From IMG/VR virus record IMGVR_UViG_3300047408_000236, positions 1 through 61,298 of that record: a stretch of DNA of 61,298 nucleotides. One strand, given 5' to 3'. The translations under genes were made by a program, and so were the position numbers. Below the pieces are notes generated by a model. That model was not told the DNA's origin. It searched no databases and was given only the letters and a program-made list of their open reading frames with translations. Source of the stretch: a virus. Numbering within the stretch: position 1 is the first letter of the stretch; each line of letters opens with the position of its first letter. Positions 1 through 61,298 of this stretch are shown piece by piece.

Positions 1-127
1 CCTTCAGGGTCCAACCCAGATTTGGACCCATTGCCGTGGTAGACGCTCCCTACCTGCCGTCCCACCTCAGCCCGTCGCAGCTCTCGTGTTATGCCATGTG
101 CCCAGCCATCTATCACGAGCGATATGT
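1..127. repeat. terminal direct repeat, left copy
   Basis: These 127 bases are identical to the last 127 bases of the window. The right copy completes the primase/helicase gene and starts the nuclease gene, so joining the ends gives continuous coding. 127 is a common assembler k-mer length, so this is most simply an assembly overlap of a circular (or circularly permuted) molecule rather than a biological terminal repeat. Confidence 0.9.
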
Positions 128-737
128 GCTCAAACTATTTCCACCACCTGAGCCAGAACGACTCTTCGGTATCGCCCTCCACACTGCGCTCGAAGCGCAC
201 TATCGCGGCCAGGATGACGAACTGGTCTTCCTGAAAGCATGGCGCGAATCACTCGCCACCCTCGACCAATCGCTGTACCCCATCATCGATAACCTCAAAC
301 GCCGCGGCCTGCAACTCCTGTCCGACGTGCGTGCGCTCAATCTCGCCGGCGAACCCGAGCACCGTATCACCACACTCGTGGCTGGAATCACTATCCCAAT
401 CTTCGGTTATGCCGACCTGTGGGGTGACAACCTGGTTGTCGATTTCAAGTCAACCGGCTTCGGCTGGACGCAACAGAAAGCCGACGCCCAACTCTTCCAG
501 CCAGGAATCTACAGCCACGCCTTCGCGCTCGAGCACGACGGACAACTACCGACCTTCCAGTTCATCATTCTCCCCCGTGTGGAGGCTCCCATCCAGATTC
601 TCGATGCCACGCGCGATTATCGGCAGATCACCAGCATGTGGCAGCAGGCTCGCACCATCCACCAGGCCATCGAGGCGCAGGAGTTTTCCTGCCGATGTGA
701 TGGCCGGTTCCATCTCCTCGAAAGGGAGGCCGCCTAG
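36..737 (+). CDS. PD-(D/E)XK nuclease, RecB/Cas4-like
   Basis: A 233-residue protein with the fold signature of RecB/Cas4-type nucleases: an early His (HTALEAHYRG, about residue 48), then GYADLWGDN and VVDFKSTG, giving the D...D-x-K active site. Two N-terminal cysteines (SCYAMCP) and two near the C-terminus (SCRCD) could hold an Fe-S cluster as in AddB/Cas4 relatives. It probably works in recombination or DNA-end processing. The GTG start at 36 overlaps the stop of the primase/helicase gene across the circular junction, so it belongs to the early operon. Confidence 0.8.
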   Translation: MVDAPYLPSHLSPSQLSCYAMCPAIYHERYVLKLFPPPEPERLFGIALHTALEAHYRGQDDELVFLKAWRESLATLDQSLYPIIDNLKRRGLQLLSDVRALNLAGEPEHRITTLVAGITIPIFGYADLWGDNLVVDFKSTGFGWTQQKADAQLFQPGIYSHAFALEHDGQLPTFQFIILPRVEAPIQILDATRDYRQITSMWQQARTIHQAIEAQEFSCRCDGRFHLLEREAA

Positions 738-741
738 CCCC

Positions 742-966
742 ATGACCAACCCCAGTTACATGCGGCAGCGCAGCGCGATGGTTGACGAATGCCAAGAGGT
801 CACGCTGATTTGCAACTGCGGGGCTGAAGGTTCCCACGCCGATATCACTGACCACGTTGCTCGCCATCAAGTCGAGTCGGCTCGCTGGTTCGTGGCATCG
901 GTGTTTCTGATCGGCGTAGGAGTTGGCGTAGGAATTAGCGCTTGGCTTACGGGGGCGGCGCAATGA
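742..966 (+). CDS. small Cys/His protein with C-terminal membrane segment
   Basis: A 74-residue protein not recognised by family. The first half has Cys and His residues spaced like a small zinc site (ICNCG ... DHVARH). The last third is a clear membrane helix (FVASVFLIGVGVGVGIS), so the protein is probably membrane-anchored with a metal-binding head. A GGAGG Shine-Dalgarno lies about 12 bases before the ATG. Its stop overlaps the next start (ATGA). Confidence 0.6.
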   Translation: MTNPSYMRQRSAMVDECQEVTLICNCGAEGSHADITDHVARHQVESARWFVASVFLIGVGVGVGISAWLTGAAQ

Positions 967-1352
967 CCTCCACTGACCCCCAGGAGCGCTGGGCAGAACA
1001 CGTGAGAACTTTCAACAGGTATGGAGGTATTCGAGGGTTGACGGATGAAATCGACGCCCTCCGCGCCCAACTGATCAATCAACACGACGAGATCAAGCGA
1101 CTGACCGCCGACCTCGCCAGTGCGCGGGAGCAGATCGAACGAGTCGGGATAGACATGCGGGCTTGGAAGATTCGAGCCGAGACTGCCGAACGTGAGCGCG
1201 ACCAGGCCAGGGCGCAGTGCGAGCGGATGCGGGCTTGGGCCAAGGCAGAGTCAGAACATTGGGACGGGCGGAATTCCGACCGCTACTGGCAGATGCAGCG
1301 CGTGCTGCGCGAGCTTGACAAGCAGGCCCAGCCACAGGAGGTCAGCGGTTAG
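963..1352 (+). CDS. coiled-coil protein, unknown function
   Basis: A 129-residue, charged, mostly helical protein (residues about 20-110 are Glu/Arg/Ala-rich heptad-like). The ATG at 963 overlaps the previous stop by 4 bases. No catalytic motif is visible and no function can be assigned. Confidence 0.6.
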   Translation: MTSTDPQERWAEHVRTFNRYGGIRGLTDEIDALRAQLINQHDEIKRLTADLASAREQIERVGIDMRAWKIRAETAERERDQARAQCERMRAWAKAESEHWDGRNSDRYWQMQRVLRELDKQAQPQEVSG

Positions 1353-1844
1353 GTGACCGTGGCCAGCCTCGACGAGCAGCAGCGCATCCTCGTGCTTACC
1401 GCGGCTGTCGAAGGACTCGCCCTGCTCGCCAAAGGTTTACGGCGCCGCGGGGCCAACTGCCACCTCTGCGACTACTCGCCCGACGTCGTCCGATTCCACT
1501 TCGCCCACTGGCGCGAGCTCAAGTCTGCGACCGAAGGCTGCTCGGCCTCCGGCGCCAACCCGATCGGTGGCGGCATCCGTGACCGCATGAAACTCGCCGC
1601 CATCCTGGCCGACCTCGAAGCCGCAACCGACCAGGCGCTCGAGCCGTTCATCCGCTGGTACGCCGTGTCGCGTATCTATAAACGCCAGGAGCGCTTTCTC
1701 ACTTACCTCGCCTTGCGGCGTGTCGCGCTGCTCAACCTGCACCATCCTGAGCCGTCTGCACCACTCGCCGAGGCGATCTGCCTTGAGGCCATCTCGCGTG
1801 TGCTCGGCTGGTACCCACACGACTTTTGCGAAGGGCAGGATTGA
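1353..1844 (+). CDS. hypothetical protein
   Basis: A 163-residue protein starting with GTG directly after the previous stop. It contains a CHLC pair near residue 36 and is otherwise helical. The family is not recognised. Its position before the ParB-methyltransferase and terminase genes suggests a DNA-related role, but this is only context. Confidence 0.55.
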   Translation: MTVASLDEQQRILVLTAAVEGLALLAKGLRRRGANCHLCDYSPDVVRFHFAHWRELKSATEGCSASGANPIGGGIRDRMKLAAILADLEAATDQALEPFIRWYAVSRIYKRQERFLTYLALRRVALLNLHHPEPSAPLAEAICLEAISRVLGWYPHDFCEGQD

Positions 1845-1870
1845 CAAAGTAGTGACGATGCAAGTACGGT
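1841..1870 (+). promoter_or_regulatory. candidate promoter before the ParB-methyltransferase/terminase genes
   Basis: TTGACA (1841-1846), 18 bases, then TACGGT (1865-1870). The -10 has the TAnnnT form seen at the other candidate promoters here. It lies in the 71-base gap before 1916, one of the few gaps in the long forward run, and could start the late transcript. Confidence 0.4.
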
Positions 1871-1915
1871 GCGGTCTGGCGTACCCACTGTGCCCTGCGC
1901 GGGAGGCGATTTGAG

Positions 1916-3166
1916 ATGCCACGCGTCCCGCTTTCGCAGCTCAAGCCTGCGCCTTGGAACCCGAGAACCATCTCTGACGAGCGGTTCAAGAATCTTTGCC
2001 GCTCCATTGAGGCCGACCCCGGTCTACTCGACCTCCGTCCCATCCTCGCCCGGCTCGATGGCACGATCTACGGCGGCAATCAACGTTTCCGTGCAGTTGA
2101 GCATCTCGGTTGGCAGGATGTACCCGCTGACCTGAGCGATGTCTCTGATCGGCTAGCCAAGGAGCGTGCGCTACGCGACAACGGCTCGTGGGGCGAGTGG
2201 ACTGACGATCTGACCGCACTGCTCAACGAGTTGAAGGCCGCGGACGCAGACCTCGATCTGCTGGGCTTTCCTGAACCCGACCTCGAGCGATTGCTGGCCG
2301 AGCCGAAGGTATTGAACGAGGACGATGCCGACCTCACGCCACCGACTGAGCCAATCACCAAGCCTGGCGACTTGTGGCTACTCGGTCAGCACAGGCTGCT
2401 GTGCGGCGATGCGACGAAGGCTGAGGACGTGGCGCGGCTGATGGGCGATAATCGAGCTGTGCTGTTCGCGACAGATCCTCCGTACTTGGTCGATTACGAC
2501 GGTCTGGGGCACCCCACTTCGAGGGGTGCCCCAGACAAGAATAAAGACTGGTCCGAGCGCTACGGTGTTCATTGGGATGAGTCGATGTCGGCCGATGGCG
2601 GGCTTTACACGGAGTTTTCGGCTGTAGCCAAGGCACATGCTGTACGCGAGGACGCCGCGTGGTACTGCTGGCACGGGTTTCGTCGGCAGGCTCTCTTGGA
2701 AAGTATTTGGACGTCGCTGGGCGTGCTGGTTCATCAGCAGATCATCTGGCGGAAGAATCATCCGATCCTTGCCCGAACTCTGTACATGTGGCAACACGAG
2801 AGTTGTTTTTACGGGTGGGTCAGCCCTAACAAGCCTCCGCGCGTTTCGAGTGACACGGTGACATCGGTATGGGATGTGCCGTCCGAACGGTTGCCAGGCG
2901 AGCAGACGGATCATCCGACCATGAAGCCAGTCGAGTTATTCGCCATACCAATGCGCCAGCACACGCAACTCGGAGACGTGTGTTACGAGCCGTTCAGTGG
3001 TAGCGGTAGCCAACTCGTGGCGGCCGAACAGCTCGGACGTAAGTGCTTTGCGTTAGAGATCGATCCGCGATTTGTGGACGTCGCAGTTCGTCGATGGGAG
3101 CATGTCACCGGCAGAAAGGCCGCTCTCGATGGCCAAGGGTCAGCGCGCATCCAAGCGCTCGCCTGA
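1916..3166 (+). CDS. ParB-domain DNA methyltransferase
   Basis: A 416-residue fusion. Residues 1-90 form a ParB/Sulfiredoxin-like domain (GGNQRFRAVEHLGW). The rest is an amino-methyltransferase with motif IV TDPPY (residues 186-190) before the SAM motif EPFSGSGS (about residue 363); this order suits the N4-cytosine/N6-adenine beta group. Such fusions are common next to phage terminases and probably modify phage DNA. The start has a GGGAGGCG Shine-Dalgarno. A 14-bp perfect hairpin lies inside the gene at 2502-2536. Confidence 0.85.
   Translation: MPRVPLSQLKPAPWNPRTISDERFKNLCRSIEADPGLLDLRPILARLDGTIYGGNQRFRAVEHLGWQDVPADLSDVSDRLAKERALRDNGSWGEWTDDLTALLNELKAADADLDLLGFPEPDLERLLAEPKVLNEDDADLTPPTEPITKPGDLWLLGQHRLLCGDATKAEDVARLMGDNRAVLFATDPPYLVDYDGLGHPTSRGAPDKNKDWSERYGVHWDESMSADGGLYTEFSAVAKAHAVREDAAWYCWHGFRRQALLESIWTSLGVLVHQQIIWRKNHPILARTLYMWQHESCFYGWVSPNKPPRVSSDTVTSVWDVPSERLPGEQTDHPTMKPVELFAIPMRQHTQLGDVCYEPFSGSGSQLVAAEQLGRKCFALEIDPRFVDVAVRRWEHVTGRKAALDGQGSARIQALA
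2502..2536. repeat. perfect 14-bp hairpin inside the methyltransferase gene
   Basis: GTCTGGGGCACCCC (2502-2515) pairs perfectly with GGGGTGCCCCAGAC (2523-2536) across a 7-base loop. It encodes residues just after the DPPY motif. No T-run follows, so it is not a normal terminator. Confidence 0.85.
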
Positions 3167-3620
3167 GGTCGAGAAGCGCATCCTCGATGCGATCCGACTC
3201 GGTGCAACCTACAAACTGGCTTCTCAGTACGCCTGTATCGATCCTGCGACGTTCTGGCGATGGGTCGAGAAGGACGCAAACTTTGCGACCAGGGTCAAAG
3301 AGGCCGAGGGTGCGGCTACGGTTGGCTGGCTGGCCAAGATTGAGAAGGCTGCATCGGATGGCAACTGGCAGGCCGCGGCCTGGAAACTCGAACGGCGATA
3401 TCCCGAAGACTACTCGCTGCGCCAGCGGCTCGAGCACACCGGCGCCGATGGTGGGCCCATCGAGATTGACGAACGTTTGATCCTGAGCGAGGCGGAACTT
3501 GACCAGTACGTCCTTACCATCGTTGAACGCGCAGGAGCGCGCCTTGATCAGCCTCGCACGGAACCCCAACCGCGTCTGGCTCCCCCAGAAGGGACCACAA
3601 ACGGAAGGGTATCTCAGTGA
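3129..3620 (+). CDS. terS: terminase small subunit
   Basis: A 163-residue protein with an N-terminal helix-turn-helix (LASQYACIDPATFWRWVEKD) followed by a helical body, as in phage small terminases that recognise the packaging site. It lies immediately upstream of the large subunit and overlaps both neighbours. The ATG at 3129 (MAKGQR) is chosen because the HTH begins soon after; the in-frame extension back to 3072 overlaps the methyltransferase. Confidence 0.75.
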   Translation: MAKGQRASKRSPEVEKRILDAIRLGATYKLASQYACIDPATFWRWVEKDANFATRVKEAEGAATVGWLAKIEKAASDGNWQAAAWKLERRYPEDYSLRQRLEHTGADGGPIEIDERLILSEAELDQYVLTIVERAGARLDQPRTEPQPRLAPPEGTTNGRVSQ

Positions 3621-4968
3621 TGCCGACGAGTTGTACTACGGTGGTCAGGCCGGCGGCGGCAAGACTGAACTGGTCCTCGGCCTAGGGCTGACCGCGCATC
3701 AACGATCAATTATCTTCCGCCGTAACTTCACTCAGTTCAAAGGCGGCGAGGGACTCATCCAGCGCAGTCTCGCTGTGGTCGGGAACCGCGGCCATTTCTC
3801 GTCTCGCATCAATGGCTTGCTTATGAACGACGGCCGCACCATCGAGTTCGCGGGCATCGAAGACCTGGGCGAACTGGGCAAGTGGAAGGGCCGGCCGCAC
3901 GATTTGGTCGCTTTTGACGAACTCAGCGAGTTTATGGAGCAGATGTACACGTTCTTGATGGGCTGGGTACGTACCACGAAGCCCGGTCAGAGGACGCGCG
4001 TTGTCGGCGCCGGTAATCCGCCAACTAGCGTTGAAGGCGAGTGGGTGATTCGTCGCTGGGCACCGTGGCTCGATGCGCAGCACGAACATCCTGCTCGGGC
4101 CGGCGAATTGCGCTGGTACGCACGTGTCGACGACAAGGAAACCGAGGTCGAGGACGGTACGCCGTTCGAGTTCCGCGGCGAGACGATCACCCCGAAGAGC
4201 CGTACCTTCATCCCGGCCAGCCTGAACGACAACCCCATCTTGGCTAGGACCGGATATGCGGCACAGCTCCAGGCCATGCCTGAGCCACTACGCAGCCAGT
4301 TGCTCTACGGCGACTACACGATTGGCCTGAAAGACGATCCGTGGCAGATCATTCCATCACAGTGGGTCGATATGGCCATGCGTCGCTGGCATCCCGAGAT
4401 GCGACCTGAAGGCTCGGCCACGTGCTCCGGTCTGGACGTTGCGCGCGGTGGTGCGGCAAAGACCGTGCTTGCGCAGCGCTGGAACAATTGGTTCGCACCG
4501 CTGCAGCGCTACGCCGGCAAGGAAACGCCCGATGGCCAGGAATCGCGCCGTATCGTCATGCAAGCATTGCTGAACGGTGGCTATGCGAACATTGACGTTG
4601 GTGGACCTGGTGCCGCGGTCGTCGACCTGTGCCGCGAGGTGGATGCTGACGTTGTGCCGGTCAACTTCGGTAGCGGTACGAAACACAAGGACCGCACAAA
4701 CCTGCTCCGGTTCGTGAATGTGCGCGCGTTTATGTATTGGTCGTTCCGGGAAGCGCTCGATCCGGAGAAGGGCGACAACATTATGTTGCCGCCCGATACG
4801 GAGTTGAAAGCGGATTTGTGCGCGCCGCGATGGATGATGCGCGTCTCAGGCATTCAGGTCGAGGACAAGGACGAGATCAGCAAACGGATCGGGCGATCTC
4901 CGGACGCGGGTGATGCGGTCGTGCTGGCCGCGATGCCGCCATTAGCTGCAGGGGTGGCCTTCTACTGA
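3499..4968 (+). CDS. terL: terminase large subunit
   Basis: The packaging motor: 489 residues with an ATPase Walker A-like GGQAGGGKTE (48-57), Walker B LVAFDE (136-141), and a C-terminal nuclease domain beginning near CSGLDVARGG, with later acidic residues (DVGGPG, SPDAGDAV). The start is uncertain: TTG 3499 has a GAGGCGG Shine-Dalgarno about 5 bases upstream; TTG 3523 is the alternative. It overlaps terS by about 120 bases. The stop TGA is shared with the CTG start of the next gene. Confidence 0.9.
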   Translation: MTSTSLPSLNAQERALISLARNPNRVWLPQKGPQTEGYLSDADELYYGGQAGGGKTELVLGLGLTAHQRSIIFRRNFTQFKGGEGLIQRSLAVVGNRGHFSSRINGLLMNDGRTIEFAGIEDLGELGKWKGRPHDLVAFDELSEFMEQMYTFLMGWVRTTKPGQRTRVVGAGNPPTSVEGEWVIRRWAPWLDAQHEHPARAGELRWYARVDDKETEVEDGTPFEFRGETITPKSRTFIPASLNDNPILARTGYAAQLQAMPEPLRSQLLYGDYTIGLKDDPWQIIPSQWVDMAMRRWHPEMRPEGSATCSGLDVARGGAAKTVLAQRWNNWFAPLQRYAGKETPDGQESRRIVMQALLNGGYANIDVGGPGAAVVDLCREVDADVVPVNFGSGTKHKDRTNLLRFVNVRAFMYWSFREALDPEKGDNIMLPPDTELKADLCAPRWMMRVSGIQVEDKDEISKRIGRSPDAGDAVVLAAMPPLAAGVAFY

Positions 4969-5867
4969 AAATCCTGGTCACTGGCGGCGAAGGATTTATC
5001 GGGCGTCATCTGGTTGCGCGACTGCGATCGCTTGAGCACGACGTGACGGTTTACGACCTGATGACCGGCGGCGACTTGCTAAGCCCTACAGCCGTTCTGG
5101 CGAGCATGAGGGGGCACGACATGGTCGTTCACCTCGCCGGACACGCTACGGTGCGGTTGATTGATAATCCGCGCATGCCGATCCAGTCGAACGTGATCGG
5201 TACGCAGAACGTGCTCGAGGCGATGCGGTTCGCCGGCGTGCAGCGTCTCGTGTTCAGCTCGACGAGCGCGGTATACGGTGACACAACAACGTTCCCCACG
5301 CCTGAGGACGCGCCGTTCCCGGTTCAGACCTCGCTGTACGGTGCGTCGAAGATCGCGGCCGAAGCGCTCGTGTCGGCTTACGCTCAGGCGTTTGACATGC
5401 AAGCTACGATCTTCCGGTTCGCGCCGGTCCTGGGCGAGGGCTATCACCGGGGTCACCTGTGGGACTTCTGGAACAAGCTCAAGCAGGACCAGACCAGAAT
5501 CGAGGTACAGGGCGACGGCCAGCAACGTCGGTCGTACGTCTACGTCGGCGATGTGGTCAATGCGCTTATACTTGCTACGGGCGGCGGGATTCCGGAGGTT
5601 ACTGCTGCACCGGTCGCAAACGACCCGGTCGCCGCCGCCCACATCTACAACGTTGGCCACTACCAGTCGTGCACGGTCAACGAATCGCTCGGCTGGTTGT
5701 GCGAATCGCTCCAAATCGAGCCTGAGCGGGTATACACTGGCACCAGTTGGAAGGGCGACAAAGCGCTGACGCTGCTTGACTGTACGCGGCTCATGGCGTT
5801 GGGCTGGACGCCGCAGGTGTCGATAAAGGATGCCGTACTGAGGACCGTGGCATCGTTTGACGGATAA
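4965..5867 (+). CDS. NAD-dependent sugar epimerase/dehydratase, CTG start
   Basis: A 300-residue extended SDR enzyme acting on nucleotide sugars, probably a GDP-heptose or related 4-epimerase/4,6-dehydratase. The Rossmann motif VTGGEGFIG sits at the very N-terminus and the catalytic set is SSTSAVYG plus YGASK. The frame has no ATG, GTG or TTG before 5043, which would delete the NAD site. The CTG at 4965 gives the family's usual beginning (M-KILVTGG) and forms a CTGA overlap with the terL stop. First gene of the sugar cassette. Confidence 0.8.
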   Translation: MKILVTGGEGFIGRHLVARLRSLEHDVTVYDLMTGGDLLSPTAVLASMRGHDMVVHLAGHATVRLIDNPRMPIQSNVIGTQNVLEAMRFAGVQRLVFSSTSAVYGDTTTFPTPEDAPFPVQTSLYGASKIAAEALVSAYAQAFDMQATIFRFAPVLGEGYHRGHLWDFWNKLKQDQTRIEVQGDGQQRRSYVYVGDVVNALILATGGGIPEVTAAPVANDPVAAAHIYNVGHYQSCTVNESLGWLCESLQIEPERVYTGTSWKGDKALTLLDCTRLMALGWTPQVSIKDAVLRTVASFDG

Positions 5868-6558
5868 GCGGGTCGCGCTCGTCACCGGCGGCTCGATGGG
5901 GCTGGGCAAGGCTGTTGCCGAACACTTCACCCGGACGGGAGATTATGAGGTGATTACGTGCGCCACAAAGGGCGACGTGACGTACCACCTCGATGTTGCC
6001 AACCCGGAGGGAGTCGAGCAGTGGTTCATGGGCTGTCGGCGAGTCGATGTGCTCGTGAACAATGCTGCGATCTACGGGCCGGTCGCGCAGATCGACGATA
6101 CGGACCCGCTCGAGTGGTGGGACGCGGTAGCAGTCAACCTATTTGGCCCAATGCTCATGTCGCGTGCTGTGTTGCCGCTGATGCGAGCCCAGGGCTACGG
6201 CAAGATCATCAACATCTCGGGAGCCGGCGCTCGACCACAGACCGAATGCACGGCGTACAACGCCTCGAAGGCCGGCTTGCTGCGGTTCACCGAAGCGCTC
6301 GCGGTCGACCTCGAAGGCGCCGGGATCGATGTCAACGCAGTGGCACCTGGGACGCTCGACACGCGCATGCGGTTACGGTCGGCCCTACCGGACGATCCGG
6401 CGGCCAACATGCGTAAGGCCGTCGACCTGATAGCGTGGCTGGCATCCTCAGCGAGTGACGGGATCACGGGCCGGCTGTTCAGCGCGGTATGGGACGACTG
6501 GGAGCACCTGGGCGATCTCGGCAAAGATGACTACCGCATGCGGCGAGTTGTGCCCTGA
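5857..6558 (+). CDS. short-chain dehydrogenase/reductase
   Basis: A 233-residue classical SDR: TGGSMGLGKA cofactor motif at residues 9-18, NNAA, a catalytic Ser, and YNASK. It probably oxidises or reduces a sugar intermediate made by the surrounding genes, since it is sandwiched between the epimerase and the heptose kinase set. TTG start overlapping the epimerase by 11 bases. The exact substrate cannot be told. Confidence 0.8.
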   Translation: MTDKRVALVTGGSMGLGKAVAEHFTRTGDYEVITCATKGDVTYHLDVANPEGVEQWFMGCRRVDVLVNNAAIYGPVAQIDDTDPLEWWDAVAVNLFGPMLMSRAVLPLMRAQGYGKIINISGAGARPQTECTAYNASKAGLLRFTEALAVDLEGAGIDVNAVAPGTLDTRMRLRSALPDDPAANMRKAVDLIAWLASSASDGITGRLFSAVWDDWEHLGDLGKDDYRMRRVVP

Positions 6559-7007
6559 TGGATCGTCGCACCTTTCTTCATGTACTCGCAACGGTTGGTG
6601 TGCTCACCGGCGCACCGTCATGGCTGCGCGACCCGCGCATGCTCGAACGTTTCGGGATTGTCAATCCGCCGCTCGATGATGATGTGTCCGAGTGGCTCGA
6701 ACCGACTGACCTGGCCGTTTATGGTCGGGACAAGACGTTTGACCTTATCGCTGCGAACGAGAGCAACGAGACTGGCTATGTCTACCTTGCTCGCCCCGGT
6801 GCCGACTATCAACGGCAAACGTTGTTGTCATTCACCATGCCGCCCGGCGGTTTCCTGCGTTGGAGCGCGGAGATGGGCGAGGAAATCTACGGACCAGTGC
6901 GTATCGTCGCGCCCGAGTTTTTCAAGGTCAGCGTGTATGGCACCGACAGCCGCGGTCGAATAGTCTGCGCCGACAAGAACGGCCTGATCCCATTGTCGCT
7001 AGCGTGA
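6558..7007 (+). CDS. exported protein with Tat-like signal, unknown
   Basis: A 149-residue protein. The first 23 residues (MDRRTFLHVLATVG...) match a twin-arginine signal (RRTFL), suggesting export in folded form. The mature part is beta-rich with no recognised motif. It is odd in the middle of a cytoplasmic sugar-nucleotide cassette; it may belong to the glycan's final location. TGATG coupling to the preceding gene. Confidence 0.6.
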   Translation: MDRRTFLHVLATVGVLTGAPSWLRDPRMLERFGIVNPPLDDDVSEWLEPTDLAVYGRDKTFDLIAANESNETGYVYLARPGADYQRQTLLSFTMPPGGFLRWSAEMGEEIYGPVRIVAPEFFKVSVYGTDSRGRIVCADKNGLIPLSLA

Positions 7008-7948
7008 TCATCGCTAGAGCACCACTCCGGGTCACGCTCGGTGGAGGCGGCACGGATATCCCCGCCTATTACACGAAGCACGATGGTCGATGCCTCGCGG
7101 CGGCGATCGACAAGTACGTGTACATCACCATCCACGAGACGTTCGTCGACGACCTGATCGTCAAGTACAGCAAACTCGAACGGGTCGCGTCCGCAGAGTA
7201 CGTCGAGCATCCGATTGTGCGCGAGGCATTGCGCATGCTGTGCATCAGCGGGCGCGGCCTGGAGATTTGTAGCCACGCCGATATTCCAGCCGGGACCGGT
7301 CTGGGCTCGTCGTCCAGCTTCACGGTGGCGTTACTCCAGGCGTTGCACGCGTACCGGCGCCAGACGTGCTCACGCGAGCAGCTCGCTGAGGAAGCGTGCC
7401 GTATTGAAATTGACGCGCTCGAGCAGCCAATCGGTAAGCAGGACCAGTACATCGCGGCGTTCGGCGGCGTGACAATCCTCTCGTTCTACCAGGACGGCCG
7501 CGTGAGTCCTGTGGGCCTGAACCTGCGAGCTGATACGTTCGCGGACCTCGAAGACAATCTACTGTTGTTTTTTACAGGTCACACGCGCAAGGCTGCGGAG
7601 ATTCTCGGCGCCAGCACGATGCCAGATGACGTATCGGCCTCTTGGGTGGCTGGCAATGCCGCAGATGCGCTCGAGGATGGTGATATCAAGGGATTCGCGC
7701 AGCGGATGAACGAGCAATGGCACTTCAAGAATCTGCGTACGCCGGCTGGTGACGATATTCAGCGATGGCGCGACCTCGGGCTGGCGAACGGCGCGCTCGG
7801 CGGAAAATTGGTCGGTGCTGGTGGCGGCGGGTTCCTGATGTTCTATGCAGAGGACAAGGCGCCGCTCAGGCGAGCGATGGCTGAGCAGGGGTTACGCGAG
7901 GTGCGGTTCCGGTTCGACTTCGACGGCGCGCGGGTCATGGCGTCGTGA
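7004..7948 (+). CDS. hddA: GHMP kinase, D-glycero-D-manno-heptose 7-phosphate kinase-like
   Basis: A 314-residue GHMP kinase resembling HddA, which puts phosphate on C1 of heptose 7-phosphate on the way to GDP-heptose. Motifs: IIARAPLRVTLGGGGTD at the N-terminus, PAGTGLGSSSSFTVA (ATP loop), and a late VGAGGGGFLMFY. The GTG start at 7004 (GTGA overlap) begins exactly at the family's usual first strand. The flanking isomerase and nucleotidyltransferase genes support the assignment. Confidence 0.8.
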   Translation: MIIARAPLRVTLGGGGTDIPAYYTKHDGRCLAAAIDKYVYITIHETFVDDLIVKYSKLERVASAEYVEHPIVREALRMLCISGRGLEICSHADIPAGTGLGSSSSFTVALLQALHAYRRQTCSREQLAEEACRIEIDALEQPIGKQDQYIAAFGGVTILSFYQDGRVSPVGLNLRADTFADLEDNLLLFFTGHTRKAAEILGASTMPDDVSASWVAGNAADALEDGDIKGFAQRMNEQWHFKNLRTPAGDDIQRWRDLGLANGALGGKLVGAGGGGFLMFYAEDKAPLRRAMAEQGLREVRFRFDFDGARVMAS

Positions 7949-8622
7949 GCCTGACCGTCGCGATTCTGTGCGGCGGACTTGGTACCCGATTAAAACCGCT
8001 CACCAACACGATGCCGAAGTCATTGGTTGAAGTGGCCGGCGTCCCGTTCATCAACTATCAACTTCGACACTTGGCCAGCCAGGGCATTGAACGCGCGGTG
8101 TTGTGTATCGGATACCGCGGCGGGCAAATCGCAGAGTTTGTCGGCAGCGGCCAGCGCTTCGGGCTGGACGTGGCGTACTCGTCTGATGGCGGCAAGCCGC
8201 TCGGCACGGCAGGCGCAATCAGGAAGGCACTACCGATGCTCGGCTCAGAGTTCGGGGTGCTGTACGGCGACGTATTCCCGCTCTATAGCTTGCAGGCTGT
8301 CGGTGAGTCGATTCTTGGGACAGGCGATGCTGTTATGGCGATACGTTCGCCTGGCCGCGGCAATGTCAAGTACCACGATGGTCGTGTGCTGGCTTACACG
8401 CGCGGCAGTCGATCAGCCTATGGTGATGCTGGATTCTCCGTACTTCATGCCGATGCGTTCCTGCACACGGACGTGACCGATCTGGGCGACTTGTTCAGCG
8501 ACCTTGCGATCGCCGATTCCCTCGACGGGTACGAGGTGACCGAGCCGGTGTACGAGGTTGGCTCGTTCGAAGGGCTCGCGTCATTCGAGCGCTATGTCCT
8601 TCACGACCGAATACCTGTCTGA
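7945..8622 (+). CDS. hddC: sugar-1-phosphate nucleotidyltransferase, HddC-like
   Basis: A 225-residue nucleotidyltransferase of the type that joins a sugar 1-phosphate to GTP or another NTP. The signature LCGGLGTRLKPLT is at residues 8-20, followed by PKSLVEVAGVPFINYQL; GTAGAI lies in mid-protein. The context (heptose kinase before, phosphoheptose isomerase after) points to D-glycero-alpha-D-manno-heptose 1-phosphate guanylyltransferase. The nucleotide cannot be proved from sequence. GTGA overlap at the start. Confidence 0.75.
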   Translation: MSLTVAILCGGLGTRLKPLTNTMPKSLVEVAGVPFINYQLRHLASQGIERAVLCIGYRGGQIAEFVGSGQRFGLDVAYSSDGGKPLGTAGAIRKALPMLGSEFGVLYGDVFPLYSLQAVGESILGTGDAVMAIRSPGRGNVKYHDGRVLAYTRGSRSAYGDAGFSVLHADAFLHTDVTDLGDLFSDLAIADSLDGYEVTEPVYEVGSFEGLASFERYVLHDRIPV

Positions 8623-9145
8623 AGTTGCGGCAATTGCCGCTGGTTTCGACGTTGAGCAGGTTGATGCTTGCGCCGCGCTGCTTGATGGAGCGCAGCGCGT
8701 GTTCGTCCTGGGTAATGGTGGGAGCGCGGCGAACGCGTCGCACTTCGTCAACGATCTGCGCAAGATTGCCGGCATCGAAGCCTATGCGCCGACAGACAAC
8801 GCGGCCGAGCTTACTGCGCGCACGAATGACGATGGCTGGCACACGGCGTTCGCCGGTTGGCTCAAGACCAGCCATCTCGATCTATTCGACCTCGTGTTCG
8901 TGTTGTCGGTTGGCGGCGGCTCGAGCACAACCAGTGCGAACATTGTTGCTGCGCTCGTTTATGCGCGCGAGGCTGGTGCGCAAATCGCGGGGATTGTGGG
9001 CCGAAGCGAGGGCTATACGCGCCAGGTCGCGAACGCCTGCATTGTGGTTCCAAACGTCAATGAGGAGCACGTGACGCCTCACGCTGAATCGTTCCAGAGC
9101 GTGCTGTGCCATCTGCTGGTGTGGCATCCGGCCCTGCAGTCGTGA
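8594..9145 (+). CDS. gmhA: SIS-domain phosphoheptose isomerase, GmhA-like
   Basis: A 183-residue SIS protein with the GmhA signature GNGGSAANASHF (about residues 36-47) and a second loop LSVGGGSSTTSANI. GmhA converts sedoheptulose 7-phosphate to heptose 7-phosphate. Conserved late acidic/His residues occur in EEHVTPHAES. ATG 8594 is chosen because the helix before the motif fits GmhA length (about 190 aa). Overlaps the preceding gene by 29 bases. Confidence 0.8.
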   Translation: MSFTTEYLSEVAAIAAGFDVEQVDACAALLDGAQRVFVLGNGGSAANASHFVNDLRKIAGIEAYAPTDNAAELTARTNDDGWHTAFAGWLKTSHLDLFDLVFVLSVGGGSSTTSANIVAALVYAREAGAQIAGIVGRSEGYTRQVANACIVVPNVNEEHVTPHAESFQSVLCHLLVWHPALQS

Positions 9146-9801
9146 GGCTGTTCGTCGACTCGGCCAATCTTGCGGATATTGAGGATGCGTTGCGCACGGG
9201 CGCGATCAGCGGGGTCACCACGAACCCGAGCATCCTGGCGAAAGAAGGCGTGGCGGACCGAATGCGTCGCTACCAGAAGATTGTCGGGTTGCTCGAAGGC
9301 CAATCGCTGAGCGTAGAACTGGTCGGGACGGATCCAGAGCGCATGATCTTCGAGGCATATGACCTCGCTATTGCGCTGAAGTACCCGAACCTGGCGATCA
9401 AGGTGCCGATGCGCTGGTCGTGGCTACAGGTCGTGCGCGAGTTGCGCGATCACGAGGTGCAGACCAACGTGACGGCGTGCATGACGTATGCCCAGGCGAT
9501 CGTGGGTGCGATGGTCGGCGCGACCTACGTCAGCATGTTCTGGAACCGTATTCGCGACGGTGGCGAGCAGCCGGCTGACATCGTGCGCGCTGTGCGTACA
9601 ACCTTCGACGCGCACGTCTGTAACACTCAGATCATCGTCGGCTCGATCCGCTCAACGCAGGACGTGACCGACGCCATCATGGCCGGTGCTGACATCGTGA
9701 CCGTGCCGCCGCAGTTCCTCGCACCATTGTGCGAGCATCCGAAGACCGACGAAGTGATCAGCCAGTTCCTGCGGGACGCTAAACAACCCATTCACGTCTA
9801 A
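9142..9801 (+). CDS. transaldolase / fructose-6-phosphate aldolase-like
   Basis: A 219-residue short transaldolase starting RLFVDSANLADIEDAL, with GVTTNPS and the Schiff-base lysine in NLAIKVP (K87). Transaldolases of this size make sedoheptulose 7-phosphate, the substrate of the isomerase encoded just upstream, so the phage could feed its own heptose route. GTG start in a GTGA overlap. Aldolase activity on another sugar is possible. Confidence 0.8.
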   Translation: MRLFVDSANLADIEDALRTGAISGVTTNPSILAKEGVADRMRRYQKIVGLLEGQSLSVELVGTDPERMIFEAYDLAIALKYPNLAIKVPMRWSWLQVVRELRDHEVQTNVTACMTYAQAIVGAMVGATYVSMFWNRIRDGGEQPADIVRAVRTTFDAHVCNTQIIVGSIRSTQDVTDAIMAGADIVTVPPQFLAPLCEHPKTDEVISQFLRDAKQPIHV

Positions 9802-9831
9802 CCCGTCCGCCTGGAGGTGGGACCGACAACC

Positions 9832-11331
9832 ATGCCGAACCCATTTCAGGCGATAGGGAAAGCCTTGCGCGGCGATTATCTGTCGCACAAGTTCACGCCG
9901 CTCGACGCCACAATGAACTGGCAGTACGTCAATCACCTCGTGTACACGGCGAACACGATCCCGTACTCGCAGGATTATGGCGGCGACGGCAACTCGGCCG
10001 TATTTGCCTGTTTGCGAGCGCTGGCGTACGCGAGCATTGAGGCGCCGCTTCGTGTCTGGCAACTGGACACCAAGCAGGAACGCGAGCCGCTGTTCGTCAG
10101 CCCGATCCTCGATCTGTTTGACGAGCCGCATCCCGAGCTCGACCTGAACGAGATCCGCTGGTGGTCGGCATGGGCGCGGCATATCGACGGCAACGCGTAC
10201 GTGCTCAAGGTGAGGTCGGGCAATGCGACCAGGGGAACACCGGTCGAGTTGTGGCCGATCAGCCCGACCAGGATGCGGCCACATACTGAGCGTGGCTCGA
10301 ACAACTTTATCGACTGGTACGAACTCGATCGCTACCAGGGCGGGCCGCCCCAGGAAATCCCCGTAGAAAACGTTATCCACTTCAAGCTGGGCGTTGATCC
10401 GTACGATACGCGCAAGGGTATCGCGCCGCTGAAACGGCTCGTACGCGAGATCGCCAGTGATGGCGAGGCCACGCGCTACGCCGATGCGTTGCTTAGAAAC
10501 TTCGGTACGCCAGGTCTGGTAGCCAAACTGCCGGCCGAGACGATGCTGGCGCCAAAACAGATCGAGGAACTCAAGGCGAGCATCAGCCAATCGTTTGGCA
10601 GCGAGAACCGCGGTCGAGTCGGCGTGCTGTCTGGCGGCGCGGACATGGAGCAGTTCGGGTTCTCGCCCGACCAGTTGAACCTGAAGGTGCTACACGACGT
10701 GCCCGAGACACGCATCGCCGCGGTCATGGGCGTCGACCCGCTGGTAGCAAGGCTGGGCGTTGGGCTCGAGCAGACCAGCAACTACGCGAGCGCTCGTCAG
10801 GTCCGCGAGAATTTCACTGAGCTGACCATTGTCCCGTTGTGGGTAATGGATGAGTCGAAGTGGAACCGCAAGCTCAAGACTGACTTCACCGATGATCGCA
10901 GCATCGTCATCGCCCACGACCTGAGCCAGGTTCGTAGCTTGCAGGAAGACGAGAACGCCAAGCATCTGCGATTGCGCGAAGACTTCAAGGCAGGGGTGAT
11001 CACGCGCGAGATGGCGCTCCGCGGTCTGGGCTACGACTCTGACTTGCCGCCCGAGGACACGCTCGCCGTGCCGTCAGGGCTCACGTACGTGCGCGTAGCC
11101 GACGCGGTAACTGACCCGACTGCTACCCCGGCTTTGCCGCCGCCGTTGCCTGGCGCGCCTCCTGTGCAGCCTGCGGTACCTCCGGGCGGGAAGGCGCGCG
11201 GTGACGCGTTCGCTTCGGTGGTGCAGAGCATCGTGGATCAGGCTGCCGGCGACTTCGCCGACGATCTTCAGCGGCTCCAGGACGGTCAGCAGAAGCGTGT
11301 GACGAACGGGCTCGTCAATGGTAGTCACTGA
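9832..11331 (+). CDS. HK97-family portal protein
   Basis: A 499-residue portal that forms the DNA gate of the capsid. Typical features are the early SAVFACLRALAYASIEAPLR segment, an internal VIHFKLGVDPYD...KGIAPL region and a late Pro-rich tail (about residues 440-470). GGAGG lies at 9812-9816. ATG 9832 gives a slightly long spacing, and GTG 9817 is in frame but too close. It restarts the head gene order after the sugar cassette. Confidence 0.85.
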   Translation: MPNPFQAIGKALRGDYLSHKFTPLDATMNWQYVNHLVYTANTIPYSQDYGGDGNSAVFACLRALAYASIEAPLRVWQLDTKQEREPLFVSPILDLFDEPHPELDLNEIRWWSAWARHIDGNAYVLKVRSGNATRGTPVELWPISPTRMRPHTERGSNNFIDWYELDRYQGGPPQEIPVENVIHFKLGVDPYDTRKGIAPLKRLVREIASDGEATRYADALLRNFGTPGLVAKLPAETMLAPKQIEELKASISQSFGSENRGRVGVLSGGADMEQFGFSPDQLNLKVLHDVPETRIAAVMGVDPLVARLGVGLEQTSNYASARQVRENFTELTIVPLWVMDESKWNRKLKTDFTDDRSIVIAHDLSQVRSLQEDENAKHLRLREDFKAGVITREMALRGLGYDSDLPPEDTLAVPSGLTYVRVADAVTDPTATPALPPPLPGAPPVQPAVPPGGKARGDAFASVVQSIVDQAAGDFADDLQRLQDGQQKRVTNGLVNGSH

Positions 11332-11911
11332 GCGCAAGCAAGCCGCCGACGAGCAGCACGGCTTTCGGGATGACGACCTCGAACTGGCGCTGATCACCGC
11401 GCTGTTCGTGCTCTGGTACGGCACGGCCCTGCGAGCGGTTCATACGCTGGCCTTGCGCGTGCTCAACCTGAGCACGGTCCCGCTCGACGATCCGTCCGTG
11501 CGACAGATTGCCCTGGCTGGTCGTGCTGCCGCGGTCGCGGTCGACGCCACCACGCGCCGGCTGATCGCCGAGCGCATCCATGACGGGCTGGCGCAGGGCT
11601 TGACGACGCGCGAGATCGCGTATGGTACGCCCGACTTTCCGGGTATCACCGGTCTGTTCGAGGGCACGTGGAAGAACCGGCCATTGACGATCGCGAGGAC
11701 CGAGTTACAGAAAGCGCAACTCCAGGCAACCGTGAACCGATTCCGCACAGTTGGCCGAGGTGTGGTGACGGGGCTGCTCGCGCACGATGGTGACCATGAC
11801 GCGGCCTGTGCAGCTCGAGACGGACGAATCTACCCGGTCAGCCAGCCGCCGGAACTTTTGCACCCGAACTGCCGACTCAGCCTCAGCCCAGTTATTGGAG
11901 GGATCCCGTGA
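11318..11911 (+). CDS. phage head morphogenesis / minor capsid protein
   Basis: A 197-residue protein of the SPP1 gp7 / Mu F type. The C-terminus carries the usual signature: ARTELQKAQ, then CAARDGRIYPV and ELLHPNCRLSL, a Cys/His pattern typical of this family. It follows the portal gene with a 14-base overlap, the standard location. Confidence 0.75.
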   Translation: MVVTERKQAADEQHGFRDDDLELALITALFVLWYGTALRAVHTLALRVLNLSTVPLDDPSVRQIALAGRAAAVAVDATTRRLIAERIHDGLAQGLTTREIAYGTPDFPGITGLFEGTWKNRPLTIARTELQKAQLQATVNRFRTVGRGVVTGLLAHDGDHDAACAARDGRIYPVSQPPELLHPNCRLSLSPVIGGIP

Positions 11912-12351
11912 CCACGATTGTCCGGCCCAGCGAGGCCGACCTGAGTGCAATCGCCCGACGTATTAGCGGGCCACTGTCACCTGAAGGCGCAGAAGCGTGG
12001 TACCGCAATGACAGCGCCATGTTGCTGCAAGAGATCGCCACGTTACGCCAGGAAGCCGCTACAGCGCGGCAAAGTTTCTTCAGCGACGGTGCTCAGGCCG
12101 GACCTGATGCCACGTTGTACGAATTGGCGAAGGCATGGAAGGCGACGAGTACGGGCTACTGGGAGAAGACCCAGACCAGACGGTTACGTCAGAAAGTGGC
12201 CGAGCTTACGGACGACGCAGAGAACCTGCGCGCCTCGATCCAGACGATGCGCGAGGAGTACGAACGAAACGTTCAGGTGTTGAGCGCTCAGTACGCGGCA
12301 CGTGAAGCCCAGGCCAAGGATCTCATGGCTCGCGCCGCGGAGTTGCTGTGA
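11908..12351 (+). CDS. helical/coiled-coil protein between head genes
   Basis: A 147-residue, highly helical protein (residues about 35-145 alanine/glutamate/arginine-rich). It could be a scaffold-like or minor head protein from position, but no motif supports this. GTG start in a GTGA overlap. Confidence 0.55.
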   Translation: MTTIVRPSEADLSAIARRISGPLSPEGAEAWYRNDSAMLLQEIATLRQEAATARQSFFSDGAQAGPDATLYELAKAWKATSTGYWEKTQTRRLRQKVAELTDDAENLRASIQTMREEYERNVQVLSAQYAAREAQAKDLMARAAELL

Positions 12352-12560
12352 CCAAACGGCGCGCGAAGGCGCCGGCACTCACGCCTCACGGGTTCGATCT
12401 GGCTTACGGGAAAGATTCGGCCGCGCAGCCGGGTATGGTCATGTTCAGAATCGCTAACGAGGGCGTAATCAAGTGGGAGCTGAACATGCCGCCCGAGGAG
12501 TTTCTGGTCCTGGCGCACGCGTTCGAGAACGTGGCTCGAGCCGTCGCCGCGGACGTGTAA
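12348..12560 (+). CDS. small hypothetical protein
   Basis: A 70-residue protein of unknown family with GTGA coupling to the gene before and TAATG coupling to the glycosyltransferase after. The segment IKWELNMPPEEFLVLAHAF looks like a small beta-hairpin/helix fold. No function can be assigned. Confidence 0.55.
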   Translation: MTKRRAKAPALTPHGFDLAYGKDSAAQPGMVMFRIANEGVIKWELNMPPEEFLVLAHAFENVARAVAADV

Positions 12561-13681
12561 TGCTCGGTCGCGCACCGCGCGTGCTCGCCCTGACTGGCGA
12601 TGAAACCGGCTGCAGCCTTTGGCGAATCTGGCAGCCATTCGCTGAGCTCGAACGCCGCGGCTTTATCGCCGAGTGGTCGCACAAGAATGACAGCGACAAG
12701 GTGCTGCCGCTCGTTGCGGCCGGTCGGTACGACGCGGTCATTACGCCGCGGATCGTCTGGCCGGTCGAGGGCATTGGCGAGCAGTGGGTCAACACGATTC
12801 ACAAGGCCGGCCTGGCCTGGCTGTACGAGATCGACGACGACATCTTTTCGCCCAGGATTGTCGATCGGCAGATGCGCGTCTTTCCGGCCGAGGCGGCCAA
12901 AGGTCGCGACCAGCTCGAATGGGAACGTAACGAGCGGATCAAGATGCTCACCGTGTGCGACGGCGTGACGGTGTCGAGCCGGCGACTGGCGACGATTGCG
13001 CGTCAGTACGCACCAGCAGCAACGCCTGTTTATCACATCCCCAATAGCATCGATGCGAAGTGGTTCAGGTCAACGCTCCGCGGCATCGGTCGCATCCCCG
13101 AACTTGAGGGCAAGTTGACGGTTGGCTGGGCTGGCGGCGCACGCGAAGAGGCCGACATGAAGCCGCTTGCTGAGGCATGGGCGATCATCGCTGAGCGCTA
13201 CCCCGAGGTCGAGTTCGTGATTCAGGGTCATATGAGCGACTCGCTCTACCACTCGATTCCGGATGAACGGCGGCACTCGCTGCCGTGGCTGGAATTGCAC
13301 GAGTACCCGCGGGCGCTCATCAACATCGATATTGGCTGCTGCATTGTGGCGCCGCTCGTGTTCAACACCTCGAAAACGTGCATCAAGTGGTACGAGATGA
13401 CGCTCGCTGGTGCCGTGTGCGTTGTCAGCCCGACGTTGTACGGGCGCGAGGTGACCGATGGTGAGGATGCGCTGGTCGCTGAGACGCCCGAGCAGATAGT
13501 CACGGCGCTGAGCCGACTGATTGAGTCTGAGGATCTGCGCCGGACGATCAGCCGTAATGCTCGGCGCGCGGTCATGGAGCGCCACAGCTTAGAGAACAAC
13601 TGGCATAAGTGGCCGTTGGCCTGGTCAGACGCAATTGAACGATTCCGCGCGAAGCCGAGACTGATTCTCGCTTCCGCTTAG
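12560..13681 (+). CDS. GT-B glycosyltransferase (GT4-like)
   Basis: A 373-residue glycosyltransferase. The C-terminal nucleotide-sugar half has VGWAGGAREEADM (about residue 190), then KWYEMTLAGAVCVVS and a DGEDALVAETPEQIV tail, all typical of GT4 enzymes. It lies among head genes, so it is probably expressed late and could glycosylate virion or cell-surface targets using sugars from the neighbouring cassettes. Confidence 0.75.
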   Translation: MLGRAPRVLALTGDETGCSLWRIWQPFAELERRGFIAEWSHKNDSDKVLPLVAAGRYDAVITPRIVWPVEGIGEQWVNTIHKAGLAWLYEIDDDIFSPRIVDRQMRVFPAEAAKGRDQLEWERNERIKMLTVCDGVTVSSRRLATIARQYAPAATPVYHIPNSIDAKWFRSTLRGIGRIPELEGKLTVGWAGGAREEADMKPLAEAWAIIAERYPEVEFVIQGHMSDSLYHSIPDERRHSLPWLELHEYPRALINIDIGCCIVAPLVFNTSKTCIKWYEMTLAGAVCVVSPTLYGREVTDGEDALVAETPEQIVTALSRLIESEDLRRTISRNARRAVMERHSLENNWHKWPLAWSDAIERFRAKPRLILASA

Positions 13682-13709
13682 CTTTTATTCGCCGGCGCGA
13701 GCAATCTCC

Positions 13710-13743
13710 CCGGCTCATCTTCAACGCTTCTGAAGGGAGCCGG
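13710..13743 (+). promoter_or_regulatory. hairpin covering the ribosome-binding site of the protease gene
   Basis: CCGGCTC (13710-13716) pairs with GAGCCGG (13737-13743), with further pairing inside (CTTCA/TGAAG). The GGGAG Shine-Dalgarno of the next gene lies in the 3' arm. It could limit translation of the protease/capsid genes. It sits in the only sizeable gap in the head genes. Confidence 0.35.
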
Positions 13744-13747
13744 CCCC

Positions 13748-14575
13748 TTGCTGTACATGTCTACCCCGCTGGAGTTGGTCGAGATCAAGGCCGACTCGTC
13801 AGGCGCGATGCAATTCACCGCGTACGCATCGACGTTCAACAATCGCGATCACGGCGGCGACATCATCTCCAAAGGCGCGTTCGGTGCAAGTCTTGCCGAA
13901 CGCAAGTTTCGACCGCTGCTCTGGCAGCACGACATGCGCGAGCCGATCGGCATCGAAAAATCACTCAAGGAAGACGCCCGCGGCTTGCTCGGCACGTGGG
14001 AGCTGGTCGATACCGTCCGCGGTCGGGACGCCTACAAATTGCTCAAGGCGGGCGCGGTGCGCTCCATGAGCATTGGCTACGTCCCGACGCAGTTCAAGTT
14101 CGACGACGCCGGCGATACGCGCATCCTCGAAGAAATCGACCTTTTGGAAAATTCAGTTGTCAGCATTCCGATGAACGATCAGGCGCAAGTGCAATCGGTC
14201 AAGCACGTGCATTGCGCGACGTGTATGGCGCTAATCGAAGTACCCAAGGAGGAAGAGCACAAGGAACAGCCGACGCTGGCGCAGCTCGCCAGCACGACCA
14301 GAGATGTGGTCGCGGCGTTCGGTGAACGCACTCGCGACTTGCTCGACAAATTGCAAGCAGGCGATTTCAGCCTGACGGAACAGAAACGCACAGACCTCCA
14401 GGCACTCCTTGAGACGTTCTCGGGGATCGACGCCGTGCGTCACGACGCCGAAGCGGTACTGGCTCACAAGCAGGAACAGGTACCCGACCCGACGACTAGC
14501 CAGCAGATCAGTACGACTGCCCTGGCTCTTGAACTGGCTCGTCACCGCATTCGTGCGCGTGGCTGGGAGGTCTGA
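13748..14575 (+). CDS. HK97-family prohead protease
   Basis: A 275-residue capsid maturation protease. Expected residues are visible: His in LLWQHDMREPIG (about residue 61) and Ser in ENSVVSIPMNDQA (about residue 140). The family domain fills residues 5-150. The C-terminal half is an extension with a CATC pair, helical and perhaps scaffold-like. TTG 13748 is preferred for Shine-Dalgarno spacing; ATG 13757 is the alternative. The major capsid gene follows. Confidence 0.8.
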   Translation: MLYMSTPLELVEIKADSSGAMQFTAYASTFNNRDHGGDIISKGAFGASLAERKFRPLLWQHDMREPIGIEKSLKEDARGLLGTWELVDTVRGRDAYKLLKAGAVRSMSIGYVPTQFKFDDAGDTRILEEIDLLENSVVSIPMNDQAQVQSVKHVHCATCMALIEVPKEEEHKEQPTLAQLASTTRDVVAAFGERTRDLLDKLQAGDFSLTEQKRTDLQALLETFSGIDAVRHDAEAVLAHKQEQVPDPTTSQQISTTALALELARHRIRARGWEV

Positions 14576-14582
14576 ACGAATC

Positions 14583-15908
14583 ATGTCGATGACCATTGCC
14601 GAAGCTCAGACGGAGCTCAAGGAACGGCTCGAGCAGGCCGATCTGCGCGAGAAAAAGTATCTCGACACCGAGATGCCTAACGAGGAACGCGAAGAGCAAA
14701 AGAAACTGCTCGACGAGATCGCTACTCTCGAAACGAAACTGAACGATATCGAGGATGCCGAGCAGCGGCGTGCTCGCATTATGCAGTCGTACGAGCGCGC
14801 ACGACGGCCAGCACCTGGCGCGCGCCCAACGTACGAGGGCGATGATGGAGACCTCGAGGGCAAGCGCATCTCACCAGGTCGTCAGTTCCTATCCAGCATG
14901 GATTACCGCACGGCCAAACAGCGCAAGATGTTCGATTCGAATCTGTCGCGTGTCGAGATCGGCGTCACGATGTCCGAAGGTACGTCGATGCTCGAATGGG
15001 CCCAGCAGAAAACGCTGTTGCGCGGCGGTTCGTCCACTTCTGGTGGGCCGTTCGTGCTCGAGGACCATCAGCCAGGATATCTCGACTTGCTGCAGGCGCC
15101 GCTGAACGTTATCGACATCATTATGCGGTCGCAGACGTCGAGCGACACCATCGAATATGTCCGTGAGGACACGTTCACCAACGCTGCGGCGTTCGTCGCT
15201 GAGGCAACGGGCTTCACGGCGTCGGCGCTCGCGACTGGCACGGGTACTGGCCTCAAGCCTGAGTCAGCATTGGCGTACAGCACGCAGACCGCGACGGTCA
15301 GGACGCTGGCTCACTGGATTCCGGTTACAAACCGCATGCTCAGTGATGCGCCGGCGATCCGCGGCATCATCGACGGACGGCTTCTGTTCGGCTTGCAGCA
15401 GAAACTGCAGTCGCAGATCGTGTCTGGTGACGGTACTGGTGAGAACCTTACCGGTATTTTGAACACGGCCAGCATTGGCGTCGTCGGCAAGGGCACCGAT
15501 TCGCAGATTGACGCGCTGTACAAGGGTCGAACACTGGTCAACTGGACGGGCCTGGGCCGAGTCTCCGCGTTCTGTCTCAACCCGACTGATTGGCAGACAA
15601 TCCGTCTGGCACGTGAATCGGCCTCGACGGCGACGCCTGGTTCCTACCTGTTCGGTCCGCCGAGCGGTATGGGCGCACCCACGTTGTGGGGTATTCCGGT
15701 TGTCGAAGACCCGAATATCACGGTAGGTACGGGCCTGGTCGGCGACTTCCAGCAGGGCGCCACGCTCTATGATCGCGAACAGGGCGCGGTCAGGGTCGGC
15801 ACGGTGAACGACCAGTTCGTGCGCAATATGCAGACTATTTTGGCCGAACTCCGCGTGGCCTTCGTGGTCTGGCGGCCAGCAGTTTTCGCGAAAGTCACCG
15901 GACTCTGA
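14583..15908 (+). CDS. major capsid protein, HK97 fold
   Basis: A 441-residue capsid subunit. Residues 1-75 are a coiled coil like the HK97 delta (scaffold) domain, expected to be cut off by the protease. The mature part has typical stretches: SDTIEYVREDTFTNAAAFVAE, an N-arm/spine region and a late GDFQQGATLYDREQGAVRVG loop. GGGAGG lies 13 bases before the ATG. Confidence 0.9.
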   Translation: MSMTIAEAQTELKERLEQADLREKKYLDTEMPNEEREEQKKLLDEIATLETKLNDIEDAEQRRARIMQSYERARRPAPGARPTYEGDDGDLEGKRISPGRQFLSSMDYRTAKQRKMFDSNLSRVEIGVTMSEGTSMLEWAQQKTLLRGGSSTSGGPFVLEDHQPGYLDLLQAPLNVIDIIMRSQTSSDTIEYVREDTFTNAAAFVAEATGFTASALATGTGTGLKPESALAYSTQTATVRTLAHWIPVTNRMLSDAPAIRGIIDGRLLFGLQQKLQSQIVSGDGTGENLTGILNTASIGVVGKGTDSQIDALYKGRTLVNWTGLGRVSAFCLNPTDWQTIRLARESASTATPGSYLFGPPSGMGAPTLWGIPVVEDPNITVGTGLVGDFQQGATLYDREQGAVRVGTVNDQFVRNMQTILAELRVAFVVWRPAVFAKVTGL

Positions 15909-15911
15909 TCG

Positions 15912-16109
15912 GTGGCTAATCCTGCGCCTGCAGTCATGGACGTTGTTCGCCGTCTACGGCTGCGCTTACGCAGGATGAGTGGTGACGAGCCGGCAACGGA
16001 GCATCCACCGTTGCCGGCCGTCGACCACAAACGACGACTGATCTACTTTGATAAGGCACGCTGGCCGCGGCGTGATTATGAAGACAAGGGAGTCCAGCCG
16101 CATGGCTGA
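15912..16109 (+). CDS. small basic hypothetical protein
   Basis: A 65-residue, Arg/Pro-rich protein with GTG start three bases after the capsid stop. No recognised family. Overlaps the next gene by 8 bases. Confidence 0.5.
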   Translation: MANPAPAVMDVVRRLRLRLRRMSGDEPATEHPPLPAVDHKRRLIYFDKARWPRRDYEDKGVQPHG

Positions 16110-16368
16110 TGAATACGTGGTGCAGCTATACGGCACCGGTGGCGATTACGTTACCGACGCGTTCACCGATCAAGACTTATCGCTGGCCAGTAATCGCGAG
16201 ATGGTGATAGACAGCGGCGGCAAAATCTACGTCTGGAACCAGCGCAACGCCCAATGGCGAGAATCAGCCGGTGTCATCACGCTCGGCAAGGAAATAGTCA
16301 AGCCGGCTGAACCCGAGCCCGAACCTGAGCACGAGCCCGAGCCAAAGGTGGCCGATAAGGACAAGTGA
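16102..16368 (+). CDS. small acidic protein with Glu-Pro repeats
   Basis: An 88-residue protein: a small beta-rich N-terminal domain (VVQLYGTGGDYVTDAF) and a Glu-Pro repeat tail (about residues 68-82). Position right after the capsid suggests a head accessory protein, but there is no motif to prove it. Its stop overlaps the GTG of the glycosyltransferase. Confidence 0.55.
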   Translation: MADEYVVQLYGTGGDYVTDAFTDQDLSLASNREMVIDSGGKIYVWNQRNAQWRESAGVITLGKEIVKPAEPEPEPEHEPEPKVADKDK

Positions 16369-16958
16369 AGGCGCCGTCGTTCACGTTCATTGTGCCGACG
16401 CATCGCAATGATCGGCCGATACCGCGTTGCCTCAACAGCATCGCGCCGCAGCTCGATCCGTCCGATGAGGTGATCGTGGTTGGCGACGTGCATGATGGGC
16501 CCTTGCCGAACGTCGAATCATGGGTAGCGTCTTACGGCTCGCAGTTCCGCTATGTGAGTTTGGACGCGGGCCATCACTGCTTTGGTCACTGTCAGAATAA
16601 TCTCGGCATCGAGCAGGCCAAAGGAACATACCTTCATTTCAACGACGACGATGACGTCTGGACGCCGGACGCGGTGGCGCTCATGCGAAGAAGCGTCAGC
16701 ATGTTTCCCGACATTGCGCTGCTGTTTCGGTTCCACTCGTACTTTGGCCTGGACTTCTGGGATATGGCCGGCCACTTTGAGCGCAACTACATCGGTGGCC
16801 ATTGCCTGGTCGCGCCGAACGTTCCGGACAAGATCGGATCATGGACGTGCGACTACACCGGGGATTTCGACTACGTCGAGAGCACGGTGAACAATTTCGG
16901 TGGGCCGGACAGGGCGATCTGGGTCAACGAGTTCGTAGCGCGAGCGCGACCAGGATGA
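16365..16958 (+). CDS. GT2-like glycosyltransferase
   Basis: A 197-residue GT-A protein: N-terminal FIVPTHRNDRPIPRCLNSI and the metal-binding acidic cluster HFNDDDDVW (about residue 88). It is short for the family, essentially the catalytic core only. First gene of the second glycan cassette; GTGA overlap with the preceding gene. Confidence 0.75.
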   Translation: MKAPSFTFIVPTHRNDRPIPRCLNSIAPQLDPSDEVIVVGDVHDGPLPNVESWVASYGSQFRYVSLDAGHHCFGHCQNNLGIEQAKGTYLHFNDDDDVWTPDAVALMRRSVSMFPDIALLFRFHSYFGLDFWDMAGHFERNYIGGHCLVAPNVPDKIGSWTCDYTGDFDYVESTVNNFGGPDRAIWVNEFVARARPG

Positions 16959-17794
16959 TTCCCGCACCGACCAACAACTACACGGATTACCGAGACTGCT
17001 TGCGCGAGGCGGTTGCGCAGCAGCCCGAGGAATGGACGTTCAAGTCCGATCCGCGGTACCAGCGGGTGCTCGAGCATGTTGACCATTACCAGGGCGTCAG
17101 ATTCATCGTGCAGATCAAGCAGGAGTACGCGGCGTACTGGTCGAGGGCGCTCTCGATATTGCCGGCCATCGTTGAGGAGAATGACCGTTACGGCAAGCCG
17201 ATCACTGACACGTTCCAGGAGATCGGGCTGACGTGCTCGCCGTCGAACCTGCGCTATTTGAGCCAGGCATTGCGATTGTGGACGCATGCGCTCGAGATGG
17301 GCATGGAACGCATGCACGTGGTCGAGTTGGGCGGCGGCTACGGTGGGCTGGCACTGTACGTCCATCGGCTCGCATCGTTGTTCCCGAGCGTAGAGCTCGC
17401 TTGGTACACGATCGTCGACTTGCCGGAAGCCGCGGACATTCAGGAGATGGTGTTTGCTGAATGGGGCGTGCCGGCCATGACGGTGAATGGACTGGACGAG
17501 GTTGCGCTCGAATGGTGTCTCGACCATGCCGATGAGACGCAGGCGCCGCGGTTTCTGTTCTCAGCTTATGCCTTCAGCGAGTTCGATGAGGAAACGCGCG
17601 ACTACTACGCCGAGCGTGTTGCGAAGCATTGCGAGCATGGCGTGCTGATCTGGAACTTTACCAACGGTCCGCACGAGAAACTAGCGGAACGGCCGGTCGG
17701 TGGGCCGGTCTATCAGTTCATCAATAAGCCGTTACGCACCAATCTAGATCAACCGGCCATGTATCCGGAACCCATCCAGCTCGTGAGGTTCTAG
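16955..17794 (+). CDS. putative sugar O-methyltransferase
   Basis: A 279-residue SAM-dependent enzyme with VELGGGYGGLALYVHRL (about residues 120-136) as motif I and YTIVDLPEAADIQ as the following acidic strand, a pattern seen in putative sugar O-methyltransferases of glycan clusters. ATG 16955 is in an ATGA overlap; longer in-frame starts lie inside the glycosyltransferase. Confidence 0.65.
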   Translation: MIPAPTNNYTDYRDCLREAVAQQPEEWTFKSDPRYQRVLEHVDHYQGVRFIVQIKQEYAAYWSRALSILPAIVEENDRYGKPITDTFQEIGLTCSPSNLRYLSQALRLWTHALEMGMERMHVVELGGGYGGLALYVHRLASLFPSVELAWYTIVDLPEAADIQEMVFAEWGVPAMTVNGLDEVALEWCLDHADETQAPRFLFSAYAFSEFDEETRDYYAERVAKHCEHGVLIWNFTNGPHEKLAERPVGGPVYQFINKPLRTNLDQPAMYPEPIQLVRF

Positions 17795-18927
17795 TGGTTT
17801 CGGCCCCGGTCAAACGCTACCCGCTCGCGCACGTGACGTACGGCGACGAGGAGATGGCCGCGGTCATGATGACGTTGAGGGCTGGCCAGACCACGTGCGG
17901 GCCTCAGGTGAAAGAGTTTGAGCGGTCCTTTGCCGAGTATGTCGGTCGCGAACATGCCATCATGGTCAACTCGGGCTCGAGCGCTGACTTGCTGTGCGCG
18001 TTCGGGCTGGGACCGGCTGAGCCTGGCGACGAGGTGCTGGTGCCCGCGGTGACGTGGCCGACACAGATCTGGTCGTGCACGATGGCTGGCTACACGGTGC
18101 GGCTCGTCGACGTCGACCCGACTACGTTGCAGATGGACCTTGCCGACTTGAAGCGCAAGGTCAACATCCATACGCGTTGTGTGTTCCTGACGCACGTGCT
18201 CGGCAACGTCGGCAACCTCGACGACTTGGACGATGTTGATATTCCAATTCTCGAGGACTGCTGCGAGGCGATGGGTGCTCGCTGGCGCGGCAAGCATGTC
18301 GGGACGTTCGGTTCGGCCGCGGCGTTCTCGTTTTTCTTCAGCCACCTCCTCAACACGATGGAGGGCGGGATGGTGGTGACGGACTCGCCGATCGATGAGC
18401 GCGACTACCGGCTATGGCGTTCACACGGCTGGGAGCCGAAGGTCGATTTTCCGTTCTGGTTCCCGACGTGGGGTTTGAACGTGCGGCCGACCGAGATCCA
18501 GGGCGCGTTCGGTAATGTCCAGATGACGCGGCTCGAAGGTTTTCGGAAAGCTCGAGCACGCAATTTCGACCGACTCATGGCCGCCATCCCGTGGGACTGG
18601 CTGAACGGCATAGCCGTATTGCCTGAATGTGAACCGGCATGGCATGGCTTCCCGGTGATGGTTGTCGAGGATGCACCGTTCTGCAAAACCGACTTGTGCC
18701 GGTACCTCGATGCGCATGGCGTCGAGACGCGGCCGATTGTGGCAGGTAACTTTGCCGAGCAGCCCGTAGCGCAGGGCCACCCACAGATCATCGCTGAGCA
18801 TCTGCCGGGCGCGGAACACATCCATACGCACGGGTTCTATATCGGGATCTCATCGTTTGATGATGAGGACGGCGCGGCTTACGTCGGCGAGGTTGTGCGC
18901 GACTTCCTACGAGACACTAAGTGCTGA
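17794..18927 (+). CDS. DegT-family PLP enzyme with His in place of the PLP lysine (sugar 3-dehydratase type)
   Basis: A 377-residue DegT/DnrJ/EryC1/StrS protein. Family aminotransferases bind PLP through a lysine before the TxxGGG loop; here the equivalent segment reads [15 protein letters not shown], with His184 at that place. The same Lys-to-His change is known in ColD and RfbH/E1-type sugar 3-dehydratases, so removal of a C3 hydroxyl (a 3-deoxy sugar) is predicted rather than amination. Other PLP-site residues are present (EDCCEAMG). GTG start shares a base with the preceding TAG. Confidence 0.75.
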
Positions 18928-19559
18928 TCGCCATGCGCGACCTTGTCGAGCGCTACGACGTGACACCGAAAGCGGTCCTACACGTCGGCGCCCATCTTGG
19001 CGAAGAGGCTCCTGATTATCAGGCCGTGGGTGTTGAGCGCGTCTTGTGGATTGAGGCGAACAGAGCGCTGATGCCGGCGCTACAGGCGCACGTAGCGGGA
19101 TTCGCTGGTCAGCGAGCGTTGCAGGCTACGGTGAGCGACGTCAATGACGAGCCGGTGACGCTGCGACTGACGACCTTCTCGATGGCGTCTTCGATCCTGC
19201 CGCTCAAGGAGCACCTCAGGTTCTACCCGTCGATGCCCGAGGTCGGTGGGCAACTGGATATGAGCACCACAGTCGATATGTTGCTCGAGCAGCACGGCGA
19301 GTCGCCCGCGTTCGATATGGCCAACCTCGATGTGGAGGGCGCCGAGTTGTACGTGCTACGCGGCATGGCATCGGTCATGCCAAGTTTGAAGTGGGTCTAT
19401 ACCGAGGTCAATCACGAGGAGATGTACGAGGGCTGCGTCCTGGTGTCGCACATGGACGACTATCTTGGCGGCTTCGGGTTCAAGCGAGTAGCTATTCAGG
19501 ACGCGTATATCGGCAGTCAGATGATGGGCTTCGCGGATGCGCTCTATGCCCGAATCTAG
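18921..19559 (+). CDS. FkbM-family methyltransferase
   Basis: A 212-residue methyltransferase: AVLHVGAHLGEEAPDYQ (SAM motif, about residues 19-35), a strand VLWIEANRAL, and the FkbM hallmark NLDVEGAELYVLRGM (about residues 134-148). It probably methylates a sugar hydroxyl. GTG 18921 or ATG 18933 could be the start. Overlaps both neighbours. Confidence 0.75.
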   Translation: MLIAMRDLVERYDVTPKAVLHVGAHLGEEAPDYQAVGVERVLWIEANRALMPALQAHVAGFAGQRALQATVSDVNDEPVTLRLTTFSMASSILPLKEHLRFYPSMPEVGGQLDMSTTVDMLLEQHGESPAFDMANLDVEGAELYVLRGMASVMPSLKWVYTEVNHEEMYEGCVLVSHMDDYLGGFGFKRVAIQDAYIGSQMMGFADALYARI

Positions 19560-20331
19560 CCTGCAAGTCATCTGCTTTAGCAAAGACCGGCCGCTGCAGC
19601 TTCACGGGTACCTGACCTCGTTCTACCGGCACTGCGAGCAGAACGCGGACGTGAAAGTGCTGGTGCAGTCGCAGCCTCAGTGGTTCGCTGATGCGTACGG
19701 TCAAGTCGAATCCGAATTTCCTCAGGTCGAGTTCTGCCACGAGACAGACTTTCGAACGGACCTCGAATCGCTGATTGGCGATACCGAGTACACCATGTTC
19801 GGCTGCGACGACGTCGTGTTCACACGCTCGTTCGAGATACGGTTCGACGAGGGCGTCATTGGGGTATCGCTGCGACTCGGGAACCACATCACGCGCGATA
19901 TGTTCGGCGCCCCGCTGTCACAGCCGACCATGTTTCGTCGGGGTAATCAGTGGCCGGTGGTTGAGGGCGTGGGCGATTGGGGCTATCCGTGGGAAGTGCT
20001 GGGCACGATCTACCGAACCGACTTCGTCAAACGCATGGCGGCGCGCGTGCAGGCCAACTCGCCCAGCCAGCTCGAAGAACGCGGCTCGCGCTGTTGGGCC
20101 GAGGAAACGGACGCGCGCCTGCTGGCATCGTGGGCCCTGTCGCGGCTTGTGGTGCCGACAGTGAACCTCGTGCAGCAGGAGTTCCCGAACGGGATCTGCG
20201 GCAACGTGCCGCTCGATGTCGGCTTCCTGCTCGACTGCTGGAACCACGGTATGCGATTGGACGTGGACCGATACGCGAACATGGCGCCCGAGTCGTGGCG
20301 TATCCCTGATTTCTTCTTGAGGCGGGCATGA
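19537..20331 (+). CDS. putative glycosyltransferase (GT-A-like)
   Basis: A 264-residue protein starting VICFSKDRPLQLHGYLTSF, the beginning typical of GT-A-like sugar transferases, with an acidic pair in YTMFGCDDVVF (about residue 89) where the metal site is expected. It overlaps FkbM and the next glycosyltransferase. ATG 19537 or 19546 is the start. No closer family recognised. Confidence 0.6.
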   Translation: MRSMPESSLQVICFSKDRPLQLHGYLTSFYRHCEQNADVKVLVQSQPQWFADAYGQVESEFPQVEFCHETDFRTDLESLIGDTEYTMFGCDDVVFTRSFEIRFDEGVIGVSLRLGNHITRDMFGAPLSQPTMFRRGNQWPVVEGVGDWGYPWEVLGTIYRTDFVKRMAARVQANSPSQLEERGSRCWAEETDARLLASWALSRLVVPTVNLVQQEFPNGICGNVPLDVGFLLDCWNHGMRLDVDRYANMAPESWRIPDFFLRRA

Positions 20332-21053
20332 CGGCCTGGGCGTTCACGCTCGCGTACAACGAGGCGCCGCTGATCCGGTATTGGGTTCGAGCCTATCGAG
20401 ATTTCTGCGACAAGGTCATCGTCTACGTTGACATTGGCTCAGATGACGGGACGGCTACGCTCGCGCGGCGTGAGGGCGCTGAGGTGCGGCCTTACGGACC
20501 AAGTGATCTGGACGACGTTGCCTTCGTTGCCTTCGCTCAGGAGCACTACAGAGAGGCGCGCGGCCATGCCGATTGGGTGATCTGGGTCGACGCCGACGAG
20601 ATTCTGTACCACCCGCACATCGAGCAGCGACTTGTCGAACTGCGCGCTCAGGGGGTGAACTTTCCGACCGTCGCGGGCTACAGCATGATGGCCGATCACC
20701 CGCCGACCGGACTGGATCAGATCTACGACCAGATCCAGACAGGTTTTCCTTCACGAGCGTACGGCAAGGTTTGCATCTTCGACCCGATGCTTGACGTTCA
20801 GTGGGCAACCGGCAAGCACACCGCGACTGCCGTCGGCGCCGTGTCTGATGATGGCTCAGACCCGTTGAAGTTGCTGCACTACCGCTGGCTGGGCGAGGAC
20901 TACTTTATGCAACGCAACTGGCGGAACTTCAGACGAGTGAACGCACTCAACAAGGCCATGCAGCACGGCAAGGAGATTTATCCCGGTTATCAAGGGGAGT
21001 ACAGCCCGCAGTGGTACGCCGAACGCCGCAGCATGGTCGAGGTTTGCGTATGA
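20328..21053 (+). CDS. GT2/GT92-like glycosyltransferase
   Basis: A 241-residue enzyme: AFTLAYNEAPLIRYWVRAY at the N-terminus, YVDIGSDDGTATLA, and the catalytic WVDADEIL (about residues 85-92). Starts in an ATGA overlap. Third transferase of this cassette, so the product is probably an oligosaccharide, not a single sugar. Confidence 0.75.
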   Translation: MTAWAFTLAYNEAPLIRYWVRAYRDFCDKVIVYVDIGSDDGTATLARREGAEVRPYGPSDLDDVAFVAFAQEHYREARGHADWVIWVDADEILYHPHIEQRLVELRAQGVNFPTVAGYSMMADHPPTGLDQIYDQIQTGFPSRAYGKVCIFDPMLDVQWATGKHTATAVGAVSDDGSDPLKLLHYRWLGEDYFMQRNWRNFRRVNALNKAMQHGKEIYPGYQGEYSPQWYAERRSMVEVCV

Positions 21054-21451
21054 CTACGGGCGTGGCGTTCGCGGTTCAGGCATACGTCGAGGAACAGGCC
21101 CAGGATGTGGTGTCACTGCTCAAGGCGTGCGGCTGGCAGGATAACGCGATCCCGACGTACGAGGTTCTGGCTGAGGCTTCGATGACCGGCTGCGCGTTTG
21201 TCGCGGTCAGGGACGGTCACGTGGTCGGGTTCATTAGGGTGATCAGTGATGGCGAGGTGGTGTCGTACGTGACGGAGGTGGCCGTGGATGCAGGGGCAAG
21301 ATTCCAGGGGATCGGGCGAGCGCTGATTGACGCTGTGGCTGCCGAGTTCCCGAAGGCGCGCATCGATCTGCTGTCGACGTCGAGTGCGCAGGAGTTCTAC
21401 GACACTCTCTGCTTTACGCGGAAGTCTGGTTATCGGAGATGGCCGCAGTGA
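21050..21451 (+). CDS. GNAT-family N-acetyltransferase
   Basis: A 133-residue acetyltransferase with the acetyl-CoA loop ARFQGIGRALIDA (about residues 83-95) after the strand VVSYVTEVAVD. The following gene is a lysine-containing sugar aminotransferase, so the likely job is acetylating an amino sugar. ATGA overlap with the preceding gene. Confidence 0.75.
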   Translation: MTTGVAFAVQAYVEEQAQDVVSLLKACGWQDNAIPTYEVLAEASMTGCAFVAVRDGHVVGFIRVISDGEVVSYVTEVAVDAGARFQGIGRALIDAVAAEFPKARIDLLSTSSAQEFYDTLCFTRKSGYRRWPQ

Positions 21452-22539
21452 TCCCCCTTTTCAAAGTGTTCATGGCTCCCGATGCCAAGGATCGAGCCGG
21501 GGTAACGCTCGATTCTGGGTACGTCGGCGAGGGTCCGCGCGTACAGGAGTTCGAGCAAGCGTTTGCTGAGTTGGTGGGTTTCTCTTCTCGCCCACCGCTC
21601 GCGCTCAACTCCTGTACGTCGGCGCTCGACCTGGCCTGTCACCTGACCGGTGTCGGGCTGGGCGACGAGGTCATCACTACGCCGATGACGTGTACGGCCA
21701 CAAACGGCGTGCTGGTGAATCGCGGCGCAAGGATTGTGTGGGCTGACGTGGACCCGCTGACCGGTCTGATTGATCCCGCGGATGTGGCTCGGAAAATCAC
21801 GCGGCGTACGCGCGCCATTATGGCCGTTGATTGGGCTGGTCGGTCATGCGATTACCGGGCGCTGCGCTTTTTTGGTCAGCCAGTTATTCAGGATGCAGCG
21901 CACAATCTGTTCATCGATCCTGAGAACTGCGGTCACTACGTGGCCTGGTCGTTCCAGGCCATCAAACACCTGACCACTGGTGATGGTGGTGCGTTGCTCG
22001 TACCAGCGGGGCAATATAACCGCGGCCGTCTGCTCCGTTGGTACGGGCTCGATCGCACGTCATCTGCCGACTTCCGATGCTCGCAGGACATCAAAGAGGC
22101 TGGCTTCAAGTACCACATGAACGACATCGCCGCCAGCATTGGGTTGGCCAACCTGCCCCATGTCGCAGAACTCGTGGCTCACCACCGCGAGAATGCGGCG
22201 TGGTTCTCCCAGAGCCTCCAGGGCGTGCCGGGCATCACACTACCTCCTGCTGATCCCGGCTCGTCCTGGTGGCTGTATTGCCTGCTGGCCGATGACCGAG
22301 CGTCCTTGATCGATCATCTGGCCAGCCGCGGCATAAGTGCAAGTCCCGTGCACCGACGTAACGATACCCACCCGGCTTTCTACTACCCAAACGGTCCGCT
22401 ACCCGGCGTCGACCACTTCGCCGATCACGAGGTTGCCATCCCTGTGGGCTGGTGGATCTCTGAGAATGATCGGGGGCGGATCGTGGCGGCCGTACTCGAG
22501 TGGTCGCACTCGCGTCAATTGGTTGGAGCTGCGGCATGA
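21439..22539 (+). CDS. DegT/DnrJ sugar aminotransferase
   Basis: A 366-residue PLP aminotransferase. Unlike its relative at 17794, it keeps the PLP lysine (AWSFQAIKHLTTGDGG, K176) and has QDAAHNLF for the pyridine-nitrogen contact. It should convert a keto-sugar nucleotide to an amino sugar, which the adjacent GNAT could acetylate. Last enzyme of the second glycan cassette. Confidence 0.8.
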   Translation: MAAVIPLFKVFMAPDAKDRAGVTLDSGYVGEGPRVQEFEQAFAELVGFSSRPPLALNSCTSALDLACHLTGVGLGDEVITTPMTCTATNGVLVNRGARIVWADVDPLTGLIDPADVARKITRRTRAIMAVDWAGRSCDYRALRFFGQPVIQDAAHNLFIDPENCGHYVAWSFQAIKHLTTGDGGALLVPAGQYNRGRLLRWYGLDRTSSADFRCSQDIKEAGFKYHMNDIAASIGLANLPHVAELVAHHRENAAWFSQSLQGVPGITLPPADPGSSWWLYCLLADDRASLIDHLASRGISASPVHRRNDTHPAFYYPNGPLPGVDHFADHEVAIPVGWWISENDRGRIVAAVLEWSHSRQLVGAAA

Positions 22540-22628
22540 CGCTCGTCCGATTTCCGACGCGACCTGATCGCGCCAAGCCGCCCATGAAGCCTAAGCCCAA
22601 GCCGAAGCCACCGAAGCGACCCTACTGA
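22536..22628 (+). CDS. 30-residue Lys/Pro-rich peptide
   Basis: A short frame with ATGA overlap to the aminotransferase and TGATG coupling to the connector gene, so it fits the translational chain at both ends. The C-terminal part is a (Lys-Pro)n-like tail ending KPPKRPY. Function unknown. Confidence 0.5.
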   Translation: MTLVRFPTRPDRAKPPMKPKPKPKPPKRPY

Positions 22629-23263
22629 TGAGCGCTAACCTCTACGCGTCTGTCTCCGAACTCAGGGACCGTCTTGGCCTGACGGATACCGACCAGGACT
22701 TCATGCTCGACCACGCCCTGCAGTCGGCTTCACGGTGGATCGACAAGACTCTTGGCCGAAGGTTCTTCACGACGGCCGCGGATGAGATCCGCTACTTCAC
22801 GGCGTGTAATGCGTACTGGTATCTCGAAACAGGCGATCTTCTGAGTGTGACCACGCTCGCCACAGACGCGAACGGCGATGGCATCTTTGAGACAACGTGG
22901 ACGGTTACCACCGACTACTGGCTCGGGCCGCGGAACGCGCCGCTTGACAGTGAGCCGTATACCTGCATCAACAAGAACTGGACATCAGGACGGTATACGT
23001 TCCCTGCCTGGCAGGATGCCGTACAGATCACCGGCAAGTTTGGTTATTGCACGCTGGCTAACGTGCCGCCGCAGATTCGCGAGCTGACCCTGTCACTTGC
23101 CGAAACCGGCACAGGCTCGGTCGGAGGTGGTGACCTCGCTATCCCCGGCGTGCAGAGTTACAAGATCGGGACCGAATTGTCGGTGACAATGGGCAGCACC
23201 AAACTCGCCGACTCGAATCTGTCGGTCCTCACCCAGTTCCGGCGTGGCGGCTTCGTCACCTAG
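22628..23263 (+). CDS. head-tail connector protein (gp6-like)
   Basis: A 211-residue protein beginning LYASVSELRDRLGLTDTDQD, the usual start of gp6-like head-tail adaptors, followed by helices (LQSASRWIDKTLGRRF) and a beta-rich middle. It resumes the structural gene order after the glycan cassette. Confidence 0.7.
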   Translation: MSANLYASVSELRDRLGLTDTDQDFMLDHALQSASRWIDKTLGRRFFTTAADEIRYFTACNAYWYLETGDLLSVTTLATDANGDGIFETTWTVTTDYWLGPRNAPLDSEPYTCINKNWTSGRYTFPAWQDAVQITGKFGYCTLANVPPQIRELTLSLAETGTGSVGGGDLAIPGVQSYKIGTELSVTMGSTKLADSNLSVLTQFRRGGFVT

Positions 23264-23626
23264 ATGGCGATTCCCGGTCTGGCTGGCCAGGCTCGTCTGA
23301 AAGCAGCCCTGGCTCGGACGTTCAATGCGAGCGCAACCATCATGCGTAAGGCGCAGGTTGCCGACAACACTGGCGGCTACACCGATACCTACGTCGTCGA
23401 GGCGACACATCCGTGCTCGTTCTCGCGGTCGCAGATTACACCGGTCGAACGGGAAAACGCCGTCCAGGTGCGGGCGATATCGTTTTGGACATTCGTATTT
23501 GCGGCCGGGACCGACATCTTGACCACGGATCGCATTGTGGTCGGCAGCCGAACCTTCGAGGTTGTCTCATCAGCAACCGGCAGTCTCGAACTCGCAACCC
23601 GCGTCGTCTGCCAGGAAATCACCTAG
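23264..23626 (+). CDS. head-closure / head-tail joining protein
   Basis: A 120-residue beta-rich protein that starts directly after the connector stop. Length, place and the central TDTYVVEATHPCSF segment fit SPP1 gp16-like stoppers. The assignment rests mainly on gene order. Confidence 0.6.
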   Translation: MAIPGLAGQARLKAALARTFNASATIMRKAQVADNTGGYTDTYVVEATHPCSFSRSQITPVERENAVQVRAISFWTFVFAAGTDILTTDRIVVGSRTFEVVSSATGSLELATRVVCQEIT

Positions 23627-23716
23627 TTACAGTCCGCCGCTCACGCGGTAGCTTGGCACGCGCCAGTTCTCTGGCTCCTGACAAGAACCTAGCAGAAGGA
23701 GTCAGGACACACCGTT

Positions 23717-24076
23717 ATGGCCCGTTCACTTCTCACCCCGACTACTACCGCCGCGACGGGCGTCGTGCTCGCATCTGCTGTTGCAGTTGATTCGGGCAAC
23801 GGCAACGAATGGACGAATACCGGCCGGTCGCTCATCGAGATTTTCAATAACTCGGCATCCGCAATCACCGCGACATTCGTCACGAACGGCACCTACAGCG
23901 TCGGCACCACGGCCTACGCCATCGCAGATGACGTAGTAGTGGTGGCGGCGAGCGCGACGATGGCGGCTGGCCCGTTCGATACCGCGCTCTACAACTCGAC
24001 CACGTCGACGGTTCAGGTGAACTGGTCAAGCGGCACGAGCATCACCGCGCGCGTGATCCTGCTCGGCGCCTCCTGA
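23717..24076 (+). CDS. beta-rich structural protein, possible decoration protein
   Basis: A 119-residue Thr/Ser/Ala-rich protein without charged helices, of the kind often found on virion surfaces. A strong Shine-Dalgarno (AGAAGGAG, 23694-23701) and a small inverted repeat (TCCTGAC/GTCAGGA, 23676-23707) precede it in a 90-base gap, hinting at high expression. Similar in composition to the protein at 34346. Role inferred. Confidence 0.5.
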   Translation: MARSLLTPTTTAATGVVLASAVAVDSGNGNEWTNTGRSLIEIFNNSASAITATFVTNGTYSVGTTAYAIADDVVVVAASATMAAGPFDTALYNSTTSTVQVNWSSGTSITARVILLGAS

Positions 24077-24080
24077 TCCA

Positions 24081-24539
24081 ATGCCAGCCGGTTCGATAAC
24101 GGCCAGCATTGTTGTGCGGTCTAACCATATTGGCACGTTGGTCACACACCTCGAACAGCGGATGCACGAGATTGTCGACGAGGCGGCCGGGCAGGTTCAA
24201 ACTCGTGCTAGTCAGATCGCACCCGTCGATACCGGCGCGCTCCGAAACAGTATCTACGTCAACAATGGCGATGCCAGCGACTACAGCCAGCGTGTCGGTA
24301 CGGCCCAATCACTCAATCCTGACATGGTGGCGCTCGAGGAGATCACCCCCGAGTTTGTTATCTCCGTATCCACGTCACCTGGTGACGAGTCATACCTTTC
24401 GGTTGTTGGCGTGGCGGCTGATTACGGACTCTTCCAGGAGCTGGGTACCAGTCGGAACCGTGCACAGCCGTTCATGCTGCCGTCGGCGCTCGGAGCGCAG
24501 GGTGATTTCGAAACGGCTATGACGCACATAGCAGAGTGA
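24081..24539 (+). CDS. HK97 gp10-like tail-completion protein
   Basis: A 152-residue protein with the gp10 signatures APVDTGALRNSIY (about residues 49-61) and YGLFQELGTSRNRAQPFMLP near the C-terminus. It joins head and tail. Position between head closure and tail terminator is standard. Confidence 0.85.
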   Translation: MPAGSITASIVVRSNHIGTLVTHLEQRMHEIVDEAAGQVQTRASQIAPVDTGALRNSIYVNNGDASDYSQRVGTAQSLNPDMVALEEITPEFVISVSTSPGDESYLSVVGVAADYGLFQELGTSRNRAQPFMLPSALGAQGDFETAMTHIAE

Positions 24540-24543
24540 GTTC

Positions 24544-24981
24544 GTGAGCGCAGATATCTCGCGCATCGATCAGTGGATTTACGGCATTTTGGGCGGCGAT
24601 GTCACGTTGTCCACTGCGGTCAGCAATCGGGTATACGGCGATATGGCGCCACAGGGCGCCTCGATGCCGCTGGTGTTGTTCTCCTACCTGGGTGGTGCAG
24701 ATAAGGTGCTGACGCTGCGTACGCGGCTGACGAACGCGATCTATCTGATTCGAGCCGTGGCTACTGGCTCGTCGTACAACACGGTCGAGTCGATCGCGGA
24801 CCGCATGGACTTGCTGCTCACCACAGCGTTGCCTGATCTCGGCGTTGTGGTGCGTGACATTCGGGTGTCGTCCTGTACGCGCGAGCAGCCGCACCAGCGG
24901 AAGGATATGGAGAACGGCGTCCCGACCGTATACCTGGGCGGGTTCTACCGCATTCGGTACCAGCCACTCGTGGTCGTATGA
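24544..24981 (+). CDS. tail terminator (DUF3168-like)
   Basis: A 145-residue protein with the pattern RVYGDMAPQGASMPLVLFS and a late helix/strand arrangement typical of DUF3168/gp11-type tail terminators, which cap the tail tube. GTG start five bases after the gp10-like gene. Confidence 0.7.
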   Translation: MSADISRIDQWIYGILGGDVTLSTAVSNRVYGDMAPQGASMPLVLFSYLGGADKVLTLRTRLTNAIYLIRAVATGSSYNTVESIADRMDLLLTTALPDLGVVVRDIRVSSCTREQPHQRKDMENGVPTVYLGGFYRIRYQPLVVV

Positions 24982-25241
24982 CCGATGAGCGCGAGTTCTG
25001 GATTCAGGTACGGCGCGGATTGTCCATTGTCACGCACGCGATTGATGAGGAGCGTGCTCAAGATCAATTCTGGGCGACCATACTCCGCGGTTTGAACATT
25101 GTCGTCAGAGCGATTGAAGTCCGCTGGCGGTTACCGCACAGCAGCATTCGCACCATAGGTCAAATTCCCGAGCCACCGGCTGAACCGCTCGCTCGATCTG
25201 AAGAAAGGATCGGGCAATCGGATGCCATTCAGCTCAGGTAA
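24978..25241 (+). CDS. small hypothetical protein in the tail cluster
   Basis: An 87-residue protein with two similar helical segments (VRRGLSIVTHAIDEE and ILRGLNIVVRAIEVR), which look like an internal duplication of about 30 residues. ATGA overlap with the tail terminator. Function unknown. Confidence 0.5.
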   Translation: MTDEREFWIQVRRGLSIVTHAIDEERAQDQFWATILRGLNIVVRAIEVRWRLPHSSIRTIGQIPEPPAEPLARSEERIGQSDAIQLR

Positions 25242-25617
25242 TATCGCAACCTTCTCGCTCGGCGGCAATGATCTCAGCGCGTACACGACGAGCGTCACGC
25301 TGCACCTCGAACGCAACATCAGCGATATCAACCCTATCGGCGGCAACGCCATCAGCAAGCTGGTCGGACCCTACGGCGGCACGATCAGTCTTGAGGGTGG
25401 CTACGATCCGGTAGTCGACGCCATCCTGTCGGCGTACATGCTGGCTGCTACCCCGGCGTCGTTGGCGTTCGTCTATCGACCAGCAGGTTCAGGAGGTGGC
25501 ACTCGGGCAGTTGGGGGGAACTGCTATATGTCCACGTATGAAACGGCAACGCCGGGGGATGACACGGCCACGTGGACGGCGGAACTGGCAATCAATGGGA
25601 CTGTAACTAACGCGTAG
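25222..25617 (+). CDS. major tail (tube) protein
   Basis: A 131-residue beta-rich protein: SSGNIATFSLGGNDLSAYT at the start, an ISDINPIGG loop, and a central GGTISLEGGYDP hairpin, as in small siphovirus tube proteins. GAAAGGA precedes the ATG. Lies between the tail terminator and the chaperone/tape-measure genes, the expected place. Confidence 0.7.
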   Translation: MPFSSGNIATFSLGGNDLSAYTTSVTLHLERNISDINPIGGNAISKLVGPYGGTISLEGGYDPVVDAILSAYMLAATPASLAFVYRPAGSGGGTRAVGGNCYMSTYETATPGDDTATWTAELAINGTVTNA

Positions 25618-25995
25618 TCAGCGTACGTGCTCGAAGGCTATCCAGCCGGCCTTGCCGTACTGGGGGCCTTCCATCACGCGCACTTTCATGGCGTACCAGC
25701 CCTGCTCGAGCACGAGCAATCGTGTTCCGTTGGCTACGGGGAAGATGCGCTCCTGGCGTATCAACTCCCGTAGGCCAATCTCATCCTTAGCCGCTACTGC
25801 CTTGGCGTACGCATCCTGGCTCACCGCGGTTTCGGATAGATACCACTCGTTGCCTTGCCTCGCCCAGAGCCGGGCTTCCTGGCCAACGGCCAGACGCGCC
25901 GGCTCTGGGGTGCTCGTAGGTCGCGGGGGCGAACCAGGCGTGGCTGAGCAGGCGGTTATCCCAACGAGCAGGATGCCGCACAGCCACAGGCGCAT
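25618..25995 (-). CDS. lipoprotein 'moron', possible superinfection-exclusion protein
   Basis: A 125-residue reverse-strand gene inserted among forward tail genes. It has a signal peptide with lipobox (VGITAC), a Pro/Thr/Ser linker (PPRPTSTPEP) and a compact beta-rich domain that may be SH3-like (VGQEARLWARQG..., GKAGWIAFEHVR). Surface lipoproteins carried by temperate phages often block entry of related phages. It ends one base from the tube gene and has its own promoter, so it can be expressed when late genes are silent. Function is inferred. Confidence 0.7.
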   Translation of the reverse strand: MRLWLCGILLVGITACSATPGSPPRPTSTPEPARLAVGQEARLWARQGNEWYLSETAVSQDAYAKAVAAKDEIGLRELIRQERIFPVANGTRLLVLEQGWYAMKVRVMEGPQYGKAGWIAFEHVR

Positions 25996-26004
25996 AGCCG
26001 GCGC

Positions 26005-26033
26005 AGCGTACGGGACGACGGTCGACCTGTCAA
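26005..26033 (-). promoter_or_regulatory. promoter of the lipoprotein gene
   Basis: On the reverse strand: TTGACA (26033-26028), 17 bases, TACGCT (26010-26005). The start codon is at 25995, so the mRNA leader would be only about 3 bases. No Shine-Dalgarno is present, consistent with a leaderless message. Confidence 0.6.
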
Positions 26034-26062
26034 CTTGAACCATTCCCCCTTGAGGAGGGCGC

Positions 26063-26503
26063 ATGAGTTTCGATACCCAACCACCACACATGCTGACGAT
26101 CGACGAGATCTGGGCCGCCAAGGACATCGAGGAGCGGGTTGTGCCCGTTCCACAGTGGGGTGGCGCCGTCAAGATTCGAACGCTGAGCCAGAAGCAATCG
26201 GCCGATCTACGTCGGAAGGCCCAGCGCATCAACCCAGTGACCAAGCAGTCCGAACTCGATAACGAGGCGCTCGAGCAATTGCTATTCATCGAGGGCGTGA
26301 TCGAGCCGCAGTTCAGCATCACGGACTATGGACGGCTTAGCGAAAAGTCGATGGCGGCCGTGACGACCGTGCTCAAGGCGATCATGGACGCTTCCGGCTT
26401 CAGTGGGGAGAGTGTAAACGAGGCAACTAAAAGCCCTGTTGAGGGATCCCTCGCTGCGGTTCGAGTACACACTGGCGAAGATGCTGGGGATGACGAGGGC
26501 TGA
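26063..26503 (+). CDS. tail assembly chaperone (gpG-like)
   Basis: A 146-residue acidic/helical protein in the usual chaperone place before the tape measure. The final ~35 residues (after NEATK) look unlike the rest, and a second frame overlapping this end encodes the usual chaperone extension, so a frameshifted longer product is likely. The start has GAGGAGGG upstream. Confidence 0.7.
   Translation: MSFDTQPPHMLTIDEIWAAKDIEERVVPVPQWGGAVKIRTLSQKQSADLRRKAQRINPVTKQSELDNEALEQLLFIEGVIEPQFSITDYGRLSEKSMAAVTTVLKAIMDASGFSGESVNEATKSPVEGSLAAVRVHTGEDAGDDEG
26429..26435 (+). promoter_or_regulatory. candidate +1 ribosomal frameshift site
   Basis: The chaperone frame reads ACT-AAA-AGC. A Lys-tRNA on AAA (26429-26431) can slip one base on the AAAA run (26429-26432) and continue GCC-CTG-TTG, joining NEATK to ALLRDPSLRFEYTLAK in the overlapping frame. 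The downstream frame has a stop at 26415-26417, so the shift must occur after it. Confidence 0.45.
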
Positions 26504-26648
26504 ATTGGTGACTCGGATGAGCGGCTCAGAGTTCGCTCACTGGGTGGCGTACCACATCCTCGAGCGTCGAGACGAAGAGCGTGCTATGCGTCAGGCCAGG
26601 AACAAGCAGCAGGCGCAACGGCTGAGTAAACAGGTGAATCGGGGTTAG
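26439..26648 (+). CDS. tail assembly chaperone extension (gpT/DUF4035-like)
   Basis: A 69-residue frame overlapping the chaperone gene. LRFEYTLAKMLGMTRAELV and MSGSEFAHWVAYHILER strongly resemble DUF4035-type tail chaperone tails that are normally made by ribosomal frameshifting. It could also start at TTG 26439. The C-terminus is basic and Gln-rich. Confidence 0.7.
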   Translation: MRDPSLRFEYTLAKMLGMTRAELVTRMSGSEFAHWVAYHILERRDEERAMRQARNKQQAQRLSKQVNRG

Positions 26649-26651
26649 CCG

Positions 26652-28829
26652 ATGCCTGTGCCAATTGCCGAGCTCTTCGTATCGGTGGGCGCCGATATCT
26701 CTGGTGCCACTCGCGGTCTGAGCCAACTGAACTCGCAACTTAACAATATTGGTAGTAATGCCGGAGCGGGGTTCAGTCTTGCGAACGTCGGCAAGAACCT
26801 CAGGACTATTGGGAGTCAGGCCAAGACCACGGGGTTCAACCTGACGCAAGACCTGACCGCGCCGATCCTGGGTATAAGTGCAGCGGTGTTCGGCGCAGGC
26901 TCAGATTTCGAGCACGCGTTTACCGAAGTCAAGCGTACGGTCACCGGTCTGGACGACACGCAACTCCAGGACTTGCGAAAAGATCTACTGGATATGAGCA
27001 AGACTCCCGCCGGCGGTCTGAAGACTGCTTCAGAACTGGCAGAGATTGCTGCGGTTGGCGGTCAACTCGGGCTCGCCGGCGGCGATATCAAGCAGTTCAC
27101 TTCGTTAGTAGCACGCCTTAGTTTGGCTACTAACCTGCCTTTTGCTCAGGTTGCTGACGATGTTGGCCGTGCGATCAACGTTCTCGGGTTGGCAAGTAGC
27201 GACTTCGAGCGGTTTGGGTCTGTCATTACTAAACTAGGAAATGACTTCGGCGGAACTGAAGCCGACATTCTGGAATTCAGCCGAAGGTTGGGCGGCACAC
27301 TGTCCTCACTCGGAGTGAAGCCGGCACAGATTGAGGCAATCGGCGCTGCCTTATCGGCGGCAGGGGTGCTTCCAGAGGCAGGCGCTACAGCGGTCAACCA
27401 GTTCTTCGTCGACATGGTCAATAGCCTGAATGAGACGAGTGGCGCATCTGAGGAGACGAAGCAGAAGCTCCAGAATTTGAAGGACACGATTTCTGATCTG
27501 AGCAGCAACCTCGAAGTAGCCTCGCTTCGTCAGAAAGAGTTTGGACGTAATACCCCGGCGTCAGTTGTCAAGGCCAATCAACTTGCGATACAGAAGTATC
27601 AGCGTGACCTTGGTCAGGCCAATACGAAGTTGGATGCGTTCTCGCAGACGTCGGCCGAAGGAACGCTGAATATCGGTGGCATGGCTAAGGTTGCCGGAGT
27701 CACTGATGAAGAATTCCGCAACCTTATCAAGACCGACCCAGCACGTGCCTTCGCGAGTTTCGTGGATGGATTACGTCGGATTCAACACTCCGCTGGCGGG
27801 CCAGCAGCGGTTACCAAGACGCTCGAAGAACTGGGTATCACAGGTGACCGACAGCGGGAAACGTTCCTCAACCTGGCCAACGCTCAACAAGATGTCACGT
27901 CGGCACTGAACATAGCCGAGCCTGCATGGAACAAGCAGACTGCGCTATCAGACGAAGTCGCTACCGCTATGGAGGACATGAAGAATCAGATCAAACTGGC
28001 TGCCAATGTCTTTCAAACATCACTGATCGATGCGTTCGACAAGCAAAGGCCAGCGATCCAGGCGCTCGTTGACCAGATCAATACCGACCTGATCCCAGCC
28101 TTCAAGAATCTAGTCGATTCGATTCCTGTATTGTCACCTGATGCGCTCAAAGCCCTTGGTGCATTGGCAGCGCTCGGTCCGGCGATTATTGCATTAGGTG
28201 CAGCGCTGTCGATCGTAGGTGCCATCATCCTTGTCCTGAGCGCTCCGTTAACACTGCCCATCATCGCCGTGCTCGCTGGCTTGGCGTTGGTGTTCGGGTT
28301 GGTCGCTGCAAATAAAGATACGATCAATAACGCCTTCGATAACATCGTCGCTGGAGCCAAGACGTGGGGCACCGATTTCAATAACGCGCTGCAGGCAGCA
28401 ATCCTTGGAGCGGGCTCGATCTTCTCGGCGTTCGGCACGTTCCTGGACGGCTTCTTCAATACAGTCATCTTGCCGATTTTCCAGCGATTCCCGGCCTGGA
28501 TTTTGGAACACGTGCTCGGCCCAGTCATTGGGCTACTCGAATTCTTACAAACTCTCGGGATCACCAGTATTCCCGGTGTAACCGCTGATCTCGGGGCAAC
28601 GATCGCCGATCTGAAGGCAAAGCAGACCGCTGCGGCGGCTACGGCCGGTGGTGCCCAAAACGCTATCAACGTGACGATCAATAACCCGATGGTCACGAGT
28701 CAGAATCTACTTGACCAGCTCGCGACCAATGTATCGAACGCAGTCACGACCGCGCTTATCACAGCTGAGAAGAGCGTGATCATCGCGCCACAGCCGTTGC
28801 CTGGCCATGTTCCGGGTACGCCGTTCTAA
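26652..28829 (+). CDS. tail tape measure protein
   Basis: A 725-residue protein, the longest in the tail cluster after the repeat protein at 37442. It has the TP901-type core (ELAEIAAVGGQLGLAGGDI, FAQVADDVGRAINVLGL), coiled coils around residues 260-330, and hydrophobic membrane-like segments at about 490-550. The C-terminal TINNPMVTSQNLL region is typical. By tape-measure scaling the tail should be near 110 nm, a siphovirus. Confidence 0.9.
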   Translation: MPVPIAELFVSVGADISGATRGLSQLNSQLNNIGSNAGAGFSLANVGKNLRTIGSQAKTTGFNLTQDLTAPILGISAAVFGAGSDFEHAFTEVKRTVTGLDDTQLQDLRKDLLDMSKTPAGGLKTASELAEIAAVGGQLGLAGGDIKQFTSLVARLSLATNLPFAQVADDVGRAINVLGLASSDFERFGSVITKLGNDFGGTEADILEFSRRLGGTLSSLGVKPAQIEAIGAALSAAGVLPEAGATAVNQFFVDMVNSLNETSGASEETKQKLQNLKDTISDLSSNLEVASLRQKEFGRNTPASVVKANQLAIQKYQRDLGQANTKLDAFSQTSAEGTLNIGGMAKVAGVTDEEFRNLIKTDPARAFASFVDGLRRIQHSAGGPAAVTKTLEELGITGDRQRETFLNLANAQQDVTSALNIAEPAWNKQTALSDEVATAMEDMKNQIKLAANVFQTSLIDAFDKQRPAIQALVDQINTDLIPAFKNLVDSIPVLSPDALKALGALAALGPAIIALGAALSIVGAIILVLSAPLTLPIIAVLAGLALVFGLVAANKDTINNAFDNIVAGAKTWGTDFNNALQAAILGAGSIFSAFGTFLDGFFNTVILPIFQRFPAWILEHVLGPVIGLLEFLQTLGITSIPGVTADLGATIADLKAKQTAAAATAGGAQNAINVTINNPMVTSQNLLDQLATNVSNAVTTALITAEKSVIIAPQPLPGHVPGTPF

Positions 28830-29170
28830 TGTCGTCATTCAGCAGCGGCTCCGTAAACGTGACGTTCACGGTTGACCGAGAGAGTTTCAGCGAGCAGCGG
28901 GATGCGCGAGTAGCAACTCAGGAGATCCCTGGCGGTAACGAGTTCACGGTCGACCTCGCTGGCCGCCAACCGCACAAGATCTCCGTGAAAGCCATCCTGC
29001 CGAACGAGACATCATGGGGTGCCATGAACTCGGCGCTAGGCACGACCGGCTCGTTGCAGATCGACACTTTGAATACACACGACGTGGTAGTCATGAGCGT
29101 GAGTCGGGATGCGCCGTATATTGACGGGCAGATATCGGCCAGCATTGCGTTTCTCGTCACCGACGACTGA
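28829..29170 (+). CDS. tail protein after tape measure (distal-tail place)
   Basis: A 113-residue beta-rich protein coupled to the tape measure by TAATG and to the next gene by TGATG. Position suggests a distal-tail or hub component. No family signature recognised. Confidence 0.5.
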   Translation: MSSFSSGSVNVTFTVDRESFSEQRDARVATQEIPGGNEFTVDLAGRQPHKISVKAILPNETSWGAMNSALGTTGSLQIDTLNTHDVVVMSVSRDAPYIDGQISASIAFLVTDD

Positions 29171-30273
29171 TGCCCACGGTTCGCACGCTACAGCACTCAG
29201 TCACATTCAATGGCTCGACGCTCGACAACGTTCTGTCGTTCCGGTACGCGCTGGGCTTCGACGAGCCGGTCGGGAGCGCTCAGATCACATTAGGCGGCTG
29301 GACCTCGCCCGGCGTGCTCATGCAGACCTCAAGTCTCGGCACCTATTTCGACGAGGTGTCGATCCGAGTAGACAATATCGTGCGCTGGTCGGGCATCTTC
29401 CTCCAGTGGGATTTCTCGCTGTTCCCGCGGCAGGTAACCATGCAGTGCAAGGGCCGGCTCGAGTATGCCAATCGGTACAAACTCCCGATCGAAGCCGTGC
29501 GCGTCGAGGATAAGGGCTTGCTGCTCGAGGATTTTGTATCTGGCGACACTACAGACGAGAACATCGTGTCGGCTGTTCTGAGTTACATCAGTCTCAGTAC
29601 GCGTGGCGGCGCCATCGATGGTACGGGTCGTATCTACGGCACGATCGCGAACCAGGAGTTCGTGTGGGCCGTCAACGAGTCTGCGCTGAGCTACATTCAG
29701 AAGATCGATGGCGTGAGCGCCGGCTACCGCACGTTCGAAAGCGCAGACGGCCAGATTTACCGGGCGTCCGTTACGTCGCGGCCATCAGGCTCGCCAGAGT
29801 TGACCTTTACGGAGGGCGTCGATATCAAGGAGGCATCCGCGAGTCGAACGGTGCAGAACGCGTGCAACGGGGTCAGGATCGGTGGCTATTCGGTTGGTGA
29901 CTATGCCGACCCGCGGGTATGGCTCCAGATCGACGGTAATGACTTCATGGACGCCAGTAACCCGCAGATCTACTCGTACGACAACTCGATGATCGAACGC
30001 CGCGCGGAAGCGAGCTCGGGCACGGGTATGAGTTGCGAGCGCATGGCTGAGTTCTGGTTAGGCGAGTTGAACCGCGAGGTAGTCACGGTGCAGATGACGA
30101 CGCCTCGCTCGGATCTGATCGGGCCAGCTCAAATTCATCTGGTTCAGGGGCCGGGCGGCCAGGCGTACCGTATTGGTGTGGGTGAGCCGTTGTGGGTTCA
30201 GCGGGTCGAGGGCACATTGGATGCGAGCGGCGCCTTCTCGCAGACCATGACGTATATCGGGGGCGGAATTTGA
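29170..30273 (+). CDS. tail tip / baseplate hub-like protein
   Basis: A 367-residue protein. Its architecture (an N-terminal beta domain, a central FVWAVNESALSYIQKIDGV segment, C-terminal AYRIGVGEPLWVQRVEGTL) resembles gpD/hub-like tail proteins that follow the tape measure. No peptidase motif seen. Assignment by shape and order. Confidence 0.55.
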   Translation: MPTVRTLQHSVTFNGSTLDNVLSFRYALGFDEPVGSAQITLGGWTSPGVLMQTSSLGTYFDEVSIRVDNIVRWSGIFLQWDFSLFPRQVTMQCKGRLEYANRYKLPIEAVRVEDKGLLLEDFVSGDTTDENIVSAVLSYISLSTRGGAIDGTGRIYGTIANQEFVWAVNESALSYIQKIDGVSAGYRTFESADGQIYRASVTSRPSGSPELTFTEGVDIKEASASRTVQNACNGVRIGGYSVGDYADPRVWLQIDGNDFMDASNPQIYSYDNSMIERRAEASSGTGMSCERMAEFWLGELNREVVTVQMTTPRSDLIGPAQIHLVQGPGGQAYRIGVGEPLWVQRVEGTLDASGAFSQTMTYIGGGI

Positions 30274-30884
30274 CGTTCGAAGCGCCGGCCAACGATACGC
30301 CGTTCAACAATCCGAGCGCGCAGCCGGCCCTGGTCGAGATGTGGCGTTCGGCCATCAAGAAAGCGCACCAGGAGATCCCGCCCGCACCGGTTCTACCGTC
30401 GGTGATCCTGGCGAACTTCGATGGGGTAGGACTGCCTTTGACCGTTGGCATGGCTGCGTTTGCCGAGGTGACGTTCCCGTGCAAGCTATTGAGTTGTCAT
30501 ATCTACGCAGGCGTGGCGAACGTTACAACGGGTATCCAGCCGGTCAACTGCTCGGCGAGTGTGGAGCTGCGCATTGCGGCTCAGGGCCAGTGGTCGTCTG
30601 GAAGTAGGACGGTCTATTCAGGAACGCGGCCAACCCTCACTGGCGCAGCCGAAGCGGACGTTAACATCACTGGCTGGGTTACATCGTTTCAACCGGGCGA
30701 TGTGCTGACGTACGTGCTCTCATCGTTCACTGGTGCGGCCACGGTGCTGACCATCAGTTTGCCAGTACGACGGCTTGACGTGGTGGGCGTGGGATCACAG
30801 GCACTCAGGGATGGGGCGGGGTCAGTGATTCTCGGTACTGAGTTCACCACGTCCGGTGGTGACCCGTTCGTGCTCAGGAGTTAG
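30270..30884 (+). CDS. tail-tip structural protein
   Basis: A 204-residue beta-rich protein starting TTG (TTGA overlap). The middle (ASVELRIAAQGQWSSGSRTVYSG) looks like a beta-sandwich of the kind seen in phage fibres and tail tips. No recognised family. Confidence 0.5.
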   Translation: MTFEAPANDTPFNNPSAQPALVEMWRSAIKKAHQEIPPAPVLPSVILANFDGVGLPLTVGMAAFAEVTFPCKLLSCHIYAGVANVTTGIQPVNCSASVELRIAAQGQWSSGSRTVYSGTRPTLTGAAEADVNITGWVTSFQPGDVLTYVLSSFTGAATVLTISLPVRRLDVVGVGSQALRDGAGSVILGTEFTTSGGDPFVLRS

Positions 30885-30893
30885 TCACAGCCG

Positions 30894-31862
30894 ATGCCGT
30901 TACATGCGAATGCCGCAGGGCTCGACCTCCACGAATCCAAGCGCATGAAAGAGCCTGTCCGCGCTGCATCCACGGCAACAGTAACGTTGGCATCTCCTGG
31001 CGCGACAATCGATGGCGTCACGCTTGTAGCAGGCGATCGTGTTTTGCTCAAGAACCAGGCGTCGACATTCGAGAACGGCATCCATACATGGTCTGGCGCC
31101 GCTGTGGCGCTTGTACGTACGGCGGATGCTGATTCAGCCGCGGACTTTACTTACGGCTTCTTCGTGTTCGTGCGCGAGGGTACGGCGAACGCTGCGACGT
31201 ATTGGGTTATGACGCAGACCGCGGCCATTACCCTCGAGACGACGTCGATCACGTTCGTCAAGGTTGATTCTGGCACGTTCGCCGGCGAGGTCACGGGAAC
31301 CGACTTCAAGCCGACTGGGCTTACTGGTGCGACATCGGTTAGTCGATATGTCGGTGCTACAGCAAGCCTCGCACCCACCACTGGAACGTTCGCTGCAGGT
31401 GACTGGGTTATTGACCTGGTCGGCAAAACGTGGATATGTACGGTCGGCGGTTCGCCTGGGACATGGATCCAGCTCAACGCGTCGATCTCGGGTGGCGCGA
31501 ATGGGCAGGCACTCAACTTCCTGGCGCTCACCGAATTGACGACCATCGCGGCAGCAGCCACCACTACGACAACCATTCAGATTCCAGCCGCATGTATCTT
31601 GCTAGCGGTCAGTGTTCGTGTGACCGTAGTCATTCCGACTGCGGCGACCTTCACGGTCATCGGCAACACATCGACGACGGTCTACAACACCGCGGCTGTG
31701 TCCACTGCTGCGAACACAACCGATGCTGGCACTGCTGCAGGAGCCGTATTCAACGGTACGGCACAGACGGTACGCATCACGCCGAACCTGACACCAGCTA
31801 ATAACTCTGGACGTGTGCGCGTGACGATCTTCTATATGACGAGCACGCCACCAACAAGCTGA
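30894..31862 (+). CDS. tail fibre / structural protein
   Basis: A 322-residue protein. Residues about 18-125 carry a well-known phage fibre pattern: PVRAASTATVTLASPG, TIDGVTLVAGDRVLLKNQ, ENGIHTW, and VREGTANAATYWVMT. The rest is Thr/Ala-rich beta structure. It is probably part of the adsorption apparatus. Confidence 0.75.
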   Translation: MPLHANAAGLDLHESKRMKEPVRAASTATVTLASPGATIDGVTLVAGDRVLLKNQASTFENGIHTWSGAAVALVRTADADSAADFTYGFFVFVREGTANAATYWVMTQTAAITLETTSITFVKVDSGTFAGEVTGTDFKPTGLTGATSVSRYVGATASLAPTTGTFAAGDWVIDLVGKTWICTVGGSPGTWIQLNASISGGANGQALNFLALTELTTIAAAATTTTTIQIPAACILLAVSVRVTVVIPTAATFTVIGNTSTTVYNTAAVSTAANTTDAGTAAGAVFNGTAQTVRITPNLTPANNSGRVRVTIFYMTSTPPTS

Positions 31863-31863
31863 C

Positions 31864-33687
31864 GTGCCTACTACGGCGACGTTTGGTTATGGCTGGGGTA
31901 ATCGGCAGTCGGCGTTTGGTGTCGGGCTTTATAAAGGAGCGCTGAGCGTCGGTGACCAGTTAGACCACACGACCCCGTTAGATCTAAGCGGCGTAGGTCG
32001 ATACAACATCGCCAAGATCGCAACCAGCGGCCTGACGACGATGCTTCTGACAACGAGCGGCGGGCTAGTGGTGGCTGGCTCCAATGAGCATGGCGAGTTC
32101 GGCAATGGGACAAGCGACACCTTGAGCCACACGTCGCTTATAAGCACAGGCATCGCCAGCGTGACCGACGTGAGTGTGGGTGGGTACGCCGGCGCAGTCA
32201 ACGGCAGCGATGTACTCGCGCTGTTTAGCAATGGTCACGTGGAAGGTTGGGGCTCAAACTTCTACGGCTCGCTTGGCTTTGGAGACACCACTGAACGACA
32301 CACACACGCTACGACCTGGCTGCCAGCCAGCCGTGGCGGACTGACCATTACGCAAGTCGAGTGTGGCTCGAATCACTGCGCGCTGCTGGACTCCAACGGA
32401 GAGGTATGGACTGCCGGCTCCAACAGTAACGGCCAGTTAGGTCGCGGAACTATCGGTGTCTCCGATCTGAGCTGGGGCAAAGCTACAGGCTTGACCGGGT
32501 TGGTGGTGACGCAGATTTCGTGTGGGCACGAAACGACTTTGTTTGTGCTTTCGACTGGCGCGGTGTGGGCGTGTGGAAATGGCCTCGACAACCGGCTCGG
32601 CCGGACGATTCGTCTCTTGCCTGGGTCACATACGGCTACGCCGACGCAGATCCCCGCGGTTGCCAACGCAGTTGAGGCACGCCAGGTAGGCGCGGTGTCG
32701 TGGTATCGAACCCTTACTGGCAGGCTGTTCTGGAATGGTGCGCCGGGAACAGACGGGGCGATAGATGTGGTGGGGAGTGGATCATTCGAGAGCGACTTCG
32801 GGTTGAATTTTCCCTTCGAGACAACCGCGCCAGGCTCGGGGGTGACGTATGCCAGGCTTGCCTACACTAGCGGCTATATAGACTTGTTGGGTGGCGAAAC
32901 CGGGATGATGGCCATTGGCTCGAATGGCAGGCTCTACACCCAGGGATCAGGCTTCTATTACGGTCCCGGCGACAACACCCAAACAAACCACTCTGTATTC
33001 ACTGAGTCGGCAGGTTTGGGTGCGGGGATTACGGCAGCGACCTTTGGCGGGGCACTGTATTGGGGAGTTACTGTCAACAATGTTGACAGTACTCTGGTGG
33101 CAACCTTTGCAGGCCAGGGGAAGGCGTTTCGATGGGTGCCTGGCGATCCTGCGGTTTCGGGTACCTGGATGAATCCTGGATTTGACGATAGCACGTGGGT
33201 TGCGCCGGTGAACGCAGCCTCTGGTACGAGCCCGGCGCCACCGTCGCCGCCGTACAGCGGTGACCTACTGTGGCCTCTTGCTATTGAGACGAACCAGAAC
33301 GCGTTCATGTACTACCGGTTCCACTTGAACGTGCCGGCTGGCACGTTGATCAGGACGGCGAGTATAAACGCACCGGCAGTCGATGGAACGTTTGCGACGG
33401 AGGCGGGCTTCCTGTCCGCTCCACCATTCGGCCCCATGCCATTCGACTCGTTCGTCAACGGAAATGGAGCAGCCCTTGGTTTAGTTGCCGGGACGTTTGA
33501 GACCCTGCTTGCCGTTGGTGCAGACAACCTGATCGCGGTCCTGGTTCCTGATATCTATGCGGCTCCTGTGCCGATTGCGACTGGCCGGTGGGCGTCGTTC
33601 GTGTTCCATCTGGCTTACAAAGGAGCAGCGGTGACTGGCGTTGTTGCAACGTCTATTGGTCGCAGTTCAGCCCAGATCATTGGGTGA
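31864..33687 (+). CDS. RCC1-like beta-propeller tail protein, likely receptor-binding
   Basis: A 607-residue protein. Residues about 10-390 hold at least five RCC1-type blades (GSNEHGEFGNGTSDT, GSNFYGSLGFGDTTE, GSNSNGQLGRGT, ACGNGLDNRLGR, GSNGRLYTQGSG). RCC1 propellers bind proteins or glycans; in a tail cluster this points to a receptor-binding tip. The C-terminal ~200 residues look like a galactose-binding-like sandwich. GTG start. An 11-bp palindrome lies at 33069-33091. Confidence 0.75.
   Translation: MPTTATFGYGWGNRQSAFGVGLYKGALSVGDQLDHTTPLDLSGVGRYNIAKIATSGLTTMLLTTSGGLVVAGSNEHGEFGNGTSDTLSHTSLISTGIASVTDVSVGGYAGAVNGSDVLALFSNGHVEGWGSNFYGSLGFGDTTERHTHATTWLPASRGGLTITQVECGSNHCALLDSNGEVWTAGSNSNGQLGRGTIGVSDLSWGKATGLTGLVVTQISCGHETTLFVLSTGAVWACGNGLDNRLGRTIRLLPGSHTATPTQIPAVANAVEARQVGAVSWYRTLTGRLFWNGAPGTDGAIDVVGSGSFESDFGLNFPFETTAPGSGVTYARLAYTSGYIDLLGGETGMMAIGSNGRLYTQGSGFYYGPGDNTQTNHSVFTESAGLGAGITAATFGGALYWGVTVNNVDSTLVATFAGQGKAFRWVPGDPAVSGTWMNPGFDDSTWVAPVNAASGTSPAPPSPPYSGDLLWPLAIETNQNAFMYYRFHLNVPAGTLIRTASINAPAVDGTFATEAGFLSAPPFGPMPFDSFVNGNGAALGLVAGTFETLLAVGADNLIAVLVPDIYAAPVPIATGRWASFVFHLAYKGAAVTGVVATSIGRSSAQIIG
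33069..33091. repeat. perfect 23-base palindrome inside the RCC1-like gene
   Basis: TACTGTCAACA and TGTTGACAGTA are separated by one base, a perfect 11-bp inverted repeat. The size and symmetry are like a regulator-binding site or a very short hairpin. No second copy was noticed. Confidence 0.8.
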
Positions 33688-33721
33688 ACACTAAAAGGAA
33701 GGAGGACGGCACAGACGCGCT

Positions 33722-34072
33722 GTGACTAGCAAAATTGGAGGGCACAAGGGCTACCTGATTATTGACCACAGCAACTCGCCCGGTATCCCTGACGATCTGG
33801 CGCCGCGGATAGCCGCGGCTGGTGGCGTGCCAGTACCCGGTAATACGGTGGCTGAGATCGACACGTGGACGTGCTCGCATTGCAATGCGATTGTTCTCAA
33901 GAACCCAGATCGAACTCGGCCGCGGGAGGTCTGCCGCAAGTGCATGCACGTGGTATGCGACCGGTGCTCGCTCTGGTGTGAGCCGTTCGCACAACTGGCT
34001 GATGCCATTCAAGAGGGCAAGTTCCACGCCTTGCCGAGCAGCCCGCTCCTGGTCCCTGGTAAACCGCTATGA
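33722..34072 (+). CDS. zinc-ribbon protein
   Basis: A 116-residue protein with four Cys pairs: CSHC, CRKC, CDRC and a final WC, consistent with two zinc sites. The wording CSHCNAIVLKNPDR...CRKCMHVVCD resembles small phage zinc proteins of unknown role found near structural genes. GGAAGGAGG lies 17 bases before the GTG. Confidence 0.6.
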   Translation: MTSKIGGHKGYLIIDHSNSPGIPDDLAPRIAAAGGVPVPGNTVAEIDTWTCSHCNAIVLKNPDRTRPREVCRKCMHVVCDRCSLWCEPFAQLADAIQEGKFHALPSSPLLVPGKPL

Positions 34073-34335
34073 CCGGCCTGACAGTAGAACAGCGAACACT
34101 GCTCGAGCAGCGCTACTGCGAGGCTGGCCATCAATCCGATGGCATAAACTACCCCACGCCAGAGGGCGTCTGTCCACTATGCGCCTGGCCTGAGCTACAA
34201 GAACAGATCGATCGTTACTATCGGTTGGTCGGGGAGCAAACGACCCAACCACGCGAGCCGCTCCACCCATCAGTTGCGCAGCTCGAACAGTCCATGTCGC
34301 CGTCGCTTACGGCACTTTCTCACACCGAAAGGTAG
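34069..34335 (+). CDS. small hypothetical protein with Cys pair
   Basis: An 88-residue protein coupled by ATGA to the zinc-ribbon gene. It has YCEAGH and CPLCAWPE, a possible single zinc site, followed by a helix. Function unknown. Confidence 0.55.
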   Translation: MTGLTVEQRTLLEQRYCEAGHQSDGINYPTPEGVCPLCAWPELQEQIDRYYRLVGEQTTQPREPLHPSVAQLEQSMSPSLTALSHTER

Positions 34336-34345
34336 GACTCGTCGA

Positions 34346-34849
34346 GTGGCCAAGTTCAGTTATTCCTTCACCACGTTTACCCCCACCGCAACGGCTGATG
34401 CCGCGACTGCGCTCGCTAACGGTTCGTACATGGGCGTCCAGGGTGGTAACGCGACCCAACGTCTCACCTTCATCGAGGTCTACTTGGGTGGTCAGGCCGG
34501 CGCCAGCTCGCCGACGTTCATGCTGCTGTCGCGCGATTCGACGGTGGGCGTCACGCTGTCCTCCACGTCGGGCGCGATGCAGGCTGCGCTTGACGGTACG
34601 CATTCGGTGCTGTCGGTCGTGCCGATTGGGTTTACCATCGCTGGTACCAACCCCCAGCGCTCCACCACGTTGCACTTGCTCAATCTGAGCTACAACGCGT
34701 TCGGCGGTATCGTGCGTTGGGTTGCTGCTCCGGGCGAGGAGCCGTCGACCATCGGTAATACCGCGTCGTTGGGCGAGGTGTCGCTCAGCGCGTTCACCGG
34801 CGGTACCGCGGGCCTGACGGGCGCCCACATCATCTACGAGCCCGCGTAG
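34346..34849 (+). CDS. beta-rich structural protein
   Basis: A 167-residue Thr/Ser/Gly-rich protein with GTG start (FSYSFTTFTPTATADAATAL). It looks like an extended beta virion protein, similar in composition to the one at 23717. No catalytic residues. Role inferred from location. Confidence 0.5.
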   Translation: MAKFSYSFTTFTPTATADAATALANGSYMGVQGGNATQRLTFIEVYLGGQAGASSPTFMLLSRDSTVGVTLSSTSGAMQAALDGTHSVLSVVPIGFTIAGTNPQRSTTLHLLNLSYNAFGGIVRWVAAPGEEPSTIGNTASLGEVSLSAFTGGTAGLTGAHIIYEPA

Positions 34850-34866
34850 GTCGGTCTGATTCTCAT

Positions 34867-35586
34867 ATGTCCGATTCGCTCGGTACCACGCTGATCCTGT
34901 GTGCCTACCGGTCGGTGAGCCTACCTACGCACGGCTGCATCATGGAGCTGTTCAAGACACCGAGTCACAACCGGTGGCGCGAGCAGCGCGGAGGTGAAGC
35001 GGGCATTGCTCGTGCCCGCTCCATCCAGGCATCCAAATGGTTCCGCGAGACAACCGAAGACGTCTTCCTGATGCTTGACGACGATATCGTCTTCGATCCG
35101 GAGGACGCCAACAGTATTGTCGATCGCTGCCGTGCTGGGTACGATGTGATCGCAGCAGCGTACCCGACCGGCGACGCTAGCCACCTCGCTATCCGCACGC
35201 TGGGCGAGTCGCTGCTGCGCTTCGGCCCAGATATGGAGCCGCTCGAGATGCGGCACGTCGCCACGGGCTTTTTCGCTGTCCACCGGCGCGTGATCGCGGC
35301 CATGGTCGACGTGTTGCCAGAGTGCAATACAAACGCGTCCTGGCGCTTCTGGCCATTGTTCGGGTTCGCGACCGAGGCTGACGCTGAGGCGGGTGGCACG
35401 AACAACCTCAGTGAGGACTACTACTTCTGCAATCGTGCAAGAGCGCTCGGGTTCAAGGTCTATCTGGATATGTCCATTGCAGTCGGCCATGACGTGTTGT
35501 CGCGGCTGAACGTGGTCAACATGGAAGCGGTGTACCAGGCGTTGCGCTACGGCAGCCAGGCAACCAACGGGGCACTAGTCAGGTGA
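34867..35586 (+). CDS. glycosyltransferase-like protein among fibre genes
   Basis: A 239-residue GT-A-like protein. LILCAYRSVSLPTHGC opens it, FLMLDDDIVFDPEDA holds the metal-binding DDD (about residues 64-66), and a late NLSEDYYFCNRARALGFKVYLD segment fits the acceptor side of GT2/Anp1-like enzymes. Placed between fibre genes, it could glycosylate a tail protein. Confidence 0.65.
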   Translation: MSDSLGTTLILCAYRSVSLPTHGCIMELFKTPSHNRWREQRGGEAGIARARSIQASKWFRETTEDVFLMLDDDIVFDPEDANSIVDRCRAGYDVIAAAYPTGDASHLAIRTLGESLLRFGPDMEPLEMRHVATGFFAVHRRVIAAMVDVLPECNTNASWRFWPLFGFATEADAEAGGTNNLSEDYYFCNRARALGFKVYLDMSIAVGHDVLSRLNVVNMEAVYQALRYGSQATNGALVR

Positions 35587-35777
35587 GTAAGCCGGCGGCT
35601 ACGTACGAAAAGCCAGTGGCGTGGAATATGGTGCGCTGTACGTGTTTGCTCTGCGGTAAGACGTTCTATCGTCAGCACCGGCCGCGGTTTGGTCAGGCGT
35701 TCTGCTCGGAGGCCCACTACTGGCGTGAGCGGCGGACCATCCAGCGGCTAGCTCTACCGATGGCTAAGGAAGTCTGA
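35583..35777 (+). CDS. small zinc-finger protein
   Basis: A 64-residue protein with CTCLLCGKTFYRQ and a later FCSEAHYWRERR, forming a C-x2-C...C...H-type zinc site. Such FYxxx...FCS domains are common in phages; function unknown. GTG start in a GTGA overlap, TGATG at its end. Confidence 0.6.
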   Translation: MSKPAATYEKPVAWNMVRCTCLLCGKTFYRQHRPRFGQAFCSEAHYWRERRTIQRLALPMAKEV

Positions 35778-36433
35778 TGCCGACGTTCACGGTGTCGGCT
35801 TCGGCCGACGATGCCCATATGCCGAGTATCGCTAACGATAGCGGGCGTGCCCCCACGGGATCTGGCGCCGGAAATATTACCAGCACGTTACTGAGTCCAG
35901 GTTCACATGGTAGTAATGATGAATGGAGCGTGGGTGCCCGGTTTACCGGCGTATCGGTCGCGAATGGCGCGACGATCTCATCAGCCTCGTTCTCGATGAA
36001 GGCACAAGCGACGTATTCATCGCCTGGCACCATTAGCTATCTGGTTTCCGGACACGCCTCCGATAACTCGACCGCATTTACAGTCTCGGGTGGTTTGTTG
36101 AACACGACCAACCGGCCACGGACGACGGCTGTCTCGGCTGCGTGGGATAAGACAGTCACCGTCTCAGGTACGCGCTACTCGATTGACGTGACTTCAGTCG
36201 TGCAGGAACTCGTAAATCGTGCTGGGTGGGCGAGTGGCAATGCGATGTCGATGCTCGTGGATACCAACACGACGACAACGCTCGGTGAGTGGACTGACTT
36301 CTACGCATGGGACGACACCACTGATCGCACCAACAATCCGCCGCAACTGGTGATAACCACTGGCGGCGGCGGTGCCCCATTTGACAGCATGGACCCCGGA
36401 ATGCAATCCGCTCTTGTCTCGATGATGCGCTGA
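35777..36433 (+). CDS. beta-sandwich fibre-like protein
   Basis: A 218-residue protein built like a DNRLRE/CBM-like sandwich: ISSASFSMKAQATYSSPG, a middle LVSGHASDNSTAF, then VVQELVNRAGWASGNAMSM and PPQLVITT. These domains occur in surface-binding proteins. Likely an accessory fibre. Confidence 0.6.
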   Translation: MPTFTVSASADDAHMPSIANDSGRAPTGSGAGNITSTLLSPGSHGSNDEWSVGARFTGVSVANGATISSASFSMKAQATYSSPGTISYLVSGHASDNSTAFTVSGGLLNTTNRPRTTAVSAAWDKTVTVSGTRYSIDVTSVVQELVNRAGWASGNAMSMLVDTNTTTTLGEWTDFYAWDDTTDRTNNPPQLVITTGGGGAPFDSMDPGMQSALVSMMR

Positions 36434-36738
36434 TGGCGATTCAATCGCGGGTTCAATGGGACAACGGCAGACCAGACCGACCGGCCACGGTGACCATCTT
36501 CTGGGATGACGTATCGCTTCTGCTTACGTCAGTGGTGGTCAACAACACGAACGGCATTTACCCGCTGATGTGCGCGGCCGTGGTCGATGCTCAGCCGAAC
36601 AGGAACTTCAACGTGACAGTGCAACCAGGCTCTACGTTCCAACAGAATGTCCCTACGAATCAAGCCAACCGCTTCGAGTTGTTCATGGACCCGATTCATG
36701 GGGTTACTGGCATTAGCTGGAATATCGGCGGCGGTTAG
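36433..36738 (+). CDS. small beta-rich protein in fibre cluster
   Basis: A 101-residue protein sharing one base with the previous stop (TGATG). Beta-rich, no recognised family. Probably a structural accessory. Confidence 0.5.
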   Translation: MAIQSRVQWDNGRPDRPATVTIFWDDVSLLLTSVVVNNTNGIYPLMCAAVVDAQPNRNFNVTVQPGSTFQQNVPTNQANRFELFMDPIHGVTGISWNIGGG

Positions 36739-36741
36739 CCA

Positions 36742-37428
36742 GTGGCCTCCCCCGTCTTTCGGTCCAAGTCGAACGGTGGAGGATCGCCTGCCGCCGACGT
36801 GACGGTCAATGCACCCTCCGGTACGGCATCTGGCGACATTCTCATTGCTCTCTTGACCAAGGATGACACCAACGCAGTGACGTGGCCGGCGGGTGGCACT
36901 CCGTGGACAATGCTTGAGGAAAACACCGCTAACGGGTTCTACATGGGGGTAGGTTGGCGGCGCGCAACCTTTTCCGATGTTGCGAGCTACACATGGACGT
37001 TCACGAGCACCTGGCGAGATTGTGTGGTCCTTGCCTACACCGGTGGTATCGGCACCGGCAATCCGCTGGACCCTGACAACCCAGCGTCGTTCAACTCAGG
37101 CACGGTGGCAACAGGCACCCAAACGTGGGTAGTCAACGATCTAATTACCTTCAGTGTTGACACCACGGTGATGGCGCTTGCTGGCTACATTGGAACCTCT
37201 AGCTGGGGAGCAACGCCCGGTGGCGGCTGGGTGGCTCGTCAGAATTCTGCCGGCAACGAGAACTACGCCATCGAACTCGCGGTTGCGGCGACAGGAACGA
37301 CTACTGGTCCGACCATCAACCTGGCCGGCTCGGGGGGCGCGGTAAAGAGCTTCATCTTGGCGATTCAATCGGTAGCGGTTGCCGCTGCTGTTGATGCCTT
37401 TTTCCCTGCCGCACGCGGTAGCGGGTAA
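36742..37428 (+). CDS. beta-sandwich structural protein
   Basis: A 228-residue protein with a concanavalin/lectin-like look: VTVNAPSGTASGDILIALLTKD, WRRATFSDVASYTWTFTST and LAYTGG...GNPLDPD. This pattern is common in phage fibre and metagenomic surface proteins. GTG start three bases after the previous stop. Confidence 0.6.
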   Translation: MASPVFRSKSNGGGSPAADVTVNAPSGTASGDILIALLTKDDTNAVTWPAGGTPWTMLEENTANGFYMGVGWRRATFSDVASYTWTFTSTWRDCVVLAYTGGIGTGNPLDPDNPASFNSGTVATGTQTWVVNDLITFSVDTTVMALAGYIGTSSWGATPGGGWVARQNSAGNENYAIELAVAATGTTTGPTINLAGSGGAVKSFILAIQSVAVAAAVDAFFPAARGSG

Positions 37429-37441
37429 CCAGGCGTAGGCA

Positions 37442-40147
37442 ATGGCCTACTGGCGCGGGTCGCAATACGACCGACAGCAGGCCGTTGCGCAGACTAGTCA
37501 GAACTACGATCAGGTCCATGCGACCCCGCTGATCCTGCAAGGCCAGGACAAACTCAATCCTGGCAAACAGACATTCGAGACGACACGTCCGAATGCGTTC
37601 TTACTCAGGTCGCAGCGCTTCTTTGCGCTGATCGCCAATAACTTCGATCAGGTCCATGCGACGCCGCGGCCACTGCAGGGTCGGGACGCGATGGCCGTCG
37701 GTGGATCGACGCTGGACACGCGTCGGCCGGTTGCTTATCTAGTTCGACAGACACGGCTGGCGATGACCAGCCAGCAATACGACCAGGTTCATGGCACTCC
37801 GAACCCGCTGCTAGGCAAGGATGCGCTACCAGTTGGTGGGTCGACCATTGATACACGGCGACCGACCGCATATCTGGCCAGGGCCTATCGCTACCCGGTT
37901 TACGACGGCAATTCGGGCACGGCGTTCCTGCCCGAGCAACCGACCGGTGTACCGCTCCCGCCAGGGCAATCGTCACTTGACACGCGGCGTCCGTCCGCAT
38001 TTCTGGCTCGTGCTTACAGATACCCGGTCTACGATGCCAACTCGGGGAATGGGTTCCTTCCCGAGCCGGGTGGGTCTTCGGTTGCTGGTGCTTCGCATCT
38101 GCTGCTGCCGGCCGCCCATCTTGGTCGGTTCCGATATGCGACGTATGACACGAACTCGGGCAATGCGTTCCTGCCCGAAGAGCCGGTCTCTGGACTTCCG
38201 CCAGGACAGGCGACGCTGGATACCAGGCAACCCGGTGTTGCGCGGTATCGGCTGGCGACATACGACGCGAATGCTGGCAACACGCTCCTGCCCGAGCTCG
38301 TCGGGCAAGACGCGATGGATGTCGGCGCACAGTCGTTCGACCTCCCGCCAAAGACCGCGGCGCGGTCGGTTGACCTTCTTACCTTCGTCGATCCCAGCGA
38401 AAACTGGCTATTTGGGACAGATGCACTAAACGCGGGCGAGCAGTCGTTCGATCTGCCGCCGATAGCGGTATCTCGAGCACGTGACTACTCCTGGTCGCAG
38501 GATCTCACCCCGAACCTGATCGGCCAGGATTCGATGGCTGCGGGTGCGCAGTCATATGCGCTGCCGCCGATCGGGCCGGTCCGTGCTCGCGATTACTCGT
38601 GGGTACCACCAGTCAGTCTCAGCCTGACGGCAGCCCCCGCTGGCGCACAGCTCACGGATTCGCTGCCGCCACGGGCCGCAGCTAGAGCGCGAGACTACAC
38701 CTATACCGCTGGTCTGATCCCGAATCTCGTGGGTCAGGATGCGGTCACTGCTGGCAAGGAGTTTTTCGACCTTCCGCCAGTCGGGCCGCTCCGAGCGCGA
38801 GATTACACGTTCGCGCCACCGATCAATCTCTGCTGCCTGACGACGGTCGTCCAGCCGATTCCATACGGCCAGCAGAGCACCGATTCGCTACCTGCACACT
38901 CGGCACTGCGGGCGCGAGACTACTCGTGGTCGCAAGAACTGATCCCGACTCTGATCGGGCAGGATTCGCTCAACGCAGGTAAGCAGTTATTCGACCTGGC
39001 GCCTGCACCGGCACCACTGCGAGCCAGGGACTACTCGATCAGTGAGTCGTTCCCGCTTACGCTGATCAGCCAGGACGCGGTAACCGTTGGCGAGCAGTTC
39101 ACAGCACTGCCGCCAATCGGTGCGCCGCGAGCACGTGACTACTCGTTTGTCCCGCCGGTTAACCTGCCGGCGCTGACGACCGTTGTTCAGCAGATCCCGT
39201 ACGGCCAGCAGGTTACCGACTCGCTGCCGCCACGGGCAGCCGCTCGAGCCAGAGACTACTCGATCGTCGAGTGGTTCCCGCTCACGCTCAATGGGCAGGA
39301 CGCACTCCCCGCTGGCGAGCAGCGGACCGATCTCGCACCAATAGCCGCTCTGAGGGCGCGGGACTACTCGTTTACCCCGCCGGCCTCCCTCGCGTGTCTG
39401 ACGCAGGTCGTCTTCCCGTGCGGTCAGCAGTCGACCGATTCGCTGCCACCTCGCGCGTACCCGCGACTCCGCGATTACACATGGATTCAAGAACTGATCC
39501 CAGACCTGATCGGTCAGGATCAGATGAATGCGGGCGAGCAATCGTTCGACCTCGCACCATCGCCTGCGCCACTCAGGGCGCGCGACTATTCGATCACGGC
39601 AGCATTCCCGCTCACGTTGATTGGGCGGGACGCGATGACGGCTGGCGACAGCACGCTCGCCAGCGAGAACCCGCCCAGGGCCGCGGCTCGAGCACGTGAT
39701 TACACGTGGCTGCAGACGCTGCCACTGCTCACGACGCAGATCCTGCCGGCGGGCGAGTCGAGCCAGCAAACCGAAGGCCCGCCACGTGGCCCGCTGCGCG
39801 CTCGCGATTACACGCATCTCGACCTGACCAAACGAAACCTGATCGGTCAGGACTCGATGATCGTCGGCGAGTCGACCTTCATCAGCGACCTTCCGCCGAG
39901 GCCGTATCCACGGGCGCAGGTTCTTCGCGTCCCGGACACGAACAACATGATCGGGTTGCTATCGGCGCCCGTACGCGACCTGGCGTACACGTTCAGCCTG
40001 GCCGGTGGTCACTGGGAATCCGATCTTGGCGGGAGTCACTGGGCATCCGATCTAGCCGGGAGCCGTTGGGGATCTGACGTGACTGGTAGTCATTGGGAAT
40101 CCGACCTGGCTGGTAGCCATTGGGACTTCGGTCCGTCTCAGGAGTAG
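37442..40147 (+). CDS. 901-residue multi-repeat structural protein
   Basis: The largest protein here, built almost wholly of degenerate repeats. Residues about 18-260 hold repeats with YDQVHATP, GQDAMxVG, and TRRPxAYL; then at least 13 copies of a ~40-50-residue unit with GQDxMxAGEQ, LPP and RARDYS/T; the last ~45 residues are a 9-residue repeat (HWESDLAGS-like, five turns). No catalytic motif is seen. It is probably an extended fibre or sheath-like protein on the virion. Confidence 0.6.
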   Translation: MAYWRGSQYDRQQAVAQTSQNYDQVHATPLILQGQDKLNPGKQTFETTRPNAFLLRSQRFFALIANNFDQVHATPRPLQGRDAMAVGGSTLDTRRPVAYLVRQTRLAMTSQQYDQVHGTPNPLLGKDALPVGGSTIDTRRPTAYLARAYRYPVYDGNSGTAFLPEQPTGVPLPPGQSSLDTRRPSAFLARAYRYPVYDANSGNGFLPEPGGSSVAGASHLLLPAAHLGRFRYATYDTNSGNAFLPEEPVSGLPPGQATLDTRQPGVARYRLATYDANAGNTLLPELVGQDAMDVGAQSFDLPPKTAARSVDLLTFVDPSENWLFGTDALNAGEQSFDLPPIAVSRARDYSWSQDLTPNLIGQDSMAAGAQSYALPPIGPVRARDYSWVPPVSLSLTAAPAGAQLTDSLPPRAAARARDYTYTAGLIPNLVGQDAVTAGKEFFDLPPVGPLRARDYTFAPPINLCCLTTVVQPIPYGQQSTDSLPAHSALRARDYSWSQELIPTLIGQDSLNAGKQLFDLAPAPAPLRARDYSISESFPLTLISQDAVTVGEQFTALPPIGAPRARDYSFVPPVNLPALTTVVQQIPYGQQVTDSLPPRAAARARDYSIVEWFPLTLNGQDALPAGEQRTDLAPIAALRARDYSFTPPASLACLTQVVFPCGQQSTDSLPPRAYPRLRDYTWIQELIPDLIGQDQMNAGEQSFDLAPSPAPLRARDYSITAAFPLTLIGRDAMTAGDSTLASENPPRAAARARDYTWLQTLPLLTTQILPAGESSQQTEGPPRGPLRARDYTHLDLTKRNLIGQDSMIVGESTFISDLPPRPYPRAQVLRVPDTNNMIGLLSAPVRDLAYTFSLAGGHWESDLGGSHWASDLAGSRWGSDVTGSHWESDLAGSHWDFGPSQE

Positions 40148-40151
40148 GAAC

Positions 40152-40484
40152 ATGGAAGACCGACCCGCTCAATCCAAGGAATACGTACGCGTTAGCGTCC
40201 TCGCCGTCAACGAGAACGGGGCAGCAGTCAACCCAACGGTTGATTCAGTAGCGCTCGCCTTCATTGCCGAGGGTGATCCGGTCGTTGCCTCGTCCACGTT
40301 CATCGCTGGTACCTGGGAAACCGACGTATCTGATGCGGCCAGCCCGATCTACTACGGTCGCGTCCTGGCTGGACCAGGTGCTGCGTATATACCCGTGGCT
40401 GGCACGAACGTGGATGTGTATATCAAGGTCAGCGACAACCCTGAAGTGCCGATCGTGAAGGCCGGCACGATGCGGTTCACGTGA
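40152..40484 (+). CDS. small beta-rich protein
   Basis: A 110-residue protein after the repeat protein, preceded by GGA. Sequence VSVLAVNENGAAVNPTVDSVALAFI and YYGRVLAGPGAAYI suggests an Ig-like beta sandwich. Function unknown. Confidence 0.5.
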   Translation: MEDRPAQSKEYVRVSVLAVNENGAAVNPTVDSVALAFIAEGDPVVASSTFIAGTWETDVSDAASPIYYGRVLAGPGAAYIPVAGTNVDVYIKVSDNPEVPIVKAGTMRFT

Positions 40485-41257
40485 CCTCTCAGCCACCACC
40501 TCCGATTCCTCCACCACAGGCACCGTTGTACGGGGGAGCCGGCAGCACGCCGATCCCGGATCCTACGGTTCTGACGAACCAAGCTGTAGCGCAGGCTACG
40601 GACACGCTTCGCCGCGAGCTGATGGCTGCTGTGGCACTGCTGGACGCGAAGTTGGAAGGTCAGCATGACGTGATCGAAACACGTCTGGCCGGCATGGACG
40701 AGGCAGTGAGGCTGATTGCCGAATGGCGCAAGCAACTGCCAAAGGAAATCAAGGACGAGGTCAACCAACTCGAACGGCTTGGGCTTGAGCGTTTCGGGAC
40801 GATACAGGAGCGTTTCCACGGCCTGGATCGCGTAATCCAGGCCGTGGAAACGGGACTGGCCCTTCGGTTCAAGGAACTTGAGACGCGCAGTGAACGCGAG
40901 GCCCGTGACAACAAGGTGGCCGTGGACGCTGCATTCGCCGCTCAGAAGGAAGCGGCCAGTGAGCAGAACAAGTCGAACACGCTGGCCATCTCGAAGAGTG
41001 AAGCGGCGACCTCAGAAACGCTGAACAAGCAAGCCGACCTGTTCAAATCAACGACAGATGCGCTGGGCGCGCGGATCGAGGATTCCAAGCAATTGCTAAG
41101 TCGGATAGACACTCGTCTGACGGCTATCGAGAGTCGTGGCGTGCAAGTGCGCGAGACGCAGGGTCAGAGCAATTGGGTTATCGGGGCGGGGATGAGTGTC
41201 CTTGCACTGTTGATCTCACTGGCCGGGTTGATCGTGGTGCTGGTGAAACTCGGATAG
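40481..41257 (+). CDS. coiled-coil protein with C-terminal membrane helix
   Basis: A 258-residue protein: Pro-rich start, long coiled coil (about residues 40-225) and a single membrane helix near the end (IGAGMSVLALLISLAGLIVVL). Such proteins are frequent just upstream of holin/endolysin genes and may act in membrane association during lysis. GTG start. An 18-bp perfect hairpin lies within it at 40811-40852. Confidence 0.6.
   Translation: MTSQPPPPIPPPQAPLYGGAGSTPIPDPTVLTNQAVAQATDTLRRELMAAVALLDAKLEGQHDVIETRLAGMDEAVRLIAEWRKQLPKEIKDEVNQLERLGLERFGTIQERFHGLDRVIQAVETGLALRFKELETRSEREARDNKVAVDAAFAAQKEAASEQNKSNTLAISKSEAATSETLNKQADLFKSTTDALGARIEDSKQLLSRIDTRLTAIESRGVQVRETQGQSNWVIGAGMSVLALLISLAGLIVVLVKLG
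40811..40852. repeat. perfect 18-bp hairpin inside the coiled-coil gene
   Basis: CGTTTCCACGGCCTGGAT (40811-40828) pairs perfectly with ATCCAGGCCGTGGAAACG (40835-40852) across six bases. It is the longest perfect inverted repeat noticed in the window. No T-run follows. Confidence 0.9.
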
Positions 41258-41259
41258 CC

Positions 41260-41385
41260 ATGGATGACCCGCCGAGTGCGCTCGATCAGAACTTCTACAT
41301 CTTCGTATCGGCAGGGGCTGGCGTCATCCTGGCGATTGTTGGACTCGTGATTGCGTACCTCAGGAATCGCCGCCACGCGAAATAA
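41260..41385 (+). CDS. small single-span membrane protein, holin candidate
   Basis: A 41-residue protein: short polar N-terminus, one membrane helix (FVSAGAGVILAIVGLVIAYL) and a basic tail (RNRRHAK). This is the shape of a one-span holin or lysis regulator. It starts two bases after the coiled-coil gene. Confidence 0.55.
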   Translation: MDDPPSALDQNFYIFVSAGAGVILAIVGLVIAYLRNRRHAK

Positions 41386-41413
41386 ACGTTCGGACCCAAG
41401 GAGGTTTTCCGGT

Positions 41414-41521
41414 GTGATTCGTCGACCCTTTCAACCTACACACGGTGGACCCTTCTTGTGGTTGCTCAACCTGTTTTTCACGGTACCACTGACGAATCGA
41501 CTGCTCTGGTCAATGCCATAG
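41414..41521 (+). CDS. 35-residue hydrophobic peptide with strong ribosome-binding site
   Basis: AAGGAGG (41398-41404) lies 9 bases before GTG 41414, one of the best Shine-Dalgarnos in the window. The peptide has a hydrophobic core (GPFLWLLNLFFTVPL). It overlaps the 73-residue frame at 41458 in another phase, so only one may be real; the ribosome-binding site favours this one. Confidence 0.4.
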   Translation: MIRRPFQPTHGGPFLWLLNLFFTVPLTNRLLWSMP

Positions 41522-41679
41522 CGCGCAACTGTGGCTGCCAGTACGCATTGACGGGCGCACGCTCAACGACCTGCGCACCGCATCAAATGCTGATCGAGGA
41601 TCAAAGGGCGCTCGACGGCCTCGTGTTTATGCGACGTCGGGTCGAGCACTTGCGCCGCGGAGAATTCGGCGCGAAGTAA
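41458..41679 (+). CDS. small Cys-containing hypothetical protein
   Basis: A 73-residue frame with NCGCQYALTG and CAPHQML, suggesting a small metal site, and a basic C-terminal helix. Its start has only weak GGTGG upstream. It overlaps the 35-residue frame at 41414. Confidence 0.45.
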   Translation: MVAQPVFHGTTDESTALVNAIARNCGCQYALTGARSTTCAPHQMLIEDQRALDGLVFMRRRVEHLRRGEFGAK

Positions 41680-41691
41680 GGAGCACCACTC

Positions 41692-41886
41692 ATGCCAGCA
41701 ACCGTAGGCCCAGGCATCAAGGCGCAGATGGACGCCGCGGGCGACATCCCGATCACGAATGAATGGACCGAGCCGAGTGGGGGCGCCAAGGTCGTCAAGG
41801 CGTGGGGCAAAAAGGGTTTGTACGTCGCATCTGACGACAGTGGGAACTGGGTCACTGTTGGCCCTTTCGGGGCAGCGGAAGCGTAG
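41692..41886 (+). CDS. small hypothetical protein of the lysis region
   Basis: A 64-residue protein with a good Shine-Dalgarno (AAGGAG) and a Gly/Lys/Ser-rich composition (KAWGKKGLYVASDDSGNWVTVG), perhaps an SH3-like or wall-binding fold. No firm assignment. Confidence 0.5.
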   Translation: MPATVGPGIKAQMDAAGDIPITNEWTEPSGGAKVVKAWGKKGLYVASDDSGNWVTVGPFGAAEA

Positions 41887-41945
41887 CGCCTGAACCGATT
41901 CCGCCGCCGTACATCGTCAGGCGCAGCCCGAACACTAGCGGCAAG

Positions 41946-42377
41946 ATGCTCAAGTACACGGGGGTCGTGATCCACGGAACGCGCAGCGGCGTGTTCGGCA
42001 ACCCGGCCGAGGGCATCGGGACGGTGGTCTACTGCACCACGCCAGGGACCACGTCCTACAACTGGATCATTGATTACGACGGCACGATCTACGAGCTCGT
42101 CGATATCAAGAACTCGGCCTGGCATGCCACGTACTTGAATCGAAACCATCTCGGGGTCGGGCTCGCGCAGCCAACCGTCGATGACCCGATTCGTGATGCG
42201 CAGCATGCCAGCCTGAAATGGCTACTACAGAAGATCAACCACGAAAAGGGCGTGCCGCTCGTGCACGTGTTGGACGAGGATCAGCCGGGGTTGATCGAGC
42301 ACCGCGAGTCACAGCAAGGCCAGCAGTACGGGAAAAGCGATGTTGGCTACCAACTCGATTGGGCCACGATCTTGTGA
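41946..42377 (+). CDS. N-acetylmuramoyl-L-alanine amidase (endolysin)
   Basis: A 143-residue Amidase_2 enzyme that cuts the peptide from muramic acid. Zinc and catalytic residues are visible: His in GVVIHGTRSG, His in AWHATYLN, and EHRESQQGQQYGKSDVG near the end. The open frame continues upstream without ATG/GTG/TTG and encodes PPPYIVRRSPNTSGK, which looks like part of the protein, so a rare start (for example ATT 41898) is possible. A holin follows. Confidence 0.8.
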   Translation: MLKYTGVVIHGTRSGVFGNPAEGIGTVVYCTTPGTTSYNWIIDYDGTIYELVDIKNSAWHATYLNRNHLGVGLAQPTVDDPIRDAQHASLKWLLQKINHEKGVPLVHVLDEDQPGLIEHRESQQGQQYGKSDVGYQLDWATIL

Positions 42378-42389
42378 AGGAGACACACG

Positions 42390-42566
42390 ATGCCTAACTG
42401 GTTACTCTTAGTTATCGTTGGCATAGTGCTTTACGGCGCCTCGTTAGCGCCACCGATACCGCCGACGTGGAAGCCATTCCTACAATGGATTGGCGGGGCA
42501 CTCGTGTTGATCGGCATCGTGCTGCTCGTACTGCTCGTACTGCACGTGTCGTTGCCTGGCACCTGA
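42390..42566 (+). CDS. holin, two-span
   Basis: A 58-residue protein with two membrane helices (WLLLVIVGIVLYGASLA and GGALVLIGIVLLVLLVL) separated by a Pro/Trp turn. AAGGAG precedes the ATG. Directly after the amidase, it is the best holin candidate. Confidence 0.7.
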   Translation: MPNWLLLVIVGIVLYGASLAPPIPPTWKPFLQWIGGALVLIGIVLLVLLVLHVSLPGT

Positions 42567-42575
42567 CGCTAACCC

Positions 42576-44207
42576 GTGCGCCCGCTCATCACCGCACTGG
42601 TTGCGATCCTCGCGCTCGGCGTCGTGCTGGTCCCAGGATTGGTAGGCATGGCACAGACGGCGCCGCCAGTTACCTTCCTCGAAACGTTCGACTTCGAGCC
42701 AGGTGCGCCCGTGCACTACGTGCCGCCGGGCTGGGATGTGTCGGTGGTTGCGCACGAGAACGAAACCATCGAGCCGATGTGGGCAAACCACGGCCCGAAC
42801 TGCGAGCCGCCGGATGATACGTGGCCGGGCGGTACGCCGAACGGCGTACACAATCACTTCATCTCACTGGAGCCGCAGACAACTTTCGACTGCTCGAACC
42901 ACATCATGACCAGCATGAACGCAGGCTACGGCGCGGTCTATCTGACGCCGCCGGCCATGCTCGATTTCCGCAATGGCACGGCCACGCTCGAGTGGGACAT
43001 GTCGACCGAACGCACCAGCTCACGTGACTGGGTCGACATCATGATCTTGCCGTTCGACAACCTGATGGCGCTCAACATGGTCGACTTTCATACACCCACG
43101 GACGGCATTCAGGTCGAGCTGCAGGGCGGCGGCAATGTGTTCGCGGCACATACGTTTCTGCCCGCGTTCTCGTCTGCCTGCGGCCCGCTGAGTTACGCCA
43201 AGTCAGCGTCGATCTATTACTGCGGACTGCCCTTTGATGGTTATCACCAATGGGACATGATTCAGCAGTTGTACGGCTTGCATACGTCGGCCGCGCGCAG
43301 GGATCACTTCATCATCGAGCTTTCCAAGACCCATCTGCGCATGGGCTTTCGGCCAGCGAGCGCAGTCGGCTCTCCGTTCCATCCGTACTTCTACTGGATC
43401 GATTCAGACATTCCGGGCGGGCTTCGGTTCGACGAGGGTGTCGTGCAGCTCAACCAACGGGCGTACAACCCGCTCAAGCCGTGTGGTCCTGGCGTCGGTG
43501 ACGCGGGCGCGTCCACAGTCGGCTGGCAGGGGTCGTGCAGAGCAGCCACGTGGCACTGGGACAACGTGGCGATCAGTCCCGCTACGCCGTTCACCATCAT
43601 CCCTGGCGCGCGCAAGGTGCAGTCTGGTGGCAGTGTGACGTTCCCGCTGCCGGCGCCCGCGAACTCGTTCCTGAAAGCGGCCGGCTCGCGCGGGACCGAA
43701 TATTCGTTGAACGGTACGGCGTGGCAGCGGTTGCCGGTGGTCGGGCCTGAGGGACCGGTCGAGGCTGGTGATTCATTCTGGACGGCCGTGCCCGCGGGTA
43801 CTCAGACGGTGCGGTTCCGTAACGGCTCGGTCCAGGATGTGTATCTCTATAGCCGCACACCGCGGGATGCCATCCCGATTCCGACGCCATTGCCGGCTAC
43901 GGCTACTGCCATTGCTACACGAACGCCGGTGAGCACACCAACGGCTACCCCGACCGCGTTCGTGCCGCCTACGGCGACATCAACGCTTCCGCCAGCAACG
44001 GCAACGGCTGTTGCCGCGGCGACCGCGACGGCAGTAGTGGCTGCCACCGATACGCCGACACCAACGCCTGAACCACCGGTAGACAAGCCACTCACGCCTA
44101 CGGTGATGCCGACAACGTTCGAGTGTTATGCGCGTGCCGTCGAACGGCAGGATGGCGTCGATACCGAAATCCTGGTGTTGCAGCCCAGTACGTACTGCCG
44201 GCCGTAA
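42576..44207 (+). CDS. large secreted protein with Thr/Pro/Ala linker
   Basis: A 543-residue protein with a signal peptide (ITALVAILALGVVLVPGLVGM), a body of ~400 residues that looks lectin/LamG-like (TFLETFDFEPG, NGTATLEWDMS, RTSSRDWVDIM), and a long PTATPT-type linker (about 430-515) before a short Cys-containing end. Such linkers are typical of Chloroflexota extracellular proteins. It closes the late operon; it may act on or bind the cell surface. No catalytic site recognised. Confidence 0.6.
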   Translation: MRPLITALVAILALGVVLVPGLVGMAQTAPPVTFLETFDFEPGAPVHYVPPGWDVSVVAHENETIEPMWANHGPNCEPPDDTWPGGTPNGVHNHFISLEPQTTFDCSNHIMTSMNAGYGAVYLTPPAMLDFRNGTATLEWDMSTERTSSRDWVDIMILPFDNLMALNMVDFHTPTDGIQVELQGGGNVFAAHTFLPAFSSACGPLSYAKSASIYYCGLPFDGYHQWDMIQQLYGLHTSAARRDHFIIELSKTHLRMGFRPASAVGSPFHPYFYWIDSDIPGGLRFDEGVVQLNQRAYNPLKPCGPGVGDAGASTVGWQGSCRAATWHWDNVAISPATPFTIIPGARKVQSGGSVTFPLPAPANSFLKAAGSRGTEYSLNGTAWQRLPVVGPEGPVEAGDSFWTAVPAGTQTVRFRNGSVQDVYLYSRTPRDAIPIPTPLPATATAIATRTPVSTPTATPTAFVPPTATSTLPPATATAVAAATATAVVAATDTPTPTPEPPVDKPLTPTVMPTTFECYARAVERQDGVDTEILVLQPSTYCRP

Positions 44208-44228
44208 CCATCTTCCTCCCCCCACGAG

Positions 44229-44280
44229 ACAGCCCCTGTCTGGTCCTCTACGGACTGGGCAGGGGCTGTTTTCGTTTTTA
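44229..44280 (+). terminator. strong intrinsic terminator of the late operon
   Basis: ACAGCCCCTG (44229-44238) pairs with CAGGGGCTGT (44260-44269); an inner GTCC/GGAC helps the stem. TTTTCGTTTTTA follows. It separates the late forward operon from the convergent reverse operon. Confidence 0.85.
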
Positions 44281-44284
44281 TGGG

Positions 44285-45892
44285 CTAGTCGGCCGTCGCG
44301 TGGCCGCGCGTACGGTGCATGCGCTGGATGTTGACCTTCTTGGTGACCGGCTCGCCGTGGTACGGGTTGACGCAGTGCCGCGGACACGATCGTCTGTGAT
44401 CCCACTCGCCCACCGGGAACCAGCGGCCATTGGCGATCTCCCACACGACCTGATGGGCCGGCCGGTTGTTCTTCGGGCGGCCGTCAGGATACGCCCAGCG
44501 CTGGACGCCGTAGCCGTCCTTGTCGATCGAGCCTGTCCACAGCCAGCAGTCGCCTTGCGATCGGTCAATCTTGCCCAGCACCTCGCGCACCTCGATCGGC
44601 GGTAAAGGCAGCGCCGGTCGCTCAGGCTCGGGTGCCCGCCCTATCTGCTCGATGACCACCCTACGCCCGTAGGGAGGCTCTGTAGGAATAGGCGTAGGGG
44701 GTGGAACGTAGGAAGATTTGGGCGGCTTGGGGAACTTGACGAGGCGACGGATCCTGCCGTGGGCGATGTAGGCAGTGAAGTCCTGCATATTGGCGGGGTC
44801 GAGGTCGCGGTAGTCGAGGCCGAGCCGGTCAGCGGCTATTTTCTGGAGTGGCTTGAGTTCCTGGGCGAAGTAGACGCGGGTGCTGATATTGGCACTGATG
44901 CCGTCGTTGAGATCCGATTCGGCCTGGGTGAGGTCGTCGACTGCGATTTTGCGGCGGCGGCCGGCCCGGTGGAATGGTTCTGCGAGGTCGATGCGTTCGC
45001 CGAGTTGGCCGGCTTCTTCGAAGATCAAGCGAAAGCCGCCGGGTACGAGTGACGCGCAGCGTTTGGCTTCGGCCAGACCGAGTGCAACAACGTCGCCGCC
45101 GAGTGATGGGTGATCGAAGGAATCGTTGTCGAGCAGGACGCTGATGCCGCGGTTCAGGAGGTCGGCAATGTCGACGCCGTCGGGGCCGATGCTAGTACCG
45201 AACTGGTCGGCCAGGTCGAGGAATCTGGCCACCCAACCGGCACAGACGGTGCGCAGCTCGCGGTCCGACTTGACGGTCTGCTCGAGCCGCTCGCCAATCA
45301 AGCGTAGGGTCCGTTCTTCTCCGCGGGCGTCCAGTTGACGGATCACGTCGGCGGTGGCACGGCGGGCAGCCCGTTTCCAGGCGCCTACGCCACCCGAGCG
45401 GAATACTTCGGTGAGTCGTTCGGCTACTTCGGTTGGTGAGCCAATCAGAAAGTTGACCGGGTTGGTGCTGACGCACGCGGTCCAGCGGAAGCCGTGCAGG
45501 CGCACTACGGCGTCGACCAGTGGGTCAGACAGATCAGGTGTGGCTACCAGTGCCACTCGTTTGCCGTCGAGCCTGACGGTTGCAACGGATGCGCTCTTGC
45601 CGGCTCCAGTTGGCCCGAGCCAGGCGCAGTGTGGCTTTCTTGTCCGATCGATGACCAGCCCATCGACCTTCATCAGATCGTGTGGCGGGCGAAGGCTCCA
45701 CCACCAGCGGCGGAACAGCGGCGTATTGGTTGGACGTCGGACTATGACGTCCTTGGCGGAACCGTTGTCAATCTTGCCACGATCATTGCCAGGCATGATG
45801 ACAAACAAAAGCCCTGCTACTCCGAGAAGCAGCAGGGCTGTACGCGTCTGATCGTTCTGTTGGAGAAACTCAGCCAGTGATGTCGGGTTCAC
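44285..45892 (-). CDS. VirD4/TraG-like ATPase fused to an HNH nuclease
   Basis: A 535-residue protein. An N-terminal membrane helix (ALLLLGVAGLLFVIM) precedes a T4 coupling-protein-like ATPase with Walker A GPTGAGKS (93-100) and a Walker B-like LIFEEAG. The C-terminus from residue 449 is an HNH domain: CWLWTGSIDKDGYG, AHQVVWE, then DH (498-499), N509 and H512. Coupling proteins bring DNA to a secretion channel; a fused nuclease is not a standard arrangement. ATGA overlap with the VirB4 gene. Confidence 0.75.
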   Translation of the reverse strand: MNPTSLAEFLQQNDQTRTALLLLGVAGLLFVIMPGNDRGKIDNGSAKDVIVRRPTNTPLFRRWWWSLRPPHDLMKVDGLVIDRTRKPHCAWLGPTGAGKSASVATVRLDGKRVALVATPDLSDPLVDAVVRLHGFRWTACVSTNPVNFLIGSPTEVAERLTEVFRSGGVGAWKRAARRATADVIRQLDARGEERTLRLIGERLEQTVKSDRELRTVCAGWVARFLDLADQFGTSIGPDGVDIADLLNRGISVLLDNDSFDHPSLGGDVVALGLAEAKRCASLVPGGFRLIFEEAGQLGERIDLAEPFHRAGRRRKIAVDDLTQAESDLNDGISANISTRVYFAQELKPLQKIAADRLGLDYRDLDPANMQDFTAYIAHGRIRRLVKFPKPPKSSYVPPPTPIPTEPPYGRRVVIEQIGRAPEPERPALPLPPIEVREVLGKIDRSQGDCWLWTGSIDKDGYGVQRWAYPDGRPKNNRPAHQVVWEIANGRWFPVGEWDHRRSCPRHCVNPYHGEPVTKKVNIQRMHRTRGHATAD

Positions 45893-47550
45893 TGATGAGC
45901 ATTAGCCACAGCAGCATCCCCGCTGCCGCGAACACGGCCACCCACCATCCCAGGAACGCTACCGCTCCAACCAGAAGCCCGATCTTCGCTAGTCGCATTG
46001 CCCACGCCATGACGGACCTCCCTCGGGTCAGTGGTTATTTTCTGATGCTCTTCCTTTGACGCCTGAATGTCAACTGGTACGACCATGCCGCTCACGTCCA
46101 GTAGTGCCTGGCCGCGAGCTGCGCTGCGCAGGAACCGGCGCGCCTCATCGCTCAGTCGGACCTTCTCGGCCAGCAAGTCGCCGTCTGGCCCGTTTTGCTT
46201 CAGATACACCTTGATGGCCGAGTTGTTCAGGACAGCGAGCCCCTGGTCGCTCGTCAACAATTCCTGTACCTGCTGCGATGCTATCCAGAGACTCAGATAG
46301 TGGTGGCGTCCGATGCGCGCTATTTCCTCGATGAGACTGGCCAGGGCTGGATCACGCAGGAGTGACCACAGCTCGTCAAGAATAAGAAGTCGTGGCCGAG
46401 GATCACGCTTTGCCGTGTCCCACAACTCGGACACAAACGCTCGCAAGCGGTCTGCACGTTCGCTATAGGGTACGTCTGCCAGGTTGAAGGTTTGGGCGTG
46501 GGCGACACCGGCGTATTCCGCGGGACTTCGTTGCTCAACAATCAGCACCTCTACATCTTTGAGCCGGCCAGCCAGTAGCTTGAGAAAGTAACTCTTCCCG
46601 GCGCCGACCTTGGCCAGCACAATGCCGCCGAAGCTTTCTAGACTCGGGTCGAACGGATCGAGCCGGACCTCCATTGAGCCAGTATGCGTCGTACCCAGCG
46701 GCGCGCCATTCGTGTGGCGCACCGTGGCTGGTTGGAACGGCCATGTTGACGCAACCGAAGTACAGTCGAGCGTGTGCCATGCACCGAGCAGACGACATAC
46801 GCCTGTGGCGCTAGTAGCCTCAAGGCCACGATCGTGCTCCCATGTGGCGGGCCGGACATCCCCGAGTGCTAGCCCGATCTCGTGTTGCAACGTCGCTACT
46901 CGGCTCATCAGTAGCGTGCGCTCGTGAGCTCGTACGGTGAACGCAATCGCCACTTTTACTGGCCGATCCTTGTGCGCGATCAGGTCTTCGCGGACCCGGC
47001 GCGAGTCGCGTGTGGTGAGCATGTCGCCCGCATCATTCGAGTCCTGATGCCGTTTCTGTTGGAGTTTGAGCTTACGCGCGATCCAGGCCGAGTCTTGCGC
47101 CTCGATGTGAATGCCGACGTCAACCGGTAAGTCACCGGCGAGCGCATTGCCGAGCCAGCCTGGCGCTACCTCCCGCGGCCAGCGGCGCAGGACGAGTGAC
47201 GCGCAGTAGTCATCGCCCGCAAATACACAGTCGGACCAGGTGAGTGTTGCTGGTTCGATATCCGCGGTGGCGATATAGCATCGAAGCCCTACCCCTTCGA
47301 GTGTGCGCGCGAGTGTACGGGTGCGCCACCCACTCTCGTCATCATCAAGGACTGCCAGCCAACGACGCTCAAGCTGTGGTGGCTGAGGCCACGTCGGATG
47401 TGTCTCGATGGTCCTTGCCTGTCCGATGAGCTGGATCGGATGGCTCAGGCCCATGAGTGCGCGTGCGAACGCTTCCATTTGATCGGACCTGGCGCTCTGC
47501 GACTCGAGCGCGTAGTTTGTCGTTGGTTGCAACGCGAGTACGCTGCGCAT
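45889..47550 (-). CDS. VirB4/TraC-like secretion ATPase
   Basis: A 553-residue ATPase. Walker A KVGAGKS (314-320), Walker B LLILDELWSL (388-397) and SLWIASQQVQELL afterwards are the VirB4 pattern. The N-terminal part (SVLALQPTTNYALESQ) also fits but begins about 20-30 residues late, so the true start is doubtful. The stop of the PrgI-like gene sits in the same frame directly before its ATG. VirB4 powers assembly of type IV systems. Confidence 0.8.
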   Translation of the reverse strand: MRSVLALQPTTNYALESQSARSDQMEAFARALMGLSHPIQLIGQARTIETHPTWPQPPQLERRWLAVLDDDESGWRTRTLARTLEGVGLRCYIATADIEPATLTWSDCVFAGDDYCASLVLRRWPREVAPGWLGNALAGDLPVDVGIHIEAQDSAWIARKLKLQQKRHQDSNDAGDMLTTRDSRRVREDLIAHKDRPVKVAIAFTVRAHERTLLMSRVATLQHEIGLALGDVRPATWEHDRGLEATSATGVCRLLGAWHTLDCTSVASTWPFQPATVRHTNGAPLGTTHTGSMEVRLDPFDPSLESFGGIVLAKVGAGKSYFLKLLAGRLKDVEVLIVEQRSPAEYAGVAHAQTFNLADVPYSERADRLRAFVSELWDTAKRDPRPRLLILDELWSLLRDPALASLIEEIARIGRHHYLSLWIASQQVQELLTSDQGLAVLNNSAIKVYLKQNGPDGDLLAEKVRLSDEARRFLRSAARGQALLDVSGMVVPVDIQASKEEHQKITTDPREVRHGVGNATSEDRASGWSGSVPGMVGGRVRGSGDAAVANAHQ

Positions 47551-47671
47551 TCAGGGCTTGCTCCAGAAGTGCCGAAGCCTGCTGCTCCAGTGAACGCCAC
47601 TCGCGCGCGGCAATCTCGGACAACGTGTCAGTGTCCGTACCATCACGGACCGTAACCTTGAGTTCTGCCAT
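47369..47671 (-). CDS. overlapping frame, possible small protein or VirB4 N-terminus
   Basis: A 100-residue reverse frame whose first ~60 residues (LKVTVRDGTDTDTLSEIAA, REWRSLEQQASALLEQAL) look like normal helical protein, while the last 40 are low-complexity and overlap the real VirB4 frame. It may be a separate small gene, or hold the missing VirB4 N-terminus joined by a frameshift. Confidence 0.35.
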   Translation of the reverse strand: MAELKVTVRDGTDTDTLSEIAAREWRSLEQQASALLEQALNAQRTRVATNDKLRARVAERQVRSNGSVRTRTHGPEPSDPAHRTGKDHRDTSDVASATTA

Positions 47672-47991
47672 TGCTCCCGCCATCGTGGCCAGATGACCAC
47701 GTGAAAGTAGTGCCCAGCGGCTGCTAGCCACTCGTGTATGCGGCGCATGCCGAGCTTGCTGCGTAACCCGCTAGCGATCGCACCAACGCCTGACACGTCG
47801 CACGCCGGCTCACCGGTCAGGGTCCACGCGCCAACGCATAGCACGATGGGTACGGCCCACCACCACGAGTAACCGTTGTTGATCAGGTACCAGATGCTCG
47901 CTACCCCGAGCGCGAGCATCACGAAGTCCCAGAACGGGGTACGCCGGTCCAGTTCGGTCGGAACAATGATGACTGGTGAGCGTTCGTCCAC
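47551..47991 (-). CDS. PrgI/VirB3-like membrane protein
   Basis: A 146-residue protein with two membrane helices (FVMLALGVASIWYLI and WWAVPIVLCVGAWTL) and a cytoplasmic C-terminus. The place directly upstream of VirB4 and the two-helix form fit PrgI/VirB3 partners of T4SS. Its last ~40 residues overlap another plausible frame. GTG start directly after the pilin stop. Confidence 0.65.
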   Translation of the reverse strand: MDERSPVIIVPTELDRRTPFWDFVMLALGVASIWYLINNGYSWWWAVPIVLCVGAWTLTGEPACDVSGVGAIASGLRSKLGMRRIHEWLAAAGHYFHVVIWPRWREQWQNSRLRSVMVRTLTRCPRLPRASGVHWSSRLRHFWSKP

Positions 47992-48216
47992 TCAGGCGTG
48001 TGGTGCCGCGCCGGTGACCAGTGCAGCGATAGTCTGCGCGCCGAGCACGATCGCGGCGCCAATCAAGCCGCCAGTGATCCAGTCTTTCGCTGCTTTCTTA
48101 TCGCCGATGAGCCACTGGTAGCCACCAACAGAGATGGCTAGTAGCAGGACGGCGGGCAGGATGAACTGCTGCGCGCTCGTCAATGCTGTTCGGATAGTTG
48201 CGCCGACTGTTTCCAC
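47992..48216 (-). CDS. VirB2/TrbC-like pilin or membrane subunit
   Basis: A 74-residue protein with two hydrophobic helices (FILPAVLLLAISVGGYQWL and GLIGAAIVLGAQTIAALV) joined by a polar loop (GDKKAAKD), the VirB2 pattern. GTG start with GGGAAGAG upstream. Lies between the NlpC and PrgI-like genes, as in Gram-positive T4SS operons. Confidence 0.7.
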   Translation of the reverse strand: METVGATIRTALTSAQQFILPAVLLLAISVGGYQWLIGDKKAAKDWITGGLIGAAIVLGAQTIAALVTGAAPHA

Positions 48217-48227
48217 TCTTCCCTCGT

Positions 48228-48329
48228 TTACTTGAGGAACGTGGCATGGGCAATCACGAGGATGCTCATGCCACAGGCGATGATCATGGAAAGCGCTAGT
48301 GTCCAGCCGATGAAGTACCTCCTAGCCAT
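48228..48329 (-). CDS. 33-residue membrane peptide in the T4SS operon
   Basis: Short frame with one membrane helix (TLALSMIIACGMSILVIAHA). It overlaps the end of the NlpC gene by 8 bases (ATGGCTAG), in keeping with the operon's coupling, and precedes the pilin. Too short to name. Confidence 0.5.
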   Translation of the reverse strand: MARRYFIGWTLALSMIIACGMSILVIAHATFLK

Positions 48330-48864
48330 GACGGACCCGGCCGAACCCGACGAGGTGTGCGCGCCAGAACGGGTCCGTATAGGACTGGCGGCCAACAACA
48401 GGCTCAATCGCGCTGACCATCCAACCCGGCGCGACGACTATCCCCACATGGGTTATTCGATCGGGGGAGCTGTAGGTTCGCTGGAAGAAGACCAGGTCGC
48501 CAACGTCGGGGGTAGTGACGAGCGGTACGTCGTTGTACTGAGTTTGTGCGGTACGCGGCAGTGAGTAGCCGAGTGTGCGGAACACCGCTACCGTGAGGCC
48601 CGAGCAGTCGATGCCGCGTCGGTCATTGCCACCGAAAACGTAGGGCACGCCCATGTATGGCTGAATAGCGGCCATAAGTGCTGATGTGTCGCTGAGTAGC
48701 GGTCCTGCTGGTGCGACTTGCGCGGGTGCGGGCACGGTGCCCGCTGGCTGCAGGTTCGAGCCGGCGAACCAAAACGTCGACCAGGCTTGTGAATGCAAGC
48801 CGACTGCTGGTGCGAGGATGAACATGGCGAACACGGCGAGGCCGACACCGATCCAGCGCATCAT
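48322..48864 (-). CDS. NlpC/P60 peptidoglycan hydrolase of the T4SS
   Basis: A 180-residue, membrane-anchored enzyme: N-terminal helix (IGVGLAVFAMFILAPAVG), Pro/Ala linker, and an NlpC/P60 domain with catalytic Cys87 (IDCSGLTVAVF), His139 (ITHVGIVV) and VGDLVFF. Such enzymes open peptidoglycan for monoderm type IV machines, like VirB1. ATG 48864 is chosen because it starts at the signal anchor and gives an ATGA overlap with the VirB6-like gene. Confidence 0.8.
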   Translation of the reverse strand: MMRWIGVGLAVFAMFILAPAVGLHSQAWSTFWFAGSNLQPAGTVPAPAQVAPAGPLLSDTSALMAAIQPYMGVPYVFGGNDRRGIDCSGLTVAVFRTLGYSLPRTAQTQYNDVPLVTTPDVGDLVFFQRTYSSPDRITHVGIVVAPGWMVSAIEPVVGRQSYTDPFWRAHLVGFGRVRHG

Positions 48865-49802
48865 GCGCGAAACAACAATCTCCGCAGGATCAGGAACTTG
48901 CCAATACCGCCACCACCTCCACCGCTGTGGTGGCTCGCACCGAACATGCTCGGCATCTTGCGCGCCAGCAGCAGCACCGCGATGCCGAGCACGGTGCCCA
49001 CAAAGCCTGTGCCAATCCCACCGAGCACCGGCGCCAGCCGAAGACAGATAACGATCGCGATCTGGCTGAACAGCGTGCCCGCAGCCAGCGAGGTGTAGCG
49101 GCTCGCCCACGAGTCGGTCTGCTCGAGCGACTTGGTCACGAGCGCGAGTGGGCCGACGATGATCAAAATGTCAATCAGCGCAAGCCTGAATACCACGGAG
49201 AACACCAGCATCAAGGCCACGACCGCATAGACGATCACGAGCACCGACGGCCCGAAGGCTTCGACGGGATTGCTCGTGAGTGTGGGTACTGTCATGTGTG
49301 GTCGGACGATGCTGGCCAGGGACGGCGCGGCAATGGCGGCACAGATGCCGTTGTTCAGGCTGATGCCGATCTCCCACCACATCAGGTTGAGCCCACTCAC
49401 GACCGCGCCATAGGCAAGGCGGCCGTAGGAGGCGCCCTGATGGAGCATGTGGCCGAACGCCGCGGCAACGACGAACAGGACGACCAATGACATTGCTACA
49501 GCAGTAGCGGTCGTGGCTAACGACCGGACGGTGTCATTACGGAACGTCCACTCGGGTGGGGTGGTCGTGAAAATGTCGGCCATGTTGATGGCATCGTTGG
49601 CCCACTGCACGAGCGTGGGTGCGACGAGCTGCACAACGATGGCATTCGAGCTCTCTACAGATGCATCGGCTATGGCTTCAGGGTCTGGCGGTGGCGCCTC
49701 GACGGTCACATGGTTCTGAATGACCTGGATTGGCTGAGGCTGCGGTTGTGGCAGGGGCGGGCCGATCTGCAGGAAGAGGACGGCGAGTATCGCCAGTATC
49801 AC
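48861..49802 (-). CDS. VirB6/TrbL-like polytopic membrane protein
   Basis: A 313-residue protein: signal-like N-terminus, Pro/Gln-rich segment, then about six membrane helices (for example VAMSLVVLFVVAAAFGHML and VLVIVYAVVALMLVFSVVF) and a Gly-rich C-terminal region. This is the TrbL/VirB6 shape; VirB6 lines the channel. First gene of the reverse operon, GTG start. Confidence 0.7.
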   Translation of the reverse strand: MILAILAVLFLQIGPPLPQPQPQPIQVIQNHVTVEAPPPDPEAIADASVESSNAIVVQLVAPTLVQWANDAINMADIFTTTPPEWTFRNDTVRSLATTATAVAMSLVVLFVVAAAFGHMLHQGASYGRLAYGAVVSGLNLMWWEIGISLNNGICAAIAAPSLASIVRPHMTVPTLTSNPVEAFGPSVLVIVYAVVALMLVFSVVFRLALIDILIIVGPLALVTKSLEQTDSWASRYTSLAAGTLFSQIAIVICLRLAPVLGGIGTGFVGTVLGIAVLLLARKMPSMFGASHHSGGGGGGIGKFLILRRLLFRA

Positions 49803-49829
49803 GCGACTCTAGACATTCCCTTGTCTCTT

Positions 49830-49859
49830 ACCTTACACTGGCTGGACAAGGACTGACAA
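49830..49859 (-). promoter_or_regulatory. candidate promoter of the T4SS operon
   Basis: Reverse strand: TTGTCA (49859-49854), 18 bases, TAAGGT (49835-49830), with the TAnnnT -10 seen elsewhere here. The divergent gap also has the inverted repeats CCTTGTC/GACAAGG and CCTGTA (49869-49874)/TACAGG (49884-49889), possible operators of the adjacent HTH regulator. Confidence 0.35.
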
Positions 49860-49891
49860 GAGAGGGCTCCTGTATCGTTTACGTACAGGGA

Positions 49892-50092
49892 ATGCGACTG
49901 ACGCGTCTAAAGGACCGGCGCGAGCGGGCCCTGCTGACTCAACATGAGTTGGCTGAACGCGCCGGTGTCAGTCGCGCCACGATCGCGGCAATCGAGGCTC
50001 AGAAGGCCGAGCCGCAGTTTTCCACAATCCGCAAACTTGCGGAGGCACTGAAGTGCGAACCAGCCGACCTGATGGAACCCGAACAGACCTAA
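49892..50092 (+). CDS. XRE-family HTH regulator
   Basis: A 66-residue, single-domain regulator: LTQHELAERAGVSRATIAAIE is a clear helix-turn-helix, followed by the usual FSTIRKLAEALKCEPADLM. It is transcribed away from the T4SS operon and may control it and/or its own operon. ATG 49892 is chosen to begin at the domain; an inverted repeat sits just upstream. Confidence 0.8.
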   Translation: MRLTRLKDRRERALLTQHELAERAGVSRATIAAIEAQKAEPQFSTIRKLAEALKCEPADLMEPEQT

Positions 50093-50106
50093 TGGTGCTT
50101 AGATCT
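50085..50106. repeat. palindromic element, copy 1
   Basis: Half-sites AGACCTAA and TTAGATCT around the six bases TGGTGC. The stop codon of the XRE gene and the start of the next gene lie inside it. Shares GATCTRGCAAGC on its right with copy 3. Confidence 0.75.
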
Positions 50107-50346
50107 AGCAAGCCCTGCGAGCACAGCGATCGAGTTCGGCCTGTCGTCTGGCAACTCATCGGACTCGAAGAAGTGCCGCAGACCGTCGTCTGCGAGCAGT
50201 GCATGCGGCCAGTCAATGCTCAGGCCGTCGGTCACACGGCCTATCACGAAGCAGACGATGGCTGGTATGTGCCGATTCAGCCCCAAGGTCCTGACGACCA
50301 CGAAGAACGCTGCTACCTCGCTGGCTATGGCGAAGACGACCAATGA
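50092..50346 (+). CDS. small zinc-finger-like protein
   Basis: An 84-residue protein with VVCEQCMRPVNAQ and a later CYLAGY plus two His, a possible zinc site. TAATG coupling to the XRE gene. Function unknown. Confidence 0.5.
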   Translation: MVLRSSKPCEHSDRVRPVVWQLIGLEEVPQTVVCEQCMRPVNAQAVGHTAYHEADDGWYVPIQPQGPDDHEERCYLAGYGEDDQ

Positions 50347-50362
50347 CCCACTTCTGCGGAGC

Positions 50363-50725
50363 ATGACTGACAAAGGAACCACCGACCAGATTGCACAGCG
50401 GTACATCGAAGTCTGCGCCGAGCGCGACGCCCTGCGCGCCAAGGTTGAGCGGCACGAGCGACGATTTCGAGAGGCTGAGGCTGAGTGGGTCGAACGGTTC
50501 GAGCGCCTGGAGGCCGAGAACGAGCGGCTGAAGAAGGCATACGACGTTGAAGTGCGAGCCGAGAAGCGCGAGCGTGATGCCCTTACCGCAGAGGTAGAGC
50601 AGCTACACCAGGAACTGGCCGATGCCCACTCAGCACATGCGACCGTGGCTGACCTCTTGCGCGAAGCCAACAAGCCGCAGCCAGACGCTCTGGACAGCCA
50701 CGAGATGGAGACGATGCCGTTTTGA
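50363..50725 (+). CDS. coiled-coil protein
   Basis: A 120-residue protein that is nearly one long coiled coil (about residues 20-105, Glu/Arg/Ala heptads). Start ATG 50363 or 50327. No function visible. TTGA overlap with the next short gene. Confidence 0.5.
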   Translation: MTDKGTTDQIAQRYIEVCAERDALRAKVERHERRFREAEAEWVERFERLEAENERLKKAYDVEVRAEKRERDALTAEVEQLHQELADAHSAHATVADLLREANKPQPDALDSHEMETMPF

Positions 50726-50892
50726 CCGCCGAGCAGTTTGAGCGAGTCGCACAGCTGGTCGTGGAGATCGCGAGCGATGATCCATCCGGCGATGACCTCG
50801 TGACCCTCTGCCTTGCGGCTATGTACATGCTGCCTGAGAGCGTCCGCAGTCGCGAGAGTCGCGAGCGCCTTGGCAGACCTAATTGTTGTTAG
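50722..50892 (+). CDS. 56-residue hypothetical protein
   Basis: TTG start in a TTGA overlap; helical, acidic (FERVAQLVVEIASDD) and ending in NCC at the edge of palindrome copy 2. Unknown family. Confidence 0.45.
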   Translation: MTAEQFERVAQLVVEIASDDPSGDDLVTLCLAAMYMLPESVRSRESRERLGRPNCC

Positions 50893-50896
50893 AGGT
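50875..50896. repeat. palindromic element, copy 2
   Basis: Half-sites AGACCTAA and TTAGAGGT around TTGTTG. The stop of the preceding gene and the start of the next fall inside it. Shares the central six bases with copy 3. Confidence 0.75.
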
Positions 50897-51101
50897 GACC
50901 AAAATCGAACCGACTGAAGCCCACATCGACATCGAGGGCGTGCGGCTTAGTGAAGGCCAGTCAATGGCCGTGCGCGTGGCAATCGAGATGTATATGTTCG
51001 ATCTTGAGCGAGAACTGGCGAAGGGCATGGGGCAGGTCGGGCAGAACTACTTGGCCCGGTTGCGCGAGGTGCGACGGCTGATATCGGAGGGAGCCATTTG
51101 A
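50883..51101 (+). CDS. small helical protein
   Basis: A 72-residue protein (TTG 50883 or GTG 50895 start). VRLSEGQSMAVRVAIEMYMF suggests a small alpha/beta fold. Lies between palindrome copies 2 and 3. Unknown. Confidence 0.45.
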   Translation: MLLEVTKIEPTEAHIDIEGVRLSEGQSMAVRVAIEMYMFDLERELAKGMGQVGQNYLARLREVRRLISEGAI

Positions 51102-51109
51102 TTTTGTCA

Positions 51110-51131
51110 GAGGCTAGTTGTTGTTGGATCT
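51110..51131. repeat. palindromic element, copy 3
   Basis: Half-sites GAGGCTAG (weaker) and TTGGATCT around TTGTTG; TTTTGTCA precedes. It lies in the 65-base gap before the methyltransferase gene. Confidence 0.6.
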
Positions 51132-51166
51132 GGCAAGCGTGGCATGTTTAAATTCCGTCAAGCCGC

Positions 51167-51799
51167 GTGCGCCCCTACTACGAGCAGGACGGAATCACGA
51201 TCTATCACGGCGACTGCCGCGAACTCGTGCCTAGCCTGGCGTTTGACGTAGTGATTACTGACCCGCCATACGGTAGCGCTGTTGCTTATGACATATATCC
51301 GGATACCCCCGCTAACTGGCAGTCGATCATGGCCTGGCTGCTCGCCTTGCCGCAGCCGATGGCATTCACGCTGAGCCACAGTCGGCTCTTTGATCTGGGT
51401 CGCAGACCCCAATGGGTTGGCTGCTGGGACAAAGTCAACACGGGCGGCATTGTTCATATCGGTGCCAGCCCTTCGTGGGAGCCGATCTGCTTCTACAACC
51501 TGCCTCGTGGTGATTCTGGCATCGCTAGATGGAATGACGTGTTCCGATATGCTGCCACTGGCTTCGCCAATGAGGTGCAAATCGGTCGCCCTCATCCGTG
51601 TACTAAGCCTGTACTCCTTTACCAGCGACTGATAGCAGTAATGCCCTCGGGCATCGTCCTCGATCCGATGATGGGCAGCGGCACCACGCTACGAGCAGCT
51701 AAGAACCTCGGGCACCGTGCGATCGGCATCGACGTGTCTGAGCGCTACTGCGATCTGGCTGCCCGGCGTCTCGCGCAAGGCGTCCTGTTCGCGACTTGA
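51167..51799 (+). CDS. DNA N4/N6 methyltransferase
   Basis: A 210-residue stand-alone methyltransferase: ITDPPYGSAVAY (motif IV, about residue 40) and LDPMMGSGTTLRAAKNLG (SAM motif, about residue 165), the beta-group order. It could protect the genome from restriction or be an orphan regulator. GTG start. Flanked by palindrome copies 3 and 4. Confidence 0.8.
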   Translation: MRPYYEQDGITIYHGDCRELVPSLAFDVVITDPPYGSAVAYDIYPDTPANWQSIMAWLLALPQPMAFTLSHSRLFDLGRRPQWVGCWDKVNTGGIVHIGASPSWEPICFYNLPRGDSGIARWNDVFRYAATGFANEVQIGRPHPCTKPVLLYQRLIAVMPSGIVLDPMMGSGTTLRAAKNLGHRAIGIDVSERYCDLAARRLAQGVLFAT

Positions 51800-51800
51800 T

Positions 51801-51822
51801 AGACCTAAAGATGGTTAGGGTT
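51801..51822. repeat. palindromic element, copy 4
   Basis: Half-sites AGACCTAA and TTAGGGTT around AGATGG, starting one base after the methyltransferase stop and four bases before the next ATG. Confidence 0.7.
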
Positions 51823-51825
51823 GAT

Positions 51826-51912
51826 ATGCCACCACTGGATGCAGTGCTGCTGATGCTGGGCGCTCTGGCCGTCGGCTGGGTACTCGGGTGGCTGTCGTCA
51901 AAATTGGTCTGA
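51826..51912 (+). CDS. 28-residue membrane peptide
   Basis: Short frame with one hydrophobic helix (VLLMLGALAVGWVLGWLSS). Placed between palindrome copies 4 and 5. Too short to name, but context supports it. Confidence 0.4.
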   Translation: MPPLDAVLLMLGALAVGWVLGWLSSKLV

Positions 51913-51924
51913 CTGAGGCTTGTC

Positions 51925-51946
51925 AGATCTATGTGCCGTTATGTCG
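51925..51946. repeat. palindromic element, copy 5
   Basis: Half-sites AGATCTAT and TTATGTCG around GTGCCG; TTGTCAG precedes as in copies 3 and 6. Contains the start codon of the next gene. Confidence 0.55.
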
Positions 51947-52180
51947 GATGAGCCGTGGTGTGACAACGAGTGCCCAGCGCAGGCTCAGTTCGTCTGGTTT
52001 GGCCGCTACCTCTGCGAGCCGTGCGCCCACCGCGAGCACGCGCGCGGCGCCTTTCGCATGTGTCCCTGGCATGGGCGCTACTGCTCAGTCTGGCGTGGCG
52101 AGCACCGAGAAACTGACCACGAGCGCAGGAGCAAACCCCCCGAGGCAACGGCCCAGCCGCCGCTGTTTTGTCAGATCTAA
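51941..52180 (+). CDS. Cys/His-rich small protein
   Basis: A 79-residue protein with many possible zinc ligands (WCDNECPAQ, CEPCAHREH, MCPWHGRYC). ATG 51941 chosen by frame. Its stop TAA is inside palindrome copy 6. Unknown function. Confidence 0.5.
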   Translation: MSDEPWCDNECPAQAQFVWFGRYLCEPCAHREHARGAFRMCPWHGRYCSVWRGEHRETDHERRSKPPEATAQPPLFCQI

Positions 52181-52194
52181 CTGTCCTAAGTTCT
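52173..52194. repeat. palindromic element, copy 6, next to the integrase gene
   Basis: Half-sites AGATCTAA and TAAGTTCT around CTGTCC; extended by three bases each side it becomes GTCAGATCTAA ... TAAGTTCTGAC, an 11-6-11 arrangement. It lies between convergent genes, 8 bases from the integrase stop. Confidence 0.7.
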
Positions 52195-52202
52195 GACAAG
52201 AT

Positions 52203-53129
52203 TTAGAGGTTCCAGCGAGCCGACAGTGATGCGGTGTCGGCGATCTCGTTGACCGTGCGGTCACTCAGCGTAATGTAATCGCTTAAAACGTCCCGACTCA
52301 TCTGGCCGAGTCTCGAGCGGAGCTGGATCTCGGCGCCCGGTCGCTGCGCCAGGAACTCCGTCGCAGCAGAATGCCGCGTCCGATGCGGGTGAGCGTTCGG
52401 TACGCGAGCAGCCGTGCCCATCTCCGTGAAAATCTCGCGAACCCGGCGTGGCGAGAGCGGTAAGCGCTCACGTGTGGTGAATAGCGCATCGATGCCGGCG
52501 CGCGCCTCGCGCACCTTCAGCCAGTTTCGAAGCGCCGACAGGCTTGGGCCGCCATCACGCCGAGCCTGGACGCGAAAAATCACTTTGCGCGGATGGCCGT
52601 TCTTCGTGCGGCGAAACAGGATCGAGCCCTCGACCAGGTCGACGTCGGCGACGCTTGCGCTACAGAGCTCGCCCACGCGACAGCCGGTATCGAACAGCAT
52701 CAACAGCACCGCTCGATCGCGAATCGGATTGGCGCCACATGCCGCCGCTTGTACCAACCGGCGCGCTTCGTCTTCGGTGAACGGCTTGCGATGAATCTTC
52801 TGGACGCGTGGCACCTTGAGCCGAGCCAGCGGATCGAACGGGTAGACGTCGTTTTCCCACAGGAACCGCGCCCAGGTCTTGAGCGTGGTCACTCCCTGCT
52901 TTTCGGTGACCAGCCCACCACGGCGACCGTGGGACCGGCCGCGGAGCCAGGCCTGCCACTCGCGCACGAACTGCGGGTTGAGTGCGTCGAGCGTGGGCTC
53001 GACCTCGTGCTCGACCAGGAACGCCAGGAAACTGTCCTGGTAAATGCGGTACAGGCGCAGCGTCATCGGGCTGCGGTTCAATCGCTCCAAGCTACGCCGG
53101 TGAAACTCAGCGGCTTCGATGAGGTCCAC
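52203..53129 (-). CDS. tyrosine recombinase / integrase
   Basis: A 308-residue site-specific recombinase. The N-terminal SAM-like arm domain (TLRLYRIYQDSFLAFLVE) is followed by the catalytic set: R151 (GCRVGEL), H249-x-x-R252 (HRTRH) and Y285 (LSDYITLSD). The usual second His of the LGH motif is Gln (LGQM). GTG 53129 is chosen because GGAGGG lies 6 bases upstream; the frame runs back to TTG 53177. It should integrate the phage or resolve circles. Confidence 0.85.
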   Translation of the reverse strand: MDLIEAAEFHRRSLERLNRSPMTLRLYRIYQDSFLAFLVEHEVEPTLDALNPQFVREWQAWLRGRSHGRRGGLVTEKQGVTTLKTWARFLWENDVYPFDPLARLKVPRVQKIHRKPFTEDEARRLVQAAACGANPIRDRAVLLMLFDTGCRVGELCSASVADVDLVEGSILFRRTKNGHPRKVIFRVQARRDGGPSLSALRNWLKVREARAGIDALFTTRERLPLSPRRVREIFTEMGTAARVPNAHPHRTRHSAATEFLAQRPGAEIQLRSRLGQMSRDVLSDYITLSDRTVNEIADTASLSARWNL

Positions 53130-53163
53130 AGGAAGCCCTCCAGCACCCCTTTTGATCCCGCGT

Positions 53164-53192
53164 AATGTAGAACGCAAGTTCTAGGCTTTCAA
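53164..53192 (-). promoter_or_regulatory. integrase promoter with internal palindrome
   Basis: Reverse strand: TTGAAA (53192-53187), 17 bases, TACATT (53169-53164). TAGAAC-GCAA-GTTCTA (53168-53183) overlaps the spacer and the -10 edge, a likely operator. Expected start about 53157, giving a short leader with GGAGGG before GTG 53129. Confidence 0.55.
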
Positions 53193-53261
53193 GGGGCTGG
53201 GGTTGGTTAGACGGTGAACTGGTGCGATAACAACGGTTGGGCGGCCGGGCACGGGCGGCAG

Positions 53262-53795
53262 TTAGAGCGCGGCGGCGGCAGTTACGTTGAAACGGTGGCC
53301 ACCCAACGGCCGGCCAATCGGGAATTGACGTGGCCTTAACGTGCTACCCGAGTCGCCCCGCTTGGGGCGCGTACGAGTCTTTCGGCCACTAACGGCGGCA
53401 TTAACGGCGGCCTGGGCACCCTCATTAACGGCGGTCCCCACCTGGTGGATCAGGTCGACCACCGAATCGCCCTGGGCCTTTAATGCTTCCCAGAAGTAAT
53501 CTTCGTGTTCCGGCCCAACGGCCGCTAGCCAACGGTCGAGCTGATCGCGCACGAGCTGGCGGCGGGCGTCGATCTGCTCGTGGGAATCGCCCTTGCCGAT
53601 CACGCCGGCCAGTCCGGCCGGGGTCATATCAAAGGCAGCGGCGATATTCTCGAAGGTTTCCATCTCGACGTTGTCATCGCCGTTGATGATGGCGTACGCC
53701 TTGGATGCGCTGATGTTGGAACGTCTGGCGATCTCTCGGACAGACCAACCGCGACGCAGCCGCTCGGCCTCGAAAAAGTGTTGAAGCGCGGCCAC
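53262..53795 (-). CDS. XRE-family repressor candidate
   Basis: A 177-residue protein with an N-terminal helix-turn-helix (SVREIARRSNISASKAYAI, about residues 18-36) and a helical C-terminal part ending in a basic, Gly/Pro-rich tail. Divergent from the next operon over a shared operator region, it occupies the cI-like place. GTG 53795 coincides with the predicted transcript start, so it is probably leaderless. No peptidase domain. Confidence 0.75.
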   Translation of the reverse strand: MAALQHFFEAERLRRGWSVREIARRSNISASKAYAIINGDDNVEMETFENIAAAFDMTPAGLAGVIGKGDSHEQIDARRQLVRDQLDRWLAAVGPEHEDYFWEALKAQGDSVVDLIHQVGTAVNEGAQAAVNAAVSGRKTRTRPKRGDSGSTLRPRQFPIGRPLGGHRFNVTAAAAL

Positions 53796-53801
53796 GTTCC
53801 T

Positions 53802-53888
53802 ATCCTACGCGCATGTCCAGCATTCTGCAAGTATTGCCCACTAATCTAGGAACGGGTATTGCAGAATTCTGGACAGATGGTGTAGAGT
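53802..53888. promoter_or_regulatory. divergent promoters with paired operators (lysogeny switch)
   Basis: TTGCAG boxes at 53830-53825 (reverse) and 53859-53864 (forward) each start a 17-base near-palindrome (left 53814-53830, right 53859-53875) with core CAGAATTCTG. The -10s are TAGGAT (53807-53802, 17 bp spacing) and TAGAGT (53883-53888, 18 bp). Both transcripts should start at or beside the first codon (53795 and 53896). Confidence 0.7.
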
Positions 53889-53895
53889 AGAGGAC

Positions 53896-54189
53896 ATGAA
53901 CCGCACCGCCACCCGCACCGACAAGGTACGCGCCGCACTTCAGCAAAGCGGCCAGTGGCTCAAGGTCCGCGACCAGAACGGACGCGCCCTCGCTTACGGC
54001 GTGCCATCCGCGACCACCCCGCTGCTCTACCACTTCGCCAACTCGACTCAGTGCACGTGCCCCGCTGGCCAGCACGGCCAGCGCTGCTGGCATACCGCTG
54101 CTGTTGGCTTGCACGTCGCGGCCGTTCGCACCCAGCAGCGCACGGCGACTCTGGCTGCTGACTATGATCGGATCTTCGGCAAGCTGTGA
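53896..54189 (+). CDS. SWIM zinc-finger protein
   Basis: A 97-residue protein with QCTCPAGQHGQRCWH, a C-x-C...C-x-H SWIM finger (about residues 53-67), a fold used to bind nucleic acid or proteins. First gene right of the repressor, so probably early. ATG 53896 lies at the expected transcript start (leaderless). Confidence 0.7.
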   Translation: MNRTATRTDKVRAALQQSGQWLKVRDQNGRALAYGVPSATTPLLYHFANSTQCTCPAGQHGQRCWHTAAVGLHVAAVRTQQRTATLAADYDRIFGKL

Positions 54190-54196
54190 TTGCCGA

Positions 54197-54226
54197 TTGC
54201 ACTATTCTGAACACCATGCCTAGAAT
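54197..54226 (+). promoter_or_regulatory. third operator-promoter, before the Cro-like gene
   Basis: TTGCAC (54197-54202), 18 bases, TAGAAT (54221-54226). The box begins TTGCACTATTCTGAACA, matching the switch operator at 14 of 17 positions, so the same repressor probably binds here. Confidence 0.6.
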
Positions 54227-54239
54227 GGTGGACGTGCCG

Positions 54240-54491
54240 ATGAAGACCACTGCCGTGGAAGCCGCAGTCGCGCGTGGCTGGTCGAGAGGCGAGCTGGCGA
54301 AGCGCACCGGCCTGAGCCGCAGCACCATCCACAACCTGGAAACCGGCGAGTACGACACCATCAGCGGCAAAGCCATCAGCGCGATCATGCGCGCTTTCCC
54401 CGACTTGCCGTACGAGCGTCTCTTTGTTGTGACTTCCGATTCCAGTAAAAAGAACGTCTCGTCCAGTCCACAAGAACCCGTAGCCGCATAG
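54240..54491 (+). CDS. small HTH regulator, Cro-like
   Basis: An 83-residue protein with WSRGELAKRTGLSRSTIHNLE as helix-turn-helix and the usual FPDLPYERLF ending. It lies downstream of the switch with its own operator-promoter. Predicted transcript start is about 54233, so GTG 54234 or ATG 54240 is the start, not the longer frame from 54186. It probably opposes the repressor. Confidence 0.7.
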   Translation: MKTTAVEAAVARGWSRGELAKRTGLSRSTIHNLETGEYDTISGKAISAIMRAFPDLPYERLFVVTSDSSKKNVSSSPQEPVAA

Positions 54492-54500
54492 GCCGCGCTC

Positions 54501-54519
54501 GCCCGTCGCGCTGACGGGC
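54501..54519 (+). promoter_or_regulatory. hairpin between Cro-like gene and early operon
   Basis: GCCCGTC (54501-54507) pairs with GACGGGC (54513-54519); a second weaker GCCAC/GTGGC stem follows. No T-run, so an attenuator or processing site rather than a simple terminator. Confidence 0.35.
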
Positions 54520-54571
54520 AACAAGAAGCCACCCGCGTCAACGAGTGGCCTAGTCCCGAAAGGCACCTGAG

Positions 54572-54808
54572 ATGCCGAACGAAACCACCGCCATTCTAGA
54601 CCAGCCGCTGATGACGCCAGAGATTCAGCGTGCCAAGCAGCGCGATCAAGACATCGAACTGCTCAAGGCCGTCCGTCAGGCCACGCTGGATATTCGGGCC
54701 CAGTGCCACCGCTACGACACCTCGCTGGCATACGCGTTCGCCGAGCCGTTGCAAAAGGTAGAGGAAGCCCTGGCATGGCTGCTGTTGGCGAGGGAACTCG
54801 GGTCATGA
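54572..54808 (+). CDS. small helical early protein
   Basis: A 78-residue, mostly helical protein (IQRAKQRDQDIELLKAVRQ). It starts the early operon; an AAAGG lies before the ATG. Unknown family. Confidence 0.5.
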   Translation: MPNETTAILDQPLMTPEIQRAKQRDQDIELLKAVRQATLDIRAQCHRYDTSLAYAFAEPLQKVEEALAWLLLARELGS

Positions 54809-55029
54809 CCGACGCCAACGTCCTGAGCGTGACCGACTTGCAGCACCTGATGTGGTTTCGGCTGCGCATGGAAGCAAAAGAGCACCTCGCCTTGACGCAG
54901 CAAACCGTCACCGGTATGGAAGCGAAACGGCTCGCCTTCGCCAGTTATCTCGTCACCAGCCAACGCCTGACCGAGCACACCATCCGTCAGACCGCCCAAT
55001 CGTCGCAGGGGCCGTGGAGTTTCGCATGA
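54805..55029 (+). CDS. small early protein
   Basis: A 74-residue helical protein with ATGA overlap at both ends (previous stop, next start). Unknown family. Confidence 0.5.
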   Translation: MTDANVLSVTDLQHLMWFRLRMEAKEHLALTQQTVTGMEAKRLAFASYLVTSQRLTEHTIRQTAQSSQGPWSFA

Positions 55030-55571
55030 CTGATCTGCTCGTGGCGAGCAAGGACTTTATGCGCGCCAGCGACCGGCTCAGCACGCTCTGGCAATTGACC
55101 GAGGATTTCGAAGCGTTGGTAGCGCTGCTCGAGGATCCGGATGCCGATCCCGATGCCATCGATGCCGAGATGCAACGCGTGGCCGGCGACATCAAGACCA
55201 AGGCGTTCGGTGTGGCATCCGTCATCAATGCCCTCGAAGGGCTCGCAGCGTTCCAGAAGATGAACGCTGACCGACTGGCCGTCAAGGCTAAGGCCAACCA
55301 GGCGCACGCTGACCGACTGCGTTCGTACGCCCACGCGTGTATGCGCGCTATCGGTGTGGATCGACTCGAAACCGGGCAGTACACGTTGGCGATCAGGACC
55401 AATCCGCCGAGCGTGGTTGTGCAGGACGCCGCGGCCATACCGAACGAGTTCAACCGGACCAAGATCACGGTCGAACCGGACAAGACAGCGATAAAGGATC
55501 ACTGGAAGCAGACCGGCGAGCTGGTTCCGGGCGTTGACATCGTGCGTACGGAAAGCCTGCGAATTTCATGA
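55026..55571 (+). CDS. Siphovirus Gp157-like protein
   Basis: A 181-residue protein: N-terminal helix/coiled coil (LSTLWQLTEDFEALVALLED), DIKTKAFGVASVINAL, then the conserved IRTNPPSVVV...IPNEFNRTK end. This is the Gp157 family of siphovirus early regions, often beside SSB and recombination genes; its exact role is not settled. ATGA overlaps on both sides. Confidence 0.8.
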   Translation: MTDLLVASKDFMRASDRLSTLWQLTEDFEALVALLEDPDADPDAIDAEMQRVAGDIKTKAFGVASVINALEGLAAFQKMNADRLAVKAKANQAHADRLRSYAHACMRAIGVDRLETGQYTLAIRTNPPSVVVQDAAAIPNEFNRTKITVEPDKTAIKDHWKQTGELVPGVDIVRTESLRIS

Positions 55572-56116
55572 TCTGGCTTGCCCTTTATGTCGCGACGATT
55601 TTCGGAGCTAACTGGGCGATCACCACGTTCGGTCTGGTACCAGTTGGCTTCGGACTGATGGCACCAGCAGGCGTGTACTTCGCCGGGCTCGCATTCACTT
55701 TTCGCGATCTGACGCAGGACTCACTTGGCCGACGCTGGACCTTCGTTGCCATCCTACTGGGCGCGGGACTCTCCGGGTTCCTGAGTGGCCCGCTAGCGCT
55801 CGCGTCAGGCATTGCCTTCCTGGTGTCCGAGACATGCGACCTCGTCGTGTACACACCGCTGCGCGAGCGCCATTGGCTATCTGCTGTGGCGTTATCGAAC
55901 ACGGTCGGGCTGGTCGTCGACTCCGCTTTGTTCCTGATGCTCGCGTTCGGCTCGCTCGAGTTCCTCGCCGGGCAAATCGTCGGCAAGTTCGAGATGACCG
56001 TGCTCGCGGTCGTGCTGTTGTGGGGGTGGCGTCGCTTTGCTCTATCTCAGCGGAGTCATCAACCCACTGGTATCGCGCACGGCGCCGCCGTGGGTGGGCT
56101 GGATGTTGAGTCCTAA
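55568..56116 (+). CDS. VUT/YhhQ-family queuosine-precursor transporter
   Basis: A 182-residue membrane protein with about five or six helices. APAGVYFAGLAFTFRDLTQD, LASGIAFLVSETCDLVVYTPL and VVDSALFLMLAFGSL are VUT/YhhQ signatures; members import preQ0/preQ1. The next gene is DpdA-like, so imported 7-deazaguanine is probably put into phage DNA. Confidence 0.75.
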   Translation: MIWLALYVATIFGANWAITTFGLVPVGFGLMAPAGVYFAGLAFTFRDLTQDSLGRRWTFVAILLGAGLSGFLSGPLALASGIAFLVSETCDLVVYTPLRERHWLSAVALSNTVGLVVDSALFLMLAFGSLEFLAGQIVGKFEMTVLAVVLLWGWRRFALSQRSHQPTGIAHGAAVGGLDVES

Positions 56117-56636
56117 TATGGGCAACCGCATCCCGCTCGACGGGCGACCGGTTGCACTCGATAACGGGTGCTTCGGCGACCGGTTCTCCCCACGTCGTTG
56201 GCGCCGCTTCCTGCTCAAGCATTGGGCGGACCGCGACCGCGTGCTGTTCGTGGTTGTGCCCGATGTGGTGGGCGACGCTGACGCGACGCTCAAGCGCTGG
56301 CACGAGTACTCGGCTACAGCTCGCCGGTACGAGATGCCGTTGGCTTTCGCAGCACAGGACGGCCTCCGCGTAGATGCTATCGAATGGGACGAGTTCGATT
56401 GTCTGTTCATCGGTGGCAGTGATGCGTGGAAGTGGCCCGATGGTCATCTCACTCGCGACGTGCGCGCGATTGTCGATCAGGCAACACAGCGCGGTAAGTG
56501 GGTCCACGCTGGACGCGTCAACAGTGCCAAGCGCTTCGCGATGTGCTCAGACGCTGGGATCGATAGCGCAGACGGTACGTACCTTCGCCGTGCACCCGAT
56601 GTAAACCTGCCGCGTCTTATTGGATGGGTCGCATGA
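56037..56636 (+). CDS. dpdA: DpdA-like DNA 7-deazaguanine transglycosylase
   Basis: A 199-residue member of the tRNA-guanine transglycosylase-like DpdA group that swaps guanine for a 7-deazaguanine in DNA. Seen: ALDNGCFGDRFSPRRW (about residue 40), VVPDVVGDADATLKRW with the catalytic-type Asp, FAAQDG, CLFIGGSDAWKW, and AGRVNSAKRF...DSADGTYL. Shorter than bacterial DpdA but typical of phage forms. TTG start overlaps the transporter by 80 bases. Confidence 0.75.
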   Translation: MLYLSGVINPLVSRTAPPWVGWMLSPNMGNRIPLDGRPVALDNGCFGDRFSPRRWRRFLLKHWADRDRVLFVVVPDVVGDADATLKRWHEYSATARRYEMPLAFAAQDGLRVDAIEWDEFDCLFIGGSDAWKWPDGHLTRDVRAIVDQATQRGKWVHAGRVNSAKRFAMCSDAGIDSADGTYLRRAPDVNLPRLIGWVA

Positions 56637-57028
56637 CCACCGCACTGACCGGCGCCACCTTGCTCGTGCATCTCATCGTTAGCGGCGAGCCGATCCCCAA
56701 GGCGCGACCTCGCTTAGCCCCAAGGGGCCACACGTACACGCCGCGCCGGACCGTGGAACAGGAAGCCAAGGTGCTGGCCTACCTGAAGGTCCAGTACCCG
56801 CGTCTGGTGCCCGTTGAGGGCGCGCTCAGCGTGTCCACGGATTTCTACCTGAGTACCACGCGCACGGTGGACCTCGACAATTTGCAGAAACTGATCTGGG
56901 ATGCGCTCCAAGGGGTGGTGTTCCGGAACGACTCGCAGATTGTGGAGTCGTACGCGCGCAAGCATCTGAGCGGTATCCCTCGTACCGAGATCAGCGTTCA
57001 CGTGCTCGGCGGGAATGGAGCTGCATGA
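56633..57028 (+). CDS. RusA-like Holliday junction resolvase
   Basis: A 131-residue RusA nuclease: SGEPIPKARPRLAP near the start, and DLDNLQKLIWDALQGVVFRNDSQI (from about residue 81), with the acidic catalytic residues of the family. It resolves branched DNA before packaging. ATGA overlaps on both sides. Confidence 0.85.
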   Translation: MTTALTGATLLVHLIVSGEPIPKARPRLAPRGHTYTPRRTVEQEAKVLAYLKVQYPRLVPVEGALSVSTDFYLSTTRTVDLDNLQKLIWDALQGVVFRNDSQIVESYARKHLSGIPRTEISVHVLGGNGAA

Positions 57029-57387
57029 TGGCATTGAGTCGGCGCGAGGTGTGGTGCCTGACGTGTCTGCTCTGCGCTCTGCTCTGCGCCTTCACTTTGA
57101 TCTGGCTCGCCGCGCCGGCGCATGCCGAGGAAGAAGATGTACAGGTCTCGCCGTACTCCGCGCGTGCCGATTGCATCGTGTCGTACGAGTCGCACTGGAA
57201 TGCGTACGCGGTCAACCCGCGCAGTGGCGCCAGTGGACTCGGGCAGTTTCTTCGATCAACGTGGATGACCACACCGTACGCCGGACACTCGGTCTTCGAC
57301 GCATACGCCAATCATGCCGCGGTGTGCTGGATGCTGAGTGTCGGTCGCGCACGGGAGTTCGACGTTGTTCGGCTGGGGTGGTGCTAA
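57025..57387 (+). CDS. secreted lytic transglycosylase-like protein
   Basis: A 120-residue protein with a signal peptide (LLCALLCAFTLIWLAAPAHA) and a small SLT/RPF-like domain: VSYESHWNAYAVNPRSG with the likely catalytic Glu, then GLGQFLRSTW. It would cut peptidoglycan outside the membrane. It sits in the early operon, far from the lysis genes, so it may serve entry, the T4SS (VirB1-like) or the lysogen. Confidence 0.7.
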   Translation: MMALSRREVWCLTCLLCALLCAFTLIWLAAPAHAEEEDVQVSPYSARADCIVSYESHWNAYAVNPRSGASGLGQFLRSTWMTTPYAGHSVFDAYANHAAVCWMLSVGRAREFDVVRLGWC

Positions 57388-57554
57388 TGCCGCTATCCAA
57401 CCACCCGCGCAGTGGGCTGTATCTGGACCCGTGCGCGCCGCATATGCGCGTACGGCTGGGGATGCTGATAGCAGGGCTGGTCAGCCTGGTGTTGTGGTTC
57501 ATCCTGATCTTCGCGGCCGTGGCCGTGTACCGCTACCTGCGAGGCGAAGTCTGA
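57387..57554 (+). CDS. 55-residue membrane protein
   Basis: One strong membrane helix (MLIAGLVSLVLWFILIFAAVAVY). TAATG and TGATG couple it to both neighbours. Its place right after the secreted transglycosylase suggests a partner. Confidence 0.55.
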   Translation: MPLSNHPRSGLYLDPCAPHMRVRLGMLIAGLVSLVLWFILIFAAVAVYRYLRGEV

Positions 57555-57826
57555 TGGGGAGACGGTGCTCTACATCCGACTGCCATACGCGTGTCGGCCC
57601 GCCGCAGCACTTCTGTTTGCCGTGCCGATTGAGTATGGGCGAACTCCCGAAAATGCGCCTACGTCGGGCAAACCTAGCGGTCTATGCCGGCCAGCACCTA
57701 CTGACGTGCTCGAATGGCCACCCGCATATCGTGGGACTCGCTCAGATCAACGTCATCGCAGGTACACGCTGCCCGTGGTGTCCGGCACTTATCGGGGCTG
57801 CGACGCGGAATGGAGCTGCGGCATGA
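57554..57826 (+). CDS. zinc-finger protein
   Basis: A 90-residue protein with CSTSDCHTRVGP...HFCLPCRL and CSNGH...CPWCPA, probably two zinc sites. TGATG start. Unknown function. Confidence 0.55.
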   Translation: MGRRCSTSDCHTRVGPPQHFCLPCRLSMGELPKMRLRRANLAVYAGQHLLTCSNGHPHIVGLAQINVIAGTRCPWCPALIGAATRNGAAA

Positions 57827-57996
57827 GGGAGTGTGTGGAGTGCGGTCTGAGAAAGCCGCGCAGTGACTTTTATCGGTCCAACACCTTCTGGTATCGGCGC
57901 CGGTGTCGTGAATGCTTGCTGTCACACCGCAGGGAGATGGCCGCGCTCGCCCTGGCTCGATTCTGGGCCGACCAGGAACGACGGGCGGCAGCATGA
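57823..57996 (+). CDS. small zinc-finger protein
   Basis: A 57-residue protein with CVECGLRKPRSDFY...RRCREC, the common phage Cys4 finger also found at the start of the next gene. ATGA overlaps on both sides. Unknown function. Confidence 0.55.
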   Translation: MRECVECGLRKPRSDFYRSNTFWYRRRCRECLLSHRREMAALALARFWADQERRAAA

Positions 57997-58484
57997 GGCT
58001 CGCGGCTGAGCGCACAACATTGACATGTCGATCGTGCAACCAAAAGAAGCCTGTCGACTTGTTTCCACCAAAGCGCCGACGCTGTCGCGCATGCGCTGCA
58101 CAAGTCACAGCAGAATGGCGCCAGAAGCATCCGGAGCGTCACAAGGCTAACGTCGAACGGTGGCGCGTCAACAACCCGGAGCGACGACTTGAATTGCAAA
58201 GGAGGTGGTTGAAAAGTAATCGAAAGATTGCTACCGAGAATGGTCGACGATGGAAGCAATTGAACCCCGAACGCGCACACGTAATGGAGGTAGCGGCAAC
58301 ACGCGTCCGATCTGCAATCAGGAAGGGAGTACTAAGTCGTCCAGCATGCTGTGAGCAATGCGGTACGACAGGGGCAATTGAAGCCGCCCACTACGACTAC
58401 ACACGACCACTAGACGTCAGATGGTTATGCAGACGTTGCCATCGAGCATGGGATCAAGCAGAACCAAAGACAAGGAGTACATAA
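57993..58484 (+). CDS. HNH endonuclease with N-terminal zinc finger
   Basis: A 163-residue protein: CRSCNQKKPVDLF...RRCRAC, a basic helical middle (KHPERHKANVERWRVNNPERR), and an HNH-like end (CCEQCGTTGAIEAAHYDY, LCRRCHRAWD) with His and Cys4 structure. Base composition is visibly more A/T-rich than its neighbours, a hint of recent arrival, perhaps as a homing-type nuclease. Confidence 0.75.
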   Translation: MRLAAERTTLTCRSCNQKKPVDLFPPKRRRCRACAAQVTAEWRQKHPERHKANVERWRVNNPERRLELQRRWLKSNRKIATENGRRWKQLNPERAHVMEVAATRVRSAIRKGVLSRPACCEQCGTTGAIEAAHYDYTRPLDVRWLCRRCHRAWDQAEPKTRST

Positions 58485-58485
58485 G

Positions 58486-59043
58486 GTGTTTCAAGCTCCA
58501 GCCAAAGGCACAACGTATGTGGCACCTCTCGAGCCCATCGATCTGGATAGGCGTTACCTATTTAAGTTGATCCACCTCGAAGATCAGGGAGTTAGCAAGT
58601 TCGCCGACCCGGCCAAGAACGAAACCTTCCACAACATTCAGTGGACGTTCCACGTCGCCGACCAGGAAACCAAGGAGGTCGTGTTCAACATCGACAAGGA
58701 TCCGTGGGAGCACATCGAGTACACCACGTCCAAGACCGGCAAGAATCCGAAAAACGGCATGATCGCCAAGGCGCGATTGTGGATCGAAGCGCTGCTCGGC
58801 CACACGGTTGAGGACGAAGAGATCACCGCGGACCTCCCCAGCATGATCCTGAACAAGTACGGCTCCGGGTTCTTCGAGGAGAAGGAAGTCGAAGCCCAGG
58901 ACGGCTCGATGTACACCAAGCTCAAAATCCTGAAGCTGAGCCCGTACCGCGCCGGCGCCAAGGCCGAACCGAAACCCGAACCCAAGCCGGAACCGAAACC
59001 GGTTGCGGCGGCAGCAGCAGGCGATTCCTCGCTCCCTTTCTGA
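58486..59043 (+). CDS. SSB-like / DNA-binding replication protein
   Basis: A 185-residue protein: beta-rich body (NIQWTFHVADQETKEVVFNID), then a Lys/Glu/Pro repeat linker and a final GDSSLPF that mimics the acidic Phe-ended tail of SSB proteins. Position before the primase supports a role in replication. GTG start. Stop is shared with the next gene's CTG start. Confidence 0.6.
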   Translation: MFQAPAKGTTYVAPLEPIDLDRRYLFKLIHLEDQGVSKFADPAKNETFHNIQWTFHVADQETKEVVFNIDKDPWEHIEYTTSKTGKNPKNGMIAKARLWIEALLGHTVEDEEITADLPSMILNKYGSGFFEEKEVEAQDGSMYTKLKILKLSPYRAGAKAEPKPEPKPEPKPVAAAAAGDSSLPF

Positions 59044-59192
59044 CATGTCGCTCATGTGGTGCGTTGGTGGCTTGGGGCTTGACGGTCAACAACAAGCGCT
59101 GCCCATACGACGTGGTCGACGGCCAGATAACCGACGTGTCGCACTTCGCCACATGCCCGCAAGCATCCTCCTGGTCAAAGAGAGGTAAGTGA
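59040..59192 (+). CDS. 50-residue zinc protein with CTG start
   Basis: The frame beginning CTG 59040 (CTGA overlap with the SSB-like stop) encodes TCRSCGALVAWGLTVNNKRC and SHFATCPQASSW, the usual form of small phage zinc proteins, and ends in a GTGA overlap with the primase. Both ends fit the genome's coupling rule. The other forward frame here (59045-59188) has no such features. Confidence 0.6.
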   Translation: MTCRSCGALVAWGLTVNNKRCPYDVVDGQITDVSHFATCPQASSWSKRGK

Positions 59193-61213
59193 ACGTAGTG
59201 GCACCGGCAGAGCTCGCCAGGCGACCCCAGTGGGTGGCTTGGAAACTCGTACCGCGAGCTGGCGAGCCCAAGCCGACCAAGGTGCCGTTCGATGCACATA
59301 CCGGCCGCCACGCCTCGACAACGGACCCAACCACGTGGTCGTCCTTTGAAGAGGCCGCGGCCTTCTGTGCCGCACACGATTGGGCGTCTGGCGTCGGCTA
59401 CGTGCTGTCCGCCGACGACCCGTATACCGGCGTGGATCTCGACGGTTGTCGGGATCCACACTCCGGCCGCATCGAGCCGTGGGCCAAAGCCATCATCCGC
59501 CGGCTCAACTCGTACACCGAGATCAGCCCGTCTGGTACCGGCCTGCGAATCTTCATCCGCGGCGAGTTGCCGCCATACGGCCGACGTAAAGGCCACATCG
59601 AGATCTACTCGCATGCTCGCTTCCTGACCATCACCGGCGATCGCTACCTGGCTGCACCAGACAGCATTCAGGAACGCGCAGTCGAATTGCTCGAATGGCA
59701 CCACGAGGTCTTCGGCGACCCGCCAGGACCGCGCCAGAACGGCCACGCGCGCTCACCCGTCCAGCTCGCGGATGCCGATTTGTTGCTCAAGGCGCGTGAT
59801 GCTGCGAACGGACAGAAGTTCTGGGCGCTATGGAACGGCGACTACTCAGCCTACAACTCGCCGTCGGAGGCCGACGAAGCACTCGTTAGCCTCCTCGCCT
59901 TCTGGTGCGGGCCTGACCCGGGCAGAATCGATCAACTCTTCCGATCGAGCGGACTCATGCGCGACAAGTGGGATCGGCAGGACTATCGCGATCGCACTAT
60001 CAACACGGTACTCGACGGCAAGACCGAGTACTACCGCGGCAAAAGCGCTAGCCCAGCGCTCGTCGTGCCAGAGCATATCGACCCTGTGACCGGCGAGGTC
60101 ATCTACGAACGGCGATTCCGATTCCTGACCGCGGACGAGCTCAAACACCGCCCCGATCCCGAATTCATCATCGACCATATCCTGCAGAAAAATACTCTTG
60201 CATTGATCGTCGGCGCCCAGGAATCGTACAAAACCTTTCTCGGTCTAGACATGGCCATGGCCGTCTCTGACGGCGGTGAATGGCAGGATCGGCCCGTTCA
60301 GCAGGGTACCGTCGCGTACATCAGTGCCGAGGGCGGCTCGGGTATCAAACTGCGTATCGAAGCATGGGAAACCGAGCACGAGCAACGCGTCGACCATTGC
60401 TACTTCCTGGCCGACCAGGCACCGCAATTCCTCGACCGCGGCAAGGGTGGCGACGTCGAAGAACTGCTGCTATCGCTCGGCGATCTACCAGCTACACCAA
60501 CGCTCATCTTCGTCGACACACTGGCTCGAACCATGGTCGGCGGTGACGAGAACTCGGCTCAGGATATGGGCCTGTTCATTGCATCGGCCGAGCAGATCAG
60601 ACAGGCTACCGGCGCTACCGTGGTGATGATCCACCACAACAACAAGGAGGGCTCAGCTCGCGGTAGCACCGCGCTCCTGGGCGCCGTCCATACCATCATC
60701 GAATGTTCGCGCGAACAGGGCCGAGATAACGTCATCGTAAAATGCGGCAAACAGAAGGATACCGACCATTTTGACACGATGCTGCTCTCGAGCAGTGTCA
60801 TCCAATTGGAAGGCGAAGAACGAGCCTCGCTCGTTCTTCGCATGCGCCAACGCGCTAACCTGCTGTTCAATCCGATCAGTAACCAGGCGATCCTGGCATT
60901 GGACACACTGGCAGAACTTGATAACCCTGCCTTCGCCGAATGGCGGGATGCCACAAATATCTCTAAGTCGGGATTCCAGCGGGCAAGAGTCGACCTTCTA
61001 AAAGGAGGGTACGTGGACCATAACGCCGACCGATATAGCGTTTCTTCTCTAGGACATACGTTCAGGTCCAACAGGGTCCAGACAGGGTCCATGGACCCTA
61101 TGGACCTTAGGGTCCAAAAAGGCCCCGTAAGGGAGGGGCCTTTGGACCCAGCCATCCCCGATGGACCCACCCCTTCAGGGTCCAACCCAGATTTGGACCC
61201 ATTGCCGTGGTAG
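59189..61213 (+). CDS. primase-polymerase / RepA-like helicase
   Basis: A 674-residue replication protein. Residues 1-175 are a prim-pol domain (GVDLDG at 81-86, SPSGTGLRIFIRG, HIEIYSHARFLTITGD). A linker domain (about 195-280) is NrS-1-like. From 318 it has a RecA-like ATPase: GAQESYKT (342-349; SYK replaces the usual GxGK) and LIFVDTLART (439-448). The last ~60 residues encode a run of GGGTCCA-type repeats. The gene runs across the circular junction. Confidence 0.85.
   Translation: MNVVAPAELARRPQWVAWKLVPRAGEPKPTKVPFDAHTGRHASTTDPTTWSSFEEAAAFCAAHDWASGVGYVLSADDPYTGVDLDGCRDPHSGRIEPWAKAIIRRLNSYTEISPSGTGLRIFIRGELPPYGRRKGHIEIYSHARFLTITGDRYLAAPDSIQERAVELLEWHHEVFGDPPGPRQNGHARSPVQLADADLLLKARDAANGQKFWALWNGDYSAYNSPSEADEALVSLLAFWCGPDPGRIDQLFRSSGLMRDKWDRQDYRDRTINTVLDGKTEYYRGKSASPALVVPEHIDPVTGEVIYERRFRFLTADELKHRPDPEFIIDHILQKNTLALIVGAQESYKTFLGLDMAMAVSDGGEWQDRPVQQGTVAYISAEGGSGIKLRIEAWETEHEQRVDHCYFLADQAPQFLDRGKGGDVEELLLSLGDLPATPTLIFVDTLARTMVGGDENSAQDMGLFIASAEQIRQATGATVVMIHHNNKEGSARGSTALLGAVHTIIECSREQGRDNVIVKCGKQKDTDHFDTMLLSSSVIQLEGEERASLVLRMRQRANLLFNPISNQAILALDTLAELDNPAFAEWRDATNISKSGFQRARVDLLKGGYVDHNADRYSVSSLGHTFRSNRVQTGSMDPMDLRVQKGPVREGPLDPAIPDGPTPSGSNPDLDPLPW
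61064..61200. repeat. iteron-like cluster and cruciform, candidate replication origin
   Basis: Ten copies of GGGTCCA/TGGACCC (eight exact) in both orientations at about 61064, 61074, 61085, 61092, 61101, 61110, 61143, 61162, 61178 and 61194. GGGTCCATGGACCC (61085-61098) is a perfect palindrome. GGTCCAAAAAGGCCCC and GGGGCCTTTGGACC (61111-61148) form a large stem. All within the 3' end of the helicase gene. Confidence 0.7.
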
Positions 61214-61298
61214 ACGCTCCCTACCTGCCGTCCCACCTCAGCCCGTCGCAGCTCTCGTGTTATGCCATGTGCCCAGCCATCTATCACGAGCGATATGT
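61172..61298. repeat. terminal direct repeat, right copy
   Basis: Identical to 1-127. Contains the end of the primase/helicase gene and the beginning of the nuclease gene again. Treat as duplicate when circularising. Confidence 0.9.

What the first reader, a model, noticed from the sequence alone, without database searches (positions are those of the whole stretch)
44285..45892. VirD4-like coupling ATPase fused to an HNH nuclease
One 535-residue chain has a membrane helix, a Walker A/B ATPase and a C-terminal HNH domain with intact D498-H499, N509 and H512. Coupling proteins normally work with a separate relaxase. With no relaxase present, the fused nuclease might cut DNA for transfer, or attack incoming DNA at the membrane.
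Basis: partly seen in the sequence, partly recalled or inferred. Interest (0 to 1): 0.82.

Follow-up and report, generated by a model that had tools for sequence, protein, structure and literature searches.

The report
Phage secretion-type ATPase fused to nuclease
A soil phage carries a small set of genes resembling the machines bacteria use to pass DNA to each other, and its DNA-pump protein is fused to a DNA-cutting domain, an arrangement kept in five different phages, which suggests some phages may move or destroy DNA at the cell membrane.

Summary
The fusion is real. On the MINUS strand (45892..44285) one 535-residue ORF has one membrane helix, Walker A (93-100), a Walker-B-like EE (292-293) and a C-terminal HNH domain (PHROG E 6e-20; D498, H499, N509, H512 confirmed). 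The window is an IMG/VR tailed temperate phage; the ORF is the last gene of a six-gene type-IV-secretion-like operon (VirB6, VirB1-type hydrolase, VirB2 pilin, small PrgI/VirB3-like, VirB4, ATPase::HNH). Four more phage contigs carry the same operon and fusion; the five have three terminase types. So it is neither a sequencing error nor a one-off. No relaxase of five Pfam families tested was found. A modest AlphaFold model of the ATPase core matches VirB4, TrwB (VirD4) and HerA about equally: "VirD4-like" is fair, membership unproven. Siblings keep H499 and H512 but lack N509, and one lacks D498, so conserved catalysis is uncertain. The window's HNH tail was probably exchanged after the fusion. 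Bacillus phage G has a similar module as separate genes with an HNH gene right after the ATPase. Best reading: a phage-borne, relaxase-less minimal secretion system whose coupling-type ATPase brings its own DNA-cutting or DNA-docking domain.

The parts
44285..45892 (-). ATPase::HNH fusion gene, 535 aa, GTG start; start overlaps the virB4 stop by 4 nt
   Evidence: same fusion in four other phage contigs
45785..45841 (-). single N-terminal membrane helix (residues about 18-36)
   Evidence: Kyte-Doolittle 19-residue window 1.95; one such helix in all five relatives
45593..45616 (-). Walker A GPTGAGKS (residues 93-100)
   Evidence: GPTG-GKS invariant in all five
45191..45436 (-). helical insertion between Walker A and B (residues about 153-234), placed like the all-alpha domain of TrwB
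   Evidence: AlphaFold model of residues 52-391; helices at core positions 102-183, block pLDDT about 63-93
45014..45031 (-). Walker-B-like RLIFEE (residues 288-293)
   Evidence: F291, E292 and E293 invariant in five
44324..44560 (-). C-terminal HNH domain (residues about 445-523; D498, H499, C503, C507, N509, H512)
   Evidence: phrog_826 E 5.9e-20; Pfam HNH_3 weak in the window and 6e-4 in L005
45889..47550 (-). VirB4-type ATPase, 553 aa
   Evidence: NCBIfam CD1110-family VirB4 2.7e-19, TraC-F 2e-15; 49-65% identical to three siblings
47551..47991 (-). small membrane protein in the PrgI/VirB3 position
   Evidence: no Pfam hit; 36-43% identical to siblings at the same place; family assigned by position only
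47992..48216 (-). VirB2/TrbC-type pilin, 74 aa
   Evidence: TrbC 6.5e-5, T4SS_pilin 5.4e-4, both below curated cut-off; similar small two-helix ORF in all five operons
48322..48864 (-). NlpC/P60 cell-wall hydrolase (VirB1 role); listed ORF runs to 49110, likely start near 48864
   Evidence: NLPC_P60 5.7e-20; SLT_3 lysozyme in the same slot in three siblings
48861..49802 (-). VirB6/TrbL-type membrane protein, 313 aa
   Evidence: TrbL_4 8e-4, below cut-off; 31-45% identical to three siblings; distant match to phage G gp153, itself TrbL_4 1.8e-11
49892..50092 (+). divergent Cro/CI-type regulator next to the operon
   Evidence: HTH_3 1.3e-15; divergent relatives in L002 and L017; start codon inferred
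44227..44271 (+). terminator-like hairpin (written for the + strand) between the convergent ORF ending at 44207 and this operon
   Evidence: 20-pair stem followed by T-rich tail
52203..53177 (-). context: tyrosine integrase (temperate phage)
   Evidence: Phage_integrase 3.2e-24; 79% and 75% identical in two siblings
3499..4968 (+). context: terminase large subunit (tailed phage)
   Evidence: phrog_979 8.9e-32

Best explanation
The gene encodes the coupling-type ATPase of a small type-IV-secretion-like system carried by tailed temperate phages. A single helix anchors it in the membrane beside VirB4, VirB6, a VirB2 pilin and a cell-wall hydrolase; its motor, presumably a hexamer, would move DNA through that channel. 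Because no relaxase was found, the C-terminal HNH domain most likely does the DNA step: it holds the DNA and nicks or cuts it as it is fed to, or leaves, the motor. Shown: the fusion, its recurrence in five phages, the operon, the absence of five relaxase families, the motor fold class, and purifying selection on the tail. Inferred: DNA as substrate, direction of transport, cleavage, and benefit to the phage (cell-to-cell passage of phage or host DNA).
For: Five contigs with the fusion as last gene of the same kind of operon. The five carry terminases of three PHROG types, so the cassette moves between phages. Inner-membrane T4SS set: VirB4, pilin and NlpC/P60, SLT_3, TrbL-like. No relaxase family PF03432 (window and two siblings), PF03389, PF08751, PF13814 or PF02486 (all five). 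Core fold: VirB4 Z 13.8, TrwB 13.5, Cag-beta 13.2, DotL 13.1, HerA 11.6. Tail codons under constraint, dN/dS 0.2-0.47 among the four siblings, with saturated dS. Bacillus phage G holds pilin, TrbL, VirB4, HerA-like ATPase and, directly next, a separate HNH gene.
Against: N509 is lost in four of five and D498 in one, so cleavage may not be conserved. The model is only pLDDT 62. No VirB8 or oriT was identified. Phage G's HNH is a different subtype (HNH_5) and may be there by chance. All data are uncultured contigs; host and expression are unknown.
Confidence: 0.42

Rival explanations
1. Superinfection exclusion: the lysogen's membrane ATPase::HNH catches DNA entering at the envelope, threads it and cuts it, as HerA-nuclease defence complexes do with DNA in the cytoplasm.
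For: Core fold also matches HerA of SIR2-HerA and DUF4297-HerA defence complexes. The operon has its own divergent repressor-type regulator and lies near the integrase, like a lysogeny cassette.
Against: A pilin, a VirB6 channel and a cell-wall hydrolase are not needed for defence; PADLOC models match only weakly. Residues for cutting are not fully conserved.
Confidence: 0.17
2. The HNH tail is a DNA-binding or substrate-docking domain that no longer needs to cut, playing the part that other coupling proteins give to a variable C-terminal domain.
For: Loss of N509 in four and D498 in one relative while the fold-forming Cys, His and Gly positions stay. A few coupling proteins carry a variable C-terminal domain (PMC7431656); TrwB's C-terminal tail recruits the relaxosome (PMC12857230).
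Against: The window copy keeps all four catalytic residues, and H499 and H512 are invariant in five.
Confidence: 0.18
3. The HNH is a selfish homing-type nuclease that landed beside the ATPase gene and was fused; it spreads itself or the cassette and has no part in transport.
For: The tail is the fast and mobile part: 31-38% identity of the window tail to the siblings against 55-78% for the core. The tail tree rejects the window with G1 (AU p 0.0004) although the core unites them (99/99). Closest relatives of the window tail are free-standing actinophage HNHs.
Against: In-frame fusion with a similar LP-P linker and purifying selection in all five, across three terminase types.
Confidence: 0.13
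4. The system delivers protein effectors, and the ATPase is their receptor; the HNH serves something else, such as control of expression.
For: Many T4SSs are effector translocators that move proteins (PMC12857230).
Against: No effector candidate was identified in the operon; a DNA-cutting fold on the motor points to DNA.
Confidence: 0.1

Closest known systems
Type IV coupling proteins (VirD4/TrwB/TcpA)
   Same: membrane-anchored motor with an N-terminal helix, Walker A/B, helical insertion, gene directly after virB4; fold match to TrwB Z 13.5
   Different: no hit to coupling-protein Pfam models, no relaxase found in the genome, HNH nuclease domain as C-terminal tail
VirB4 and HerA translocases, including HerA-nuclease complexes (HerA-NurA, SIR2-HerA, DUF4297-HerA)
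   Same: same NTPase superfamily, fold matches close to or tied with TrwB (VirB4 Z 13.8, HerA 11.6); motor paired with a nuclease
   Different: here the nuclease is fused, is of HNH type, and the motor is membrane-anchored beside a separate VirB4
Bacillus phage G gp150-gp157
   Same: phage-borne pilin, TrbL, small PrgI-like, VirB4 and HerA/TraG-like ATPase followed by an HNH gene
   Different: separate genes, longer ATPase (825 aa), HNH_5 subtype, jumbo phage; homology of gp156 to this ATPase is weak (hhalign probability 4.7%)
T4SS operons of Actinomycetota/Chloroflexota plasmids (for example Embleya NZ_CP108778)
   Same: PrgI family protein, VirB4, coupling protein and NlpC/P60 in one cluster; VirB4 similarity 28%, E 4e-14
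   Different: carry a replication-relaxation protein and an ordinary coupling protein (PF02534) without HNH; on plasmids
Free-standing phage HNH endonucleases (phrog_826, HNH_3 type)
   Same: HNH signature, about 40-48% identity to Gordonia phage HNHs
   Different: free-standing genes there; here a C-terminal tail of a motor

Membership tests
Type IV coupling protein (VirD4/TrwB) | nucleotide-binding domain with Walker A and B | tested here: met
   GPTGAGKS 93-100 and RLIFEE 288-293, invariant or nearly so in five; EE replaces the usual DE
Type IV coupling protein (VirD4/TrwB) | N-terminal transmembrane domain | tested here: met
   one hydrophobic helix in each of five relatives
Type IV coupling protein (VirD4/TrwB) | all-alpha domain inserted between Walker A and B | tested here: inconclusive
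   five helices at that place in a model of overall pLDDT 62
Type IV coupling protein (VirD4/TrwB) | sequence match to PF02534, PF10412 or PF12696 | tested here: not met
   no match at E up to 1 in the window protein or two siblings; the Embleya protein scores 2e-10 in the same scan
Type IV coupling protein (VirD4/TrwB) | fold closer to VirD4 than to VirB4 or HerA | tested here: inconclusive
   VirB4 13.8, DndH-C 13.7, TrwB 13.5 are tied
Conjugative T4SS | VirB4 ATPase, VirB6, VirB2, wall hydrolase in one operon | tested here: met
   pilin and VirB6 hits are below Pfam cut-offs
Conjugative T4SS | relaxase | tested here: not met
   PF03389, PF08751, PF13814, PF02486 absent in all five and PF03432 in window, G1, G2; contigs may be incomplete, other MOB classes untested
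Conjugative T4SS | VirB8 scaffold | not tested
   no specific search; no operon gene was assigned to it
HNH endonuclease | match to HNH profile | tested here: met
   phrog_826 5.9e-20 in the window; HNH PHROGs in all five
HNH endonuclease | catalytic D/H-H, N, H set | tested here: inconclusive
   complete in the window, N509 missing in four relatives, D498 in one
HNH endonuclease | predicted beta-beta-alpha metal site | tested here: inconclusive
HNH endonuclease | DNA cleavage | not testable with these tools
   needs purified protein
HerA-nuclease anti-phage system | match to a defence HerA model | tested here: inconclusive
   PADLOC only mad8 E 0.011 and HerA 0.079 for the window

The most novel reading that the evidence does not exclude
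Tailed temperate phages spread, or spread DNA, directly from cell to cell through their own relaxase-free type IV secretion system, in which the coupling motor itself carries the nuclease that makes the DNA end: a second route of transmission that needs no virion.
Probability: 0.22. Interest if true: 0.92.

Novelty: new variant of a known kind. Interest (0 to 1): 0.68.

Why it matters
Phages and conjugative elements are normally treated as separate routes of gene transfer. A small T4SS-like cassette recurring in tailed phages, with its motor fused to a nuclease and no relaxase found, would be a hybrid. It would make testable whether a T4SS can move or destroy DNA without a relaxosome. A 2025 T4SS review in the library does not mention phages in its main text (PMC12857230), and the library searches found no paper on a phage-borne T4SS of this type or a coupling-protein-HNH fusion; the library is open-access only.

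Tried and rejected
Sequencing or assembly fusion: rejected by four more contigs with the fusion. Full-length AlphaFold with three sequences: pLDDT 36, unusable. PDB by sequence: no significant hit. Relatives of the ATPase in one genome per species (two pattern scans) and in plasmids: none found; the pattern scans reach only close relatives, so absence in cells is not shown. Search of the HNH domain alone in viral contigs: none. Host by integrase in plasmids: no match. Search of the phylum around a Chloroflexota plasmid: not possible with that handle. Comparison with the gene after VirB4 on the Chlorohelix plasmid: no match; with the Embleya coupling protein: in register at Walker A, probability only 43%. 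Bacillus phage SPO1 gp27.4 is a relative of phage G gp156 but has no VirB4 or HNH annotated beside it, so it was not used as support.

Full report
What is there. The reported ORF is a single open frame of 535 residues on the minus strand, 45892 to 44285. Its start overlaps the stop of the preceding gene by four bases. It has one hydrophobic helix near residue 18-36, Walker A GPTGAGKS at 93-100, FEE at 291-293, and an HNH tail with D498, H499, N509 and H512 as stated. The tail matches phrog_826 HNH endonuclease at 5.9e-20. The ATPase is recognised only weakly by sequence (AAA_10 E 0.0011 around Walker A).

Setting. The window is an IMG/VR virus record of 61,298 bases with terminase, portal and tape-measure genes and a tyrosine integrase: a tailed temperate phage. 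The fusion is the last gene of a minus-strand operon. Before it lie VirB4 (NCBIfam 2.7e-19), a small protein in the PrgI/VirB3 place, a VirB2-type pilin, an NlpC/P60 hydrolase and a TrbL/VirB6-like protein. A Cro/CI-type regulator faces away from the operon, and a terminator-like hairpin lies where it meets the convergent ORF on the plus strand that ends at 44207.

Recurrence. Four further viral contigs encode the same fusion at the end of the same kind of operon: UViG_3300015190_000002 (L002, G1), 3300005330_000016 (L005, G2), 3300036772_000211 (L017, G3) and 3300006028_000013 (L019, G4). The core is 55-78% identical to the window's, the tail 31-38%. All five match HNH PHROGs. Their terminases best match phrog_979 (window, G2, G4), phrog_2 (G1) and phrog_38 (G3), so the cassette is not tied to one phage lineage. 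Parts are exchanged: G1 has a different VirB4 (24% identity), and the hydrolase slot holds NlpC/P60 or SLT_3 lysozyme.

Is the tail a working nuclease? H499, C503, C507 and H512 are invariant; N509 is K, E, K or D in the others and D498 is G in G1. Within the four siblings the tail evolves under constraint (dN/dS about 0.2-0.47, with saturated dS). The window's tail has a different history from its core: cores unite window and G1 with 99/99 support, while tails reject that pair (AU p 0.0004) and place the window tail with a free-standing actinophage HNH; a single origin of all five tails is not rejected (p 0.117). Long branches make this tree fragile. The simplest reading is that an HNH tail was kept but swapped at least once.

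Motor class. A model of residues 52-391 from five sequences reached pLDDT 62, pTM 0.60. Foldseek ranks DndH-C and TrwB first; the second aligner ties VirB4, DndH-C, TrwB, Cag-beta and DotL at Z 13-14, with HerA at 11.6. So the motor belongs to the VirD4/VirB4/HerA superfamily. That it fills the VirD4 role is inferred from its membrane helix, its place after a clear VirB4, and the like order on an Embleya plasmid. It is not filed as a coupling protein, because the Pfam coupling-protein models do not match.

No relaxase. PF03389, PF08751, PF13814 and PF02486 have no match in any of the five contigs, and PF03432 none in the three tested. The contigs may be incomplete and other relaxase classes were not searched.

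An independent parallel. Bacillus phage G encodes gp150 (T4SS_pilin 3.7e-6), gp153 (TrbL_4 1.8e-11), gp155 (VirB4; blastp 2.9e-45 to the window's), gp156 (HerA/TraG-like, weak) and, next to it, gp157, an HNH endonuclease. The HNH is of another subtype and HNH genes are common in phages, so this is suggestive only.

How it most likely works. Shown: operon, fusion, recurrence, constraint, fold class, lack of the tested relaxases. Inferred: the motor moves DNA through the VirB channel, and the tail binds and perhaps cuts that DNA, doing what a relaxosome does elsewhere. Actinomycete elements move unprocessed double-stranded DNA with one FtsK-like motor (PMC3218068), so transfer without a T4SS relaxase has a precedent. 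Direction of transport and benefit are unknown; exclusion of superinfecting DNA, non-cutting docking, a selfish HNH, and protein export remain open.

Novelty. Motor, channel and nuclease are all known kinds; their union in one phage cassette with the motor fused to HNH was not found in the papers searched. It is scored as a new variant of a known kind.

Noticed in passing
window 5857-9801: By eye, a short sugar-nucleotide-like set (short-chain dehydrogenase, GHMP-type kinase, nucleotidyltransferase, SIS-type isomerase, transaldolase-like) sits among head genes of the phage; DegT-type aminotransferases follow at 17794-18927 and 21439-22539.
   Followed up: no
window 45839-45810 (minus strand): A 13-pair terminator-like hairpin with a T-rich tail lies inside the fusion gene, in the codons of the membrane helix; it could attenuate expression or be chance.
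   Followed up: no
L014 7757-14624 (Bacillus phage G gp150-gp157): An apparently complete T4SS-like module in a jumbo phage, annotated only in part (gp155 VirB-like; gp156 as MsbA-like), with an HNH gene next to the ATPase.
   Followed up: partly
L043 8770-11490 (SPO1 gp27.4): SPO1-like phages carry a relative of phage G gp156 (E 8e-23) without an annotated VirB4 nearby, beside small ORFs and, in phage Adastra, a gene annotated as plasmid segregation protein.
   Followed up: partly
L002 7488-9815: In G1 the VirB4 gene is replaced by a longer, only 24-26% identical VirB4 while the downstream ATPase::HNH is 78% identical in its core: mosaic exchange inside the operon.
   Followed up: partly
window 37442-40147: A 901-residue protein made of many copies of a short repeat (ARDYS-like), next to the tail genes; no Pfam hit.
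   Followed up: no
window 42576-44207: Secreted-looking 543-residue protein with a Thr/Pro-rich C-terminal stretch, convergent with the operon; no Pfam hit. G1 has a Thr/Pro-rich secreted-looking ORF at the head of its operon.
   Followed up: no

What the first reader, a model, noticed from the sequence alone, without database searches (positions are those of the whole stretch)
55568..56636. Queuosine-precursor transporter next to DpdA: DNA modification by salvage
A VUT/YhhQ-like importer overlaps a DpdA-like transglycosylase. No folE, queD, queE or queC genes were seen, so the phage would scavenge preQ0/preQ1 from host or medium and insert it into its DNA, hiding guanine-containing sites from restriction.
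Basis: partly seen in the sequence, partly recalled or inferred. Interest (0 to 1): 0.7.

Follow-up and report, generated by a model that had tools for sequence, protein, structure and literature searches.

The report
Phage deazaguanine importer plus base-swapping enzyme
This phage carries two overlapping genes, a membrane importer for queuosine precursors and a compact base-swapping enzyme, that together most likely let it take a modified guanine from its surroundings and build it into its DNA as armour; comparison with about 200 related loci suggests that the importer stands in for the genes that make the precursor.

Summary
55568-56116(+) encodes a Vut_1 (PF02592) protein of the YhhQ/queuosine-precursor-transporter type. 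It overlaps by 80 nt 56037-56636(+), a 199-aa protein of phrog_15826 whose phage relatives are annotated 'DpdA-like'. Its AlphaFold model (pLDDT 95.9) matches tRNA-guanine transglycosylases first in the PDB. Asp42, Asp76, Gln107, Gly126-Gly127 and Asp179 are invariant in 68 sequences and follow the TGT active-site order. No folE, queC, queD or radical-SAM (queE) match was found in the record.

Four comparative tests support salvage. (1) 63 of 87 loci with this enzyme have the importer adjacent, on either side. (2) 77 of 80 importer loci have one of three DpdA-type families adjacent. (3) Importers 73-80% identical to this one pair with either the small enzyme or a PF23859 DpdA. (4) Among 50 records, 0 of 33 with the importer have QueC, against 8 of 17 without (Fisher p 4.5e-5).

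The idea is not new: Hutinet 2019 suggested uptake for DpdA-only phages but saw no correlation of YhhQ with any phage group. The tight linkage and mutual exclusion are the addition here. DNA as target, the exact base and restriction resistance remain inferred.

The parts
55568..56116 (+). VUT/YhhQ-like (QPTR, PF02592) membrane protein, predicted importer of a 7-deazaguanine base
   Evidence: Vut_1 37.4 bits over cut-off; phrog_4899; 33 of 33 phage relatives match TIGR00697 at E <= 1e-3
56037..56636 (+). compact DpdA-like (TGT-superfamily) transglycosylase, 199 aa, TTG start, phrog_15826
   Evidence: AlphaFold model; Foldseek; invariant residues; profile link to phrog_887
54852..55571 (+). Gp157-type gene (PF05565) upstream, its stop overlapping the importer's start (same operon; not claimed to be part of the mechanism)
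56624..57028 (+). RusA resolvase gene downstream, its start overlapping the enzyme's stop (same operon; not claimed to be part of the mechanism)

Best explanation
The two genes form a salvage cassette for 7-deazaguanine modification of the phage's own DNA. The VUT/YhhQ-like protein in the host membrane takes up a free 7-deazaguanine base, most likely preQ0 or preQ1. The compact DpdA-like enzyme then exchanges guanines in phage DNA for the imported base through a covalent Asp intermediate, so that restriction enzymes with G in their sites cut poorly. Import replaces the folE-queD-queE-queC synthesis that other phages carry next to the same enzyme. Shown here: genes, families, fold, invariant residues, linkage, and mutual exclusion with queC/queD. 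Inferred: what is imported, that DNA is the acceptor, and the protective effect. Likelihoods I assign: TGT-superfamily base exchange 0.92; importer supplies its base 0.85; DNA is the acceptor 0.75.
For: Confident model whose first 48 PDB hits are TGT. Invariant Asp-Asp-Gln-GlyGly-Asp in TGT order. Profile homology to phrog_887 queuine transglycosylases, E 3.8e-7 over 166 columns. Importer adjacent in 63 of 87 enzyme loci, in either order. DpdA-type gene adjacent in 77 of 80 importer loci, or 48 of 51 clusters at 90% identity. Importers 73-80% identical to this one paired with the small enzyme (L160, L161, L164) or with PF23859 DpdA (L162, L163). No QueC or QueD in 33 importer-positive records, QueC in 8 and QueD in 7 of 17 importer-negative ones. 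In most QueC-positive loci queC or queD touches the enzyme gene. DpdA makes CAjan DNA modified and restriction resistant (PMC6884629).
Against: No measurement of DNA, base or transport. Sequence profiles do not link the enzyme directly to cellular TGT or significantly to PF23859 DpdA, though PF23859 DpdA itself fails the TGT comparison too. VIA-align scores pyruvate kinase barrels as high as TGT. Nine importer-negative, QueC-negative records show that the enzyme can occur with neither source. L170 has importer and que genes together. Orion, a DpdA-only phage, had no modification (PMC6884629). In Sonali the que genes lie beside a second enzyme.
Confidence: 0.72

Rival explanations
1. The pair raises queuosine-type modification of host or phage tRNA during infection; the enzyme is a compact tRNA transglycosylase.
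For: The fold is that of tRNA-guanine transglycosylase, and YhhQ-type transporters normally feed tRNA queuosine (PMC5372724).
Against: PF01702 does not match. The 199-aa protein has three cysteines and no CXCXXC zinc motif of tRNA TGT (sequence; motif from general knowledge). The slot is shared with PF23859 DpdA.
Confidence: 0.08
2. The enzyme attaches a deazaguanine to a protein, or binds such a modified protein, as in type IV CBASS with Cap9/Cap10.
For: Cap10-CdnD (9ntn) ties with TGT in the structural list, and deazaguanine-protein conjugation exists (PMC13279940).
Against: Cap9 is a QueC-family protein and none is in the record; the families of the neighbours found are Gp157, RusA, HTH and a primase/helicase-like protein, with no nucleotidyltransferase seen among those tested; linkage is with DNA-type DpdA families.
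Confidence: 0.04
3. The enzyme works on DNA but the host supplies the base; the importer serves another purpose, such as general purine uptake or host queuosine supply.
For: Some genomes carrying the pair have their own QueC, and substrate differences within COG1738 are suspected (PMC5372724).
Against: Importer and que genes exclude each other in the sample, and importers sit beside DpdA-type genes almost always. Planomonospora and Microbacterium genomes with the pair have no QueC match.
Confidence: 0.1
4. The cassette is decaying or inactive in this phage.
For: Related phages lose it: Brusacoram and LOCV4 have a truncated importer and no enzyme match in the stretch read.
Against: Both frames are intact here, the invariant residues are present, the model is confident, and importers of other phages stay up to 80% identical.
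Confidence: 0.05

Closest known systems
Phage DNA modification by DpdA (Hutinet 2019, PMC6884629; 9g, CAjan, Rosebush)
   Same: TGT-superfamily enzyme with 7-deazaguanine supply genes; related slot next to queC/queD in other phages of the family
   Different: No synthesis genes; compact 199-aa subfamily (phrog_15826) outside PF23859 and PF01702; an importer takes the place of synthesis
DpdA-only phages, group 3 of Hutinet 2019 (Salmonella 7-11, Mycobacterium Orion)
   Same: DpdA-type enzyme without preQ0 genes; uptake was already suggested there
   Different: An importer is encoded beside the enzyme, with strong linkage and exclusion; that paper saw no correlation of YhhQ with any phage group
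YhhQ / QPTR / COG1738 (E. coli preQ0 transport, PMC5372724)
   Same: Same Pfam family PF02592, involved in preQ0 transport
   Different: 182 aa here, below the TIGR00697 and PRK11212 cut-offs; paired with a DpdA-type enzyme rather than with the tRNA pathway
VUT-DpdA pairs in Mycobacterium StevieRay, Arthrobacter Aoka, Rhodococcus ReqiPine5 phages
   Same: Same two families adjacent and in the same order
   Different: 42-48% identical; deposited without a named transporter; in Aoka one small gene lies between

Membership tests
DpdA, broad sense (phage TGT-superfamily DNA transglycosylase) | TGT-like barrel fold | tested here: met
   Model pLDDT 95.9; Foldseek first hits all TGT, best E 1.2e-5; phage queuine transglycosylases in BFVD
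DpdA, broad sense (phage TGT-superfamily DNA transglycosylase) | Catalytic aspartates in TGT order | tested here: met
   D42, D76, D179 invariant in 68 sequences; equivalence to TGT D102/D156/D280 rests on order, strand position and profile alignment to phrog_887, not on a superposition
DpdA, broad sense (phage TGT-superfamily DNA transglycosylase) | Coupled to a supply of 7-deazaguanine base | tested here: met
   Adjacent importer or queC/queD across the family, though not in every member
DpdA, broad sense (phage TGT-superfamily DNA transglycosylase) | Inserts a 7-deazaguanine into DNA | not testable with these tools
   Needs nucleoside mass spectrometry
PF23859 DpdA (Pfam family) | Match to the curated Pfam model | tested here: not met
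   No match for the window protein or for relatives tested, so it is not filed in this family
tRNA-guanine transglycosylase (PF01702) | Match to PF01702 and zinc-binding motif | tested here: not met
   No PF01702 match in the record; no CXCXXC motif in the sequence
QPTR/YhhQ queuosine-precursor transporter | Match to Pfam Vut_1 over its cut-off | tested here: met
   37.4 against 27.2 bits
QPTR/YhhQ queuosine-precursor transporter | Match to the NCBI equivalog model over its cut-off | tested here: not met
   TIGR00697 28.4 against 50.95 bits; PRK11212 24.3 against 252. It is therefore a family-level (PF02592) member, not a called equivalog
QPTR/YhhQ queuosine-precursor transporter | Transports preQ0/preQ1 | not testable with these tools
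   Needs a transport or feeding assay
QPTR/YhhQ queuosine-precursor transporter | Six membrane spans | tested here: inconclusive
Cap9/Cap10 protein deazaguanylation (type IV CBASS) | QueC-family (Cap9) partner | tested here: not met
   No PF06508 match in the record

The most novel reading that the evidence does not exclude
A class of phage DNA hypermodification that depends on uptake from the surroundings: a mobile importer-plus-DpdA cassette in which the importer replaces preQ0 synthesis and DpdA enzymes of at least three families are exchanged, so that a phage's armour depends on what neighbouring microbes or the medium supply.
Probability: 0.6. Interest if true: 0.7.

Novelty: new variant of a known kind. 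Interest (0 to 1): 0.55.

Why it matters
The largest group of DpdA phages in the 2019 survey had no synthesis genes and a modification state that could not be predicted (PMC6884629). If import feeds the enzyme, the modification, and with it restriction resistance, would depend on precursor in the medium, and a phage grown without precursor would look unmodified for that reason alone. Resistance to restriction would then be partly a matter of community nutrition. It can be tested with StevieRay-type phages, which carry the intact cassette and grow on Mycobacterium smegmatis, a genus reported there to have none of the queuosine genes.

Tried and rejected
Direct sequence link of the enzyme to cellular TGT: not significant; the same comparison also fails for PF23859 DpdA, so it carries little weight against. 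A first importer-centred count used an iterated PF23859-type profile that drifted onto overlapping frames; it was discarded and redone with clean profiles. A viral scan with the single window protein found nothing. Protein deazaguanylation was considered and given low weight. No other multi-pass membrane gene was seen near the enzyme in importer-negative loci by crude hydropathy. The 2024 review of 7-deazaguanines is not held, and a search for later DpdA subfamily work found none in the library, so novelty was judged without them. The window's stretch 52000-61298 has no near DNA match among phage records.

Full report
What is there. The window is a 61,298-base virus record of a tailed phage with an integrase: terminase, portal, capsid, tail, integrase and repressor-like genes were identified. 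At 55568-56116(+) lies a 182-aa membrane protein of Pfam Vut_1, and at 56037-56636(+) a 199-aa protein of phrog_15826. The two overlap by 80 nt. Upstream Gp157 overlaps the importer and downstream RusA overlaps the enzyme, so the four genes read as one operon in the replication region.

The enzyme. Relatives in Mycobacterium, Arthrobacter and Rhodococcus phages are 42-45% identical and several are deposited as 'DpdA-like tRNA-guanine transglycosylase'. Pfam and NCBIfam are silent. With 68 sequences AlphaFold gives pLDDT 95.9 and pTM 0.92. Foldseek's first 48 PDB hits are all TGT. VIA-align gives Z 15.0 over 192 residues to TGT with preQ1, but pyruvate kinase barrels score as high, so that list alone shows only the barrel. 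The residues invariant in the family (D42, D76, Q107, G126-G127, H157, D179) lie at or just after barrel strands and follow the order Asp-Asp-Gln-GlyGly-Asp of the TGT active site; the TGT residues are from general knowledge. A profile comparison links the family to phrog_887, the phage queuine-tRNA-ribosyltransferase family, at E 3.8e-7 over 166 columns.

The importer. Vut_1 is the Pfam family of E. coli YhhQ, which is involved in preQ0 transport (PMC5372724). All 33 phage relatives scanned match the queuosine-precursor-transporter model TIGR00697 with E at most 1e-3, although the window protein is below that model's curated cut-off.

Linkage, seen from the enzyme. Of 87 loci with the enzyme (80 from IMG/VR, six phage records, the window itself; Sonali and ReqiPine5 occur twice), 63 have the importer next to it, upstream in most and downstream in about ten. 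In bacterial genomes it is adjacent in 11 of 51.

Linkage, seen from the importer. Of 80 importer loci from IMG/VR, 77 have a DpdA-type gene next to it: 23 of this family, 11 of the PF23859 type, 43 of the phrog_887 type. Of the other three, L168 has a 295-aa DSGAF-motif protein overlapping the importer, L170 has the importer between queC and queD-queE with a DpdA-like frame further on, and L184 has nothing recognisable within 3 kb. That is 48 of 51 clusters at 90% identity. Pfam confirmed PF23859 for five of these partners and for phiLM21 p025. Importers 73-80% identical to the window's are paired with the small enzyme in L160, L161 and L164 and with PF23859 DpdA in L162 and L163: the enzyme in the slot is exchangeable with a recognised DpdA.

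Mutual exclusion. In 50 records (the window and 49 others of at least 20 kb), 33 have the importer and none of those has QueC or QueD; 17 lack it, of which 8 have QueC and 7 QueD. Fisher p is 4.5e-5 for QueC, 3.5e-4 and 0.007 after collapsing enzymes at 70% and 60% identity, and not significant at 50%, where only 11 clusters remain. The eight QueC-positive records lie in separate places on the enzyme tree, and for most of them the nearest enzyme relatives carry the importer. Independent pairs on well-supported branches are too few for a test (4 pairs). In the QueC-positive loci queC or queD usually touches the enzyme gene, where the importer sits elsewhere. Sonali is an exception: its que genes are 3 kb away beside a second, phrog_887-type enzyme.

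Meaning. The simplest account is that the enzyme needs a 7-deazaguanine base, and that phages obtain it either by making it or by importing it. The phage in the window imports. That DNA is the acceptor follows from the DpdA literature, where deletion of dpdA in CAjan removed dPreQ0 and restriction resistance (PMC6884629), from exchange with PF23859 enzymes, and from the lack of tRNA-TGT features. It has not been shown for phrog_15826.

What is known already. Hutinet and colleagues proposed that DpdA-only phages could use host or exogenous precursors, noted YhhQ homologues in some phages and saw no correlation with any group; Orion, DpdA-only, was unmodified (PMC6884629). GATOR-GC found YhhQ in about 9% of bacterial dpd islands and suggested salvage (PMC11888242). 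So the idea is known, while the tight pairing, the partner exchange and the exclusion with queC/queD I did not find reported in the papers I could read; the main recent review was not available.

Limits. The samples are the best-scoring relatives, not a random draw; contigs may be fragments; copies of one phage occur. Nine importer-negative, QueC-negative records and a clade of actinobacterial chromosomal copies have no visible precursor source. The host is not known; portal matches are stronger in Chloroflexota (best 181 bits) than in Actinomycetota (best 58 bits) in samples of about 400 genomes each, so whether the host makes preQ0 cannot be said.

Noticed in passing
window 44288-49802 (-): A block on the minus strand looks conjugation-like: an AAA ATPase resembling VirB4 by eye, a weak TrbL match, an NlpC/P60 protein and a large ATPase without Pfam match. 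Unusual inside a phage record.
   Followed up: no
window 1916-3163 (+) and 51167-51796 (+): Two DNA methyltransferase genes, one fused to a ParB-like domain and one N6/N4 type, suggest further layers of DNA modification.
   Followed up: no
window 5043-22536 (+): Sugar-nucleotide epimerase, glycosyltransferase and two aminotransferase genes lie among the head genes, as if the virion or host surface were glycosylated.
   Followed up: no
window 9817-11328 and 42576-44204: Host hint: portal matches are stronger in Chloroflexota than in Actinomycetota samples, and the 42576 protein has long Pro-Thr-Ala repeats of a kind I associate with Chloroflexota.
   Followed up: partly
L170 2273-4700: An importer sits between queC and queD-queE in a 100-kb viral contig, the one case seen with both import and synthesis.
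   Followed up: partly
L096, L098, L100, L102-L106, L110, L114, L116-L119, L122, L124, L126: A clade of actinobacterial chromosomal copies of the small enzyme (Nonomuraea, Nocardia and others) has no importer next to it, and the genomes searched have no strong QueC match; their base supply, if any, is unexplained.
   Followed up: no
L075 4848-6698 and L079 4848-6086: Two related contigs have the enzyme with a long C-terminal extension (617 and at least 413 aa).
   Followed up: no
L157 2471-2734, L159 1971-2291: Fishburnevirus phages Brusacoram and LOCV4 have a truncated importer and no enzyme match in the stretch read, while StevieRay has both: a natural comparison pair.
   Followed up: partly
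L005 4652-5569, L007 5136-6179: PAPS-reductase-like genes lie near the small enzyme in ReqiPine5 and R6L; possible accessory role unknown.
   Followed up: no
window 31864-33684 (+): A 607-aa protein with RCC1 repeats near the tail genes.
   Followed up: no
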